DNA of 64,000 nucleotides from Narthecium ossifragum. Lineage: Eukaryota > Streptophyta > Magnoliopsida > Dioscoreales > Nartheciaceae. Of this stretch, positions 1 to 64,000 are shown in pieces. Location of the stretch: assembly GCA_963920575.1 (NCBI GenBank), contig OY986964.1, positions 12,026,663-12,090,662 on the forward strand, written 5' to 3'. A program made the translations under genes and the position numbers. The notes under the pieces are model-generated. The model had not been told where the DNA came from, ran no database searches, and worked only from the letters and a program-made list of their open reading frames with translations. How positions within the stretch are numbered: the stretch's first letter is position 1; every line of letters begins with the position of its first letter.

Positions 1-1198
1 GACGCAAATGAAATTGAAGCATAAACATGAAACAAGATGACATAAGACTATATCGCACTGCTATTCAATACAAAGAACAAGCCAGATGTACAACAGATAA
101 CCATATCATGTTCATGCAAAAGTATCACCTCAAATCTTAAAATTAAAGTAGACCAATTATACCATCACCTCAAAATCTTTTTGGTAGACCAATCGCAAAC
201 CAGGATGACTCGGGCAGCTATTTTTTGTTTTCTTTTTGAGTGAGTAGTTAAGCCGAAGGCTGGGGGATGACTCAGCTATCTTAACTGTTAATGTAGCATT
301 TCCTCACACCGGAAAGACCAATATTGTGGCATGAATTGCCTGGTTATGATGGTTAGTGAAAACACCTTGTGAGTTCATATGGTAAGATGGCCTGAGAAAA
401 AAATTCAAATGTGACTCACATTAAATTGCAACCCAACAACACAAAGTAGGATGAAGACTGCCCTTACAACTACATAATCCTAAAAGAGGATTACAAGTCA
501 ATACCACTTCACATAGGAGGTTGTTAACCAATAAAAGAGCACATACAGTCTTAATTAAGCAGTTAACACACATGCTTCACAAAACACCCAAATGATGAAC
601 TAAATAAATATTCTAGCAACTTGGATAAAGGGAATCGAGTTACCTTATTTATCAGCTCAAGAGCCCCACCGGTAGCAAAAGTTTTCTTTCCAAAGTCATC
701 AAAAGATGTTTGAATGAATAGAAAGGACATTTGACGAGGAAAATTCTTTAAATCAAGTGATAGATTGAAATAAAAACAACCTATAGCTTTTTTTGATAAA
801 ACCATTTATTAATTAGCATAACACATGAAACAGTGACACAATTTCTTTAGCATAGCATAAATAGTATGACAAAATAAAAACGATTGACAAGTAAATTTAG
901 AATATTGAGACTACTCACAAACCAAAAATAAAGCTCAAGAAACCATTTCAGATTTCAGCTGTTGCCGACTCTCCAACAACCTCATTTCCAATTCCTTTTT
1001 TAAAAAAAAAGCCAATCTATGAACTGGTAAAATAAAAAAAGAAGGGCTCAAAATGTGTTAAGAAATAATTTAGCATCTTATGGTCTCACCCGTACTCTAA
1101 GCCTCTTCGTCTTTACAAACTGCTACTTAAAATCATCATAATGCATTGGCAACAACAAACAATCTCAGGAAATGAGAAAGAGTTGAAGGAATAAACTG
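1..1198. other. AT-rich intergenic stretch
   Basis: Mostly AT-rich non-coding sequence with no long ORF on either strand. The only coding-like signal is the short minus-strand segment at 644-745, listed separately. Nothing else recognisable was seen. Confidence 0.5.
644..745 (-). CDS. Possible internal exon of an unrecognised gene
   Basis: On the minus strand a 102-bp open segment (34 whole codons) lies between a good acceptor (pyrimidine-rich tract, then TTTAAAG, at 746-752) and a good donor (AATAAG followed by GTAACT at 643). The peptide contains FIQTSFDDFGKKTF and then TGGALELINK, which looks like folded-protein sequence. To the right on the same strand, 1200-1500 reads like a 5' leader: CGAAACCCTAGC near 1480 and a possible 80-bp intron ending in CTTGCAG near 1234. 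I do not recognise the protein. It may be part of a multi-exon gene extending left out of the window, or a relic. Confidence 0.3.
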
Positions 1199-1330
1199 TT
1201 GACCTTAGGGTTATTCACTGGCAATGTGATTCTTTCTGCAAGTAAGTGTAACAACCAAGAAAGCACTCAAACATCCCAACCAATCACAAATCATGGAAGA
1301 TGGATCAAACAAACCTTTGGTGCCGAGGAG

Positions 1331-1443
1331 AGGGTGAGGGGGCGACCAGCTTCAGATGCTGAGCAGAAGAGCAAGCGAAGCGCGAAGGGTGAGGGGGCGA
1401 CCGGCTTTAGATGCTGAGCAGAAGAGCAAGCGAAGCGCGGAGG
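1331..1443. repeat. Two-copy tandem repeat, 55-bp unit
   Basis: The segment beginning GTGAGGGGGCGACC at 1334 recurs at 1389, so the period is 55 bp with only a few mismatches. Both copies contain GCAAGCGAAGCGCG. It lies in a GC-rich block that may be the leader of a minus-strand transcript. Confidence 0.8.
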
Positions 1444-1610
1444 GAGCGAGCTCCGGTTGACGGGGTCGAGCTAGGGTTTCGTTCTGGAGAGGGCGACGAG
1501 GTTTGGGTTAGGTTTTTTTTGGGTTTTGGTTTTGGCGGCGCCGAGGTAGGGTGGGCGGTGAACAATGGGCCGGCGACGGCTACTGGTGCGAAAGGGGTTT
1601 GGAAGTTTGC

Positions 1611-1680
1611 GAATGAAGCTTTGAAAGAAGCTTGTGAATGAAGCTTTGAAAGAAGCTTGCGAAGGAAGCTTCGAAATAGC
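1611..1680. repeat. Three-copy tandem repeat, 25-bp unit
   Basis: GAATGAAGCTTTGAAAGAAG recurs at 1611, 1636 and, diverged, 1661, so the period is 25 bp. Each unit holds HindIII-type AAGCTT sites. No coding role is evident. Confidence 0.8.
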
Positions 1681-1740
1681 TTATCAAATCTTTCATGTTA
1701 ACGGGTGGATGTCAAATGGGTCTTGACCCATTAAGCACAT

Positions 1741-1780
1741 CTGCCAGCTAGGCGTGTGCATTACACACGCCAGCTTGCAG
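1741..1780. repeat. Inverted repeat (hairpin)
   Basis: GGCGTGTG and CACACGCC flank a 5-base spacer, and the pairing extends outward to AGCT on each side with one bulged base. It lies just outside a GC-rich, retroelement-like block. It may be a transposon end but has no visible partner. Confidence 0.4.
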
Positions 1781-1793
1781 TGTGCACAAATCA

Positions 1794-2386
1794 TTACGCA
1801 TCTAAAAAACCAATCTTCAACTCCAACCTCAGATCTGGCCTCAAACGGCGCTCAAGGCCGTCCTTCCTTAGCATCAACATCCCGGAGAGTCCGCCGCTCT
1901 CCGTTGCCTCTTCTCTCGCCCCCAAAGGAACGGAGATCAGACGGGCAAGATCCGATCCGATGAGGTGCATCATGGTCAAACACCAGGGTTGTGGATGAAC
2001 GCCTTGGCGTCGCCTAATCGGAGAATGAAGGTCGTGCCTTCTGCGTCGCCGGGGAGCAGCACACCACTTGCAGCGGCCACTCCCGCCCCCCACAGACGCC
2101 GCCTCCTTATCTACAAAGGTAGTGAGGATCCCTCCTCTCGGCGTCGTGGTTGGCGATGCGCTCGGCTAAGACGATCGGCGACGAAGGCGTAGTTGAGGGA
2201 GGTGGCGATTCGGTCCTCGCGACGAATCGGAGACCCCCAAACCAATCGTTCGCCTGAAACCCAAAACCCATTCGTCCAGGTATGTCTTTGCCACTGACTA
2301 AATTCCCGTTCTCCTTCCCACCACCGATTAAATTCGGCATCGATTGAGAAGAAGAAAAAAAACATGGATTCACAAAAACAGATGTA
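1794..2386 (-). mobile_element. Probable leader/internal remnant of a copia-type element
   Basis: This GC-rich block lies directly downstream (minus strand) of a methionine-tRNA primer-binding-like site at 2390-2401. It has several overlapping short ORFs on both strands, and no gag, protease or reverse transcriptase motif is visible. By position it should be the start of the element's internal region, but a captured host sequence or exon is equally possible: a splice-donor-like CAG/GTATGT occurs on the plus strand at 2278-2283. Identity is not established. Confidence 0.3.
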
Positions 2387-2800
2387 CTAGCTCTGATACC
2401 AAAGTCGATTTAGATTACTCTGTATAAATCTAGGAAAGTAACGAAAACTTACTCGTTAGCCTAGGATCTTCTTCTCCTTTGTTTCACGTGTGATCCAAGT
2501 GATCTTGTTACTAGAACAAGATTTCCAATCCACAGCCCAAGTTTCTTCTCCTCTGTTTCACGCCTGTCATTCTTTCTCTCCACTGGTTCTTCCTCACTCA
2601 ATCAGAGTTCAATCACTGATCACACGACGGGAAGCCTCTTCTCACTGAAAAATGAACCCCTTTCAAAAGTCTCCAAACGATTCTATTAGTTAGCAGTTTT
2701 AGTAACCGCTAGTAATCGTTTGATTAGCTTAATGTGAATTAGGCTCTTTAATTGGGTCTAGCCATAATTTTGGCGACCATAACTTGTTTATAAACCAACA
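2387..2800 (-). mobile_element. Copia-type LTR remnant with primer-binding site
   Basis: On the minus strand TGGTATCAGAGC (2401 to 2390) is the classic plant primer-binding site matching initiator tRNA-Met. To its right about 400 bp read as an LTR that begins TGTTGGTTTATAAAC at 2800. The inner LTR end is not a clean CA, so the exact boundary is uncertain. No second LTR was found in the window, so this is a fragment. A 5-bp duplication could not be tested because the other end is missing. Confidence 0.55.
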
Positions 2801-3158
2801 CTTGCAGAGAAGTAGTTTAGGTGCTTGAGGGACGCCACATCCGGCCAAGTCAGAGGCGCTAGGAAGAGCTTGGAGAAAAGGACTGCATGGGAGGTGGTTC
2901 CAAGTCTAAGGGTGGCTCGAGGCTCCGGTTCGTGCACCATCTCTAGCAGCAGAGAGCTCTGCAACAGCTAATATCATCCAGCCCAATGCTTCGAGACCTC
3001 AGAGGGGGTTGCCGGAGCGCTTTGTTTCCGGTCTTCTCACATGGCTATTCAAACAATTCCTCCACCCGTAAACATATTTGAATTTGCTTCAAGAACCGCT
3101 GATTTCTCTGTTTTTATGCTGCTGATTTCAATGATGCTTGCGAAACAAGCAAGACTAA

Positions 3159-3389
3159 CTAGCAGTCATGTATTAATGTATAGAGATCCAAGTTGATGAA
3201 CTTTTTGGTCATTACCATGAAATCTTTGAGAATAAATTGAAATTGATTGGATTGCAAATGATTCAGGTCTCGAACTCGTTTATTAATGCGAGGGTTCGGC
3301 TTTGGAAGCCAATGGTGGAGAAGATGTACATGGAGGAGACCAAGGAGCAAGAGCAGAGCAATGGCGACGAGAAGAGTAGTAGGAGCCAT
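3159..3389 (-). CDS. Possible small secreted or membrane-anchored protein (start of gene)
   Basis: An ATG at 3389 (context CCGCCATGGCTC, good for plants) opens a 76-codon frame. It starts [19 protein letters not shown], a hydrophobic signal or anchor segment, and then becomes basic and low in complexity. Upstream the minus strand has a CT-rich leader of about 240 nt and a TATA-like TATTTATAG near 3662-3670, at the right distance for a start site near 3635. In the +1 frame a second ATG at 3331 opens a 22-codon peptide ending at 3263 whose composition looks more natural than the tail of the main frame. Either exon 1 ends soon after the hydrophobic segment, or the gene carries a frameshift. I do not recognise the protein. 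Confidence 0.3.
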
Positions 3390-3659
3390 GGCGGGAAGGA
3401 GCTTGGAGAGGAGAACGGTAATGGAGGAGCGGAAGAGAGAGAGAGGGCGGCGGGGTTGGAGCTCGAAGCCGTTGGGATCTCCGACGAGGACGCGCGGCAG
3501 GGTGATCCGGTGATGATTGACGTTGGGCGGCGGTGCTTGGTTGGGATGGGAATCGTGAGGCGAGAAGAGGAGGAGAGAGTAAGAGAGAGATCGTGGACTA
3601 AATGAAATTTTAACCGCTCTCCGGAGATCCACGGCCACGATTTATCATGGCAGGGCTGC

Positions 3660-3672
3660 TATAAATATTCTA
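3660..3672 (-). promoter_or_regulatory. TATA box for the small minus-strand gene
   Basis: Minus-strand AATATTTATAGC lies about 270 bp upstream of the ATG at 3389 and about 30 bp before the start of a CT-rich leader. This supports a real transcription unit here. Confidence 0.4.
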
Positions 3673-3679
3673 CGTCAGA

Positions 3680-4950
3680 CCCCTTGAATGCGCCAGCTAT
3701 TGGGCCGTGGGAGATTTTTTACATGGTAGGGGTGTCAAAATTACTCCTGTAGGTGGTGCAATTTTTTTACTGCTTAGTAATAGTTTAACAAACTATTAAA
3801 TCTGAGGGGCTGCAGTGACCCAATGTACGGCCACCCCTGTTTTCGTGTTAATACCCCCTTGTAAAATTTAAAATTATCGATAAATATGTATAAATGTTCA
3901 TTTTTATCTACAAATCCTTATAATCGACTCTGATCATGACTAGATAATTTTGAAATTTAGAATTCTTCGTAGTCAATTTTAACCCATATTTATTTCACAA
4001 TAGAGAGCCGCGAGCAACTTTAAATTCAAAATTAGCCATGATATAAAATAGGTCATAAAGCTATGTAGATAAAAAGAGTATTTATAAAGATATGTAGACA
4101 ATTTCTAACTTCAGATGAGTCATTGACACAAACATCAATGTTTAAATCAACCTTATAAGGAGCAAAAACGGTTACAACCGTTTACCTCCTATTAGTTTAT
4201 TTACATGTATATTTTCCTAAGTTAACTTTGTATATTTTTATCATCTTCCCTAAATTAGTTTTAAATATACATCCTTATAATCATAAATCAGGAGATTAGT
4301 TTTAAATATACATACTTATCTACCTTATAAGATCCAAAGGTAGTTACTTTTATGACTCATCATCTGAGTCATAAACTTATACACACATGGCATACACGTG
4401 GTATACACGTGATATAAAATTATAGTTAAATAAACAAAAAAAAGATAGTGACTGATGTGGCGTAAGTTATAATAGAGATAGTGGGGGCGGGCAGTTAGCC
4501 GTGCCATGTGGCACGGGCCCACCACCTAGTTGATATATAGATAAAAAAAAAACCCGAGCATGCTGAATACCACCATGATTTTTTTTATGGAAAATGGAGT
4601 AACTCACGTTATTAATTGAAATAAAGTATTTTTTTTTCCCGAGATAGCATTGAGAAAGCACCTGAAACAATCCATCATCCCCCACAATGACACGTGTCCA
4701 GGGATGCAGCTGTTATTAATAACGCCATAAACTCAAATCCATTGTTTCTTAACTAGATGATATCATTAGCAAGAACAATGTCTCATAATAGCCATTTGTT
4801 AATAAGGCTAATAAAGCCATGCTCATCCACTAATCCAATAATATTCCGCCAATTAAACAATTTAGAGACCACAAAAAATACCAAAAATTCAAGCACTACA
4901 TCCCTAGCTAGGTAAGCTAATTCCTATGTCTATACTCTATAGAAGGTAAA
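3680..4950. other. AT-rich intergenic stretch with small repeats
   Basis: No coding sequence was seen. A direct repeat TTAGTTTTAAATATACAT occurs near 4255 and 4293, and a small hairpin CGTGCC/GGCACG lies near 4500-4515, which may mark an old MITE end. Otherwise unremarkable. Confidence 0.5.
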
Positions 4951-4954
4951 TAAA

Positions 4955-6280
4955 TCACGGCTTCCGCAACGCCACTGCCACCACCACGGCGGCCGCCACC
5001 GCTTGCATCCGGGACCACCTCTTCCCCTGTAACAAATTCTAACTACATTACCGGAAAATTCAAACATATATTCGAATTCAAGTTTAAAATGCGAGGTGTT
5101 AGTTAGCTACCATCGCCGACGAGATAGAGTAATAACCGGTTGAAGAAGCCGCGGCGTGATGCAACGGTGACTGCGCGCCGGAGCTGAAGCCGCTGGTGTT
5201 CCCGCCGGAGTGCGGCGCAGAGGCGATGCCGAGCTCGTAGGCCGGTGAACCGTCCGGCCTGAAGAGGCCGTAGTGCCGCTCCGACGACGGCCCAGGCTTC
5301 ATGTCCTCATTGAACAGCGCGAACACGTAGACGTGGAGCGGCGCCGTCGGCTTCATCGGCGTCCCCTTGCCTTCCGTCACCATCCTCATGAGGTTCCCGT
5401 TGTACCTTATAGCGTTCTCGATCGTCGCCCCCGCCTCGTCGTCGTCTCCGGCCGAAGGCCACCCCGTCTCCGAAACCCTCAGCTCCACCGCCGCCCCACT
5501 CTTCCCCTTTCCCCCCACCGCCGCGATCGCCGATCTCACTGCGTCGACCTGCGCGTGGAGCATGTTGTCGTACCTCAACCCCGATCCGGGATCCACCACA
5601 CCGGAGTTGGGCTCGAACAGGACGTAATCGAGCGGCACTCGTTTCGGATCCGCCTTGTAGGCGAAGTACGGGTATGCATTGATTAGGAACGGCGATCCGG
5701 TCTCTGCGAGGAATTCGAGGAGGGGAGATATGTATGGGATGAGATCTCGCCGGAAGGCACCGGCGGAAGGGGGATAGGAAGTGGAGAGGATGGCGAGGGA
5801 GTGCGCCGTGGTGACCGCCACCTGGTGGTCGAGATTCAGAGAGGCAAGGGAGGCTCGGACGGATTTCATGGCGGGGAGCAGGGACTCGGCGACGGCGGTG
5901 TCATTATCGGAGAGGACCTCGTTCCCAACAGTGACGGCCACGATTCGGGTTGCTGGCAGGTAAGCGGCGACATTGGTGCGGATCCAGTCGAGCGCGACGC
6001 CGCGGTCGCGAGCGGCGGAAACGACGCATTCGTCCGGGAGGCCAATGACGAACTCGACGCCCGTCCCGGCGAAGGCCCGGAGGACGTGGGGGTCGGCGTC
6101 GTAGAGCTTAATGCGGCCCACACCCAGAGAGACGAGTAAAGGTGCCACCCTCTCCGGCGTCGGAAGGTTGTCGGCGACCCGGCCGTAGTTTATTCCCAGC
6201 ACCGACGGCGACGCCGGGTAGCAGGAGATCACGCGGAGCAGCAGAAGCAGCAGCAGGAGCAACAGTGGATGGACGGCCAT
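4955..6280 (-). CDS. Glucan endo-1,3-beta-glucosidase (GH17), GPI-anchored type
   Basis: A GH17 beta-1,3-glucanase that cuts callose-type glucan in the cell wall. Exon 1 is 6280-5111 (390 codons); an 84-bp intron (5110-5027, GT...AG) follows; exon 2 is 5026-4955 (23 codons plus TGA). Total is 413 residues. Residues 1 to about 20 are a leucine-rich signal peptide. The domain starts at VLGINYG (28-34). The acid/base is E121 in VTVGNEVL and the nucleophile is E271 in VSETGWPS; LFNEDMKPGP and HYGLF follow. There is no X8/CBM43 module. The tail is a Ser/Gly-rich linker, then a hydrophobic AVAAAVVVAVAL segment in exon 2, as expected of a GPI-anchor signal. Ignoring the intron gives a 393-residue protein that lacks this tail. 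Comparable Arabidopsis proteins act at plasmodesmata or the wall; which subfamily this belongs to is inference. Confidence 0.93.
5027..5110 (-). other. Intron of the glucanase gene
   Basis: The donor is ATG/GTAGCTAAC at 5110 and the acceptor TTTGTTACAG/GGG at 5027. It is phase 0 and 84 bp long. Reading through it meets TAA after three codons, so splicing is needed for the GPI tail. Confidence 0.8.
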
Positions 6281-6331
6281 TATTCGATCTCAGTGACTAC
6301 AATGTGAGTACTATCATCAATTAATGGTTGT

Positions 6332-6374
6332 TGGGGTTGGGGTGGGGGGAGGGGGGGGGTGGGGGGGGTGGGGG
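6332..6374 (+). promoter_or_regulatory. G-rich tract, candidate G-quadruplex, upstream of the glucanase
   Basis: A nearly uninterrupted run of guanines, in blocks of 4 to 9 separated by single or double T or A, lies about 55-95 bp upstream of the glucanase start codon. On the gene's own strand it is C-rich. Four or more G-runs with short loops meet the usual G-quadruplex rule. A possible TATA (CATAAAAGC, minus, near 6455-6461) would place this tract in the 5' leader. Confidence 0.6.
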
Positions 6375-6380
6375 ATAAGA

Positions 6381-7135
6381 TTAGGATTGGCTAGACGACA
6401 AGGAGGGGCTGGGAGGTGGCTAGTTTAGGGGCCGTTGTTTGGGTTCTCTTTTGCTTTTATGCGTACCATGTGCCTCCTGGGTGGTGTTGCAGTAGAGACT
6501 AGAGAGACAAGGGCTCAATAGGAGAAGGACGTAGGTTCTTTCGCTCTTTCTCGTGCTTTTCCACTTTCTCTTTCTTATCTTTCCCTGCTTTTAATCCAGC
6601 AGAGGGTAACCCAAGCCTAAGCTTTTTTCCCTGAATGGAATGCCCCAAAAGAAGGTAAAGTATAATGCTTGCTAGGGCCTAGGGGCATGTGGGTGGTACC
6701 AAATTAAGGTGGGGTTTGTCTGATGAGTGATGGGTGGTGATTAAATACAGTAGGTGCAGGGCAGGCTTTTGTTCTTGAGGGAACCGTTTTTGTTATGGAT
6801 TCACTGTAAATTTGGTTTTAATCGCGTAGAGTAAATAACCAGGTTGGATCGGGGAAGGAAGGGATCGGACTAGCTTCGTCAGTGAAGTCGTGAAATGTGG
6901 TGAGCAGGACCATTTGGTGTTCACTGTTCTCGCTTTGTAATTCTTGCAAGCCATGCAGCTATCTGCGCAGGGTTTTTGAAGAAGAGTACTCAAGATTGTG
7001 TTTTTGTATTATTTCAAGGGAGAATTCTTTTTTTTTCTTGGACATGACAAGTTTGGTAGTTGCACGTTTTTGTGTCGCATGAGTCGTCCACCATGCACAT
7101 CTACGTGTCTATGGGCGATATGGAGACGCGAGAAG
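6381..7135. other. Intergenic stretch, nothing recognised
   Basis: Probable upstream region of the minus-strand glucanase, with AT-rich sequence and no sustained ORF. A CATAAAAGC TATA candidate lies on the minus strand near 6455-6461. No transposon ends were seen before the hAT element at 7144. Confidence 0.4.
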
Positions 7136-7269
7136 TGTGTGTGCAGCGGCGAAATCAGAATGAGACTTAAGAGGGGGCGAAATCTAAAGCAAAATGATCA
7201 TTTTTCTTTTCTTTTAAGTAATGCAAAAAATATCTTAGAATTACAATATCAAACATTTTCTTTTTCCAA

Positions 7270-7790
7270 GAATTACGATATGCATTCTCTTGGTCATGTC
7301 CGTGTGCGGAAAATATGTGCGATACACTTTGCCATTGATTTCTGAGTGTTTCATATTTTTCTCTAATTTTATTGTGAAAACTGTTATGTGCATCAACATG
7401 TTCACCAAATTTTTCTATTGTCTTTTTCCAATTGTTGAATCATATATGTACATGTAAACACATCTCCTTCACATTGCTCTCCTTGAGGTTTCCTAAATAG
7501 ATAACAACATAAGCAATACGCTGCATCTTTTGATACACTGTATTCCAACCACCCATAGTCTTTGAATCATGTCTCCCTAAAACTCCTCATATCTTTTCCA
7601 TATTTTTTCTTGGGAAAATTATGATCAAACGGTTTACAAGGGCCTTTGATCAAGTACCCCTTACGAATTTCATCCCTAATTCCAACATCATATGTTTCAA
7701 TGGGTTTACACAACCCTGGGTCACCAACAATATCATTCGGATGAATTAAACTAGTTCAAGGTCTTTTCGGACTAGTATTATCTGAAGTAG
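7270..7790 (-). pseudogene. Relic of a TTF-type zinc-finger hAT transposase (zf-MYM-like protein)
   Basis: The minus strand reads, with breaks, through the characteristic TTF domain: DPGLCKPIETYD, then IRDEIRKGYLIKGPCKPFDHNFPKKK, then WLEYSVSKDAAYCLCCYLFR. The last block carries the CLCCYLF cysteine motif of plant zf-MYM/TTF proteins. A TGA lies inside the domain where family members have Trp, another stop lies upstream, and the frame drifts after about 7380. The DUF4371 and hAT dimerisation parts are missing. It is non-functional. Confidence 0.75.
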
Positions 7791-8339
7791 TATGCAAGTC
7801 ATGAGTATTAGACGATTCACCGCTTAGTCCGCTTCGTGGGTTTTTTGAATCACAAACTTATCAATTATCTAAATAAAACAAAACAAAACAAAAATAAAAA
7901 TGCGACAATTAGAAATCAAACTAATAAATTATCAAATAATTAACTAAGTCCTAACATATAAATAATTAACTAAATCAAACTAATATATTATAGATCCTAA
8001 CATTAACAAATAATTAACTAAATCAAATAATTTTAATAAAAAAAAACATACATGCTCTGCTCTGTTTAGGACTCTGTTTCTTCTCACTTGGGTGGGTGCC
8101 AGCTCGTTTTAGCTCCTCTAGCTCTTGATATATATTGGAAGCTGCTTCTTTAACGCTCGATTCCACAATAATTGGAGCAGCTATGGATGACTTGCCGCCA
8201 ATTCAACTTCGAGATCTACATCGTACTACAATAGCACCCAAATCGTTCACACCTACAGAGAATTATATGCCGGAAGAAACGCCGGCCGACAACGGGAGCT
8301 CGGAAACTCCCGACGTGGATAACTTGCCACGGCCACCTC

Positions 8340-8430
8340 TTGCTCGAGTTGTGAGTCGAACACCCGAATGGTCTGACAGCAAGAGCTGGGAAGCTCCGGA
8401 AAGTGCTTTTGTGAGTCGAACACCCGAATG
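8340..8430. repeat. Two-copy repeat inside the hAT element
   Basis: GTGAGTCGAACACCCGAATG occurs at about 8350 and 8411, a spacing near 61 bp. It lies in the minus-strand 5' part of the hAT element. Confidence 0.7.
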
Positions 8431-8486
8431 GTTGCCGGAACCAAAGCCGGCTGACGACGAGAGCTCAGAAACTTCCAGCGTCGCCG

Positions 8487-8519
8487 GGGGGGGGGGGGGG
8501 GGGGGGGGGCGGCCGCCCC
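8487..8519. repeat. Poly(G) tract beside the hAT end
   Basis: An uninterrupted run of about 24-26 G is followed by CGGCCGCCCCC, so the hAT end can fold back as G-run against C-run. The tract sits just inside the terminal inverted repeat. Its length is a likely assembly or slippage weak point. Confidence 0.85.
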
Positions 8520-8535
8520 CCTGGTTCCGCCACTG

Positions 8536-11197
8536 CGTGTGTGTGTGGGGGTACTGTCACTTATCTAATAATTGGTGAAGCAATCCTAGAAGCAGTACGT
8601 CTCCTCCTTCGCTTACATATTGGGTGTGTTTGGATGGCATTGGTACGGGATGGATTAGGTGGCATGGGGAATGAGTGGAATATGCATTCAGTCCATTCCT
8701 ATGTTTGGCTCGCGATGCTATTTGGAATCCACGGAACCCGACCGTCCTCCCATTCCAAATTTTAGGAATCGCGGACACCGTTCCTCATCCCATTTGGAAT
8801 CCGCTTTCTCATTCCAATCGGGATTTCTCCTCATCCCAGACCCCGAGCATTCCTCGTGATGGTGAGAGGCGACCGGCCTCTCACGATGTCTTCCTCCTTC
8901 ATCCTTCACCACGAGTCCTAGGGTTTTTTCCTACCCTGGTTCTCTCATTCTGCTGGCTGTCAAGAGGTCAAGAGATCACGAGATCCACTCCTTCAACCTC
9001 AAGCGGTCGCCCTCACATATCATCTCCTCCATCCTCCATCTTAGCTGACCTCTACTACAAAGGGACATACCTGGATCTCCATGGGTTGCGATCATTCGTT
9101 CCTCTTTGCCTTTCTTCCTCACTAGCGCCGACGCTCCGGGAGTTGTGGCCTACTTCTTCTGATCACAATATGAGAGAAGATCTGAGGAACTCATCAAGAT
9201 AAGGTCTTCCTACTACCTGATCTTCATGTAACGAGAGCCTCTCTGTATTTTGCTTCAATTTTTATTAGATTTAGTTTCAGGCCTTTGCTATGGCATATAT
9301 ATCTGATCCCCTACTCTGATTTTTTGCTTTGATTTTTATGAGTTCCTCTATGTATTTTGCTTCGATTTCCACTCTCCATGTAACGAGAGCTTTGTCTGAT
9401 CCATGTTCTCTAGTTTCTTATGCTCTGTTACATGTCTAATTTGAATAATCCTATGCTTTTATTTCCATGCTCATGTTTGCTATAGCTGATCCCTTATCAT
9501 TTGAAGAGTTAATTTTAGTTGTTTTGCATGTATATTGACCTTATTTCCAATGTCATATGAGATGCTTGTGTCTAAAACTTTGTTTGCAAGGACCAAATTA
9601 TTATGGTTAATATTCTTTTGTAGTCAGCTATGCATGTGAAGACGCTAAGGAGTGATTGGTTCTCAAATGCAAGAGAAGAGATTTGATATATTGGAAGCAG
9701 TATAAAAATCTGAAGAAGAAAATGCTAATAAATTGTGTTCTCAGTATTAGTTTGCTTCCATGTTCTTAAGATGAAATATAGTCACTCTTTCATATTTTCT
9801 CATCACAGTAATGCTCGATGTAAGGGAAATTCTCCTGTTTTTAGAGGTTAGAAATCTTCTCCAATGCACATTGAAACATTCAATAATAAGTAGAAACTTG
9901 TTTGCCTCATGTAAATCAGTATGGAGGACAACTCTTCTTACTAATCTTATTTCTCCCTTTATATAATTTTATGCAATTAAAGCTTTACATAATTGTCTTG
10001 CTAAAGTGATTCTATCTGTCGGATTACTACATGAGCTCTCCATAAAGGCTCTTAAAGTCCATTTGCTTCCAAAATCAATTAGGCCTTAACTGTTTGTCTT
10101 TGCATGTAGCGGTTCACTTGTGACTTTTTTTACATCAAATTAATAGTGGATCACTCCTCCAGCAAATTTGGAACCTCAAAAAAGTGCAACAAAAGTAGGA
10201 GTTGAGGGATCAGCAACCATCCTTTGCCTTGTTAAACAAAGATTCAGTTCTCTCTTTCATACAGTGTTCTACCAACTTGAATGAAACTTTATTGACTTAA
10301 ATCTCCAACTTCCTGCATTTGCCTGGGGAAGGTGGGAAATAGAGTATTTTCCCTCTTTTGTTGTTTTCTTAAGTTGGGAAATCCTGTAGTTTGAGTACAC
10401 TATGTCACATGATCTGGTTTTGCAACATTTTTCAAACTCTTAATGAAGTCTATTGTTTATACTCCATTATGTGCATGTGCAATATGATAGGTCCTTCTTG
10501 ATGTCACAGGACCTACCAGACTCACGGTAACTTTGAGAGCTGCCAACCACGGTATAGAGGAGGCAATAGCAGGGAAATTAAGAGAAGAATAAGAAGAAAC
10601 AGGGAAGCAGAGAGACACAGGAATGAAAACTCAGAGATTGGAGAAGGAGATGTAACATTCTTTTCATATCCTGTAAATGCTTACCTCTTCATAATTTAAG
10701 GAACTACATTGACATAATAATGGATCAACTATTATAGCTGGTTATTTTTCCTAGCAATCTCCTTGATTGCTGCTGCCATTCCAGGCAGTTTCCTTCCTTA
10801 ACTTCCTACCATCTTTCCATCTTGCTGAGTCGTGCCTGATTACTTTCGCTTGCCAACCGGTTCTTCCTCGTTTGGTATGTGTGAACCTCTGGCTGTAGCT
10901 TCCAATTCAGCATCCTATCACAATATTCAGGTGTAATCTCTTGCAGCTTTCGTTTAGCCAATTGTGTGTATATTGTATCTGATTCAATGTTGGTGTTCTA
11001 GTCTCCAATTTGATGTTGGTGTTCTAGTATCCTCTTGAAAAAATTAAGGAAATTTAATTACAAAGTTTGTAATTACAAGCAGATCTGATGGTTTGAGTGG
11101 TCTTAGCTCTTGTGAACTGTTGGATCGAGGATCTTGCATTCGAGAATCTTGATCCATTTTATACAAATGACTAGATTGTGATTGCTGAGACTCGCCT
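8536..11197. other. Non-coding stretch, probably old transposon sequence
   Basis: No convincing gene. A transposon-like terminus TGGGTGTGTTTGG occurs at 8621, with many GGAATC/ATTCC motifs to about 8860. The ORF at 8675-9202 has no recognisable motif. The rest to 11197 is AT-rich. A perfect 10-bp inverted repeat (TAATTACAAA and its complement, one-base centre) lies near 11054-11075. Confidence 0.4.
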
Positions 11198-13937
11198 TGT
11201 CACGCCGCGACCCAGAAAACCCATCCGGGCCGGGACGTGAGGGTCCTAAACTCTAAAATCAAACGGCGAGAGCCTCCCCTATAAACATCACTTTTAAACC
11301 TGGTGCATGATTACAATATTCACAATTAATGTAAACTATCCTATCATCAAATCATAATACAAATTAACGACTACAATACTCAATTAACTTTAAAAAAATA
11401 CAATAATGATTCATATCCTCTAAGTACAACAATCTCTGATCAATTTACATCAAATTGAAATACAAATACATTTCTCCTTCAGATTACAATTTATACATTT
11501 AAAGCTGTATATCAATTGAATAGAATAAACTGATGATATCCTCGATCTCACGCACCACCAAGGGGAGTACCGCCTCCAACACCGCAACTACCTGAAAAAG
11601 AAGGGACTGCATCGACCTGCATCGCCGATGCAGGCCATGTAGGAGTGAGCAACAAAGCTTGCTCAGTAGGGTTCTACGCTATTCTACGTCGCACAGAAAG
11701 GAAGGGAAACAGCAACAGTGTCGTTTCTCCGCCTAAGTCTAAAGAATGTCACGGGTCCCATAACCCTATCAATGTCCCAAGGGTTCCTGTCATGAAACCT
11801 CTCTCATGAACATGTTACCAGGAGGCCACGGAACAGTAACACACAGGATCACTCTTACCCAAGCAGGATTCTCATGCCTTGGGGAACTACGTCGGGAACG
11901 CATCGACAACCATCCTTAGCACTTGGCCTTGGAGAAGTGACACGACCTCTAAACCTCAAACAATATAATATTCCAGTCTGACTACTTAATAATCCTCGAA
12001 TGATATCAAACATGATCATTGATGATAATCACGTCCTAATCCTCGACTACCCAAACCCCGGTCCTAGGACTAGATCCGGGTTACCCGAGAACCCCGGACC
12101 GACGATCGAAACCATCGCCTACCACCTAGCCTAATGCTTCTAATGCAAACATATGCATGCAATGCTCAGGCATAGGAATACAGGAATAGGTAGCATGCAA
12201 CAATATGCCAAGACAACATACACGGGCTAGGCGAAGCATCAAGCTTGCCGGAGGGTAATCATAGCAAGGGTTCAAGCAATAAGGATTTATCTAGCAAAGC
12301 TATAATAACAAGTATCCAACAGATCAAAATCCAGCATTACAACGGCGTCCACAGCCGTCAACCGCAATTTCTACAACGGGGGCACAACCCCGACCACACA
12401 AATAATAATCAAACACATCTGCAGTATACAACAGGCCACAATTACAAATTAACATCAACTAGGGCACACCTTCGGCCATTTAATTAGCTAAACATCTCAA
12501 TAGGCACAACTCCCTTGGTTCAACCACAAGCTAAGTATACATGTAAATAAGCTTGACATGTAATTAATTGCTAATTAAACAAGGACGATTTATAGTTAAC
12601 TAAGCATGCCGGCATCAAACAATTAATCATCTAAGAACCACCAATTAGAACATGCTAATCCTTGAGATTACTAGGAATACTAATTTCATGCATCTAGAAG
12701 AGTTAAATACGATAAAACACCGAAAATCCGCTAAATAGCCAAATCCCAAATTTCTACATTAAACCCTAGTTAGAGGCGATGAAATCTCATCAATTCGACG
12801 TCCAAACGACGTCGAATTGGAAATTAAACTTGGGCAAATGTAGATTAGCATACTAGGAACATGTAGCCCAAGAATTGGATTAATCTAATGGCTAATCTTC
12901 CCGGAGTTCACTAATCAGTTCGCTAATTTCGGTCTCGTCGCAGATCCGAAGAATAATCACCATAAATCGTAGAAAACTCTGAAAATTATGAAATCAGCGG
13001 CAAATGAAAGTAGATTCGAAGATCTACAAGTCTTGTGTTGATGATCAAACGAGATCATGCACGTATGAGCCACGATCTGAGCTTGAACGGCTCAGCTTGC
13101 AGAAAAACAGAGCATCAATAAAATCCGGGAAAAACATACTTAAATCCGGCATAAATCGAAATCAAATCCTCCCAAACTTAGATCAGTTGTTAAGCATGCT
13201 TAGAGGGACTAATTAACACACATAAAACCATAGATCTAACAATCAAACCCTAGATCTAGCTCAACCCTAAGATTTAGGTAGAAACCCTACCTTAAACGCA
13301 AATCCAAGCTTCAATCCGCCGTGATCCACCATCCCCCATTGTCGCCGTCGTCTCCAGCTCACCGGAGAGCCGCCGGAGGCCTCCCATAGCCGCAGCCGTC
13401 GTCGGAGAAGGAAGAGGGCTGCCCGCGGAAGAGAGAGAGAGGGGGAAGGAGGAGGAGGAGGGGACCTCGCCGCCGCCTCCAGGCCGCCGGGGAAGGGACG
13501 GGGTCGCCGCGGGAGAGAGAGAGGGTAGCCGCGGGAGAGAGAAGGAAAGGAAGGAGGAGGGAGGTCGGGCACGGGAAAGCAGGGAAGAGAAGGAAAAGAA
13601 AAGGAAAGGGAAAAGAAAAGGAAAAGAAAGAGAGAGGGAAAGAGGAGAGAGAAGAGGGTTAGCCGGTTCAGACGAGTCAACTGATCGGACTGAATCCGAT
13701 CTGGCTCCAAGTTGCGATCTCTACTGGATCTACTCAATCACGTACATCAATCAAGGTCGTGTGTGCATTACGAGGGTGTGAAACTAATCGCCAAGGCGCA
13801 ATTTCCCAAATTGTTCTTCAGGTCCAAAAATCGCGATGCGATCAACCGATCGCAATCCAAGGCCAACCGGGCCAAACCACAAAACCAGACCCTCGACCTA
13901 CCATGGTAGGATCGGGTTGGAGGAACGGGTCCTCACA
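11198..13937 (-). mobile_element. Solo LTR (Ty3/gypsy type), LTR-1
   Basis: On the minus strand it starts TGTGAGGACCCG at 13937 and ends GGCGTGACA at 11198, giving 2740 bp. The flanks are CGCCT (11193-11197) and CACCT (13938-13942), a 5-bp duplication with one difference that is a CG to CA change, as expected from methyl-C decay. There is no internal region, so it is a solo LTR. The ends match the other TGTGAGGACC...TGTGACA LTRs of this window. It contains one perfect 12-bp-arm hairpin (12791-12819). The 13267-13737 ORF is purine-rich LTR sequence, not a gene. Confidence 0.85.
12791..12819. repeat. Perfect 12-bp-arm hairpin in LTR-1
   Basis: CAATTCGACGTC and its exact complement are separated by CAAAC, 29 bp in all. 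Size and layout resemble the single units of the hairpin arrays in the other LTRs, but with a GACGTC core and only one copy. Confidence 0.8.
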
Positions 13938-14533
13938 CACCTTAGCCACATTTTCTAAAATAATTGATTGAATTGATTAGACAAACACATCAATTGATGG
14001 TCAGAGGCAGAGGGTTGATTGAAAAAATATTAATACATGGAGCTCACATTAAAGCAACGACCCTGTTTGTCATTATTATAAAAGAAAGTAAGTTTTAATT
14101 TGTATAAAATCTAAATTTTTATTATTAACATGCTATCAAAATTCGCTCTATTCCAATTCAGAGATTTATAAACCAAACACTAGATTCATAGAATCATAAG
14201 ATTTAGCTCATTCATACCAAACAAATCAAACGTCATAATCAACACATTCAACAGATTCAGCTCATTCCATACAGATCAGCCAAACAATAGAACCAAAATC
14301 CATAGAATCATCAGATTCGGCTCATTCTTCATTCATCTCATTTAGCTCATTCCTCATACAGCTCATTCGTCAGATTCTGGTTGCCAAACGCACCCATAGT
14401 TGCATCCCAACCCCTGGCCTCCCGTGCAAACAGTGCGTGATGAGATACATCATTAGGTTGGGCCCTAGGACGGATCTGGACATTGGGATCGGCCCTTATG
14501 GTCGGGTTTGGGTGCAATCTGGACATTGGGATC
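13938..14533. other. Non-coding stretch with transposon-like end
   Basis: Contains repeated GCTCATTC/GATTC motifs and, at about 14384-14396, CCAAACGCACCCA, the complement of a TGGGTGCGTTTGG-type transposon end. A 43-bp tandem duplication (ATCTGGACATTGGGATC at 14474 and 14517) immediately precedes the MITE. Confidence 0.45.
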
Positions 14534-15073
14534 TAGTGATGGCAACGGGGCGGATCGGGGCAGATATTGGAAATACCATACCCGTCCCCGCACTTCTCCG
14601 TCCATACCCTGCACCGCCCCGTTCCCGCGCAGATAATGGGGATCATGGACCATAACCATCCTCGCGGGTACGCGGATATTACCCGCAACCCGCGGTTATC
14701 CGCAAAACCTAAAAAAACCATTCAATTAGCATTAAGCCTCTAAAATCTAAATCTAAATCCACCAAACTATCATCAACATTCAGTCTCTAAAATCTAGATC
14801 CACCAAACAGTCATTAACAATTAGTCTTTATTAGAGTATTATTACAAAAATAGACTCTCTAAAATTCACCAAACCAACATTTAGTGGCGGGACGGGGCAG
14901 ATATGCGGGGCGGGGCGGATATTACCCAATTCCATAATCCGCCCCGTACCCGCGCGGATTTTAAATTTGTAAACCATACCCGTATCCACGGGTAAAAAAT
15001 CTATACAATACCCGTCCCCATCGGTGCGGATCGGGTCGGTTATTCAGCGGGGCGGTCAATTTTACCATCCCTA
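14534..15073. mobile_element. hAT-type MITE upstream of the P1 gene
   Basis: A 540-bp element with terminal inverted repeats TAGTGATGG (14534) and, on the other strand from 15073, TAGGGATGG. Exact 8-bp duplications TTGGGATC flank it (14526-14533 and 15074-15081). The inside is rich in CGGGGCGGAT-type sequence, repeated in both orientations near the ends. No ORF of note. It ends about 350 bp before the P1 start codon. Confidence 0.9.
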
Positions 15074-15229
15074 TTGGGATCGGCCCTTATGGACTCGGGC
15101 CGCATACGTCCCCTCTCGTTCCCGGCCCAAGCTTGGTCGTTTTTGATCATATCAGGCCCAGTCTTGGATCAGACAAGGCCTGCTATCCCGTCCGGGCTGA
15201 GCTATAATATGTGGAATGCCGCCCTAACA

Positions 15230-15320
15230 GCCCAAAGCCCATTCTCTAGGTCTCGTTTGCATTTCCATTTAACTAACTAGCAAACCCAAAGAAACCCTAG
15301 CACCTCCTCTTTATAAGCTC
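15230..15320 (+). promoter_or_regulatory. P1 gene promoter: site II motifs, telo-box and TATA
   Basis: AGCCCAAAGCCCATT (15233-15247 region) carries GGGCT/TGGGC site II motifs. AAACCCTAG (about 15292-15300) is a telo-box, and TTATAAG (15311-15317) a TATA box. Site II plus telo-box is the known signature of plant ribosomal protein and translation-factor promoters in proliferating cells. The expected start site is near 15340, giving a leader of about 85 nt. Confidence 0.7.
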
Positions 15321-15426
15321 TCCCATCCGACGCCGCCAAAACCCTTCTTTCTTATCAACCGAGCGGCCGATAGCCTCATCTCCTCTCCCCCGATCTCAGA
15401 TCCTGTAGGCATTTCTGTGCAGATCG

Positions 15427-16059
15427 ATGGCGGGGGTTTCAGAGCTCGCTTGTACCTATGCTGCCCTTATCCTCCACGACGATGGCATCGGCATCACGGT
15501 TCCTCCCCTTTCCCGTCTTCTTTCCTCTAGTCTTTTCTCGTATCGAAACTAGGGTAATAGTTTTGATCTTATTTTGGTGCTTTTGGATTGGTTTTTCGGT
15601 AGGCGGAGAAGATCTTGACCCTGGTGAACGCCGCGGGCTTGAAGATCGATTCGTACTGGGCTCCCCTCTTTGTCAAGCTCCTCGAGAAGAGGAGCATCGA
15701 TGACCTCATCCTTAACGTTGGATCCGGTTCGCATTTCCCCATCCAATCCGTTTTTTTTATAACCTTTTCGATTCAATTTCGTTCAAGCTTATTTATGGAT
15801 GTTGTGGTGCGTTTTAGGTGGAGGTGGTGGTGCTCCGGTTGCCGTCGCCGCCGCCCCGGCTGGTGGTGCCGCTGCTGCTCCTGCCGCTGCCGCCGCCGTT
15901 GAGGAGAAGAAGGTGCCTTTTTTTGCTTCGTTTATTTTCTTGCGATTTTGATCCTTTGGGAGCTTTGATGTTGTTAATCTTACTATACGCTGTTCTCATT
16001 CGCAGGAGGAGCCGAAGGAGGAGAGCGATGACGATATGGGCTTCAGTTTGTTTGATTAG
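15427..16059 (+). CDS. RPP1: 60S acidic ribosomal protein P1
   Basis: P1 pairs with P2 on the stalk of the large ribosomal subunit and recruits elongation factors. Four coding exons: 15427-15498, 15603-15726, 15818-15912 and 16006-16059, all with GT...AG introns. The product is 114 residues, usual for the family. Exon 1 begins [19 protein letters not shown], matching plant P1. Exon 2 gives the helical dimerisation part ([19 protein letters not shown]). Exon 3 is the Ala/Gly/Pro hinge. Exon 4 ends [12 protein letters not shown], the acidic tail that contacts elongation factors and is a phosphorylation target in the family. No defect is seen, and the promoter elements upstream fit. P1 rather than P2 is chosen from the N-terminus. 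Confidence 0.96.
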
Positions 16060-18253
16060 AGTTCCCTTTACATTATCTCTAATTCGAGTAGTAGATGTTG
16101 GTTCATGTATGCCATTGATTTCTAGTTTTGGGTTTATATCTCAGAATGTGTGCGCAGAAAACTGTAGTAGTTACGGGTATCTCAAACTCAGTATGAAATT
16201 TTGTTAAGTGTGATGGTTTATGTTCACTTAATTGAAAATCTCTACTTTATTGAACAAATCTCTATTCTATTGATCGATGCAAGTAATTATTTTGTCTTAT
16301 ATAGTGATAGGAAATGTTGGATGTTTAGTTTGGTTGTTTTATGGTTTGTTGATGTTGTCTTATCTTGTGATATGAAATGTTGGAGGTTTAGTTTGGTTTT
16401 TTCATGTTTTGCTGATGTTAGTGACATATGGTTAAAAGTTGGTCACGCGTCTAATGTGATAGCTTTATTTTTGTCTGTTTAGATTCACATATTTTCAGTG
16501 GCTACAAAAAGAAGATATTGTTCTCGGTTCCTAGGTCGTCTTCAACTTATTTGGCACAGGAAAGTTTGTACTACACTTGGTCTAGGTGCTTAGAATTTCA
16601 TTGGCTTTTGAAAGTGTGGTGTTGCATGTGCTACACTTCTGAGTTCGCAGACCATTTTGGTGACTATTGGTTGGTTCTTTTCTTCTGACATTGTTTCTGG
16701 TTTCCATTCCTGCTAAGTGATGAATTGAACGGGCATGATTCATGGTTTGCTATTTAGAATTTCACTGAATTGCTGTTCACTGTCACGGATTTCATCGAAA
16801 TGAGCCTTGTGGTTAAAATGATTTTGACACCACTCCTAGTTGTGGCATTGTATTGGGCACAGTAGGAAACTTAGTGAACTCTCTTTTGACTTTGAAAAAT
16901 TTACTACAAGTCTTAGCGGAAAATGTTAGAATTTATAATGAAAACTTGTCCATGAGTGCATTTAATCCATACTAATGCTATTTGGTACTGAATGTAAATC
17001 CCATTGGGACAGCTGTTGCAAAATCTATTGGGAAATCCATATTAGTGGATATTTTGTGTAATTGTATTTCAGATGACCGTGCCTTGGATTATTATACATG
17101 CATGAAATTCGCTGCTTGATTGGATTTAGATTTCAAAGAGCTGTCTTTGAACAACAGTTGTTGATTAGCTTCTTATGGATAATGTATATTCTTGCTGTCA
17201 TGAATTGAGCTTAACCTTGCAGTTTGTTGGGAAAGTAGTGTAGTAAGACTACTGTATACCAGTTTTCCAACACTTATTTGCTTCTCTCCTTCTAACATTG
17301 GTACTGGTTTTCCATTCTAGCTATGAGGTGTATGTGATACTGTTAGCCTGGGAAAAAATCCATGATCCTAGTAGTTCTGAATTGAGCAAGATTGATCCAT
17401 TCGAAATGTTTAGCCTAGTAGCCCCAATGATTATAGTACCTCTCCTACTAGTTATGATGGCCTGGGATTGGCTTTGAAAAACTTGCTAAACTGCCTTTGG
17501 ACTTCGAAATGTTACCAAAAAGCTTACTCACAAAAGGCTAGAATTATCAGGACCTTTTTGTTCCCATTTATTTCTTGCTATTGCTATTCAGCACAAAATT
17601 TAAAGCCAAATGTGACAACTGTTGTAAACCTATTGAAAGGCATGTTTACAAGTTATTTATTTATTTTTTTGTGTTTTCCATGCATTTGCAGTCTAAATCC
17701 CATTGGAAGGGATTTAGATTTTTTTTTTTTCTTTTGTTGTAAGTGTTGTATCATATGTGTACATCAGCATCTTCTGGAGAATGTTTATTCTTACTGTATT
17801 CTTTGATTGACAAACCTGGCATAGGCTTTGGGAACTTGATGTACTCGAATGCTTTGATGGCTTCTGCCATATGATTCCTTTTTTTTATGGATAAGTTGCT
17901 ATTGGACTTTATTAAGAAATATTGGTTCAAATGTTTGTCGAAATTGGGAAATTTCTGGTAGTGCAAGTGCAATTGTGTTTTATGGCAGACGTTTACCTTC
18001 CTTCAAGACTTCAAAATTGCTCCAAGTTTTGTGGTTTGCTATTGTCTTTGTTTTTATTTTGAGGTTACTGTTTTGGTTGTTAGATGCTGCATGGCTTCTT
18101 TATGTCGTGTTTGGAGATCATGATATGTATTCTTGGACTAAATTTACTGCTGCTAAGTGCCAACAGACAAGATCTGCAGATTATACTGTTCGGTTTTTTA
18201 TTATTATTAGTTGAGCCTTGTACGTTTAGTACGGTTCATTTGTGTGTATGATC
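16060..18253. other. P1 3' region and non-coding flank
   Basis: The first few hundred bases after the stop are probably P1 3' UTR. Beyond that I see no ORF with recognisable motifs. Two stretches near 16870-17080 and 17470-17710 share phrases (TAAATCCCATTGG, CTTTGAAAAA) and may be an old diverged tandem duplication. The LINE target site follows. Confidence 0.45.
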
Positions 18254-18270
18254 AACTGTTAAGGTTTTAT
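18254..18270. repeat. LINE target-site duplication, left copy
   Basis: AACTGTTAAGGTTTTAT here matches AACTATTAAGGTTTTAT at 44538-44554 at 16 of 17 positions. T-rich sequence, the LINE's poly(A) tail on the minus strand, follows immediately on the right. This fixes the LINE 3' end. Confidence 0.85.
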
Positions 18271-18289
18271 TTTTATTTTTTAAAATTTA

Positions 18290-18795
18290 AGCCCAAACTC
18301 CAAAGGCTAGGAAATTACAGTAAGCTAAACCCCGTCATAACCTGATGGGTCCATCGGAAAGCCTGAGGCCCAGCCACAAAATCCGCTAACCGCCGCGTCT
18401 GTCTTGCCACAAAATTAGCAAAAGATCGAAGCTTTCTGGCCAGCGATCAGATCTCCTGAAGCAACGGAATAATACTCACCACACGAGGGAATCTACCATT
18501 GACTAGACCCATCGTAGCCCCCGAATCACTCTCAATCAACACCTTCTGTAGCTCTCAATGTAATACCTCCTATAATGCCAACTTGATCGCACCCAACTCT
18601 CCGCTTCATGTTCCTCTGTGCAGGATGCCGTCCAGGATATGTTCTCTTCATCAACAACTCAGACCGCACCCAACCTCGCACACATGCCATCCGGCCCCAT
18701 TGACACATCTACTAGCACACGGACACCATCCAAAGGTACTCTCGATGGCCGTTCCACCATGTACGACCAAAAACTCCTTCACCAGCCAGTGAATC
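18290..18795 (-). pseudogene. LINE ORF2 C-terminus (RNase H-like region), broken
   Basis: The minus strand, by switching frames, gives stretches such as GLVNGRFPRVVSIIPLLQEI and ANFVARQTRRLADFVAG, which resemble the C-terminal RNase H-like segment of plant LINE ORF2 proteins. Several stop codons and frame changes interrupt it. It continues from 20234-20300 across the inserted LTR-2. Confidence 0.6.
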
Positions 18796-20228
18796 TGTGA
18801 GGACATGTTCCTCTAACCTGCATTGATTGCGTAGGTCGAGGGTTGTTTTCCTATTGATTTGGTTCCGCGTCGGGTGCGATCCGGCTATTGTATTGGCATT
18901 TTGGACCCTAGGGGCAATATGGTGGTCGGTTTTACACTCGCGTGTTATGCACACACTGTCTTGGATTGATGAATGTGATTGATTAAAACCTTCGGGGTGC
19001 TTCTGATCGGAGATCGAATCGGACGACGGAGATCGTTTCAGATCTCAATAAATACCCCCTTCTCTTTTCTCTTTCTTTTTCTCTCCATCTCTCTCCTCTT
19101 AGCTGTTGGCTGGTGCTTGGACTGTGGCTTTTCGGCGCGGATCCGCGCCGATCGGAGTGGAGGATCTTGTAAATCGCCTGCACGTCTATACATGTAGGTG
19201 TTCTACCCAATTCCTGTGAAATGGTAACCCTAGGATTGATTGATTTTGCTTTGGTGTGGTTTTATGTGTTGGAATGGTTTGTAATCTTGTATTCTAGTTC
19301 TTTGTTAAGTGTTACACGTTGCTATTGTGTCGTTTCTGTATTCTATCGGATGAATTTTGTATTTTTGTCGGTTTTTCCGCTAGATCGGCTCAGATATGAT
19401 ATTTGACGATTTAAGTGTGGTTTTTATTCCATGAATGGAACCCCACCATCCAATATACATTCCCTCAAAGTTTGAGTGGATTTCATCGCCGTTTGATAGA
19501 TCAAATCCACGTAATTGAGTTTTCGTCGGTTTTGTCGGTATTTATGCAATTTGTCTAAAATATGAGGATTTGATCATGTAAATTTGGATTTCTTGGTTTC
19601 GTTAAATTCCCCACACCCAATTGCATATCCCCTCCAAGTTTCGTTTTAATCCAACGAGTTTTGATAGATCGAATTAAAGAAATTGGATTCACAATACTAT
19701 TTATAAGTGCTGCAGGTATGAAGAAGGATTGATCTTCAAGTAGGCTGTCGACTATGAAGGATCGATCGAATTTTTGTGAGTTAGCGCTCCGTCCCTTCTG
19801 AAGAAGATCGATCTCTTTTTTTCTAGACAGTGCATCCACTTTGGGAAGATCGATCTTCCTGGATAGAAAGATCGATATCTTCTGTTCCAGACAGAAGACC
19901 CTCTTGTAGAAGATGTATCTTCATGGGACATGAAGATCTATCACTTGCTTTGATGGTGGTTGGCTACGAAGAGAAGATCGATCTTCACAGGATATGAAGA
20001 TCGATCTCTTGTTTGCTGCTAACACATTTTGATCAGATTTCGTTGTTCTCGATTTCTTTTTGACCTGATCTTCTTGTGTTGTAGGTTGTTAGAATTACAG
20101 TTCTATCATTGGAAGTCATTTTGTTTAAATTAACTCTAATTTTCGCTTGTATCGCGCAAGTTGTATGTGAATAGTAGTAGGTCTCCTCACGCTCTGGTTC
20201 AGATGGGTTTCTGGGTCGAGGTGTGACA
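18796..20228 (+). mobile_element. Solo LTR, LTR-2
   Basis: Begins TGTGAGGACATG and ends GAGGTGTGACA, 1433 bp. Exact 5-bp duplications GAATC flank it (18791-18795 and 20229-20233). There is no internal region. TATA-like CAATAAATACC lies at 19046-19055. A hairpin array begins about 700 bp further downstream (19728-20006). It is inserted in the LINE's 3' part. Confidence 0.9.
19728..20006. repeat. Palindromic hairpin array in LTR-2
   Basis: Units made of GATCGATC (or a 1-2-base variant), 14-15 bases, then GATCGATC again start at 19848, 19912 and 19976, exactly 64 bp apart; a diverged half unit lies at 19806 and another unit near 19728. The 14-15 inner bases pair as well (TTC.../...GAA). Spacers share a CAGACAGAA-type motif, the complement of the CTCTGTC seen in other arrays. 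Confidence 0.8.
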
Positions 20229-20233
20229 GAATC

Positions 20234-20574
20234 CTTCTATTGATCTCAAGAACATTATCTTGGACTTCCTCATACACTAACAAACATCGCAATTTTCACA
20301 ATCACCAAAGGGTATATGCAACCAAAGATTTCACCATCTTCGTCTCCTCATCCTTTGAACTTTTACCCAGTAATTGGAAGCAACGATCAACATCCCACAT
20401 GGACAAATCAACGCTTGCATGAGCCTGCATTATCGTCGGCCACGCCTGTATAGTAAAGGGACAATAGAAAGATATATGCTCAAGAGTTTCCTCCCCCCTG
20501 CGGCATTGATGGCACACCTTGTCGCTTGTCATGTATACATCCCACAACGACGACAGGGTAGGCATGTCACACCC
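20234..20574 (-). pseudogene. LINE ORF2: zinc-binding (zf-RVT) domain, second half
   Basis: The minus strand reads DKVCHQCRRGEETLEHISFY then CPF, the CxxC...H...C core of the plant reverse-transcriptase zinc-binding domain, and runs on to about 20302. The domain's first half (WRAPAGPQVKFFLWRLVRSKLP) is at 26026-26190. The two join in frame once the LTR insertion between them is removed. Confidence 0.8.
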
Positions 20575-22207
20575 CGACCCAGAAAACCCATCCGGGCCGG
20601 GGCATGAGGGGAAACCTACATTATTTACATCCGATACGGCGTGACAAATACATAAAGTGGAATAAATTTTGAACTTAAAGACTTCCAAGGGCATAAAGGT
20701 AAAACTAAATATTACATTGCGGAATAAAACTCAATCAAAAGAGGGAACATAATTTCATATATTAAACGTTAAGTACATCATCCTCAAAAGGTAACTTTAA
20801 ACAAAAGCTGTCAAAATATACATCTGTCCCTCTGAGACCTCAAACGCCTCCGGAAGTCAACGCGCCGCCAAGACCTGATCCAGCTGGAATTGCCGAGGAT
20901 GAGCTAATGCCTGCACCTGCAAACGCAGCCCGGGTAGGAGTGAGCAATAAGCTCAATAGGGTTCTACTCTACTCTACGTCGCACAGGAAAAAGGGGAAAC
21001 TACAAAGTCCCGGGTTTTGTCTCATCTGTAAGGGAAACTCATGTTACGTCCATCGCCTACCCCAGGACACGCGCTCTGTGACCTCAACTGTCAACAACTG
21101 TCCCTCTCAACCACCAAGCGCCCAACGCTGAACAACAAAGGGGTAGGACCCAGGGCAGCACGTAACTTCCCTTAACACAGATACTGAGCATGAGACGAGA
21201 ACTCTGGGCGATCTCTACACCTCAAATAACAGATGATAGCCAACTAGACCCATCCTCGAGAATACAGAGATTTGGCATAACAATCACGCCCTAGTCCTAG
21301 CTACCCAGCCACGGTCCTAGAGCTAGATCCGAGCTACCCGAGAGGCTCGGATCGGCGAAGACCCTATTCACCCGCACCCTAACCTTATGCTCTAATGCAA
21401 ACAAGATGCATGCCATGCTCAGGCACAGATAAAGAGATATAAGCATGCAACAATATGACATCAATTATACAGGGCTAGGCATAGCCTATAGCTAGCCAAA
21501 GGGGTGAGCATAGCAAGGGTCTCAAATACAGATAAGCTATACTAGCAATACAACGATTAGAGCAAAGCGATAAACACAGATATACAATAGTCTTCAGTGC
21601 TCTCTTGCACATGACAGGCTAAGATTCCACAGTTACCCCGCAGGTAACTGGCCAACAGCCAAGTGACAATAGCAATGGAGCCAATTTCGGCATTACAACG
21701 ACGTCCACAGCCGTCAACCGAAATTGCTACAAGGGGATACAACCCCGGCCAAGCCAACAAGCCACACATACAAGATATATATGATCTACCAGTACAACGG
21801 GTTATGCCCTCGGCACACGTCGGCTTTCAGTGGGGCTATTAATCAAAGCAGTAGATCTATACTAGGCATACAGGGCACACCTCCGGCCCATTTATACTAA
21901 ACATTCCCGGGGGTCGTCACTCCCCCGATTACCCATAAAACGATAAAACAATCACAAACTATATATATATATACACATATATATAGATATAGCATGCTCA
22001 TCGAGAAACTGCTTGAAAATCGGTAGAAATCGATAAACCGATTTGAAATACAACTTACAGCGTAATCCAGAGATAAACAAGTCAAAATCCCGATTAAAAT
22101 ATTATAATAATCCTTACATATCATCGGGAAAGCGACATGAGAAATTCGGGTCGAAAAGAAACCGAAAACATCAAATTCGGATCAATTAGACAAATCAACA
22201 TATAAAG

Positions 22208-22552
22208 GATCGATCATCTTACCCAAGATGATCGATCACTTACATGAGTGATCACTGTCAAGGAGATGATGATCGATCTTCCCTTCCAAGGACGATCGAT
22301 CTTCCTTAAGAGTGTTTCGTGCGTGGGAAGGAGGGATCGATCTTCTTTCACAAGACGATCGATCTTCCTTAAGATGGCGTTCTGTCTGGGAAAGACGGAT
22401 CGATCTTCTGGCAGCAGAAGATCGGTTTTCCTCAAACACACCCCCTGTCAAGAAGAGGAACGATCTTCTTGTCCCAAGAAGACCGATCTTCTTTAGACGG
22501 AGCAGAACACTAACAAACGAAAGATCGATCTTCTTCCCAAAGAAGATCGATC
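22208..22552. repeat. Six-unit palindromic hairpin array in LTR-A
   Basis: Units start at 22208, 22271, 22335, 22398, about 22459 and 22523, so the spacing is 61-64 bp. The best units are exactly 30 bp (22208-22237, 22335-22364, 22523-22552): GATCGATC, a 14-base inner inverted repeat such as ATCTTACCCAAGAT, then GATCGATC. Units 4 and 5 keep the inner stem but have lost parts of the outer palindrome. Spacers carry CTGTC motifs. Each unit folds as a 12-13-bp stem with a 4-base loop. Confidence 0.92.
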
Positions 22553-23474
22553 CTTCATATGTCGGCATGGAAGATGAATAGTGTCGGAAATCAATTTTCT
22601 TAGATTTAACCTATCAAAACATATCGAAATTAAACCAAACTTGGTAGGCATGTGCAGTTGGATGTGGGGAATCTAATGACACTAAGAAATCCAACTTTGG
22701 ATGATCAAATCCTTCGAATTAAATCAAATTATTCGAAAGCCGACGAAACCGATGAAAAACTGAATTTGTTGGATTTGATCTATCAAACGGCGAATGAATC
22801 CATTCAAACATTGCATGAAGGTCTATTTGATGGTGGGGAATTCATTCATGTTATAAAAACCAAACTCAGATCGTGAAATATCAGATCTGAGTCCAACCCC
22901 GTCGAAAAGCCGACAAAAATATGGAATTCATCCGAAAGAATACAGAAATGAAACCATAGCTAACTTCTAAACATGCTAAGGAGCAAGAATACCGAAAATC
23001 AAGACATTCCAATACATACAACAGTCAGAAAACACAAAAAGGCAATCCTAGGGTTACCATTTCACCAGAAATGGGTAGAAACACCTACATGTATAGACGT
23101 GCAGACGATCTACAAGATCTTCAAGTCCGATCGCTGTGGATCCACGCCGAAAAGCCACAGCCGAATCCCCACTCCGGCAGCCAACGAAGGAGAGAGGAAG
23201 AGAGAAAGAGAAGAAAGAGAAACAAAGAGAAAAGAGAAGGTTTAAATAGAAAGCTGGAATCGATCACAGCCGTCCGATTCGATCTCTCCCGATCGAGCTC
23301 TGATTTTCCGATCGGAAGCGCCCTTAAGGTTCTAATCAATCACATACACCAATCAAAGGCAGTGTGTGCAACGTGGGTGTGAAACTGACCACTAGGGAGC
23401 ATATTTACCAAAATGCCACTGGGGTCAAAAACAGCGATGCGATCAACCGATCGCATTCCAAGGCCAACTGAGCC

Positions 23475-25951
23475 TGTCACACCCCGCCCCAATTAAATAC
23501 AATTTATCCCAAAATTACTCAAAATTTTGGCATGACCCTTTGGCACGGGCACATGAGATCACAATTTACAACCTGTTAAAAGATACAAACCACACATCCT
23601 ATAACATTTTATCCAATATTTACAACATATTTCTTTCATTCATTCACATATTTCTTTCATTCATTCATGTACATAGGATTATAGTCATCAATTACATGAT
23701 TTAGCCACGAGACTACAATAAACAATTTTCCCAAATTCCAGCATATACAAAGCGTCAAATACATAAATTGAGAGTTAAAGGTAGAGTACAAAATAACCTT
23801 GGGGTACAGCCCACATCTCTCCACCTACTACAAAGCTAACTCTCAATTACTAAACACAAAATGACGCCTCGTCACTGCTGACCACCTCCCTGGGGTGTAC
23901 TGGTCTCGGGCCTACCACCTGCACAACAAAAACCCAAGGAAAAATGAGCTCAGAAACCCAGTAGGAGTCACCTGACACACTCTAGGACACTGGTGTACAC
24001 CCACCTATCCTAGTATACTGCCCAAGTATGGTCTGGCTAGTATGGGTAAGTCTTACATGCACAGCACCGCGTCTGGCCGCCAACGCTAGCCCATACCCCT
24101 ATAGACTCTATACCCGGTCCTAGTATACTAGTATAGGTACAACATCCTATACTAGCTTACTGATCCTAGTATGGTCTGGCTAGTCTGGGTAAGTCTTACA
24201 CGCACAGTCGCCGCGTCTGGCCGTCAATGCTCGCCCAGACCCCTATAGACTCTATACAGGCCTTAGTATACTACTATAGGTCCAACATCCTCAATCAGAT
24301 CAAATCCTCAAGTCAGATCCTCAAACAGATCAAATCCTCAAGTCAGGTCAAAGTCCTCGATCGACATACGGAGATGAAAATCCATCCGTCAAGTCATCGA
24401 CATAGCCCTAGACTCTGACTAGTCTAGCTACAGGACCTGACTAGATCCAACCACAACCTATCCTAAGACAAACCTGACATTCCTAGCATGTATGCACAAA
24501 TCACATAAATAATCGATCAATCAATAAAATGGTCAATTTAATCTCATTAAACATACATATAGGATATCATCATATATATAACATAACATGTCATAAATAA
24601 GCTTGTAATGGGCTCAACTCGCCCAACAAGCTCTAGCACAACAAATACATTATCATGACATACAATAGCATCGCATAAACATACAAGATTAATAAAGTAC
24701 ATACATAAATATAACATGGCATCAACATATTTATATAGCAAACAGAGCACAACAAATCCTAGGAGGTAACTCCTACCTCAAGGAAGCAATCCAAGCGTAA
24801 ACTCTAAGTCCAGGAACCAACGTCACGCTCCGATACTTGACGGCCGCTCAATCGATCACTTAAAGCACAAAAATCAAGATTATGATCAAGTAGAGCTCCA
24901 AACGCCGTTAAATCTACTAAAACAGGTAGAGTTTGGAAAACCGGTCGAAACGACATGAAGATCATCGAAATGGGACATCAGCGCTTCGCACACAGGGGCA
25001 TGCGCGACGACTCCGCCCACGGGTGGACCAGCCCCTCAGTGTTTCCAACGCGACGGAATCTGCCGCACCGACGACGGACTCCGCCGCGCCTGTGACGGAC
25101 TCTGCCGCGCTAGCGACGGAAACTGCCGTGTCTACGATGCGTCTGCGACGACCCAACCCCGGTGACGCGCACCCTTCCGCCAAGAAGGGCCGCCGGAGCT
25201 CCGTCGAAGCTCCACTGATCTCGGGCTTAACTGCCGGACAACCACCACTGTGAAGAGAGGGAAGAAGCTTGCTTGCTGCCCCAAACACCGGATCCCGAGG
25301 AAGATTAACGGCCACGGCCAGAGGAAGACCGGCCGGTTCTTCGCCGGAATCCATGGCAGGGATGAGGAGTAAGGTCCCCCCGGCATGGGAAAACTCCCAA
25401 ACAGGGCTCGGAGAGATATCCCGGACAACGGGGGTCCTTCGTTCGACGCTGCAGTCGCCGAGGGAGGTACTCAACGCCGTCCACGGTATCTTCTCCGGCG
25501 ACCCATCGCCGGAAAAACCACAAAACTCCAAACCCTCACCCAAACACTCCGGGAAACCTACAAAAACAACACGGAATCGAAGGATGGAGAAAGTAGAAGC
25601 TCACCTCCGACGAGAATGGGAAGAAATCTGGCGGAAAACTCCACTGGACCTTTACTTCCCAGTGAGCACCACTACCCCACCTCTCGATCTCTGTCTCTCT
25701 TCCTCGATCCCTTCCTTCCTCTCCAGCTCTCTCCAGATCTCTCTCTCTCTCGATCTCTTTCTCCCGATCTCTCTCAATCTCCCTCTATCTCTCTCTCGGG
25801 TTGGCAGCCAAAATGAAGAGAAGGAGAAGACTGGATTTGTCTAGAAGGGTGGGGGTGGTTTTTCCAGAAAACCCCCCGAAAAACACGAAATTACACGAAA
25901 GGTCCCCTAAATCTTACAGAAAAAACCCTTAAATGCAAATAGGTCCTTACA
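23475..25951 (-). mobile_element. Solo LTR nested in LTR-A (LTR-B)
   Basis: Starts TGTCACACCCCGCCCC at 23475 and ends GGTCCTTACA at 25951, 2477 bp. The flanks are GAGCC (23470-23474) and AAGCC (25952-25956), a duplication with one mismatch. Removing it restores an alignment of LTR-A to LTR-1. It lacks the GATCGATC array and instead has a 143-bp two-copy repeat (24001-24288). ORFs at 24933-25844 are LTR sequence with no motif I recognise. Confidence 0.82.
24001..24288. repeat. Two-copy 143-bp tandem repeat with paired arms (LTR-B)
   Basis: GTATGGTCTGGCTAGT starts at 24026 and again at 24169. Each copy has a long-range stem: GTATGGG/CCCATAC (24040-24046 with 24090-24096) and GTCTGGG/CCCAGAC (24183-24189 with 24234-24240). 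The one base that differs on the left arm is matched by a compensating change on the right. Each copy also holds GTAAGTCTTAC, a small perfect hairpin. Confidence 0.85.
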
Positions 25952-26025
25952 AAGCCATACCACAAAACAAGACTCTGGACCTAACGCGGTTGGACAGGGC
26001 TGGAGGTACAGGTGCTCACAAGGCA

Positions 26026-26204
26026 GCTTGGACCGCACTAATCTCCATAGGAAGAACTTCACCTGCGGCCCTGCCGGTGCGCGCCACACCCAAAACCACA
26101 AGTACTGTAGATCGTCCACCTCCGGGCCTATAGTTTGAATAGATTCTAGGTACTTGTAGCAGGCGGAGGACGTAATCCTCCCCGTCGCACTACCCAACCA
26201 TTGA
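26026..26204 (-). pseudogene. LINE ORF2: zinc-binding (zf-RVT) domain, first half
   Basis: The minus strand reads GSATGRITSSACYKYLES and WRAPAGPQVKFFLWRLVRSK, the usual start of a plant zf-RVT domain (W/F-L-W-R...LP). It lies between LTR-A on the left and LTR-C on the right. Joining to 36946 rightward, with one copy of the ATTRA duplication, keeps the frame open. Confidence 0.8.
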
Positions 26205-26581
26205 TGTCGCTCAAATGTGTCTCACACAGCGCTCGCGATGCAGTACAACATAAGATAGGTCGATCCTATAGAGAGACAACCAGAAAGGATCTAGAAACAC
26301 AGATAACAATCTATCGAAAACGATCAAGAGCGTAAGAGTTTAAAAATTTAGATCGAAGATTTAATGGTGATGCGAGATTAACAAAAGAAATCATGGATGA
26401 GGCTAGGCTTCAGGAATCCCTCGCTCGAACTTGGGTTTTTCTCATATCGATGGTACATGCAATACTCAGTCGAGGGATTCATATCCCAATCAACGCAGCT
26501 GGAAGATATGGAATTATGCACCTAGCATAATATGGTTGTCTCTTCGTATGATCATGTCTTTCTCGTTACAGCCCTAACTAC

Positions 26582-28011
26582 TGATGAGTCACTAAATGTT
26601 CATGATTAAACCCCTTAACTTAGCTTTGTTAGGCCTAGAGTGTTTGTATTTGATAGCTTGTTAGTTGATTTCAGGTTTGATCATGCTTTGAGGAGAAATG
26701 CAAGAAATTCGATTAATATGCTGAAATACACTGCTCTGTCGACTGTTAGCACAATATTCACCAGATATTATCCTTAAGTCCAAATATTCTGAAATTTGGG
26801 TAACATCTAGAAGACATCAAGATGTACAACTTTCATGTTGAACACTTTCAGAGATTCCAGATGAATTGATAGCAGTTTTGAAGAAGATGGAGATATTTAG
26901 CTGCTGGAAGACTGGTCAATCGACGCTCGGGAGAATATTCGTCAAATATTCTAGATAAGTTCAAATATTACAAACTCTTTGGAAGAAGACAGAAGACTTC
27001 CAAATCTACATCTTTTGTGTTGGACTCATTCTCAAAATCCGAACTGGTTGAGCCCAGTCGCGATTAGAAGAAGCTGTTAGGGTTGGACCAGGAATTCCGA
27101 GTTGCACTTGAGGTCTAACTTAACCTTGAAACCCTAATCCGGGAATTAAGATATAAAAAGGGCTTTGTGGCTGGAAAACCAGAGGCCTCCATAGAGAGAA
27201 AAAGAGGGATTCAGATTGGAGAAGAAGACGGAGATGTGGTGTGGATCCCTAACCTTCTTCATCGAATACATGGATCTCATCCAAAAGATGAGTGGCTAAT
27301 CTTCTAGTTCTAGGGATTTCATGAAACTCTAGTGTAACTTTTTGTATTTTCTAGTTGATTCTTGTATTTCTTTCTCATAGACATGATCTTATGGATTTGA
27401 ATTTATTGATAATGGAGTTGATGGAAGTATTTCCCTTGACGTATTTTGTGTCCTACTTGATTGCTGTGCTTGATGGTAGAGTTCCATAAGATGGTTTTCA
27501 TGTGGTTTTTGACATGCTTTTGAGATAATCTATGCTAAGTAAAGATAGATTGTACTTAGGTTAAGTCCGAAGATAATCTATGCTACACGAAGATAGGTTA
27601 TGCCTTAGGTAGTCATTAACTTTCTTTTAGGGTTTCATGTGAGCTTAAGAAGCCATGATTCCATAATGTCTAGAGAAGAAGCAAGATGATAGCTAGAGGA
27701 TACAGGAAGTAAAGCTAGAGTGGATTGAGGGATCCCTAGGTTGTTTCTCTCATTGATCTACTTCAACCTTTTCATTGCTTTTTCAGTAGTTTAATTCCTT
27801 AGATAACAAAACCATTGAAACTCCTTTTCTTCGCTTTAGGATTTGAGTTTAGAGATTTAATTTGATTTCTTCTTTTGTTAAACAATCTTTTCCTGTGGTT
27901 CGACTCCGGATCTCACCACTGTTCTACGTTTGTAGAGTAGTATTGATTGAAGGATTATAAATTCTAAATTGCGTTTTGCATCTGATTTAACGACGCATTT
28001 GCGAGCGATCA
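26582..28011 (+). repeat. 5' LTR of the Athila-like element
   Basis: Starts TGATGAGTCACT and ends GAGCGATCA. A TATA box GATATAAAAAG lies near 27150-27160. No GATCGATC hairpin array is inside it, but CGATCG-type palindromes occur just downstream, at 28215-28290. Confidence 0.92.
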
Positions 28012-28014
28012 ATT

Positions 28015-28036
28015 TTTGGCGCCGTTGCCGGGGAAA
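28015..28036 (+). promoter_or_regulatory. Primer-binding site of the Athila-like element
   Basis: TGGCGCCGTTGCCGGGG lies 5 bases after the LTR end. This is the primer site typical of plant Athila/Tat-type elements, reported as complementary to the 3' end of tRNA-Asp. Confidence 0.85.
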
Positions 28037-28408
28037 CATTTTGATTTTTCAAAGAAGTTTCTGATTTTTCTCTTTGCTCTTTTTTTAGGCATAGTTAGGT
28101 TTTTATTTTCAGTTATTTTTCGTTTATTTTTAGGAATTTTTCTGACAATTCTAGGGATTTTCGTAGCATTAAAGCAACAGTTTTTTGGAGAAGAAGCTTT
28201 CTGCAACTCGGATTACCGACCGATCGGGCTACCAGGCGAGCAATCGGAAGGCCTACGGATCGATCGGCCATCTTCTCGATTGATCGGACGCGCGTCACTC
28301 AGGTACGTTTTCTTCACCTAAACTTGTGCTTTTTGCTGTGGCATTCCGTGGTTTTCTCCTCTCCTCCGAATAGTCTGTTTTCTTTTTCTCTTTTTGGTGT
28401 GATCTTGT

Positions 28409-31400
28409 ATGCAAGGCAGACGATCCCTACATAATCCGTTGGAACCTTTGGATCTAGAAATAGAGACCACACTTCGAGCTGCTAGAACCTTAGCACAAAA
28501 ATCTCTAGATAACTATCAGGAAGCCATAAGCAACTTGCAATCCTTACTGGCTGAACACGAGGAACATGTCATTGACCCTAATGATAATATGGGTAGGGGT
28601 GGAAATGATCACAATAATAGAGAAGTTCCAATTAGGAATCACTTCTTACCTGGACCTTATACCTATGCTTCTTGTATCAACCCACCTACCATCAATGCTA
28701 CCCATAATGAGATTAAGCCTAACTGGATTACAGCCTTACCTTTTTTTTATGGGCGTGAGAATGAGGATCCCTATGGACACATTGCTAGCTTTCTTGAAAT
28801 CCTTTCTATGTTCAAACTTCAGCATTTTAATGATGATGCCTTTAGACTCAAACTCTTCCCTTTTTCTTTGAAAGATAAGGCTAAACATTGGCTCCAAACC
28901 TTAGCTCCAAATTCGATTTCAACATGGGACCAACTTCAGAATGCTTTCCTTAAGAAATATTTCCCGATCATTAAAACTCAAAATTATCGAACCATGATTA
29001 TCTCTTTTAAGCAAAATGAAGATGAGATGTTTCATGAAGCTTGGGAAAGGTTTAAGGATCTTCTTAGAGAGTGTCCCCATCATGAGGTACCTGAGTGGCA
29101 GTTAGCCCATTCATTTTATAATGGTCTTAATGATCGTTATAGGATAATGGTCGAAGCTTGCTGCGGGGGTGTTGTTCTTAGTAAGCCATGGACTGCCCTT
29201 TGGGAAATGTATGACAATCTTGCTGAAAATTCACAACACAATGCCTCAGTCTCTAGGAGTTGGTCTACCACTGTTCGTAATTCTCGGGGAATTCATGAAA
29301 TTTCTGAAGTCCAAAGTCTCTCCGCACAAGTAGCCCTCCTAACTAAAGACTTAAACCAGTTTAAAACAAGCCAATCTCTTGCTCAACAATTGCCTAATAC
29401 TTCTCTTGAAATATGTGCCCTTTGCCTTAATTCTGGTCATCATATCACTGATTGTCATCTGGCCCCCAATTTCCCTGACTTTGTTCAGGAACAAGTTAAT
29501 GCAACTTATGATTTTTCCAAACCTCAGAACAACCCTTATTCGAATACCTATAATCCAGGTTGGAGAAATCATCCTAATTTTAGTTGGAAGCCACAACCGT
29601 CAAGTAACTTTCAAGGGCAAAACAATCCAGCTAATACTTCTACTCTCAAGTACCCACCTAAATCTTTTGCATATCCAAACCCTGGGTACTCTTCACATTA
29701 TCCACAGAATACCTCTCAACCTCCTCCTCCTAAATCATCAACTGAGCCCACTTTAAATTCAATCATGAGTACACTTTTAGAGATGAGAGGTGATTTCAAT
29801 AGGGACATGTCATCCATGAAGGTCGAAATTTCAACTGTCAAAAGTGATGTCTCCTTGTTGACAAACAATTTATCTTCAACGATTCAATCCGTATCAAATT
29901 TAGAAAAACAAGTTGGGCAGCTATCTAACAACATGGCTAGAAGAGAGGAAGGGCACCTACCGAGTCAACCTTTACCCAATCCAAGAGGCCTACACCACGT
30001 AGAAAGCCAAAATTTTGAAAGTGCCAAGGCCGTAGTGACCCTTAGAAGTGGAAAAACCGTTGACAATCATGTAGGGGAACGAACATGTACCGATCGATTG
30101 GACACAGTTCCGATAGATCGGCCGTCAGACGACCGATCGGTATTCCAACCGATCGATCGGACGGACGGTGGTGACCCAGACAACCCACTTGATTCCAACC
30201 TCTCTGATTCTAGGGAATCTAACCCTTTCAAGTATACACCTAGGGTACCCTTTCCTGCGGCCCTTAAGGATCCCTATCCAACTATCAAAGCCCGAAGAGC
30301 TGTAGAGGACGCCCTTGAAATCTTCAAACAGGTCAACATCAACATACCATTGCTTCATGCCATTCGTCAAATCCCTTCATATGCCAAATTTCTGAAGGAT
30401 CTGTGCACTCATAAACGCCAGACAAAACCCAACAGAGACAAGAAAATCCTTTTACCTGAACAAGTTAGTTCGATTTTGAGACATGACACGCCACCCAAAT
30501 TAAAGGACCCTGGTACCCCTACCATACCCTGTTGCATAGGAGACTACCTGATTGATGGTGCCCTTCTTGACCTAGGAGCCAGTGTTAACATTTTGCCCTA
30601 CTACCTTTATAAGGAATTTGGGATGGAAGAACTTAAACAGACATCAGTGATTTTGCAATTAGCTGACAGGTCCATTAAGACACCTAGAGGTATAGTAGAA
30701 GATGTTTTAGTTAAAGTGGATAATTTTTTCTTTCCGGTTGACTTTGTTGTCTTAGATATGGAACCTGTTGTCCACTGCAAAAAGACTGTACCCATTATTT
30801 TAGGACATCCGTTTTTGGCCACTGCTAATGCCTGCATAAATTGTCGAACTGGTGTGATGGATGTTTCTTTTGGTAATATGCATGTTAAATTGAATATCTT
30901 TAAGACTGCATGTTTGCCTGAACATGAGAATGAATGCTTTCATGTTGATAGTTTGACGGACTGCTATGATGATAAGTCTCATGTCATAATGAATGATAGA
31001 TTGCCTACAATTTGGGATGAATACGATTTTGGTTATAATGATTATGATCTTAAACTGTATGATGATAAATTGCCTATAATCTGGGATGAGTATGATTCTG
31101 AGGATGATGATGTTGAATTAAAGAATGAAATTTTGCTTGATATTTTGAATGACTATGCTTCTGACTCTGATGAGGATGTTAATCGGGACACTGCACAATC
31201 GAAATATGATATCAAAACACACATCTTGCCCGACCAATCACTCGATCGGCATACTGTGGAGACAAAAACTATTTCTGGGATGGTTGAACCCCTTTCCCCG
31301 CTATCTTTTACTCCCACACCTGTGATAGATACGGGCCAATTGTGTGCTTATTATGCCGACACTCACCTTTGCACAGATGCGGCAGTATATCCTAAGGTTG

Positions 31401-31738
31401 AGCCACCTCCTCTTTTCTCTATATCTGCACCATCATCACTGCTTTCACCGCGTCTTTTATCTATATTTGACCTTTCACTTCCGGTTCACCCGATTGATAG
31501 TTTCACTATTCTGGAGGACACATACTGTAGACCGGGGTGCAAGATGAAACATGACGATAGGTTGCCTTTTATAGAGGGTGGGGTCTCTAGTTCTCTTGTT
31601 GGGAGGAAAAACTTTGTTAGCCTACATCATCAACTACTTGATTTATTGTGGGGTTGGGTTTGGTTTCAAGCATTATATGGAGGAAATTATTTTAAGTGGG
31701 GTGATCGATTCCATCATTTAGACGGATCCATGCTATAA
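28409..31738 (+). CDS. gag-pro: Athila-type gag-protease polyprotein (1109 residues)
   Basis: Capsid and protease polyprotein of the Athila-like element, fully open. Retrotransposon gag domain is at about residues 105-255 (WLQTLAPNSISTWDQLQNAF, LKKYFPI). A zinc knuckle C336-x2-C339-x4-H344-x4-C349 follows, then a Pro/Asn-rich linker. The aspartic protease has its active-site region at D721 (LLDLGASVNILP), with DLGAS instead of DSGAS, usual for Athila-like elements, and a later IILGHPFL. After the protease comes an acidic region with an imperfect repeat of (K/R)LPxIWDEYD, then a tail of unknown role; no reverse transcriptase follows. Around residues 555-590 the coding DNA holds a cluster of CGATCG palindromes (30085-30165), as in the LTR arrays. 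Confidence 0.92.
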   Translation: MQGRRSLHNPLEPLDLEIETTLRAARTLAQKSLDNYQEAISNLQSLLAEHEEHVIDPNDNMGRGGNDHNNREVPIRNHFLPGPYTYASCINPPTINATHNEIKPNWITALPFFYGRENEDPYGHIASFLEILSMFKLQHFNDDAFRLKLFPFSLKDKAKHWLQTLAPNSISTWDQLQNAFLKKYFPIIKTQNYRTMIISFKQNEDEMFHEAWERFKDLLRECPHHEVPEWQLAHSFYNGLNDRYRIMVEACCGGVVLSKPWTALWEMYDNLAENSQHNASVSRSWSTTVRNSRGIHEISEVQSLSAQVALLTKDLNQFKTSQSLAQQLPNTSLEICALCLNSGHHITDCHLAPNFPDFVQEQVNATYDFSKPQNNPYSNTYNPGWRNHPNFSWKPQPSSNFQGQNNPANTSTLKYPPKSFAYPNPGYSSHYPQNTSQPPPPKSSTEPTLNSIMSTLLEMRGDFNRDMSSMKVEISTVKSDVSLLTNNLSSTIQSVSNLEKQVGQLSNNMARREEGHLPSQPLPNPRGLHHVESQNFESAKAVVTLRSGKTVDNHVGERTCTDRLDTVPIDRPSDDRSVFQPIDRTDGGDPDNPLDSNLSDSRESNPFKYTPRVPFPAALKDPYPTIKARRAVEDALEIFKQVNINIPLLHAIRQIPSYAKFLKDLCTHKRQTKPNRDKKILLPEQVSSILRHDTPPKLKDPGTPTIPCCIGDYLIDGALLDLGASVNILPYYLYKEFGMEELKQTSVILQLADRSIKTPRGIVEDVLVKVDNFFFPVDFVVLDMEPVVHCKKTVPIILGHPFLATANACINCRTGVMDVSFGNMHVKLNIFKTACLPEHENECFHVDSLTDCYDDKSHVIMNDRLPTIWDEYDFGYNDYDLKLYDDKLPIIWDEYDSEDDDVELKNEILLDILNDYASDSDEDVNRDTAQSKYDIKTHILPDQSLDRHTVETKTISGMVEPLSPLSFTPTPVIDTGQLCAYYADTHLCTDAAVYPKVEPPPLFSISAPSSLLSPRLLSIFDLSLPVHPIDSFTILEDTYCRPGCKMKHDDRLPFIEGGVSSSLVGRKNFVSLHHQLLDLLWGWVWFQALYGGNYFKWGDRFHHLDGSML

Positions 31739-34414
31739 TGGCACCTTTTTCGGGAAGTCGAGCGAAAGACTTAAAATTGCGCGCTTGTTGGGAGGCAACC
31801 CAAGTTTTATATTTTTTTTTCCGTATTTTCCTTAATTTTTAGGATTTTCCATGATTTTTTTCATTTTTTTTTTTCGTCTTTTTCCTATTTTTCCGAATTT
31901 TCTTTATTTTCTTTGAGTTTTCTCTCTCCTCCCGCTCTCTCCTTCACCCGCGGCTCATCGTCCCGGCTCGTCGGCTCGTCCCCGAGCCGACGACCACCGC
32001 CGCCCGTCGCTAACTCTCCGGCCGACCTCAGCCCCTAAAAATACCACCGATACCTCCGCCAACCTTCCACCTATTCATCCCCGTCCTTCATGTCCCTCGC
32101 CACCTCCTTTTTCGACGCCGGTGAGCCCCCCCGCCGTCGTCTTCACCGCCATTCACGGCCGCTCACCGCCCCAAACCACCTGCATAACCATCCTCAGGCC
32201 ACCACGAAGCATCCTCCACAATCAAAACACCTCCTTGCCGCCGGGATCATCGATTTCTACCGCCGTTGGTTTCCACCTTTCCGACCACCCTCAATCCGCC
32301 GCCTGGAAGCCCCATCCTTTAATCAAACCCCATAGGAAGCTTCCTAACCCTTCTGCGATGCTTCCTCAACCCTTTCCGTCCTTGATTGGAGCTCCGACCA
32401 TCGGATTCCAATTCCGGCAATCATCCTCCTCCGCGCCGATCACCTCCGATCAGCCACTTAGAAGCCACTATTCTTAGATCAGAGGTCACTGGAGCACTCC
32501 TTAGACATCCACGATTCTTCCTGTCATGGTCCTATCCTCCGGCGATGAGCTTTCACCGTCGATCCGTCGCCGGCGAGCTCTCAGGCGTCTGATTCTTCTT
32601 GGACGTGATCCAGGTGCTCCAAAGCTCATATTTTCGATCGGACGGTACAGAACTTCAATCAGGACCATAATCTGTATAGTCAAGTCATCCAGACATCCCA
32701 GAGCATCCACGGGTGTTCACTTTTCCCTATCTTCGCTAATTTCAAATTTGATTTCGCCGCGGGCTGCAGACCATGGATGAGAACGACCATACTGCGGATT
32801 ACGAATAATTTGATGCTCTGCTTGGATATTTTGGTTCTTTATTTCCTTATCTGTGATGTCTAGAAGATTAATTTTGATGTATTCTCTCCGTTACTATTTA
32901 TCTGTACATGTTATATTTTTATGTGATGAATGTTTGTACAGATTAATATATCATGAAAATACAAAGGAGACTCTGTCGAAATTTTCTATGATTCTAATAC
33001 CATTTTGGACTTTTATTTGTTATATTTGATCTTTTTGGAAAGGTATATAATTGTGGGACAGGTTATGGCGGGGAAGGAAGTATTTATTCTATGATGGTGA
33101 TGCCTAAACTAAAATTGGAAGAGCGAGAAATTTATTTCTAAGGCGTTCATGATGGTTATCTCTACCCTTTCCTTCTTGATTTATTTTTGTGACTTAGTGT
33201 AATTGGGGAAAATTACATTTAAGTTGGGGGTAGCATTCATAAATTTCATGCTCATATATTTCTATTTTTATTTTCTGGTAACCAAATATTATACATCCCT
33301 TGAAATATGCCAAAAGGATGAAATTATGATATGATTTGACAAAGGTGCATGTTTTAGAAATTTATTTTATGAATTATTCTGAGACGTGTATGTCATATAG
33401 GAAATAGTAAATTTTGCTATGCATGACATTATTTCTATACTTTAACACTTTTACCATGATCTAAGGATAACTCGACATATCCTAATGCACATGTTCACTT
33501 CCACATGTTAAGGGGTTGATATTAGATTCGAAACATGATACTAGGATAGATTTACAATTCTTTATCATGACACAGAAAAATACATGAACACATGCAATTA
33601 TCTGAGTATGCGAAAAAAAAAGGGATTTTCAACTTAGTAACCGGACAGTGTGCCTAGCCAGCGTGGTGTTCGCGTAAAACGGTTGAATTTCCTTACACAA
33701 AAAAAAAGACTAGTTATGATTTGTAGCCTTCATGGTTTGAGCATTAGAGTCTGAAGAGTGTTATACACTTAGTGCCCTAAAACCGTCTGGTTTGGGAGTT
33801 ACTGGCTTGAACCTCGTTACATGGACCATGAAGAAGGCTTAAGAAATCATAACATTGCACATGTCATATATATAAAAAAAAGAAAAAGAAAATAAAAGAA
33901 AATAAAAAACAGATATTGCTATGTGATAAGTGGAAGATATGTGCTTGGATAGGATTGTGATCTTGAATAGTTGAAGTGTTTAGATATAATTGATGCTTTG
34001 AAGCATGTGGAACCCCAATCACACACAGGAGTGTTAAAGTTAGTCTTAATCATGATTAAATATGTTGAAGTGTTGGAAATATGTTATGACATGTTTTGAT
34101 TTACCATATTTTTATGTGACTGTGAGTTGAAGAATGAATTCATGGATAGGCTTTCTATTTCATGCATTAGAGTTAATGAATATTATGATGGATTTCTAAT
34201 GATATATTCAAGGGGATGTATAGATGTTTGTGGGTGTCATCACTGAAAACCCTCAGGAGACTATAACTCCTCCACTGGGGTAACCCAGGGGTTTAAAGGC
34301 TTGTTGCACATGCTAAGTGCAATCGTGAGACCTACGAAAGTGGCTAGTTAGATTTATTGCTTTCTTTTTATATTTTCTTTGCTCGAGGACTAGCAAAGTG
34401 TAAGCTGGGGGGTG
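31739..34414 (+). other. Non-coding 3' half of the Athila-like element
   Basis: Contains GTTGGGAGGCAACCCAAG (31786-31804 region), which also follows the coding part in other Athila-type elements as I know them. T-rich tracts follow, then a GC-rich block with open frames (31920-32790), and AT-rich sequence to the purine tract. It occupies the place of pol. The same landmarks recur in reverse at 49676-51290. Confidence 0.7.
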
Positions 34415-35844
34415 TGATGAGTCACTAAATGTTCATGATTAAACCCCTTAACTTAGCTTTGTTAGGCCTAGAGTGTTTGTATTTGATAGCTTGTTAGTTG
34501 ATTTCAGGTTTGATCATGCTTTGAGGAGAAATGCAAGAAATTCGATTAATATGCTGAAATACACTGCTCTGTCGACTGTTAGCACAATATTCACCAGATA
34601 TTATCCTTAAGTCAAAATATTCTGAAATTTGGGTGACATCTAGAAGACATCAAGACGTACAACTTTCATGTTGGACACTTTCAGAGATTCCTGATGAGTT
34701 GATAGCAGTTTTGAAGAAGATGGAGATATTTAGCTGCTGGAAGACTGGTCCGTCGACGCTCGGGAGAATATTCGTCAAATATTCTAGGTAAGTCCAAATA
34801 TTACAAACTCTTCGGGAGAAGACAGAAGACTTCCGAATCTACATCTTTTGTGTTGGACTCATTCTCAAATTCCGAACCGGTTGAGCCCAGTCGCGATTAG
34901 AAGAAGCTGTCAGGGTTGGACCAGGAATTCCGAGTTGCACTTGAGGTCTAACTTAACCTTGAAACCCTAATCCGGGAATTAAGATATAAAAAGGGCTTTG
35001 TGGCTGGAAAACCAGAGGCCTCCATAGAGAGAAAAAGAGGGATTCAGATTGGAGAAGAAGACGGAGATGTGGTGTGGATCCCTAACCTTCTTCATCGAAT
35101 ACATGGATCTCATCCAAAAGATGAGTGGCTAATCTTCTAGATCTAGGGATTTCATGAAACTCTAGTGTAACTTTCTGTATTTTCTAGTTGATTCTTGTAT
35201 TTCTTTCTCATAGACATGATCTTATGGATTTGAATTTATTGATAATAGAGTTGATGGAAGTATTTCCCTTGACGTATTTTGTGTCCTACTTGATTGCTGT
35301 GCTTGATGGTAGAGTTCCATAAGATGGTTTTCATGTGGTTTTTGACATGCTTTTGAGATAATCTATGCTAAGTAAAGATAGATTGTACTCAGGTTAAGGC
35401 CGAAGACAATCTATGCTACACAAAGATAGGTTATGCCTTAGGTAGTCATTAACTTTCTTTTAGGGTTTCATGTGAGCTTAAGAAGCCATGATTCCATAAT
35501 GTCTAGAGAAGAAGCAAGATGATAGCTAGAGGATACAGGAAGTGAAGCTAGAGTGGATTGAGGGATCCCTAGGTTGTTTCTCTCATTGATCTACTTCAAC
35601 GTTTTCATTGCTTTTTCAGTAGTTTAATTCCTTAGATAACAAAACCATTGAAACTCCTTTTCTTCGCCTTAGGACTTGAGTTTAGAGATTTAATTTGATT
35701 TCTTCTTTTGTTAAACAATCTTTCCCTGTGGTTCGACTCCGGATCTCACCACTGTTCTACGTTTGTAGAGTAGTATTGATTGAAGGATTATAAATTCTAA
35801 ATTGCGTTTTGCATCTGATTTAACGACGCATTTGCGAGCGATCA
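34415..35844 (+). repeat. 3' LTR of the Athila-like element
   Basis: Same length and ends as the 5' LTR, with about 28 substitutions counted by eye. Confidence 0.92.
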
Positions 35845-36375
35845 ACTACGTCCTACCATAACCTGAGAATACACGATACCGACAGTCACTACATGCAGCG
35901 TGCATCAGAGGTTTCACGGGATAAAACCCTAGCCTTGTCTTACCACATCCCTAAAAGTATGCAATACCGGCTGTAACCACAGGCAATGCATAGCAAAGGT
36001 TTCATGAGACTAGATAGGAGAACGAAAGAGATAACCATAGGATCACAATATCATAAAAGAAGCATTACTGGAGTTATAATAATGTTCAACCACGTAGTAA
36101 TCTGTAAAAATCCGATACATGTATAGAGTTTAAACATTAAAGATCAAAAAATGAACCAATGATGAAGAGAAAACCCTCGTCCTTACTCAGTCATCCGTCC
36201 GCCATGCCTTGAGGATTTACTCGGCCATGGAGATGAAGATTCTCCTCTTTCCTTTGCCTCCAACTACTCTCCACCGTCCTCATTGAAGAACTCTAAGTCT
36301 TCTATTTTATAGCCCCTAAGGCTTCTCAAACTTGGATGAAATTTGGGCCTTTATTTTTCTCTTTTGTCAAACAAA

Positions 36376-36632
36376 GATCGATCTTCTAGGGATGAAGAAT
36401 GATCTTTTCATCCCGTATAGTTGGCTGCATCGGAGGAAGATCGATCTTCTTAAAGGAGAAAATCGATCTTTTAAAAATGTACTCTCTGTCAGCCTCAGCT
36501 GAGATCTTTTCTGTCTCGAATATCACTTCAGTTTTAGAAGAGATTTATCTTCTTATCGATCTTCTCAAATATTGCTCTCTGTCATCTCAGGCGCACAAAA
36601 GAGATTGATCTTCCTATGTTGTGAAGATCGAT
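36376..36632. repeat. Palindromic hairpin array in LTR-C
   Basis: Units start at 36376, 36439 (63 bp apart) and 36603, with decayed units near 36503 and 36542. The best units are 30 bp: 36439-36468 and 36603-36632, with GATCGATC/GATTGATC outer arms and TTCTT.../...GAA inner arms. Spacers contain CTCTCTGTCA (36481, 36574), the same motif as in the other arrays. Confidence 0.8.
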
Positions 36633-36945
36633 CTTTTAATTCTTACATAAAAATTCCAGCTTCTTTCTTAGCATTGCGTCATTGGTACTAAAAATTATGT
36701 AACTTCATCTAGGAAACTCAGAATCACAAACCGTAAAATTCACCGAAAACTAGACTTCCAGAGCTTTCCAATCATATATGGTATATCATTTGGCTCTTCC
36801 TGAGAAGGTACAGTTTAATCTTTGAAGTTGACCCATGTAATATTTTCACCTCTTTTGCTCTTTTTGACTCATATTTCCTACATTTTTGAAACAGCTTTGT
36901 GAAGTATCATATAAGTGAAAAAACAATACTAAAGAGGACAATTAA

Positions 36946-39693
36946 GGATGACGAATCCAACAATTGGGCTGGTGATAAGGCTGTTCAGAGTGCACTTTCA
37001 TGCACTCATCAACCATCAGAATGCATCCTTCACCGCCGCGCCATCAACAACAATTTTACATGCTTCCTCTACCAACTTCGGTGCAAGGAACTCTCCCAGC
37101 TTGTCATTTAAGCAAACACCATTAGAGTCCATCAGGTCACCAAGCCGCAGGACGATTAGATCATCGTGAAACCTTACCAGACAAGGTCGTCGACCCGAAG
37201 CTGATTCCTCAAACCACCAATCATCAAACAGTCGCACATGGCTACCAAACACAATGAACCCATCGGATACCCTGATGCAACAGCCGCGCTGCTCTGTAGA
37301 TGGATCTCGAAAGAGGAGAGGCTCTGCTCGGCACCTTGGCAGTGGGTAGACGCCCATCCCAATTGTACTTGCCGTGCACCACCATTGTCCATGCGTTGAT
37401 CCACCCTTCCAACAGGTCCGTCGCTTGCTTCATATGCATAGCATCCTGCCACCGCTGGAGGCTCTTAAGACCAAGCCCTCCAGCATCCTTTTGCCGGTAC
37501 ACTCTATCTTAGGGCATCATAGATGCACCAACTCTCTTTCCTTCCCATAGAAAATTCTTGACAATCTTATCAATCTTATGCAGTATACACTTTGGGATTG
37601 GCCTTGCCATCATTAGAAACACAGGGATTGCCTATAGCACAGACTGCACTAACACCGCCCTCTCGGCTCCAGCTAGGCGCCTGGCAGCCCCAACGAGCAA
37701 CTTGTCCTGAACCGCTTCCACAAGAAAATTAAAATTCTTCTTAAACAACCTTCCAGCTTCAAGAGGGATCCCAAGATATCGCCATGGACCCTCCTTCACC
37801 CTCATACCAAGCCGCCATGATATGCGACGTCGTCGGAGCTTGGATGTCGCTTTAGAGAACTTGGCACTTGACTTATATGGGTTCATTTCCAGCCCAGATA
37901 AATTCTGGTACCATCATAGCACCGTCAGAAGCTTCCACGCCTCCAGCAACGTCGCCTTCGAAAAGAACATGCAATCATCCACGTATAGAAGTGACTAATC
38001 CAAAAGTCCGTATGAGGAAAATGAACCCCCGCCAACGCCGTCGAAGGCATATGCAGGAGCCTCGCCAACATCTCCTGGCATAAAATAAATAGATACGGAG
38101 ACAGAGGATCCCTCTGCCGATGGCCCCTTGCCGACCTGAAGTATCCACAAATCCGCCCATTTAGAATCAAGGAGAAGTTGGCTGAGAAGACACAAGACAT
38201 CACCCAGGATACCCATTTATCCATAAAATTTATCACCTCCAGAACCCTTTGTAGACAATACCAACTGACTGAGTCATAGGCCGACTTCAAGTCAATCTTG
38301 ATGGGCATAAGGGGGTCAGTTTTCGATGCTGTGTGGAGAGAATCAAGGATCTCCTCGACAACACCCAAGTTGTCGTAGATGGAGCGCCCGGATATGAACG
38401 TCGACTGCTCTGTACTGATCAAGTCTTCGAGCACTAGCTTCAAGCGATTGACCAACATAGTTGTAATAAACTTATACCGTATGTTGCAAAGACTTGTTGG
38501 GCGGAAGTCCTTGACACAGTGGGGGGTTTTTAATTTTTGAAATCAAGGAGATGAATGTGTCATTCCAATGATTCAGCAGCGTTCCAGAGGAGAAAAAATC
38601 CATCACCAACTTAGAGATATATGGCCCAATAGTATCCCAGTGCTCCTTGAAAAACTCTGCCGGTAGACCATTTGGACCAGGACACTTATCTGTACCCATC
38701 TGACGCAAAGCCACACGGATCTCCTCCTGTGTCGCATCAATAATGAGGTGATCCCTATCCTGGGCAGCAAGCCGTGGCAACTCCAGAAGCAAGAGCATGG
38801 AGTTGGTCGGTCCCTTCCTCCAAAGCTTCTGATAGTGACTTGGAAAGACCTCCTTAACAGCCTCTTGAGTTGTCACCACCTCCCCTACCTTAGTCATAAT
38901 CTCCCTAGCTCTGGATCGGTTACCACTGGGCTTCAACAGATGATGGAAATAATGTGTATCTCGGTCTCCCTCTTCTACCCAACTGGATCGTTTATGCTAA
39001 TCAATAAAAGAGTCATGGTGGGCCACTAGTGCTACATATTTATTTTCAAGTGACCTCATGTGATTCTCATCCTCCTGTAAATACAAACTCTACAAGTGTT
39101 ACAAGATCACTTGACTAGAATTGAAAAGGTCGAAATCATCCTTGCGACTCCAAGCCTTGACAATTCTTCACCTTCTTCAGCCGCCCTGTCACTTGGTACT
39201 GAGTAGAGCCTCAATGATGTCGATTCCAAGCATGCCACACCATTGATATGAACACCAGTAAAGGAATGCAGAATTGTTGAAGACGAAACGGCGTCAGGGC
39301 AGTCAATACCTGCTCAGCAAACAAAGTTAGAAGCAAATGTCGGTGATCTGACGCCATGTACGGAAGATGTTGTACATACATCACCGGGAACCAGTCATGC
39401 CAAGCAGAATTGCACAGTGCTCTATCCAGCCTCTCCAGCAACCGCCTCTAGCTAGGACATTTATTATAATAAGTGAAAGAAGGTCCTCGAAACCCCAAGT
39501 CCAGCAGACCGCCATCAGAAATAAAGGAGAAAATCCTTGGATGACCTATTGTATGCAAATGAGACTCTTCCTCTCTTCTCAGACGGGCCAATGACAACAT
39601 TAAAATCACCGATCATCAAATGTGACTAGCCCCAACTATTCACCCGCTCGAGCACCTCCCACATATCTCGACGCTCCCAACACGTATGTGCCT
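36946..39693 (-). pseudogene. LINE ORF2: endonuclease end and reverse transcriptase
   Basis: Minus strand. The endonuclease part shows IGDFNVVIGPSEKRG (about 39600) and ASDHRHL (about 39345), the conserved GDFN and SDH motifs. The reverse transcriptase reads QMGTDKCPGPNGLPAEFFK (about 38670), then ISGRSIYDNLG and KIDLKSAYDSVSW. The catalytic YVDD is present at about 37978-37990 but in a shifted frame, one base out from the upstream block. The thumb-like part and the run toward zf-RVT follow. Several stops are present. Confidence 0.85.
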
Positions 39694-42112
39694 TGTGAGG
39701 GCCCGTCCCTCTGACCTAGCTCGACCGCGTGGTCGAGAGCCGGTTTCCTGTTGGTTTGGTTCCGCGTCGGGTATGATCGGGCGATCGTGTGGCGGTTTGG
39801 ACCTCGGGGGCATTTTGGTAAATATGCCCTCTGGTGGTCGATTTCACACCTGCGTTCCACACACTGCCTTGAATTGATGTATGTGTTTGATTAGAATCCT
39901 TAGGGTGCGTCCGATCGGAAGATCGGAGCTCGATCGGGAAAGATCGAATCGGACGGCTGAGATAGATCTGGATTTTCTATATAAGCCAAGTCCCTTTCTC
40001 TCTTTCCTTCTCTCCTTCACCTGTCGTTCTCTTCCCTTCTCTCTCTCCTTCGGTTGAGGTAGGGTTTGGAGACTTGGTCTTCGGAGCTCGGATCTTGGTG
40101 GCTTGACCAGCGGGACGCGTGGAGGAGCTACCCTACTTGCTCAAGTAGGTGTTTCTACCTCGATCCTTGGATCGGGTTCTCCTAGGATAGGTTTTATGTA
40201 CTTTCGCTATAGAAATACATGTTAGAATGCCTTGTAGCTCCTTGTATATGTGATGTTGCTCAATTCCGGTATTCTTACGTTGAGATTTCTGTATTCTAAC
40301 GGTTGGTTTCCGTATTATCGCCGTTTTGTCGGTTTTCGTCCATTTGGACCTAGACAGGAGATTTAACCGTCGAAAGCTGGATTTATTCTTTCCATTAGCT
40401 TCAGCTTTGCTAAATACACTTGCTTGCAAAATCTCATCTTGTTCCAACTTGATTTGATCCTTGAAATCCAAAGAAATGGATTTTCGGCACTGTTCTGATG
40501 AACTGTGCCAAGGGCTCGACGGTCGATTGGTGCATCGACCGTCACATGTTGTTTTACGCTTTTTGGGCCTGGCGGTCGACCGTCGGATCGACCGTCAGGC
40601 TCTGTCGGGATTTTGGCCTCCGACGGTCGATGGGTCGATCGACCGTGGGTTCTCTCTCCTTTTCATCCCGCCTCACGGTCGACCGTCGGAGCGACCGTCG
40701 CATCGTCCGTGAGGCTCTGTCTCGTTTTGGGCTTCCCACGGTCGATGGGCCGATCGACCATCGCCCAGGTGGTTTTCCTCGTTTTGGCGTCACGGTCGAT
40801 CGCCGGATCGACCGTGACATCATCTGTGGTCGCACGGTCGATCCACGGATCGACCGTGACATCGTCCGTGACCCTTTGGACTTGGTTTTTTGGCTTTTCT
40901 TGGATGGATTTGATTGATGATTAGTATCTAAACATGTTGGGAAGCATGTAGGTGGATTTGATGAGGTTTTCAAACGATTTCTACCGGGTTTGAGGATCGA
41001 CTCGAGTGATTCTCCTTTTTGGGCAAATCTATGGTTTATTTGCATTTAATACATTGTTGATGGTAGTTGAATGTTTAATTATTTGCTTAGCCATTAACCA
41101 GCGATGAGTGCTAGTTAATGAGGAATTGTGGAACCTTAGCCTCTTGCCGGCGAGTGTCGAGAGCTATTGTATATCTGTTGGACTTGTAACTGCTGATGTG
41201 GCATATAGAGACATCTAGGATAGATGTTTGCCTAGGCCCATGCATTGTGTGCATTAGAGGCATTTGAGGTTAGGCGGGGGATGGTTTGGGTCGCCGATCC
41301 GAGGCTCTCGGGTAGCTCGGATCTAGCCTTAGGGCCGTGGCTGGGTAGTCAGGAATAGGGTGTGATCTTGAATCATCTGAATCTCTTGTGATTGAGGATT
41401 GCGATAGTTGACTTGAATCAGTGTTTGAGGTTTAGAGGTCGTGTTGTCTACAAAGGCCAAGTGCTAAGGATGGATGTTGATGCGTTCCCGACGTGGTTCC
41501 CCAAGGCTTGGTATTCCAGCTTGGGTAAGGGTGATCCTGCATGTTACTGTTCCTTGGCCTCCTGGTAACTTGTTCAGGAGAGAGGTTTCATGACAGGAGC
41601 CCTTGGGACATCAACTGGGTTATGGGACCCGTGGCATCCGTTAGACTTGAGCTGGGGGACAACACTGTTGTTGTTTTCCTCCCTTCAGTGTGCCGTAGAG
41701 TAGAACCCTACTGAGCTTATCGCTCACTCCTACCCGGGCTGCATTTGCAGGTGCAGGCGGCAGTTCTTCCTCGGTGGAGCCGGCAGGATCGGCTTTTGGC
41801 GGCGCGAGTACATCCAGAGGCGCTTGAGGTTGCTGGAGGATGATCTGTTGTACTCTTTTGATATATATGTATATGTTGTAACATTCTGAGGATTTTGGAT
41901 CATGTATATATGTCTTTACCTTGGGAGTATTAGAATGGAATTTTGTAACCGTACAACTTGATGTTATATGAATTGAATCAGTTTCGCCTCTGGAATACAA
42001 TTGTTTAAATTTACCCGTCTTTTCCGCTTTGTATCGCGCCGATTTGAAGATGAATAGTGATAGGAACCCTCACGTCCCGTCCTGGATGGGTTTTCTGGGT
42101 CGGGGTGTGACA
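39694..42112 (+). mobile_element. Solo LTR in the LINE endonuclease domain (LTR-5)
   Basis: Starts TGTGAGGGCCCG and ends GGGGTGTGACA, 2419 bp; TATA TCTATATAAG at 39976-39985. The flanks TGCCT and CGCAT match at only 3 of 5 positions, so the duplication is decayed. LINE endonuclease coding lies on both sides (VVYA before, a WEVLERVN-type helix after). It carries a hairpin array with a different core (40518-40860). Confidence 0.82.
40518..40860. repeat. Seven-unit hairpin array with ACGGTCGAT core (LTR-5)
   Basis: About seven units start near 40518, 40573, 40624, 40676, 40738, 40792 and 40834. The best have arms of 9-11 bp around a 6-base loop: GACGGTCGAT/ATCGACCGTC (40518-40543), and TCACGGTCGAT with its complement (near 40790-40817). 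Spacers carry GGCTCTGTC and GTTTTGG. The layout is that of the GATCGATC arrays but the stem sequence is different. Confidence 0.88.
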
Positions 42113-42117
42113 CGCAT

Positions 42118-42449
42118 AGACCACCGACACAAACCACTGTCTAGAAGTCTTTGATGTGACCACCCCATGAATAGCATGATCTGAGAACTGCATGAATGAA
42201 ACATCCCCCATGGTTTCCTTCCAAATTGCAAGAATACCCCCATGAGGACAAGGAGATGGAAGTAGAAACAAATTCCAGGCTGCACCAAGTCTCGCCTGAA
42301 TATAAGGCAAGTGTACCTCCACAACTACCGATTCTAATAAGAACTACATGTCTAAGCGCTGCTCTATCAACAACCATCAACATGCCCGTGCCACTCGCTT
42401 CGGCCCCAACCCATGCACATTCCAGGCCATATGACGAGTCATAAAACAA
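42118..42449 (-). pseudogene. LINE ORF2: N-terminal endonuclease part
   Basis: The minus strand gives AWNVHGLGPKRVARA, the standard start of a plant LINE endonuclease (WN-RGLG), then, in another frame, CPHGGILAIWKETMGDV and SVVYA before LTR-5. A stop and frame changes lie between. Confidence 0.75.
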
Positions 42450-43580
42450 CTATTCAGACTGGTCGCCCACATCGTGGGCCTGCAAGCGACACAACTTGGT
42501 CCTACCATTTCCTTTGCATCCAAATGTCTTTGTTTCACCCCCGTCCAATGCTAAAACACCCTCCGATGGTGGAGTGAAACCCGGTGACACATCACGGTTA
42601 TCCCCACCCGGCGACCATGAAAACCTTCCCTCATGTAAATTATGGTGCAACTCTTCGAAACCAACAGTATGCAATGCCCGCATGTCTTCCTCTCCAATAG
42701 CCATATGATCTGTCTCGGCAACAGTCTTAGCCCTATGTGGATGATAGCCTTTCGGTACCACCAATGGCCTAGGCCTCCTCGGTCCCCCATGCTCACGCCG
42801 GTACCATTCCACCTCATGTGGAGATAATGCCGCTAACTTATCATCCGTAAGTCTATTAACTACAACATCATCCTGGAGTACAGAGAACATGTTCACCACA
42901 ACCAAATCTCCATGCCTAACTAATCCCGTCCCAGTTGCATGTGAAGATGACCCAACCAACTGTTGCTTGCCCAACTGACTCCCCAACTTCAAGTTTGGAG
43001 CCCTTGCATGCCTACGTGGCACATCCACCGTGGCGACCACTGCTTTGCTCGCTGTGATTTTGAATCCACCATAGGTACAAGCAGTCTCATTTCCATCCAC
43101 ACCTAGATCGTGATTACTGCCTCCTTGCTTTTCTTTCCAAATTTTGGAAGTCCATGGTGCCTATAATTGCTCATGCCTACTATATTTATCCTTATCAAGA
43201 TTGAGAAAAATCCGACCTACCGAAAAAGCCTTATCTTGTGATCCCACCAAATCCTCAGCCGATCTTCCCACGTCATCACCGCGCGGAACCCAATCTTGAT
43301 GTTGCAACGGATGCGCGGCAGCCACCGCATGCCCGCACCACCCATCACCGACCAGCTACTGGCCATCCGACGAAGCCCGAGCGCGGTCATGCCATCTTCA
43401 TGGTTGCACCATCTTCCATTCACCATCTGTCGTCGTTGCCAAGATCATTGAATTCCTTGTTGAAGGCAACCCACCATCAACAACACCAGCCACTGCTACA
43501 CCAGCTGCTCCACCACCATTGAATATCGGCATCTGAGTCATCATCTCATCTGAGCAATGTGTCTCAACCACCGTCGTCAC
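42450..43580 (-). pseudogene. LINE ORF1, C-terminal part
   Basis: Minus-strand frames of 216 and 60 codons follow the zinc knuckle: low-complexity Gly/Ala and Pro/Arg-rich stretches without a known fold, as is common for plant LINE ORF1 after DUF4283. At least one stop (before 43100) and one frame change separate the blocks. Confidence 0.6.
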
Positions 43581-44449
43581 ACTCTTGCACCTCTCCTTTG
43601 CATGGCCAAAGCTTCCACACTTCTCACAAGCAGTACATTCTCATAGATTAGCGGTTGTGTGAAGGTCTCCACCACACTAGCATCATTTGGGAACCTCACA
43701 AGTGTATCTTTCCTTATTGCATTCGTAACATCCACCTCCACACATACCCGTGTATAGCGGCCTCTATCCCCGAACTTTGTAGACACAACAAGAGCAAGAA
43801 GCCTCCCAATAGTCGTCGCGATGATAAGCAAAGGTTCATGCTCAGAGAGATCATTCAGAAGCTCTGGCATTCTAACCCATGGAGCCTTCTTAAAATCCGA
43901 CGGCTTCGATAGGAAACATTGCTTCCATCTTATCAATGACAAAGTCTTGCCATCAATCATCCACAGACCACCAGTAAGAACCTTGAGAAGATCCATCTCA
44001 TTGACAAACTTGAACACAAAAATACCTTGTACCCTATCCGTGACTAGAAACGGCTCCGACGTTCTCCATACATATAATCTTCTCCGCAAGAAATCAAGCC
44101 CCACATGACCTCCAAAGAACCTCCTGAACAGAGAGTGCTCCAATTTCTTCTGACTCCTGGCCAAGACATCTGTCAGAATAAACTTACATCCTTGGTGTGG
44201 CTACCGCATATTACGAAGTTCCTCCTCACCGACTAGGTGTCGGACTTCACCTTCTCATGTAGCAACCTTCGCCCAACTCAAACTTCTAGTGTCTTCCCCT
44301 AATCCAAGAAGCGGTCCACCACAATGACCCACAACACCCTCCTCGACCGGCTTCTCCAACAAAATCTCCATCGTACCACCAGTGTCCCCCTCAGTCACAT
44401 GGTGGGGGGAGGGGGAACCCCCAGGGTCGCCATCGGACTCCGCTTCCAT
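43577..44449 (-). pseudogene. LINE ORF1, DUF4283 domain and zinc knuckle, broken
   Basis: A start at 44449 gives an acidic leader ending LSWAKVAT, then stops near 44254 and 44210. The main block, 44164-43577, reads LEHSLFRRFFGG, FVFKFVNEMDLLKVLTGG then LWMIDG, the DUF4283 core, and VCVEVDV. A CCHC knuckle follows: its last part (EKCGSFGHAKERC) lies one frame away from the upstream block, consistent with a single-base loss just before the knuckle. DUF4283 plus CCHC is the known ORF1 layout of plant L1 LINEs and binds nucleic acid. Confidence 0.8.
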
Positions 44450-44537
44450 CGTATCTCGCCAAAGTTGTTTTCAATTATGAAGCTTTCTCAAGGATACCTT
44501 TTGTGTCACATTCCCTTCTCTAAATCCATTTTATCCT

Positions 44538-44554
44538 AACTATTAAGGTTTTAT
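44538..44554. repeat. LINE target-site duplication, right copy
   Basis: AACTATTAAGGTTTTAT, matching 18254-18270 at 16 of 17 positions. It lies about 90 bp before (minus strand) the ORF1 start, so the LINE is near full length at its 5' end. Confidence 0.85.
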
Positions 44555-45302
44555 GCATCAACTTTTTATTAACGAGTAAGCTCATGCTTGGAGTTGGAAG
44601 TTCGTTGAGCTTTGCAAGTTTGTGAGCATGTCTTACAAGATGTTCACCATTCGGTACATCACCATTGGAATCCTGTTTTTGTGAAAGATTATCTTCTTTA
44701 CATGCATTTTGGCTTAGGGTGGGCGAAGGTTATGAGTTAATCATGATATCTTGAAACTATGTTGTTGCTCTAGCAACGACTAATAAGTTTGCCCTTTTGG
44801 ACTTGATTGTAACTTTCCTCGAGGAGATAGTTCCATTTAGGGCCAGACTTAAGCCTTGAGCTTTTGAGATCTGGCATGGGCCTAGTCTTCGACGGTTCGA
44901 CCATGACTGGGCTTAAACAATAATCAAGCCATGTTGTGTTCCGGGCTGAGCGTGATCTGTTGTCTCGAATCTTGTCAGTTGCTTCATTCAAACTCTCGCT
45001 CGGTCCACTTCTTTCCCATCTTCCTTCGCCTGGCAGCTGCTCTTTCTATCCTCATCTCTGGTGGACTGGTGTCTAACTGGCTCCCTATCCTTCCCACTGC
45101 AGCGAGATGTCACTTATCCTCCTTAGCCGTTAGCTCTCAGTGCACCTTCCACCTTACTCCTCCATTACTGGCCATCCCTTCTTTATCTCATCTTCTCTAT
45201 CAAACATATGAGCCTTTTCTTTATTCATTCACTTAGCAGCTCCTATACCACTTAATGCACTGTCAGTATTTGTGCATAGCCGAGGGGATGCATGAGTCTT
45301 CA
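44555..45302. other. Non-coding stretch, nothing recognised
   Basis: The pre-insertion continuation of 16060-18253. No ORF with motifs was found on either strand. Confidence 0.5.
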
Positions 45303-45519
45303 GGGCTCGTTTAGTTTGGGGATAAAAAAGATGAGGATAAGTGGGGATAAGTGATTTTGGGGTAGAAAAGGTGGGGATAATGAGTAATGATTGAAAATAT
45401 GGATAAATCAGTAATAATTACTTGAGGATATGTGGGGATAATAGATTTTGCTATTTTGGGATAAGTAAGGGATAAAGGGGGTTATCCTCACCTTTTCTAT
45501 CCCCAAACCAAACGAGGGC
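45303..45519. mobile_element. Tourist-like MITE (PIF/Harbinger type)
   Basis: 217 bp with terminal inverted repeats of about 38 bp. The left reads CTCGTTTAGTTTGGGGATAA; the right, on the other strand, CTCGTTTGGTTTGGGGATAG. Flanking 3-bp duplications are TCA (45300-45302) and TAA (45520-45522), one mismatch from the TTA/TAA expected of Harbinger elements. The interior is GGGATAA-rich. No ORF. Confidence 0.8.
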
Positions 45520-46600
45520 TAACGACTATGTTTTATGTCTCCGTTTTGCTAATCCGGATTGACGGCTAGGAGGCGGTGTTCGTGTGCCTATGTGACCAGG
45601 TTGAATTGAATTGATCGTGGAGAAAAATTAAATGCAATGCACCACTTATATAATAATAATAATAACATAAAAGCCAAAAAATGTCTCTAAGAGATTTTGT
45701 TTTAATGGACAAGTCAAGAGCTAAAGGACTCTGGATGGTTACAAGTTTATCAGCCCCCACTCCAAAGTCTCAAGTGAGTTGATCACAGCCTAGGAGTTGG
45801 GAACAACTATCTATCTTTGGAACATCACAGACACGGACACGGTTCACCATGAAAGGTGTGGTTCACCGTGAAAGGTGGGTTTCTTTAACAGTTTTTGACT
45901 AGTTAGGCCTTTTATTGGGACAAAGGTGTTATATTTCTAACAAATTTGGGAGCATCGGGAAACGGACCTCAAACAATCCATTACCGTCATCGAACATACC
46001 ACTTGAACTACTACTACTACTCAAGAGCTGTCCCAAAAGGCGGTCTCTATTTTTTTTTATTTGGACAACAATCTTCGTGAATTCCAAGGATGTTTTTGTC
46101 AAAATGGACCTCCGGTGTTCATTTTCTGCACTTTAAGGCCCCATGCATTGTTTGTTTGCAGAATAGGACCCCTAGCTTCCTTTATTTCATTTTTACCCCT
46201 GCGTCACATCCCATGGGATGGCCATGCCACATGGCATGGCATAGCCATCCGATTTTTAATCCAATTTTTATAACCATTTGTTGGCCGACAAATGCCAAGA
46301 TAGGTTTTTGAGAAGCCTGTGAGGGAGAGGAGCATGAGGAGGATAGTGGCCACGTGGAGGAGATGATCGAAGTGACGCTCGTCGAGGTCTCCGACGAGTT
46401 GGGAGGGTCCAACAAAATTATTGATCCTCTTTGATGTCCCTTAAGCGCAAGCCAACGTTATACACGAAGAAACTCACAACGTTTGGTGGGTTATTGTGAT
46501 GGAATGAAGATGATAAAGATGGAATGGAAATGAGAGCATAACCTCTGATATGATCTATGGATTGTTGTGATGGAATAGAGATAATAAAGATGGAAGCTTC
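45520..46600. other. Non-coding stretch with short repeats
   Basis: A 19-bp direct repeat (GGTTCACCRTGAAAGGTG) occurs near 45841-45878. A hairpin built on CATGCCA/TGGCATG, with outer GGATGGC/GCCATCC arms, lies near 46213-46250. No gene was recognised. Confidence 0.5.
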
Positions 46601-46611
46601 TTCGAGGAGGA

Positions 46612-46681
46612 GGGAGCGAGAGAGGGAGAGAGAGGGAGGACGTGAGGAATGAGAGATGAGAGGGGGTGAGCAGGGAGGAGG

Positions 46682-46727
<46 letters not shown>

Positions 46728-46728
46728 C
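46612..46728. repeat. (GA)n microsatellite
   Basis: A GA/GGA-rich stretch ends in an uninterrupted GA run of about 40 bp (46686-46727). It abuts an Athila-type LTR that starts 18 bp later. Confidence 0.9.
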
Positions 46729-46745
46729 TTTCTTCACTGCATGAT

Positions 46746-48291
46746 TGATAACTCTCTAAATATTCATAATTAAACTCCTTAAATTACCGTTGTTAGGTCT
46801 AGAGTAGTTGTATTTAAAAGTTTGTTAGTTGATTTCAGGTTTAATCATGCTTTGAGAAGAAATATAGGAAATTCGGCAAAAATGACTAAATAAACTGCTT
46901 CGTCGACCGTCCGTAATATATTCTCCATATATTTTACAAATGTCCAAATATTCTGACACTTTGGAATACTGTAGAATATTCATAGATCTATAACTAATCT
47001 GTTGGACACTTTACAAGATTCCTGATGGTGTGATAGCAGATTTGAAGAATACATGAAGATACATAAGCTGGAAAGCTGCACCGTCGAAGCTCAAGAGAAT
47101 ATTCTCCTAATATTCTACATTAATCAGAATCTTATGAAATAATTTGGAGATGACAGACGACTTCCAAATCTATAACTTTCATGTTGAATACCGACTCAGA
47201 TTCCATATAGATTGGTTCCAGAGTTGACTACAAGTCAGAGTTTGAGTAGAAGCTGAAGAATAAGGAAGCTGATAACATGACAGAATCCAAGCCCAACTCA
47301 TACGATGACTGGGAAGTCCGATGGATCGGTTTTAAGTCCGATCGGTCGCGCCGCTGACGTGGCAAATACGAAAAATAGGAAAATTAGAGTTTTAAGCCCA
47401 GTTTAATTCCAAAAATCGGGTGTTAGGGTTTGCCCTATAAATAGGGGTCTTCTGGCCGAAATTGAGAAGCCACCAAAGAGAAAAATTAGGGTTTTCAAGT
47501 TTTCAAAAATGGCAGAGACGCGGCTTGGATCTCAGGATATCTTCATCAGCTATATGGCTTTCATCAATCAGATGAGTGGTTGATTCTTCTTCTTAGGGAT
47601 CTCATGAAGCTTTAGTGTAACTTTTCTATATTTTGTAGTTTGATTCTTGTTATCTTTTCAAAGACATGATTCTATGAATATGATTTTATCTTATAAAGAG
47701 TTGAAGGAACTGAGTTCCGTTGATGCATATTCAAACCTACTTGATTATTGTGCTTGATGGTAGAGATTCGTAGGATGGTTTTTATGTTGCTTTTGTGTGT
47801 GTCTTTGAGATAGTTTCTGTTAAGCAAAGATAGATTGTACTCAGGTTAAGTTCGAAGACAGTCTATGCTAAGTGAAGATAGACTATGCCGTAGGATAACA
47901 TGAGCGTTCTTTTAGGGATTCATTTGAGCTTAAGAAGCCGTGATTCCATATGTCTATATTTGAGAACAAGAGGATACTAGAGAATACAGGAGGTGAAGTT
48001 AAAGTGGATTGAGTAAACCCTAGGAATTATCTCTCATTGATAACTTTTAAGTTTTTTATTTGCTATCATAATTATTTTAATACAAATCCATAAAATCCTT
48101 TTTCGCTTTAGAATTAGAGTACATGAGCTTTGATATTGATTCGTTTGTCCCAAAAGATACGATTTTTTCTGTGATTTGACTCCGGATCTCACCACTGTTC
48201 TATGCCCGTAGAGTAGTGATTGAATGAAGGATTATATATTTATAACTTGTGTCAAGTTGTGTGATTTAATGACATCGTGTGAACGAGATCA
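46746..48291 (+). mobile_element. Athila-type LTR, forward (left arm of an inverted pair)
   Basis: Starts TGATAACTCTCT, ends GAGATCA, 1546 bp. TATA CTATAAATAG at 47434-47443. It is followed by only 7 bases (ATTTTTG) of what should be the primer-binding region and then by a mirror-image LTR. It is related to, but clearly different from, the LTR at 26582. Paired CCGATCGG-like motifs occur near 47320-47350. Confidence 0.8.
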
Positions 48292-48306
48292 ATTTTTGAC
48301 AAAAAT
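48292..48306. repeat. Palindromic centre between two inverted LTRs
   Basis: ATTTTTG, one A, then CAAAAAT. With the flanking LTR ends (GATCA/TGATC) this is a perfect 12-bp-arm palindrome. Each half looks like the first bases after an Athila LTR. Confidence 0.85.
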
Positions 48307-49675
48307 TGATCGCTCACAAACGTTGTCGTTAAAACATTGCAAACTCAATCAAATATTAAATTTATAATCATTATTCATTCACTACACTACTGGGTAGAAT
48401 AGCGGTGAAGTCGGGAGTCGATCTACAGGGAAAACGTTGGAAACTGAAATCAATTTTCAAAACCCTAAAACTAAGGAAAAGAATCAAAGATAAAATAGAG
48501 TTATCTAAAATAATAAAGAAAAGAAATAAAAGGTTGATCAATTAGAATCAATGGAGTAGTTACTTAGGAATTACTCAATCCGCCCTAGTTTCATTATTAG
48601 TCTTATCTAGTTATCATCTTATTCCCTTCTCTCAACATTATAGATCATCTGGTTACAAGCTCACATGAATTCCTAAAATAAAGTTAATGGTCCCAACGGC
48701 ATAACCTATCTTTCATTGGCATAGATTGTCTTTGGTCCTACAATTACCTTAAATTATACTACTCCTAATGACCGTGGCACAACCTATCTTTGCGTAGCAT
48801 ATCTTATCTCAAAGGTAAACCAATAACTTCATGAAAACCATCTCATAAATCTCTACAATCAATCACAGAAATCATGTAGGACTGAAAGTACATCAGGGAA
48901 ACTCTGTTCCTTCAACTCTATTAACAATAAAACCGTATTTATGAGATCTTGCATCGAGAAGTTTACAAGAATGAAAATAAAGAAAAACAAAAACTACACT
49001 AGGATTTCATGAATAATCCTAAATACAAGAATTAGCAACTCATCTTTTGGATGAAAGCCATCGGGTTGGAATAAGAAGCTGTCACCATCCGCATCCTCGC
49101 CGTCTTGTTTTTCCTTCTCCAAAAATTGTCAAAAAGATGAGAAATTCGGCTGCAACCCCTTTATATAATAGAAACCCTTAATCCCAGAATTAGGAGTTAT
49201 GATTGAACTTAAACTCTAATTTCCCTAAATTCCGTGTTGATGACGTCATCGGAGCAACCGATCGGACTCAAATCCGATCCATCGCTCCAGTCGGTCTGAC
49301 TGGGTCTTCACTGCCACATCATTAATTAATTTCAGCTTTTATCAACTTTCAGCTTTCATATATCCAACTTTGCTTCAAAACTGGCGTCAATATATACTAA
49401 ATCTCACAAAGTCTTCAATAGAAAAGTTATAGATCTCTGAGTCTTCTACAATATCCCAAAGTTTCATAATATGTGGACCTTTTTAAAATATCTGGCGAAT
49501 ATATTACGGACGGTCGACGAAGCAGTTTATTTAGTCATTTTAGCTGAATTTCCTGCATTTTTTCTCAAAGCAAGGTTAAACCTGAAATCAACTAACAAAC
49601 TATTAAATACAACTATTCTAGACCTAAAAACGGTAATTTAAGGAGTTATAATTATGAATATTTAGAGAGTTATCA
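48307..49675 (-). mobile_element. Athila-type LTR, reverse (right arm of an inverted pair)
   Basis: On the minus strand it starts TGATAACTCTCT at 49675 and ends GAGCGATCA at 48307, 1369 bp. A purine tract (GTTAGGGGGTG, minus strand) lies immediately to its right at about 49676-49686, so it is the 3' LTR of a minus-strand element whose inside lies further right. Confidence 0.8.
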
Positions 49676-51508
49676 CACCCCCTAACTGACACTTTGCTAG
49701 TCCTCGAGCAAAGAAAATATAAAAAGACCAACAAAAGAACCTAACTAGCCAGTTTCGTAGGTCTCACGATTGCACTTAGCATGTGCAACAAGCCTTTAAA
49801 CCTTTGGGCTATCTCAGTGGAGGAGTTATAGTCTCCTGAGGGTTTCCAGTGATGATACCCACATACATCTATACACTCCTTACATATGCCATTAGAAATC
49901 CATTACAATACTCATTAATTCCAATGCATAAAGTAGAAATAATACCCCTAAATATATCCATCAATTCATAGACATATAAAAGATAGAAAATTAAAGCAGG
50001 TGATAACACCCTTCCAACACTTCAACATATTTAGCTATGATTAGAAACAACTCTAACACTCATGTGTGTGATTTTGGTTCCCCATGCCTCAAAGCCTTTG
50101 ATTATATCCAAACACTTCAACTATTCAAGACCACAATCCTAAGCAATCACTTATTTTCCACTTCACAAAGCAATTCTTATTTTTATTCTTCTTTTTTTTT
50201 TGACATCAGGGAATTCAACCGTTTTACGTGAACAACACGCTGGTTAGGCACCCTGCCCGGTTACTAAGCTGAAAATCCTCTTTTAGTGTCAATTTTTTTC
50301 CTTTTAAAAAAATCCAACCTTTTTACGCGAACAACACACTGGCTAGGCATACTGCCCATTTACTAAGTTAAAAATGTTTTTTTTTAATATAACTTTATGC
50401 GCTTTGCATACTCAGAACATTGCATATGTTCGTGTATCTTCTGTGACATTTTATAGAACTGTAAATCCATCCTAGCTTGATGTTCAGAGTCTAATCTCAA
50501 CTTCTAAGCATGCGAACGTGCTCAAATGCTTTTAGGATATGCTAAGTCATCCCTAAGTCATGGTAAAAGTGTTAATTTGCTAGAAATAGTGTCATGCATA
50601 GAAAAATTTGACTAAATGTTATATGGCATACAAGTCTTTGAAACATTCAGAAGATAAATTTCTAAAATACGCATCTTTATCAATAAATACCATAACTTCA
50701 TTCTTAAGGCATATTTTAGGGGATGTATACTCTCGGTTATCATAAAAAATAAAGCATGAATTCCTAGAATTCCACCCCCAACTTAGATGTAATTGTCCCC
50801 AATTACAGTAAGTCAAAATAAAGCAAAGAAAAATAGGGTAAAGATAACCTTATTTAAGCTCCAAAATTCCGCGCTCTCTCCAAAAAATATATAAATTGTC
50901 ACGATTTCAATGAAATTTCTTCCTTCCAAGCACATCCTGTAAAATAAAAATATACCCTTCCTACGAATATCAAATATAACAATTAAAAGTCAAAAAAGGT
51001 AGTAAAATTTGAAAAAACTTTGGCATAATCTATTTTGTATATTCATGATATATCGAACCTGCACAAGCATTCATCCCATAAAAATAAAAATTCGTACAGA
51101 TAACAATAAAGGTGATAATACATCAAATATCCACTAGACATCTCAGACAAAGAAACAACGAGTATAAATCCAGGTAGAGGACCCATCAGAAACCATCCGC
51201 ATAAGAGATCATCACGCCCAAGGCGGCCGTCCATGGCGAAATCAGAATAAAAAATGACATAAATAGCGAAGAAAAAACATTCGAGGGCACTCAAAGATGT
51301 ATAGAGGTCAGATCAAGCTCAACGTAGGTCAGATAAATGATATAAAGTTTCAGATAAGAAATCAGAGGTGTGTAGCAGCTGGATCTTGATCTGGAAACAA
51401 TGGATGGCCTTGAGCACGCCGGCGACGGAATGACGACGAAACATCGTCGACAGTGGATGGGATTAACACAAGAAGAATCGTGGTGGCTCAAGAAATCCGG
51501 CCATGTAG
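49676..51508 (-). mobile_element. Internal 3' region of a minus-strand Athila-type element, truncated
   Basis: The reverse complement shows the same landmarks as 32780-34414: the purine tract and CGAGGACTAGCAAAG, the GTTTACGCG/AACGG block near 50220-50260 (compare 33640-33710), and AATTGGGGACAATTACATC near 50785-50810 (compare 33195-33225). No gag or pol is present; the element is cut off before 51509, where another LTR begins. Confidence 0.7.
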
Positions 51509-53287
51509 TCTGAGGACCCGTTACTCTGACCCAGCTCGACCGCGTCAGTCGAGGGTCGATCCCTTTCTTGGTTTGTTTCCGCGTCGAGCGCAATCGGCTG
51601 ATCGCATTGTCTCTTTTCGACCCCAGGGGCAATTCGGTCAAATTGCGCCCTGTCGGGGGTTTCACACGCGCGTAACACACCCACAGCCTTATAATGATGT
51701 ATGTGTTTGATTAGATCATTAGGAGAGCTGCAGATCAGAGGATCTGAGTTGGATCGTGCGGATCGATGTTTGAATGGCTGTGATTAGTTCTAGCTAATCT
51801 AACGGCCAGGATCCAAGATTGGCGAATCTTATAAGATCCTTTCTTTCTCTCCCGCGGCCATTAGGGTACTGTGGGGAGAGAAAGAGACCGCGATAGAGAG
51901 AGATCTTAGCGGCGGTGGTCGCGACCGGGAAGGAGAGGACTTGGTGGCGTCGGCGGCGACGGCGGAGGACTAGGCAAGCTCGACGACCACTTCTGGAGGC
52001 AACCCATGACCGAGGAGAGCGGTAGCGGCGACGGGCGACTGGCGGCGAGCTCGGGGACAGCAACCGCGACCGGAGAAGAAGGGGAAGGACGCGACCTCGA
52101 CGCCCAGAGGTAGGGATTCCTACCCTAACCTTTGGTTAGGCCTTTAGGGCTTGATTGGTATCATGCTAGCTTAGGTTGATTGATGCTCTGTTGGTCTCGT
52201 GATTTCTATGTTGATGTTTTGTTGCTACTGGCTGCCCCTAGCGTGTATTCATGGCTTACTGATGAATGGTTGTGTGAGGCTTGTTTCCCCGTTGCAAGTT
52301 GATTGGATTCCGACGATATTTCTTCCTCCTTGGTACCGTTTTCTTTTCCCCTATTTTGACTGGCCGGATGCTTGAGCTTCCCGGTTTTCGTTGAACCTTC
52401 TGGAGTTTGTTTTAGATTTCCTTCCCTTCCTCTCGATTTATGCATGTGTTCTGTGTCTGTGGATCCGTTGATGTTCTTCCCCTCCCCTGTTTGCATCTTC
52501 TTTGTTCCTCCCCTGTCCATGAGTTTTGATCAGCTTCCCCTGTTCTTGGGTTGTGAGAAACCGGACTCCTTCTCCATCCCCTGTTCCTGGTTGCTCTCTG
52601 AGCCTCTTGTGTCTTGAGTGGATCACCCTCGAAGGCCATCAATCCCTGTTCAGGTTACCGACCGGGAAGAGAGCCGAGGATCAGCAACCAGGCAGAGGGT
52701 AGAGGGGGACTGTCTTGTGAAGTTGTTAGCTACTGGTTGGGTACCCTCTTCCTTTCCCTGTTCTGGACTCGTGGATGAATGGTATCTTCCTTTAGCTCAC
52801 CACTGGATTCTAGTGGATGTTGTGGTGGGTTAGGTTACTGATATGGATGTAGTGGCTTGATCGATGTTGGTTTGGAAATTCTAAATCATGGTCAATCTTC
52901 AATTGAGTTGATCTTCTTATGTAGCGTAATCTATTCTGGCAGATGGATTTACTTGTCAGAGCTGCCAACTGAACTCACCCATCCGGTCTGATCTCTTATG
53001 CCTCCACTTAGTTTATTTTGTATCATGTCTTGTTCACGGCTGTTGGACTGATAAAACCTCTGACTTATGCCTACTGGTTGTTCCGCCGTCTTGATTGAAC
53101 CATAATCTTCGTAAGCCTAGCTGGGTCACCGTTTGGCTAATAAATAATTCTTGGGTTACTTCTATGCTAAACTTCATGTTTGTCCTTGTACTGCCTAATA
53201 ATTGCTATCGATTAGTGCTACTGTTATTTTACCATTCAATTTGTACCATTCTCATGTCAATTATATCAATGGGATATTATTGTATCA
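51509..53287 (+). mobile_element. LTR fragment, TGTGAGGACC family (LTR-6)
   Basis: Starts TCTGAGGACCCGTTAC (first G changed to C) and shares CAGCTCGACCGCG and GGGGCAATT phrases with LTR-5. Its TGTGACA end is missing; at 53288 it meets the mirror-image end of another LTR. No GATCGATC array is seen. The ORFs inside have no motifs. Confidence 0.65.
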
Positions 53288-53540
53288 TGTCGCGCCCCGA
53301 CCCAGAAAACCCATCCCGGACCGGGACACGAGGGGGAAACCTACATCTACTGACAACCAACAGCGGAGACAGAAACCAATAAAATAAAGGGCGGAAGAAA
53401 AGTTAACATCTACTATAACAAAACGTTAATAACATCAGAGTTATAAAAATTTACAACATTTACAATTTATCAAAAAGAAATTACATCTTCACGGGTCTCC
53501 GCAAAAGCACAGACAAAGCCGTCCTGGCCCTCAAACATGA
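53288..53540 (-). mobile_element. LTR end fragment, reverse orientation
   Basis: TGTCGCGCCCCGACCC at 53288 is the mirror of the GGGTCGGGG...TGACA end of the TGTGAGGACC family. After about 250 bp it breaks off at the point where another element's internal 3' end begins (53541). Confidence 0.65.
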
Positions 53541-53579
53541 TCGGCTGGCGACGCGCTTCCACAGGACGAACACTGGGGG
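53541..53579 (+). mobile_element. Orphan internal 3' end before the 5' LTR
   Basis: This 39-bp segment (CGGCTGGCGACGCGCT and CAGGACGAACACYGGGGG) is nearly identical to 60057-60095, which immediately precedes the 3' LTR. Both LTRs of the Ty3 element are therefore preceded by the same internal end, as in a tandem LTR-internal-LTR array. Confidence 0.85.
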
Positions 53580-55817
53580 TGTGAGGACCCGTCCCTCTCC
53601 TCCTGTGGCTTGCTGTGGACCGCAAGGGCAATTTGGTAAATTGCACCTTGTCGACTAGTTTTCACACTCGCGCTTGTACACACACTGACTATGTTTGTGA
53701 TAATGTTTGCTTAGAATGGTTAGTTGGACCCGGGATCGAAAGATCCGGGCTTGGGCTTGAGATTTGGCCCAAGTCTAGCTTTCTGGGCAAGTGGGATCGA
53801 TCCTCTCTAGCTAAGAGATCGATCTCCTTGTGCCAAAAAGTCAAACCCGTTCTGGCAAGGAAGATCGATCTCTTCTCAAGGGGAGATCGATCTCCCTTAT
53901 GTCGGTTCGTTTGCCTATAAAGCAAATGAGATCGTTATCCTTTGATTTGTTTGGATTTTCCGAGATTTGAGCCGCGTTCTTGCTGGATCTGAGATCGTTT
54001 GAGGAAGATCTAAGGCCTAGCTGCTTGGATTTAAGCCGCTCTTACTCCGGTAGGGATTCCTACCTACTTCTATTTTTGGGGTTTTGAGTTTTCCGGTTTG
54101 ATTCATGTTCTTTTTCTTAGATCTCTATGTATGCATGTTTATTTCTCGTGTTTTCATCGGTTTTGGACTCGTGGGATCTTGATCTATCAGATCCAAGAGT
54201 TTGGTTAGGTTTGGATGTGTTTTCCGGCGGTATTCCTCGCCGGAAGCACGCCGGAGAACCCATTGGGATCGATCCCCTTGAGAAGGGAGATCGATCTCTT
54301 CTGGTGCGTCGCGCCCAGCCCGAGCGAGATCGATCCCCTTGAGAAGGGAGATCGATCTCTTGGTGGCTGATGGCGATGAGTCCCTGGTCACGAGGAAGAT
54401 CGATCCCCTTGGGAAGGGAGATCGATCTCCTTCGGTTGACATGGACGAGTTTTCCCTAAGTACTAAGAGATCGATCCCCTTGGGAAGGGAGATCGATCCC
54501 TTAGTGGCTGAAGGGCGTTTTAAGTGGGTTTTTGCCCACGGGGCTTTGTATGACAGTTTTCCTTACTGTCTTAATACTTGGTACATATGATTAAACATGC
54601 TAGCCCTATAACAGGGCAGTGGTGAACCAGGGGAGTGATGACTCCTGGGATTGTGTAGAATAAACGAGCGGGTAGCCCTACAGCTTTCCATAGCCTTGCA
54701 TGCCGGCGTGCGCCGAGGGCTTTATCTGCTATGTTTGTGAGTTGTTGTTTGCGGGGTTGTTTCCCGGTGCAGGTGTTGGGGTGGACTGCTGGCAGTTGGT
54801 GGTGGTACCACTGCAGCAATCCCTAGACCTTAAATACTTGTACACCACCCCGGGGCGGCAGGGTGCCGTGCCCAGACCTTGTATTTATATCATCACATCC
54901 TGTTGCATGCTTACATGTATTATTCTGCGCATGTTCATAGCATGCATTATGTTGTGCACTAGTTGCATCTGTTTAGGGCGTTGCCGATCCGGGGCTTCCG
55001 GGTAGCCCGGATCTATCTCTTAGGACCGTTGCGGGTAGCTTGGTCCAGGACTCGATTTGTAGTATTCAGTCTTTTCGATGATAGGGTTAGTTGGACATGA
55101 ATACTGTTGTGCTTGATGTTTAGAGGTCGTGCCGGCCTCGAGCCAAGTCGAGGTGTAGCCGGTACCCAGTCCTTCTAGAACTCTTGGGTGGCAGGTGTGA
55201 CTACCCAGCGGTGCTATCCGCCAACAGTGCCCAGGATCCTGTTGTGAGTTGGCAGTGCCGTTTCCTGCCTTACTGAGTGTGACCCAGTGTGTGACCAGTT
55301 CGCTAGAAGACCATGGCTGGGGCTCTCAGGGGCATTCGGTGGGGTTATGGGACCCCTGTGATACACCTAGGCTTTGCTTGGGGGCGACACTGTTGTGTTC
55401 CCTCCCTTGTGAGTGTCGTAGTGTAGTGTCCCTGCTGAGCTTAGTGCTCACTCCTACCCGGGCTGCGTTTTGCAGGTGCTGGCGCGAGCTCTTCTTCGGT
55501 CGCCCCTACCGGGCAGGTGTTTGGTGACGTGGCGGCGTCTGGCGGTGCTTGAGAGGTGGCGATCATACCGTTTTACCCTTTTGTTATAGATAGTCTCCTA
55601 CGGGAGTGATAAATGTATAATTTCCCTGTTTGAGGTTTTGTATCTATTTCAGCTCCAGTGTTTGAGGCTTGTAATTGTTGTTAATACAGGATGATTATGA
55701 CTTGTTAGGGTAACCACTACGATTAGAGGGAAACCTCGCCAAAAAATTTTCATAGTAGGTTAGGTTTCGGTTCGCGTCACCTGACCCGGTTGGGCCTACG
55801 CGGGTCGGGGCGTGACA
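53580..55817 (+). repeat. 5' LTR of the Ty3 element
   Basis: 2238 bp, TGTGAGGACCCG...GGCGTGACA. TATA CTATAAAG at 53915-53922. It holds six GATCGATC hairpins: two before the TATA and four after it. Confidence 0.92.
53795..54498. repeat. Palindromic hairpins in the Ty3 5' LTR (2 + 4 units)
   Basis: All six units are exactly 30 bp from outer arm to outer arm: 53795-53824, 53863-53892, 54267-54296, 54328-54357, 54398-54427 and 54469-54498. The last four share an inner CCCTTGAGAAGGGA-type stem. Spacing in the second group is 61, 70 and 71 bp. Each can form a stem of about 13 bp with a 3-4-base loop. Confidence 0.93.
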
Positions 55818-55820
55818 ACT

Positions 55821-55832
55821 TGGTATCAGAGC
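55821..55832 (+). promoter_or_regulatory. Primer-binding site of the Ty3 element
   Basis: TGGTATCAGAGC lies 3 bases after the 5' LTR end and is complementary to the 3' end of initiator tRNA-Met. Confidence 0.9.
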
Positions 55833-55935
55833 ATAGGCTGTAGATCCCATGGTGTTAGGATCAGGTTTCGGTTGAGCTGAGCGTGGACTGGGTTAGTTCT
55901 ATGTTTAGAACATCCTTGCATGCTCTCCTTGTGAT

Positions 55936-56517
55936 GTGTATGTCTTTCGCTTTACTGATATGCTCCTTGTGACCAGTGGCGGAGAGTTGCCGCTGTGGGA
56001 AGAGTTCAGGGCGATGTTCCTAGACGTGCACTTTCCAGCTAGTGCACGTGATTCCCTGACCCGCGAGTACCAGTCCCTTCTACAGGGTACTCGCACAGTT
56101 CAGCAGTACGCCTCCAGGTTTACCCAGCTTGTCCATTTTGCGGGGGCAGTTGCAGCAGACCCCGTAGCCAGGGTGCGGCAGTTCGAGTGGGGACTCAGGC
56201 CAGAAATCCGGCGGCAGACAAGCTCACACTGCTTCCAGACGTACCCGGCGATCCTGAATTGCGCCTTATCAGTGGAGGCGCAGTTGCGGGATGACAGGTA
56301 CCGGGCAGTTCCACCGGTACCTCCCACCAGCACACAGCATCGACCCCAGGGCAGGGGTTGGTTCGGCAGAGGGCAGCAGCGGCGCCAGCGACCCTTTCAG
56401 CCGCAGCCGCCGCGTGCACAGCAGTACCAGCAGTCACTACCGAGTCCACCGTGTTTTCTCTGAGGGCAGCTAGGGCACTTCCGTAGAGACTGTCCCCAGC
56501 GAGGAGCGCGAGGTGCT
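55936..56517 (+). pseudogene. gag: Ty3 gag, N-terminally deleted, stop in the zinc knuckle
   Basis: Only the C-terminal half of the gag domain is present (LWEEFRAMFLDVHFPASARD, GTRTVQQYASRFTQLV). The N-terminal half, present in the related gag at the right edge (DPPRFNGRSGDP), is missing, so a deletion lies between the primer site and 55990. The CCHC knuckle ([17 protein letters not shown]) has TGA at 56461-56463 exactly where its second Cys should be. Otherwise the frame runs into pol. Confidence 0.85.
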
Positions 56518-58734
56518 GTGCCGCAGGGCAGTAGAGGCAGAGGGTCCGGTGCTTGGCGGGGGAGCAGTGGATGGCGCGGGTCAGGGGCGGGACCGGGGCG
56601 TCCCAGGGGTGGAGACGGCCGGCGAGGGCATGTGTTCGCCCTCCCAATGTGTGAGCAGCGGGACACCGTGCAGTTGTACCAGCCGCCACCGCAGTACCAA
56701 CAGCCGTTGCAGTACCAGCAGCCGTTACAGTACCAGCAACCGTTGCAGTACCAGCAGCCGTTGCAGTACCACCAGCCTCAGCAGTACCAGCAGACCGCAG
56801 CAGAGCCGTCCGTCCTCAGCGGTATCTTTCAGCTTTCTATTTCTTTGATAGATGTGCTGATAGACTCTGTGGCGTCTCATTCCTACATTGCTAGCATGTG
56901 CGTGGCATCACTAGGATTAGAGACGAGTCGGCTAGAGGTGGCACAATCTGTAGACTCACCGATCGACGGGACGGTCAGGGTGGACCGGGTTTGCCGATCT
57001 TGTTCCTTGGAGGTTGGAGGCCTCCGAGTCTGTCTAGACCTACTGGTGCTAGACATGACCGGCTTTGACGTGATACTCGGTATGGACTGGTTGGCAGCAT
57101 ACCGGGCCGTCATCGATTGTGGTCGCCGGAGGGTGGTTGCTTGGACACCCGACGGGACACGTTTTGTGTTGTTGGGGGATCGGTTCTCCACTGATTCCTT
57201 TGCTTGTGGTGTGGGAAGGCGTGGCAGCGAGCTGTCAGCCTTGTTGGCCAGCCTGTCCCTGTCCGATTCTGATGGAGTGCAGCAGCAGTGCAGTTTTTCG
57301 AAGATCGTGTGCGACTTTGCGGACGTGTTCCCCGAGGTGTTGCCAGGGCTTCCACCGTCCAGAGAGGTCGACTTCGAGATCAACCTAGTACCAGGTACCG
57401 CACCGATCTCTCTTCCGGCTTTCAGGATGGCACCAGCAGAGCAGAGCGAGCTGAGGACCCAGTTAGATGAGCTGATCAGCAGAGGCTTCATCCGTCCCAA
57501 CATGTCTCCCTGGGGGGCGCCAGTGTTGTTCGCAAAGAAGAAGGATGGTATTCTTCGACTTTGCATAGACTACAGGCGGCTCAACAGGGTGACGGTGAAG
57601 AACAGGTATCCGATGCCGCGGATCGACGACCTGTTTGACCAGCTTCAAGGATATTCAGTGTTCTCGAAGATCGACCTACGCACCGGCTACCACCAGTTGA
57701 GGGTTCGGGATTGCGACATCCCGAAGACGGCATTCCGGACTCGGTACGGCCTGTACGAGTTCGTGGTGATGCCGTTTGGGCTGACGAACGCACCAGCAGC
57801 GTTCATGAATCTCATGCAGAGGATCTTCCGGCTTTTCCTAGACGAGTTCGTGGTGGTTTTCGTCGATGACATCCTTATCTACTCCCGGTCAGAGGCGGAG
57901 CACGAGCGGCACTTGGCGACAGTGTTGCAGCTACTTCGGAGGCATCGGCTCTTTGCCAAGGCCTCCAAGTGCGAGTTCTGGCTTGCACATGTGGGGTTCC
58001 TTGGACACGTGGTGTCGGCAGCAGGGATCTCAGTCGACCACGCCAAGGTCGAGGCAGTGGTACAGTGGCAGAGACCGAGGACAGTGTTTGAGGTCCGCAG
58101 CTTTTTGGGCTTGGCGGGCTACTACAGGAGGTTCGTGCGGGACTTCTCCAGAGTCGCTGGACCGCTGACCAGACTGACACAGAAGGCCGTCCCGTTCGTG
58201 TGGGATGATGCTTGTGAGCAGGCTTTTGTGCAGCTGAGGACCAGGTTGACCAGTGCACCGGTGCTGATCGTCCCCGAGCGAGGCGTTGGTTACAGTGTCT
58301 ACTGCGACGCCAGTGGTGAGGGTTTGGGGTGTGTCCTCATGCAGGAGGGGCACGTAGTTTCCTATGGTTCTCGCCAGCTGAAGTACCATGAGAGGAACTA
58401 CCCAACCCACGACTTGGAGCTAGCAGCAGTGGTCTTCGCCCTGAAGACCTGGCGACACTACCTCTATGGCGAGAAGTTCTCAGTCTTCTCGGACCATAAG
58501 AGTTTGAGGCACGTTTTCACCCAACGTGACCTCAACCTGAGGCAGCGACGCTGGATGGAGCTACTGGAGGACTACGACTTCGAGTTGCATTACCATCCTG
58601 GTAAGGCAAATGTTGTCGCAGACGCGCTGAGCAGGCAGGTGAGAGAGACCAGAGCAGCAGTAGCAGGGCTATCAGCGCGACAGTGGCAGGCACTCGAGAC
58701 CGCAGGCCAGTTGGGGCTAGAGTTCCAGGATTAG
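56518..58734 (+). pseudogene. pol: Ty3 pol: protease, reverse transcriptase, RNase H
   Basis: Continues the gag frame. First a Gln/Tyr repeat (YQQPLQ units, 56696-56793). The protease has [10 protein letters not shown], where the family has DSGAS, so the flap-side glycine of the active site is changed, and later [47 protein letters not shown], and the catalytic FVDDILIYS. RNase [17 protein letters not shown], then [20 protein letters not shown] and [12 protein letters not shown] at 58732-58734 cuts the frame just before integrase. The Gly-to-Val change probably lowers protease activity, which is inference. Confidence 0.92.
56696..56793. repeat. 18-bp tandem repeat coding YQQPLQ
   Basis: CAGCCGTTGCAGTACCAG repeated about four to five times in the linker before the protease. 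The gag at the right edge has an analogous Gln/His-rich stretch. Confidence 0.85.
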
Positions 58735-58758
58735 GGATCCAGCGGCTTCCTCTACGCA

Positions 58759-60095
58759 GTGCAGAGCATGCCAGTAGTACTGGCTAGAGTGTTAGAGGCG
58801 CAGCGCAGTGACGTAGAGCTCGAGGAGTTACGCATCTCAGCGGGCACGGAGGGCGCAGACGGAGACTGGACAGTATCGTCAGACGGAGGGCTACGGTTCC
58901 GGGGCAGGATAGCAGTTCCAGCAGATCCAGTTCATCGTGACGACGTCCTACGAGAGTTTCACCACTCTCGCTTTGCAGTTCATCCCGGCGGCACCAAGAT
59001 GTACCAGGATCTTCTGCAGCAGTTATGGTGGCGAGGGATGAAGAGGGTGGTGACGGAGTTCGTATCGCGCTGCCTTACCTGTCAGAAGGTTAAGGCAGAG
59101 CACCAGCGAACTCCGGGGTTACTTCAGCCGCTTCCACTAGCTGAGTGGAAGTGGAAGCACATCACGATGGACTTCGTGACCGGGCTACCGAGATCGCCTA
59201 GGGGGAATGACGCGATTTGGGTCATCGTCGATCGATTGACCAAATCGGCGCACTTCCTACCTATGCGGACGACAGACTCGTCAGACAGGTTGGGCAGTTT
59301 GTACGTCAGAGAGGTAGTCAGACTACACGGAGTACCAGTATCGATCGTGTCAGACCGAGACCCCAGGTTCACTAGCAGGATCTGGCGAGGCTTTCAGGAG
59401 GTCGTTGGCACACTCCTGACGTTCAGTACGGCGTTCCATTCGCAGACCGACGGGCAGTCAGAGCGGACGATCCAGATCTTGGAGGACATGCTGCGAGCAT
59501 GTGTCCTCGACGCAGGAGGCAGCTGGGAGGAGCACGTTCCCTTGGTGGAGTTCGCCTACAACAACAGCTACCAGTCCAGTCTTGGAGTAGCACCTTTCGA
59601 GGCGTTGTACGGTAGGCCGTGTCGTTCCCCAGTTTGCTTGACAGAGGTTGGAGAGGCTTCACTCACCGGTCCAGACATCGTCAGGAGGTCGTCCGAGAGG
59701 TTAGTGCAGATCAGGCAGAGGCTTCTGACGGCTCAGAGTCGGCAGAAGAGCTATGCAGATCGGAGGCGACGACCACTTGAGTTCGCAGTTGGCGACAGTG
59801 TGTTTCGGCGGGTATACAGAGGGTCTGTAAGGTTTGGAAGCAGGGGCAAGTTGGCTCCGAGGTTCGTCGGGCCGTTCGAGATCCTAGAGAGGGTCGGCGA
59901 GGTAGCTTACCGCCTTGATCTTCTTCAGCACATGTTAGCTATGCACCCGACTTTCCACGTGTCGATGCTGAGGAAGTATCACCCAGACCCGTCTCATGTC
60001 ATCAGGGTGGATGACATTGAGCTTGAGGCAGACGCGACGTTCGTTGAGCAGCCTTGTCGGCTGGCGACGCGCTGCCGCAGGACGAACACCGGGGG
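58759..60095 (+). pseudogene. pol: Ty3 pol: integrase, chromodomain missing
   Basis: Same frame as the preceding block, separated only by the TAG. Zinc-binding HHCC: HHSRFAVHPG and CLTCQKVK. Core: TMDFVTGLPRS (first Asp), IVSDRDPRFTS (second Asp), and the Glu in SERTIQILEDMLRAC. GPY/F module: RFVGPFEILERVGEVAYRLDL, then FHVSMLRKYHPDPSHV, as in Del/Tekay chromoviruses. After VEQPC the frame jumps to a short unrelated tail and runs into the LTR; the expected chromodomain and a polypurine tract are not seen. Confidence 0.9.
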
Positions 60096-62261
60096 TGTGA
60101 GGACCCGTCACTCTCCTCCTGTGGCTTACTGTGGACCGCAAGGGCAATTTGGTAAATTGCACCTTGTCGGCTAGTTTTCACACTTGCGCTTGTACACACG
60201 CTGACTATGTTTGTGATAATGTTTGCTTAGAATGGTTAGTTGGACCCGGGATCGAAAGATCCGGGCTTGGGCTTGAGATTTGGCCCAAGTCTAGCTTTCT
60301 GGGCAAGAGGGATCGATCCTCTCTAGCTAAGAGATCGATCTCCTTGTGCCAAAAAGTCAAACCCGTTATGGCAAGGAAGATCGATCTCTTCTCAAGGGGA
60401 GATCGATCTCCCTTATGTCGGTTCGTTTGCCTATAAAGCAAACGAGATCGTTATCCTTTGATTTTTTTGGATTTTCCGAGATTTGAGCCGCGTTCTTGCT
60501 AGATCTGAGCTCGTTTGAGGAAGATCTAAGGCCTAGCTGCTTGGATTTAAGCCGCTCTTACTCCGGTAGGGATTCCTACCTACTTCTATTTTCGGGGTTT
60601 TGAGTTTTCCGGTTTGATTCATGTTCTTTTGCTTAGATCTCTATGTATGCATGTTTATTTTTCGTGTTTTCACCGGTTTTGGACTCGTGGGATCTTGATC
60701 TATCAGATCCCAGAGTTTGGTTAGGTTTGGATGTGTTTTCCGGCTGTATTCCTCGCCGGAAGCACGCCGGAGAACCCATTGGGATCGATCCCCTTGAGAA
60801 GGGAGATCGATCTCTTCTAGTGCGTCGCGCCCAGCCCGAGCGAGATCGATCCCCTTGAGAAGGGAGATCGATCTCTTGGTGGTTGATGGTGATGAGTCCC
60901 TGGTTACGAGGAAGATCGATCCCCTTGGGAAGGGAGATCGATCTCCTTCGGTTGACAGGGACGAGTTTTCCCTAAGTACTAAGAGATCGATCCCCTTGGG
61001 AAGGGAGATCGATCCCTTAGTGGCTGAAGGGTGTTTTAAGTGGGATTTTGCCCGCGGGGCTTTGTATGACAGTTTTCCTTACTGTCTTAATACTTGGTAC
61101 ATATGATTAAGCATGCTAGCCCTATAATAGGGCAGTGGTGAACCAGGGGAGTGATGACTCCTGGGATTGTGTAGAATAAACGGGCGGGTAGCCCTACAGC
61201 TTTCCATAGCCTTGCATGCCGGCGTGCGCCGAGGGCTTTATATGCTATGTTTGTGAGCTGTTGTTTGCGGGGTTGTTTCCCGGTGCAGGTGTTGGGGTGG
61301 ACTGCTGGTAGTTGGTGGTGGTACCACTGCAGCAATCCCTAGACCTTAAATACTTGTACACCACCCCGGGCCGGCAGGGTGCCGTGCCTAGACCTTGTAT
61401 TTATATCATCACATCCTGTTGCATGCTTACATGTATTATTCTGCGCATGTTCATAGCATGCATTGTGTTGTGCACTAGTTGCATCTGTTTAGGGCGTTGC
61501 CGATCTGGGGCTTCCGGGTAGCCCGGATCTATCTCTTAGGACCGTTGTGGGTAGCTTGGTCCAGGACTCGATTTGTAGTATTCAGTCTTTTCGATGATAG
61601 GGTTAGTTGGACATGAATACTGTTGTGTTTGATGTTTAGAGGTCGTGTCGGCCTCGAGCCAAGTCGAGGTGTAGCCGGTACCCAGTCCTTCTAGAACTCT
61701 TGGGTGGCAGGTGTGACTACCCAGCGGTGCTATCCGCCAACAGTGCCCAGGATCCTGTTGTGAGTTGGCAGTGCCGTTTCCTGCCTTACTGAGTGTGACC
61801 CAGTGTGTGACCAGTTCGCTGGAAGACCATGGCTGGGGCTCTCAGGGGCATCCGGTGGGGTTATGGGACCCCTGTGATACACCTAGGCTTTTCTTGCGGG
61901 CGACACTATTGTGTTCCCTCCCTTGTGAGTGTCGTAGTGTAGTGTCCCTGTTGAGCTTAGTGCTCACTCCTACCCAGGCTGCGTTTTGTAGGTGCTGGCG
62001 CGAGCTCTTGTTCGGTCGCCCCTACTGGGCAGGTGTTTGGTGACGTGGCGGCGTCTGGCGGTGCTTGAGAGGTGGCGATCATACCGTTTTACCCTTTTGT
62101 TATAGATAGTCTCCTACGGGAGTGATAAATGTATAATTTCCCCGTTTGAGGTTTTGTATCTATTTCAGCTCCAGTGTTTGAGGCTTGTAATTGTTGTTAA
62201 TACAGGATGATTATGACTTGTTAGGGTAACCACTACGATTAGAGGGAAACCTCGCCAAAAA
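60096..62261 (+). repeat. 3' LTR of the Ty3 element, end truncated
   Basis: Matches the 5' LTR to CTCGCCAAAAA at 62261, then diverges abruptly. It carries the same six hairpins (60311 to 61014, offset 6516 bp). Roughly 50 differences, mostly transitions; the hairpin cores themselves show none that I see. Confidence 0.9.
60311..61014. repeat. Palindromic hairpins in the Ty3 3' LTR (2 + 4 units)
   Basis: Same positions and sizes as in the 5' LTR, shifted by 6516 bp; first unit at 60311, second group beginning at 60783. Confidence 0.92.
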
Positions 62262-62341
62262 TAGCATGTATGAGGAGCCCCGCGGGCAAAAACAATCATA
62301 AAAATAGCATTATGACTTGTTATAGATAGTCTCCTACGGAA
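62262..62341. other. Scrambled junction between two LTRs
   Basis: Contains ATTATGACTTGTTA and GTTATAGATAGTCTCCTACGG, both found about 100-200 bp to the left in the 3' LTR (62205 and 62098 regions) but not adjacent there. It also has GCCCCGCGGGCAAAA, the complement of a piece near 61053. This looks like templated filler made during repair, or the inner part of a relative's LTR. Confidence 0.6.
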
Positions 62342-62499
62342 GAAGGGAGAGGAAGGGAAAGAGAGGGGAAGCAGGATAAGACCGGGGAAAGGTGGAGAAG
62401 GGGGGAAGGAAAGTCTTCCCTCCCTTGACAGGGGAGGTGACGTTCGCCATGGCCGTCCCGTCGAACTCCTTCGACAAGACTCTCCCTCGGGGCGGGTGA

Positions 62500-62624
62500 G
62501 ATCGATCCGCACGGCTTGTCGGATTGATCCGGTTAGCAAGGCTAGATCGATCTGCTCAAGAGGTGCGATCGATCCAACTTCCTGGCGTTGAACGATCGAT
62601 CCTTCTAGCAAGGAAGGATCGATC
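62500..62624. repeat. Palindromic hairpins in the minus-strand LTR (3 units)
   Basis: Units at 62500-62529 (30 bp), 62545-62574 (30 bp) and 62594-62624 (31 bp), spacing 45 and 49 bp. Outer arms are GATCGATC or GATTGATC. The inner bases differ entirely from those of the neighbouring LTR yet keep the same length. Confidence 0.88.
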
Positions 62625-62839
62625 CCTCTTCCGCAGGAAGCTAGACTTGGGTTAAAACATAAACCCAAGCTCGGATCTTTTGATCCCGGGTCCACCTAAC
62701 CATTCTACTCAAGCACATACACCAAAACAAGGCCTGTTTGTGCACAAGTGGGTGTGAAACAAACCAACAAGGCGCAATTTACCAAATTGCCCTTGCAGGT
62801 CAACGATGAGCCACAGGAATAGAGGAACGGGTCCTCACA

Positions 62840-62920
62840 TCCTAAAACCCTTAAAAGAAATCTCGTCCTGAGATTCGATAAAGGTAGGGCTCGGAAAACG
62901 AAAACAACGACTACAGAAAA
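62840..62920 (-). other. Short 3' non-coding region with polypurine-like tract
   Basis: Between the gag stop and the LTR on the minus strand: ends CAGGACGAGATTTCTTTTAAGG followed by GTTTTAGGA next to TGTGAGG. It fits the spot for plus-strand priming, though the purine tract is imperfect. Confidence 0.6.
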
Positions 62921-64000
62921 CTAGAAAGCGGTAAAAGTACCTGTGGAAGCGGACGGTACTACAGCTAGTGGAAGCGGCTGCCGTGACTGGTAGCTCTGAT
63001 AGGACGGCTGCACCTCGTCTGCGTAGGGGCGGTCCGAGAGGGCAAACACCTGTCCCCCGCCGTCTGCTCTGACCCTGCCTCCACTGCGGCCTCGCCTAGC
63101 TCCACCTCTCTGCCCCTGCCCAGACCAGGTCCCTCCGCCTCGGCCTCCCTGCGGTGCCGCACCCTGCGCGCTCCACAGTGGACAATCCCTGCGGAAGTGC
63201 CCCGGCTGCTGACAGTGGAAACACAGGGCCGGCCCATGCTCCGACAGCTGCCCTCGGCCTCGCTCCCAGGAAGTCTGCTGGGTGGGTCCCGCTGTAAGAA
63301 GGAGCTGATCCCCCTGATAGGGCTGCTGTGGCTGGTATTGCTGCGGGTACGGCTGCTGGCAATACTGCTGGCACTGCTGCTGCTGGTGCTGGTGCTGGTG
63401 TGCAGGTCTCCGGTGCTGGTCCCTCCGACCCTGAGACCTCAGAGGCTGCCCACCACCTCCCCCACCTGACATAGGTACCGGCTGTACAGTCCTCGGCCTC
63501 TCCTGGCAATGAGACTCCACTGCTAACGCAGCACCCAAAACCGCCGAGTAGGTGGTCGCCTGGCACACGGCAATCAACCTCCTGATCTCCTCTCGGAGCC
63601 CCCTCTCGACGTGTTGGGCTCGAGCGGTGGGGTCAGCTGCCAATGGCCCAGCGTACCGGACCAGGTGGGTGAAGCGGGTGGCATACTGCTGCACCGTGCG
63701 AGAACCCTGAGTGAGGCTGAGGTACTCCTCAGCCAACGCCAACCGCATACTGTACGGAAAGTACGCGTCAAGGAAAGCTGCACGAAAGCCCTCCCAAGAC
63801 AGCTACTCCCCACCTGCCCTGGTGGCATGGGCGGTGCACCACCAGTCCCTAGCGTCTCCCTCAAGCTGGAGCGCCGCAAGTCTGACCCGGAGAGGGTCCT
63901 CCTCGTCGAGCAGGAGGTCCAGTAAACTGGTGACTCCGTCGAGCCACTCCTTCGCCGCCGTCGGGTCCCCACTCCGGCCGTTGAACCTCGGCGGGTCCAA
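62921..64000 (-). pseudogene. gag: Ty3 gag, one stop codon, cut by the window edge
   Basis: Minus-strand gag running in from beyond 64000. N-terminal part DPPRFNGRSGDPTAAKEWLD, then LQLEGDARDWW. A TAG at 63800-63802 is the only break, and the same frame continues (ALAEEYLSLTQGSRTVQQYA, FTHLVRYAG). A Gln/His-rich linker and an intact zinc knuckle CFHCQQPGHFRRDC (about 63200) follow, then a Gly/Arg-rich basic tail. It ends at 62918 with no protease: the LTR starts 80 bp later. This is a gag-LTR arrangement with pol missing. Confidence 0.88.

Follow-up and report, generated by a model that had tools for sequence, protein, structure and literature searches.

The window analysed here, a stretch of 64,000 nucleotides from Narthecium ossifragum, contains at 22208-22552 an array of six hairpin units inside an LTR (F1), as had been claimed in an earlier note on this DNA. 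Six further LTRs or LTR parts of the F1 clade are present in the window, namely F2 twice, F3, F4, F5 and F6. The features are listed below, and the word GATCGATC, which recurs in most of them, is referred to as the core.

11198-13937, minus strand: LTR F5, without an array, with one perfect 12-bp hairpin at a similar place
12791-12819, minus strand: the hairpin of F5 (stem of 12 bp, no GATCGATC), spanning +1119 to +1147 of this LTR
18796-20228, plus strand: LTR F4 (short), related to F1; hairpin units at about 19848-20007, in an array similar to that of F2
20565-23474, minus strand: LTR F1, which holds the array; many genomic copies match it as far as 23474 at one end and 20565 at the other
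22208-22552, minus strand: F1 leader array, six GATCGATC hairpin units
23241-23248 (reads 23248-23241), minus strand: TATA-like box TATTTAAA of F1
39694-42112, plus strand: LTR F3, related; TATA-like box at 39978-39985
40518-40858, plus strand: F3 leader array, seven hairpins with a different stem of the CACGGTCGATC-N4-GATCGACCGTG type
53580-55817, plus strand: 5' LTR F2 of a Ty3-type element; TATA at 53916-53921, PBS-like TGGTATCAGAGC at 55821
53795-53892, plus strand: F2 promoter cluster, four GATCGATC cores (two 22-bp pairs) directly upstream of the TATA
54267-54498, plus strand: F2 leader array, four 30-bp units
55936-60171, plus strand: F2 ORFs for gag, PR-RT-RNaseH and integrase; RT before INT, the Ty3 order
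60096-62261, plus strand: 3' LTR F2, 97.6% identical to the 5' LTR, end missing
62500-62839, minus strand: start of LTR F6, with a 22/23-bp phased core cluster and mostly weak inner pairing

At 23474 F1 is truncated at its start and gives way to another LTR-like end, TGTCACACCCCGCC; several genomic F1 copies run on past this position to a TGTGAGGACCCGT-like start. At 20565 the LTR terminates in GGGTCGGGGTGTGACA. The F1 copies L056 and L062 carry CTATAAATA at +283/+287. The F2 element was classified as a Ty3-type LTR retrotransposon based on its direct LTR pair (TGTGAGG...GTGACA), a PBS-like TGGTATCAGAGC that begins at the fourth base after the 5' LTR, and gag plus pol genes with RT/RNaseH before integrase. 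We take the PBS-like sequence to be a match to the initiator tRNA-Met. The core clusters of the 3' LTR, at 60311-60408 and 60783-61014, are as in the 5' LTR. The F2 LTR ends and the integrase tail presumably resemble Tekay, but the integrase C-terminus has no Chromo match in Pfam at E values up to 5, and the element is not filed in the chromovirus Tekay lineage.

Several other sequences were observed in the window. An 18-bp tandem repeat with 6.6 copies lies in the F2 ORF region (56676-56793), and a 143-bp tandem repeat is present twice at 24004-24291 (86% matches), adjoining a 17/30-bp repeat at 24287-24362. A second repeat pair, 98% identical (26582-28012 and 34415-35845), probably represents the LTRs of another element and has no GATC enrichment. 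The gag-type ORF 28409-31738 of another element contains four GATCGATC-like words with 19-20-bp spacing at 30092-30158 (GATCGATT, GATAGATC, GACCGATC and GATCGATC). On the strand opposite to this ORF, at 28982-29088 (minus), an Rfam scan of the window had its one match, the unrelated plant C/D snoRNA snoR71 (46.1 bits, cutoff 40), and nothing was returned for the array. An open ORF for a GH17 beta-1,3-glucanase is located at 5102-6280 (minus); its best named matches are from monocots (about 70% to date palm and coconut), with at most 71% identity among the 120 matches listed, which points to a monocot as the probable host.

Each unit of the F1 array consists of two GATCGATC-type arms 22-23 bp apart, with arm starts at 22208/22230, 22271/22294, 22335/22357, 22398/22420, 22458/22481 and 22523/22545. 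Nine of the 12 arms are exact cores, the exceptions being those at 22420, 22458 and 22481. The unit spacing had been given as 63, 64, 63, about 61 and 64 bp; the first three values were reproduced, while the last two were measured as 60 and 65 bp. The unit length of 30 bp applies to four of the six units and is 31 bp in the other two. Similarly, the claimed 12-13-bp stems with 4-base loops are found at 22208-22237 and 22523-22552, which are perfect with 13 bp and a 4-base loop, but the other units differ: a third perfect stem at 22401-22424 has 10 bp, and the remaining ones contain mismatches. The placement of the array 700-1040 bp downstream of the TATA on the leader side was borne out, with a measured distance of 689-1040 bp on the minus strand. 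The respective distances are 346-582 bp for F2 and 533-880 bp for F3, and some cores are located upstream. One F3 hairpin is exactly 30 nt long, with a 13-bp stem and a 4-nt loop.

The F1 array is not due to chance, because the core is present 48 times in the window versus 0.94 times expected from base composition, the array strand has a fold z of -9.1 (0 of 100 shuffles as good), and 15 perfect hairpins (at least 10 bp, loop of 3-8) were found in the window versus 0-2 in each of 10 shuffles. Ten of these 15 hairpins are inside LTRs of the F1 clade and five elsewhere. Exact-core pairs less than 30 bp apart are spaced by 22 bp in 16 cases, by 23 bp in three and by 27 bp in one.

Genome counts were taken in the 379.4-Mb assembly containing the window. 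A first look yielded 777 F1 candidates; the F2 promoter piece had 3605 and the F3 array 4056, and 40 were scored in each group. The array is not confined to one LTR: all 38 other F1 copies retrieved contain it, in a search with the array itself as query, in which array-less copies would not appear. These copies have 3-6 recognisable units, some copies being truncated, and F1 copies occur on all of the contigs C1-C13. Identities are 80-92% for F1 copies and 95-98% for F2 copies. The pattern GATCGATCN{4,34}GATCGATC was found 94,953 times versus 140 times for the reversed control. In 68,158 of these pairs (72%) the gap is 13-15 bases (10 in the reversed control for N13-15), and a gap of exactly 14 bases accounts for 33,313 cases versus 3 in the control. 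Among 100 sample rows of the gap pattern 54 have a core spacing of 22 bp, and successive pairs mostly lie 60-73 bp from each other, continuous arrays giving a second group of 20-22 bp; the rows of this and the N14 search are from the first 3 Mb of contig C1 and are not a random genome sample. The F3-type pattern CGGTCGATCN{0,20}GATCGACCG has 4,070 matches versus 5 in the control, and among 50 places listed the gap is 4 bases in 48, 5 in one and 19 in one. Related LTR families carry arrays with different inner sequences and similar hairpins. Taken together, hairpin arrays are a real feature of an LTR clade and are present across the genome. A further array type was observed at C1:1482446-1482668 (L115), in which most cores are separated by 20-21 bp and inner pairing is scarce. 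A search of IMG/VR with GATCGATCN14GATCGATC yielded 34 stretches, with one place each.

The bases between the cores tend to be complementary. In 72 distinct inner sequences with a core spacing of 20-24, Watson-Crick pairing at inner positions 1-6 was 0.68, 0.67, 0.49, 0.57, 0.40 and 0.31, compared to 0.27-0.32 with exchanged partners. Positions 1-4 were above the maximum of 500 exchanges, positions 5 and 6 were not, and for the first inner base a local palindrome that extends beyond each core can also account for pairing. The paired fraction in F1 was 0.855 for all 202 units, and 0.875 for the 183 units of 30/31 bases, versus 0.708 with exchanged partners (maximum 0.739 of 1000).

The earlier note had argued that stems vary while pairing is kept, which would suggest selection on structure, and had proposed a count of compensating changes against shuffled controls. 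This count was performed on an alignment of 38 rows (37 F1 copies and the window; L068, one of the 38 copies retrieved, was left out as an identical duplicate of L067). Paired cells made up 95.0% versus 93.9% in shuffles, and 31 cells were changed on both sides versus 10.7 in shuffles (0 of 500 as high), so that the kept pairing was confirmed. However, 27 of the 31 cells are in three pairs, and 2 of 31 in core pairs, and neither the number of pairs having a double change (7 versus 5.1; 87 of 500 shuffles as high) nor that of further pair types (41 versus 40.3; 217 of 500 as high) is unusual. The signal stems mostly from unit 1 (U-A 19, A-U 10) and unit 3 (U-A 24, C-G 10; G-C 22, A-U 4, U-G 3). 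These counts do not establish selection on RNA structure. Wobble pairs were rejected as proof of RNA selection, because distinct sequences have no clear RNA-strand preference (GT 17 versus AC 15 in other families; 40 versus 29 in F1, p = 0.23). Counted over all copies, wobble leans to GT in the inner stem (58 versus 35) and not in the core (29 versus 34).

The most constrained part of the units is the core, and it is its sequence that is kept, because diversity and divergence in F1 are lowest there. In a set of 37 copies and the window, non-CpG diversity was 0.039 in the cores, 0.105 in the rest of the LTR, 0.153 in the array spacers and 0.157 in the inner segments with loops; CpG diversity was 0.122 in the core and 0.200 in the rest. 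Among 10,000 draws of 12 one-CpG 8-mers (mean 0.136), not one was as low as the core mean of 0.061. Likewise, divergence from the commonest base in the 38-row alignment was 0.021 for the non-CpG core, 0.081 for the inner stem, 0.100 for non-CpG spacers and 0.164 for loops. Other families have phased clusters of the same core in front of the TATA as well. Together with the constraint, these clusters fit a DNA-binding site better than selection on RNA structure. A sequence-specific site at the cores is well indicated, and an RNA role is possible.

It has been described that GATC words are the strongest plant enhancers downstream of start sites, and that a downstream GATC motif (consensus YVGATCBR) acts from downstream of the start site to raise transcription, each copy being associated with an expression nearly 50% higher (Voichek et al., 2024; PMC11525189). 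This effect peaks in the first 500 bp after the start and is minimal in front of it; in the scanned fragments every alteration of the GATC core reduced activity, and the motif is bound by GATA factors (PMC11525189). GATCGATC with a preceding A or a following T contains AGATCG or its complement. The published 6-mers occur 161 times versus 55.2 expected in the seven LTR pieces of the clade (about threefold), and in the 49.5 kb that make up the rest of the window they occur 188 times versus 166.5; for YVGATCBR the counts are 42 versus 10.6 and 45 versus 25.3, respectively. An unrelated LTR had 5 6-mers versus 7.1 and 0 YVGATCBR motifs versus 0.5.

With the arrays and the F2 promoter cluster removed, five families together retain 82 6-mers versus 35.0 (2.3-fold) and 27 YVGATCBR motifs versus 6.7. 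Because the excess persists without the arrays, the enrichment is not only a restatement of the arrays. For the 6-mers, four of the five families exceed at least 97 of 100 shuffles (F5, also enriched while lacking an array, 24 versus 10.2; F4 10 versus 3.7; F1 20 versus 8.9; F2 17 versus 3.8), and F3 does not (11 versus 8.4; 25 of 100 shuffles as high). For YVGATCBR, all five exceed at least 98 of 100 shuffles (F5 6 versus 2.0, F4 4 versus 0.8, F1 7 versus 1.7, F3 6 versus 1.5, F2 4 versus 0.7). The excess expected of downstream GATC enhancers is thus found in all five families, in F3 by YVGATCBR only.

The reading that we favour, tentatively and with slightly less than an even chance, is that the arrays serve mainly at the DNA level, as sets of GATC enhancer sites of the GATA-factor type, which would act from the leader, and that the hairpins would be made and repaired by template switching. 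As GATCGATC contains a sequence known to boost plant genes from within the transcribed region, the arrays are putative booster arrays, and the sequences suggest that such an array has spread through a mobile-element family. The arrays with their geometry and genomic numbers, the core constraint, and the excess of the published motif within and outside the arrays are observed, whereas binding of a GATA-type factor and increased transcription of the LTR are putative. A clade of Ty3-type LTRs would have multiplied a module in which two GATCGATC palindromes are separated by about 22 bp, i.e., two helical turns. This module is found in a phased cluster directly upstream of the TATA in some families and also in arrays of several units 350-1040 bp downstream of it. 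Each core contains overlapping GATC sites; sites of this kind are bound by GATA factors and raise plant transcription in a dose-dependent manner from downstream of the start site. The inner complementarity would be a product of template switching between palindromic arms and of unit duplication, and may additionally be used in RNA. The core constraint, the GATC excess with and without the arrays, the prevailing gap of 13-15 bases and the similar 21-22-bp spacing of cores on both sides of the TATA support this reading. Against it stand that the F1 array starts about 690 bp after the TATA, whereas the published effect is strongest in the first 500 bp after the start, and that cores of several families are upstream. 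Moreover, many cores fit the strict YVGATCBR on one side only (the F2 LTR has 38 GATC and 4 strict motifs), F3 with its array included is not enriched for 6-mers (12 versus 10.6), YVGATCBR is in 1.8-fold excess even in non-LTR DNA of the window, and 23 6-mers versus 10.8 fall in the F2 coding region. Nor does factor binding by itself account for the fact that inner pairing is stronger in leader units, or for their G-rich loops.

These last two features point to an alternative that is rather unlikely, namely that the leader arrays act as RNA hairpins, e.g., in dimerisation, packaging, translation control or strand transfer, and that the stems are under selection. Pairing at inner positions 1-5 is 0.67, 0.81, 0.48, 0.76 and 0.38 in 21 distinct leader units, compared to 0.73, 0.50, 0.42, 0.23 and 0.38 in 26 distinct units upstream of the TATA; positions 2 and 4 differ, and the mean fold energies are -16.6 and -14.1 kcal/mol, respectively. 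This comparison counted distinct sequences from ten anchors, of which L091 and L098 belong to the same element. At the LTR-anchored loci the upstream clusters keep the 21-22-bp spacing with weaker inner stems. The difference agrees weakly with a test on sample rows, in which isolated pairs surpass continuous arrays at inner positions 2-5 (178/312 versus 36/84, p = 0.026; energy p = 0.019), although some may be misjudged as isolated since the N14 rows hold 14-base gaps only, and although position 5 by itself pairs more in continuous arrays (0.62) than in isolated pairs (0.32). The fold z values of -9.1, -8.6 and -8.2 are in agreement with RNA hairpins. F3 retains a hairpin with another stem and arm spacing and with the nearly invariant 4-base gap, but such a constant gap would be just as compatible with a DNA operator built as an inverted repeat. 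On the sense strand the leader loops are rich in G (G51 A26 T23 C4 versus G34 C23 T33 A14 upstream), but the F3 loops are not; 14 F3 copies were picked from 39 other listed places, their sequences not having been looked at beforehand. Further points against an RNA element are the scarcity of double changes in core pairs, the lack of a clear GU-over-AC excess on the sense strand, one switch that proceeded via A-C and not G-U (G-C 22, A-C 7, A-T 4), and loops that are more divergent than stems or non-CpG spacers. Hairpins of 30 nt are probably too short for Dicer-like products, and on this general ground a small-RNA precursor was set aside as improbable.

The same paired changes can arise in another way. 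Template switching yields them without selection, and inverted loops are a listed footprint of the process (PMC8794818). Among the F1 alleles four exact reverse-complement pairs were found, three of which are known from a single copy each. In unit 2 the pair consists of CTTGGGACAAG and CTTGTCCCAAG (four copies: L050, L057, L066 and L075). The others are unit 1 of L079, unit 4 of L072 and unit 4 of L048, which has its partner in unit 1 and may have been copied from another unit. These inverted loops suggest that template switching has occurred at the hairpins, and paired changes alone are therefore no proof of selection on RNA structure. In its extreme form, for which we see a distinctly low probability, the arrays would be a mutational by-product without function: template switching and unequal copying, in the course of reverse transcription or replication, would have generated the palindromes, repaired them and increased their number. 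Besides the allele pairs, the replacement of unit 1 as a whole, additional arms in L075 and L077, and a documented mechanism (PMC8794818) speak for such an origin. However, it leaves unexplained why the core sequence is constrained, why core and spacing are the same in arrays with different inner sequences, why the core recurs at certain places in the LTRs, and why GATC is enriched outside the arrays.

VANDALs are DNA transposons. An array of targets for a sequence-specific anti-silencing protein, as in their VANC system, is very unlikely here: short tandem motifs in non-coding parts of the element and their turnover between related copies resemble VANC targets (PMC5735166), but the scanned F2 ORFs contain only gag, PR, RT, RNaseH and INT domains, and one core is common to many families, whereas VANC motifs vary between families. 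Hardly conceivable, and rejected, is an artefact in which GATCGATC, an 8-mer identical to the junction of a proximity-ligation library (PMC5288721), was built into the assembly at ligation sites, in view of the fixed spacing and recurring LTR places, the diverged copies of F1 and F2 with F1 on all of C1-C13, the CpG decay of the core, and the existence of a second array type with another core.

If the arrays of GATC enhancer sites are indeed what we propose, retroelements would exploit a plant-specific rule, that GATC sites act downstream of the start, via dense arrays, and about 95,000 core pairs would be spread through one genome. They would represent naturally graded series of enhancer arrays, on which the dose, spacing and phasing of GATA-type sites could be tested, and could draw host factors away from genes. 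Template switching and constraint would shape the same hairpins, and paired changes in repeated hairpins should be regarded as weak evidence for RNA function. A more far-reaching version, which we consider unlikely, is that one sequence-specific factor drove many LTR families of a genome to converge on the two-palindrome, 22-bp-phased module, and that this module has two functions, one as an enhancer array in DNA and one in the leader as an array of RNA hairpins kept perfect by template switching.

In the available parts of the literature on hairpin, palindrome or repeat arrays in plant LTRs (including PMC6911290, PMC3902901 and PMC5288721) no such array was found described, and several known systems share single features with it. 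VANC targets (Hosaka et al., 2017; PMC5735166) are also short recognition motifs that have been amplified as tandem copies in non-coding sequence of transposable elements and undergo turnover; in contrast to VANDAL, whose targets vary between related families, the present arrays are in LTR elements, share one core and have no candidate protein among the scanned F2 ORFs. The dimerisation and packaging stem-loops of retroelement leaders (psi/SL1; PMC3902901) are likewise hairpins in the leader, but the present ones, with a candidate RNA role, are in the LTR upstream of the PBS, are repeated several times and occur also upstream of the TATA. The hairpins attributed to template switching (Monttinen and Loytynoja, 2022; PMC8794818) have perfect stems, multi-base paired changes and inverted loops as well; those are in RNA genes, whereas here they form tandem arrays in retroelements with a constrained core. 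The downstream GATC motif (PMC11525189) shares with the arrays the GATC core, the same favoured 6-mers, the position downstream of the promoter and the presence of several copies per element. In contrast to the published motif, the sites with their putative function form doubled palindromes with about 22-bp phasing in LTR hairpin arrays, partly more than 500 bp downstream and partly upstream of the TATA.
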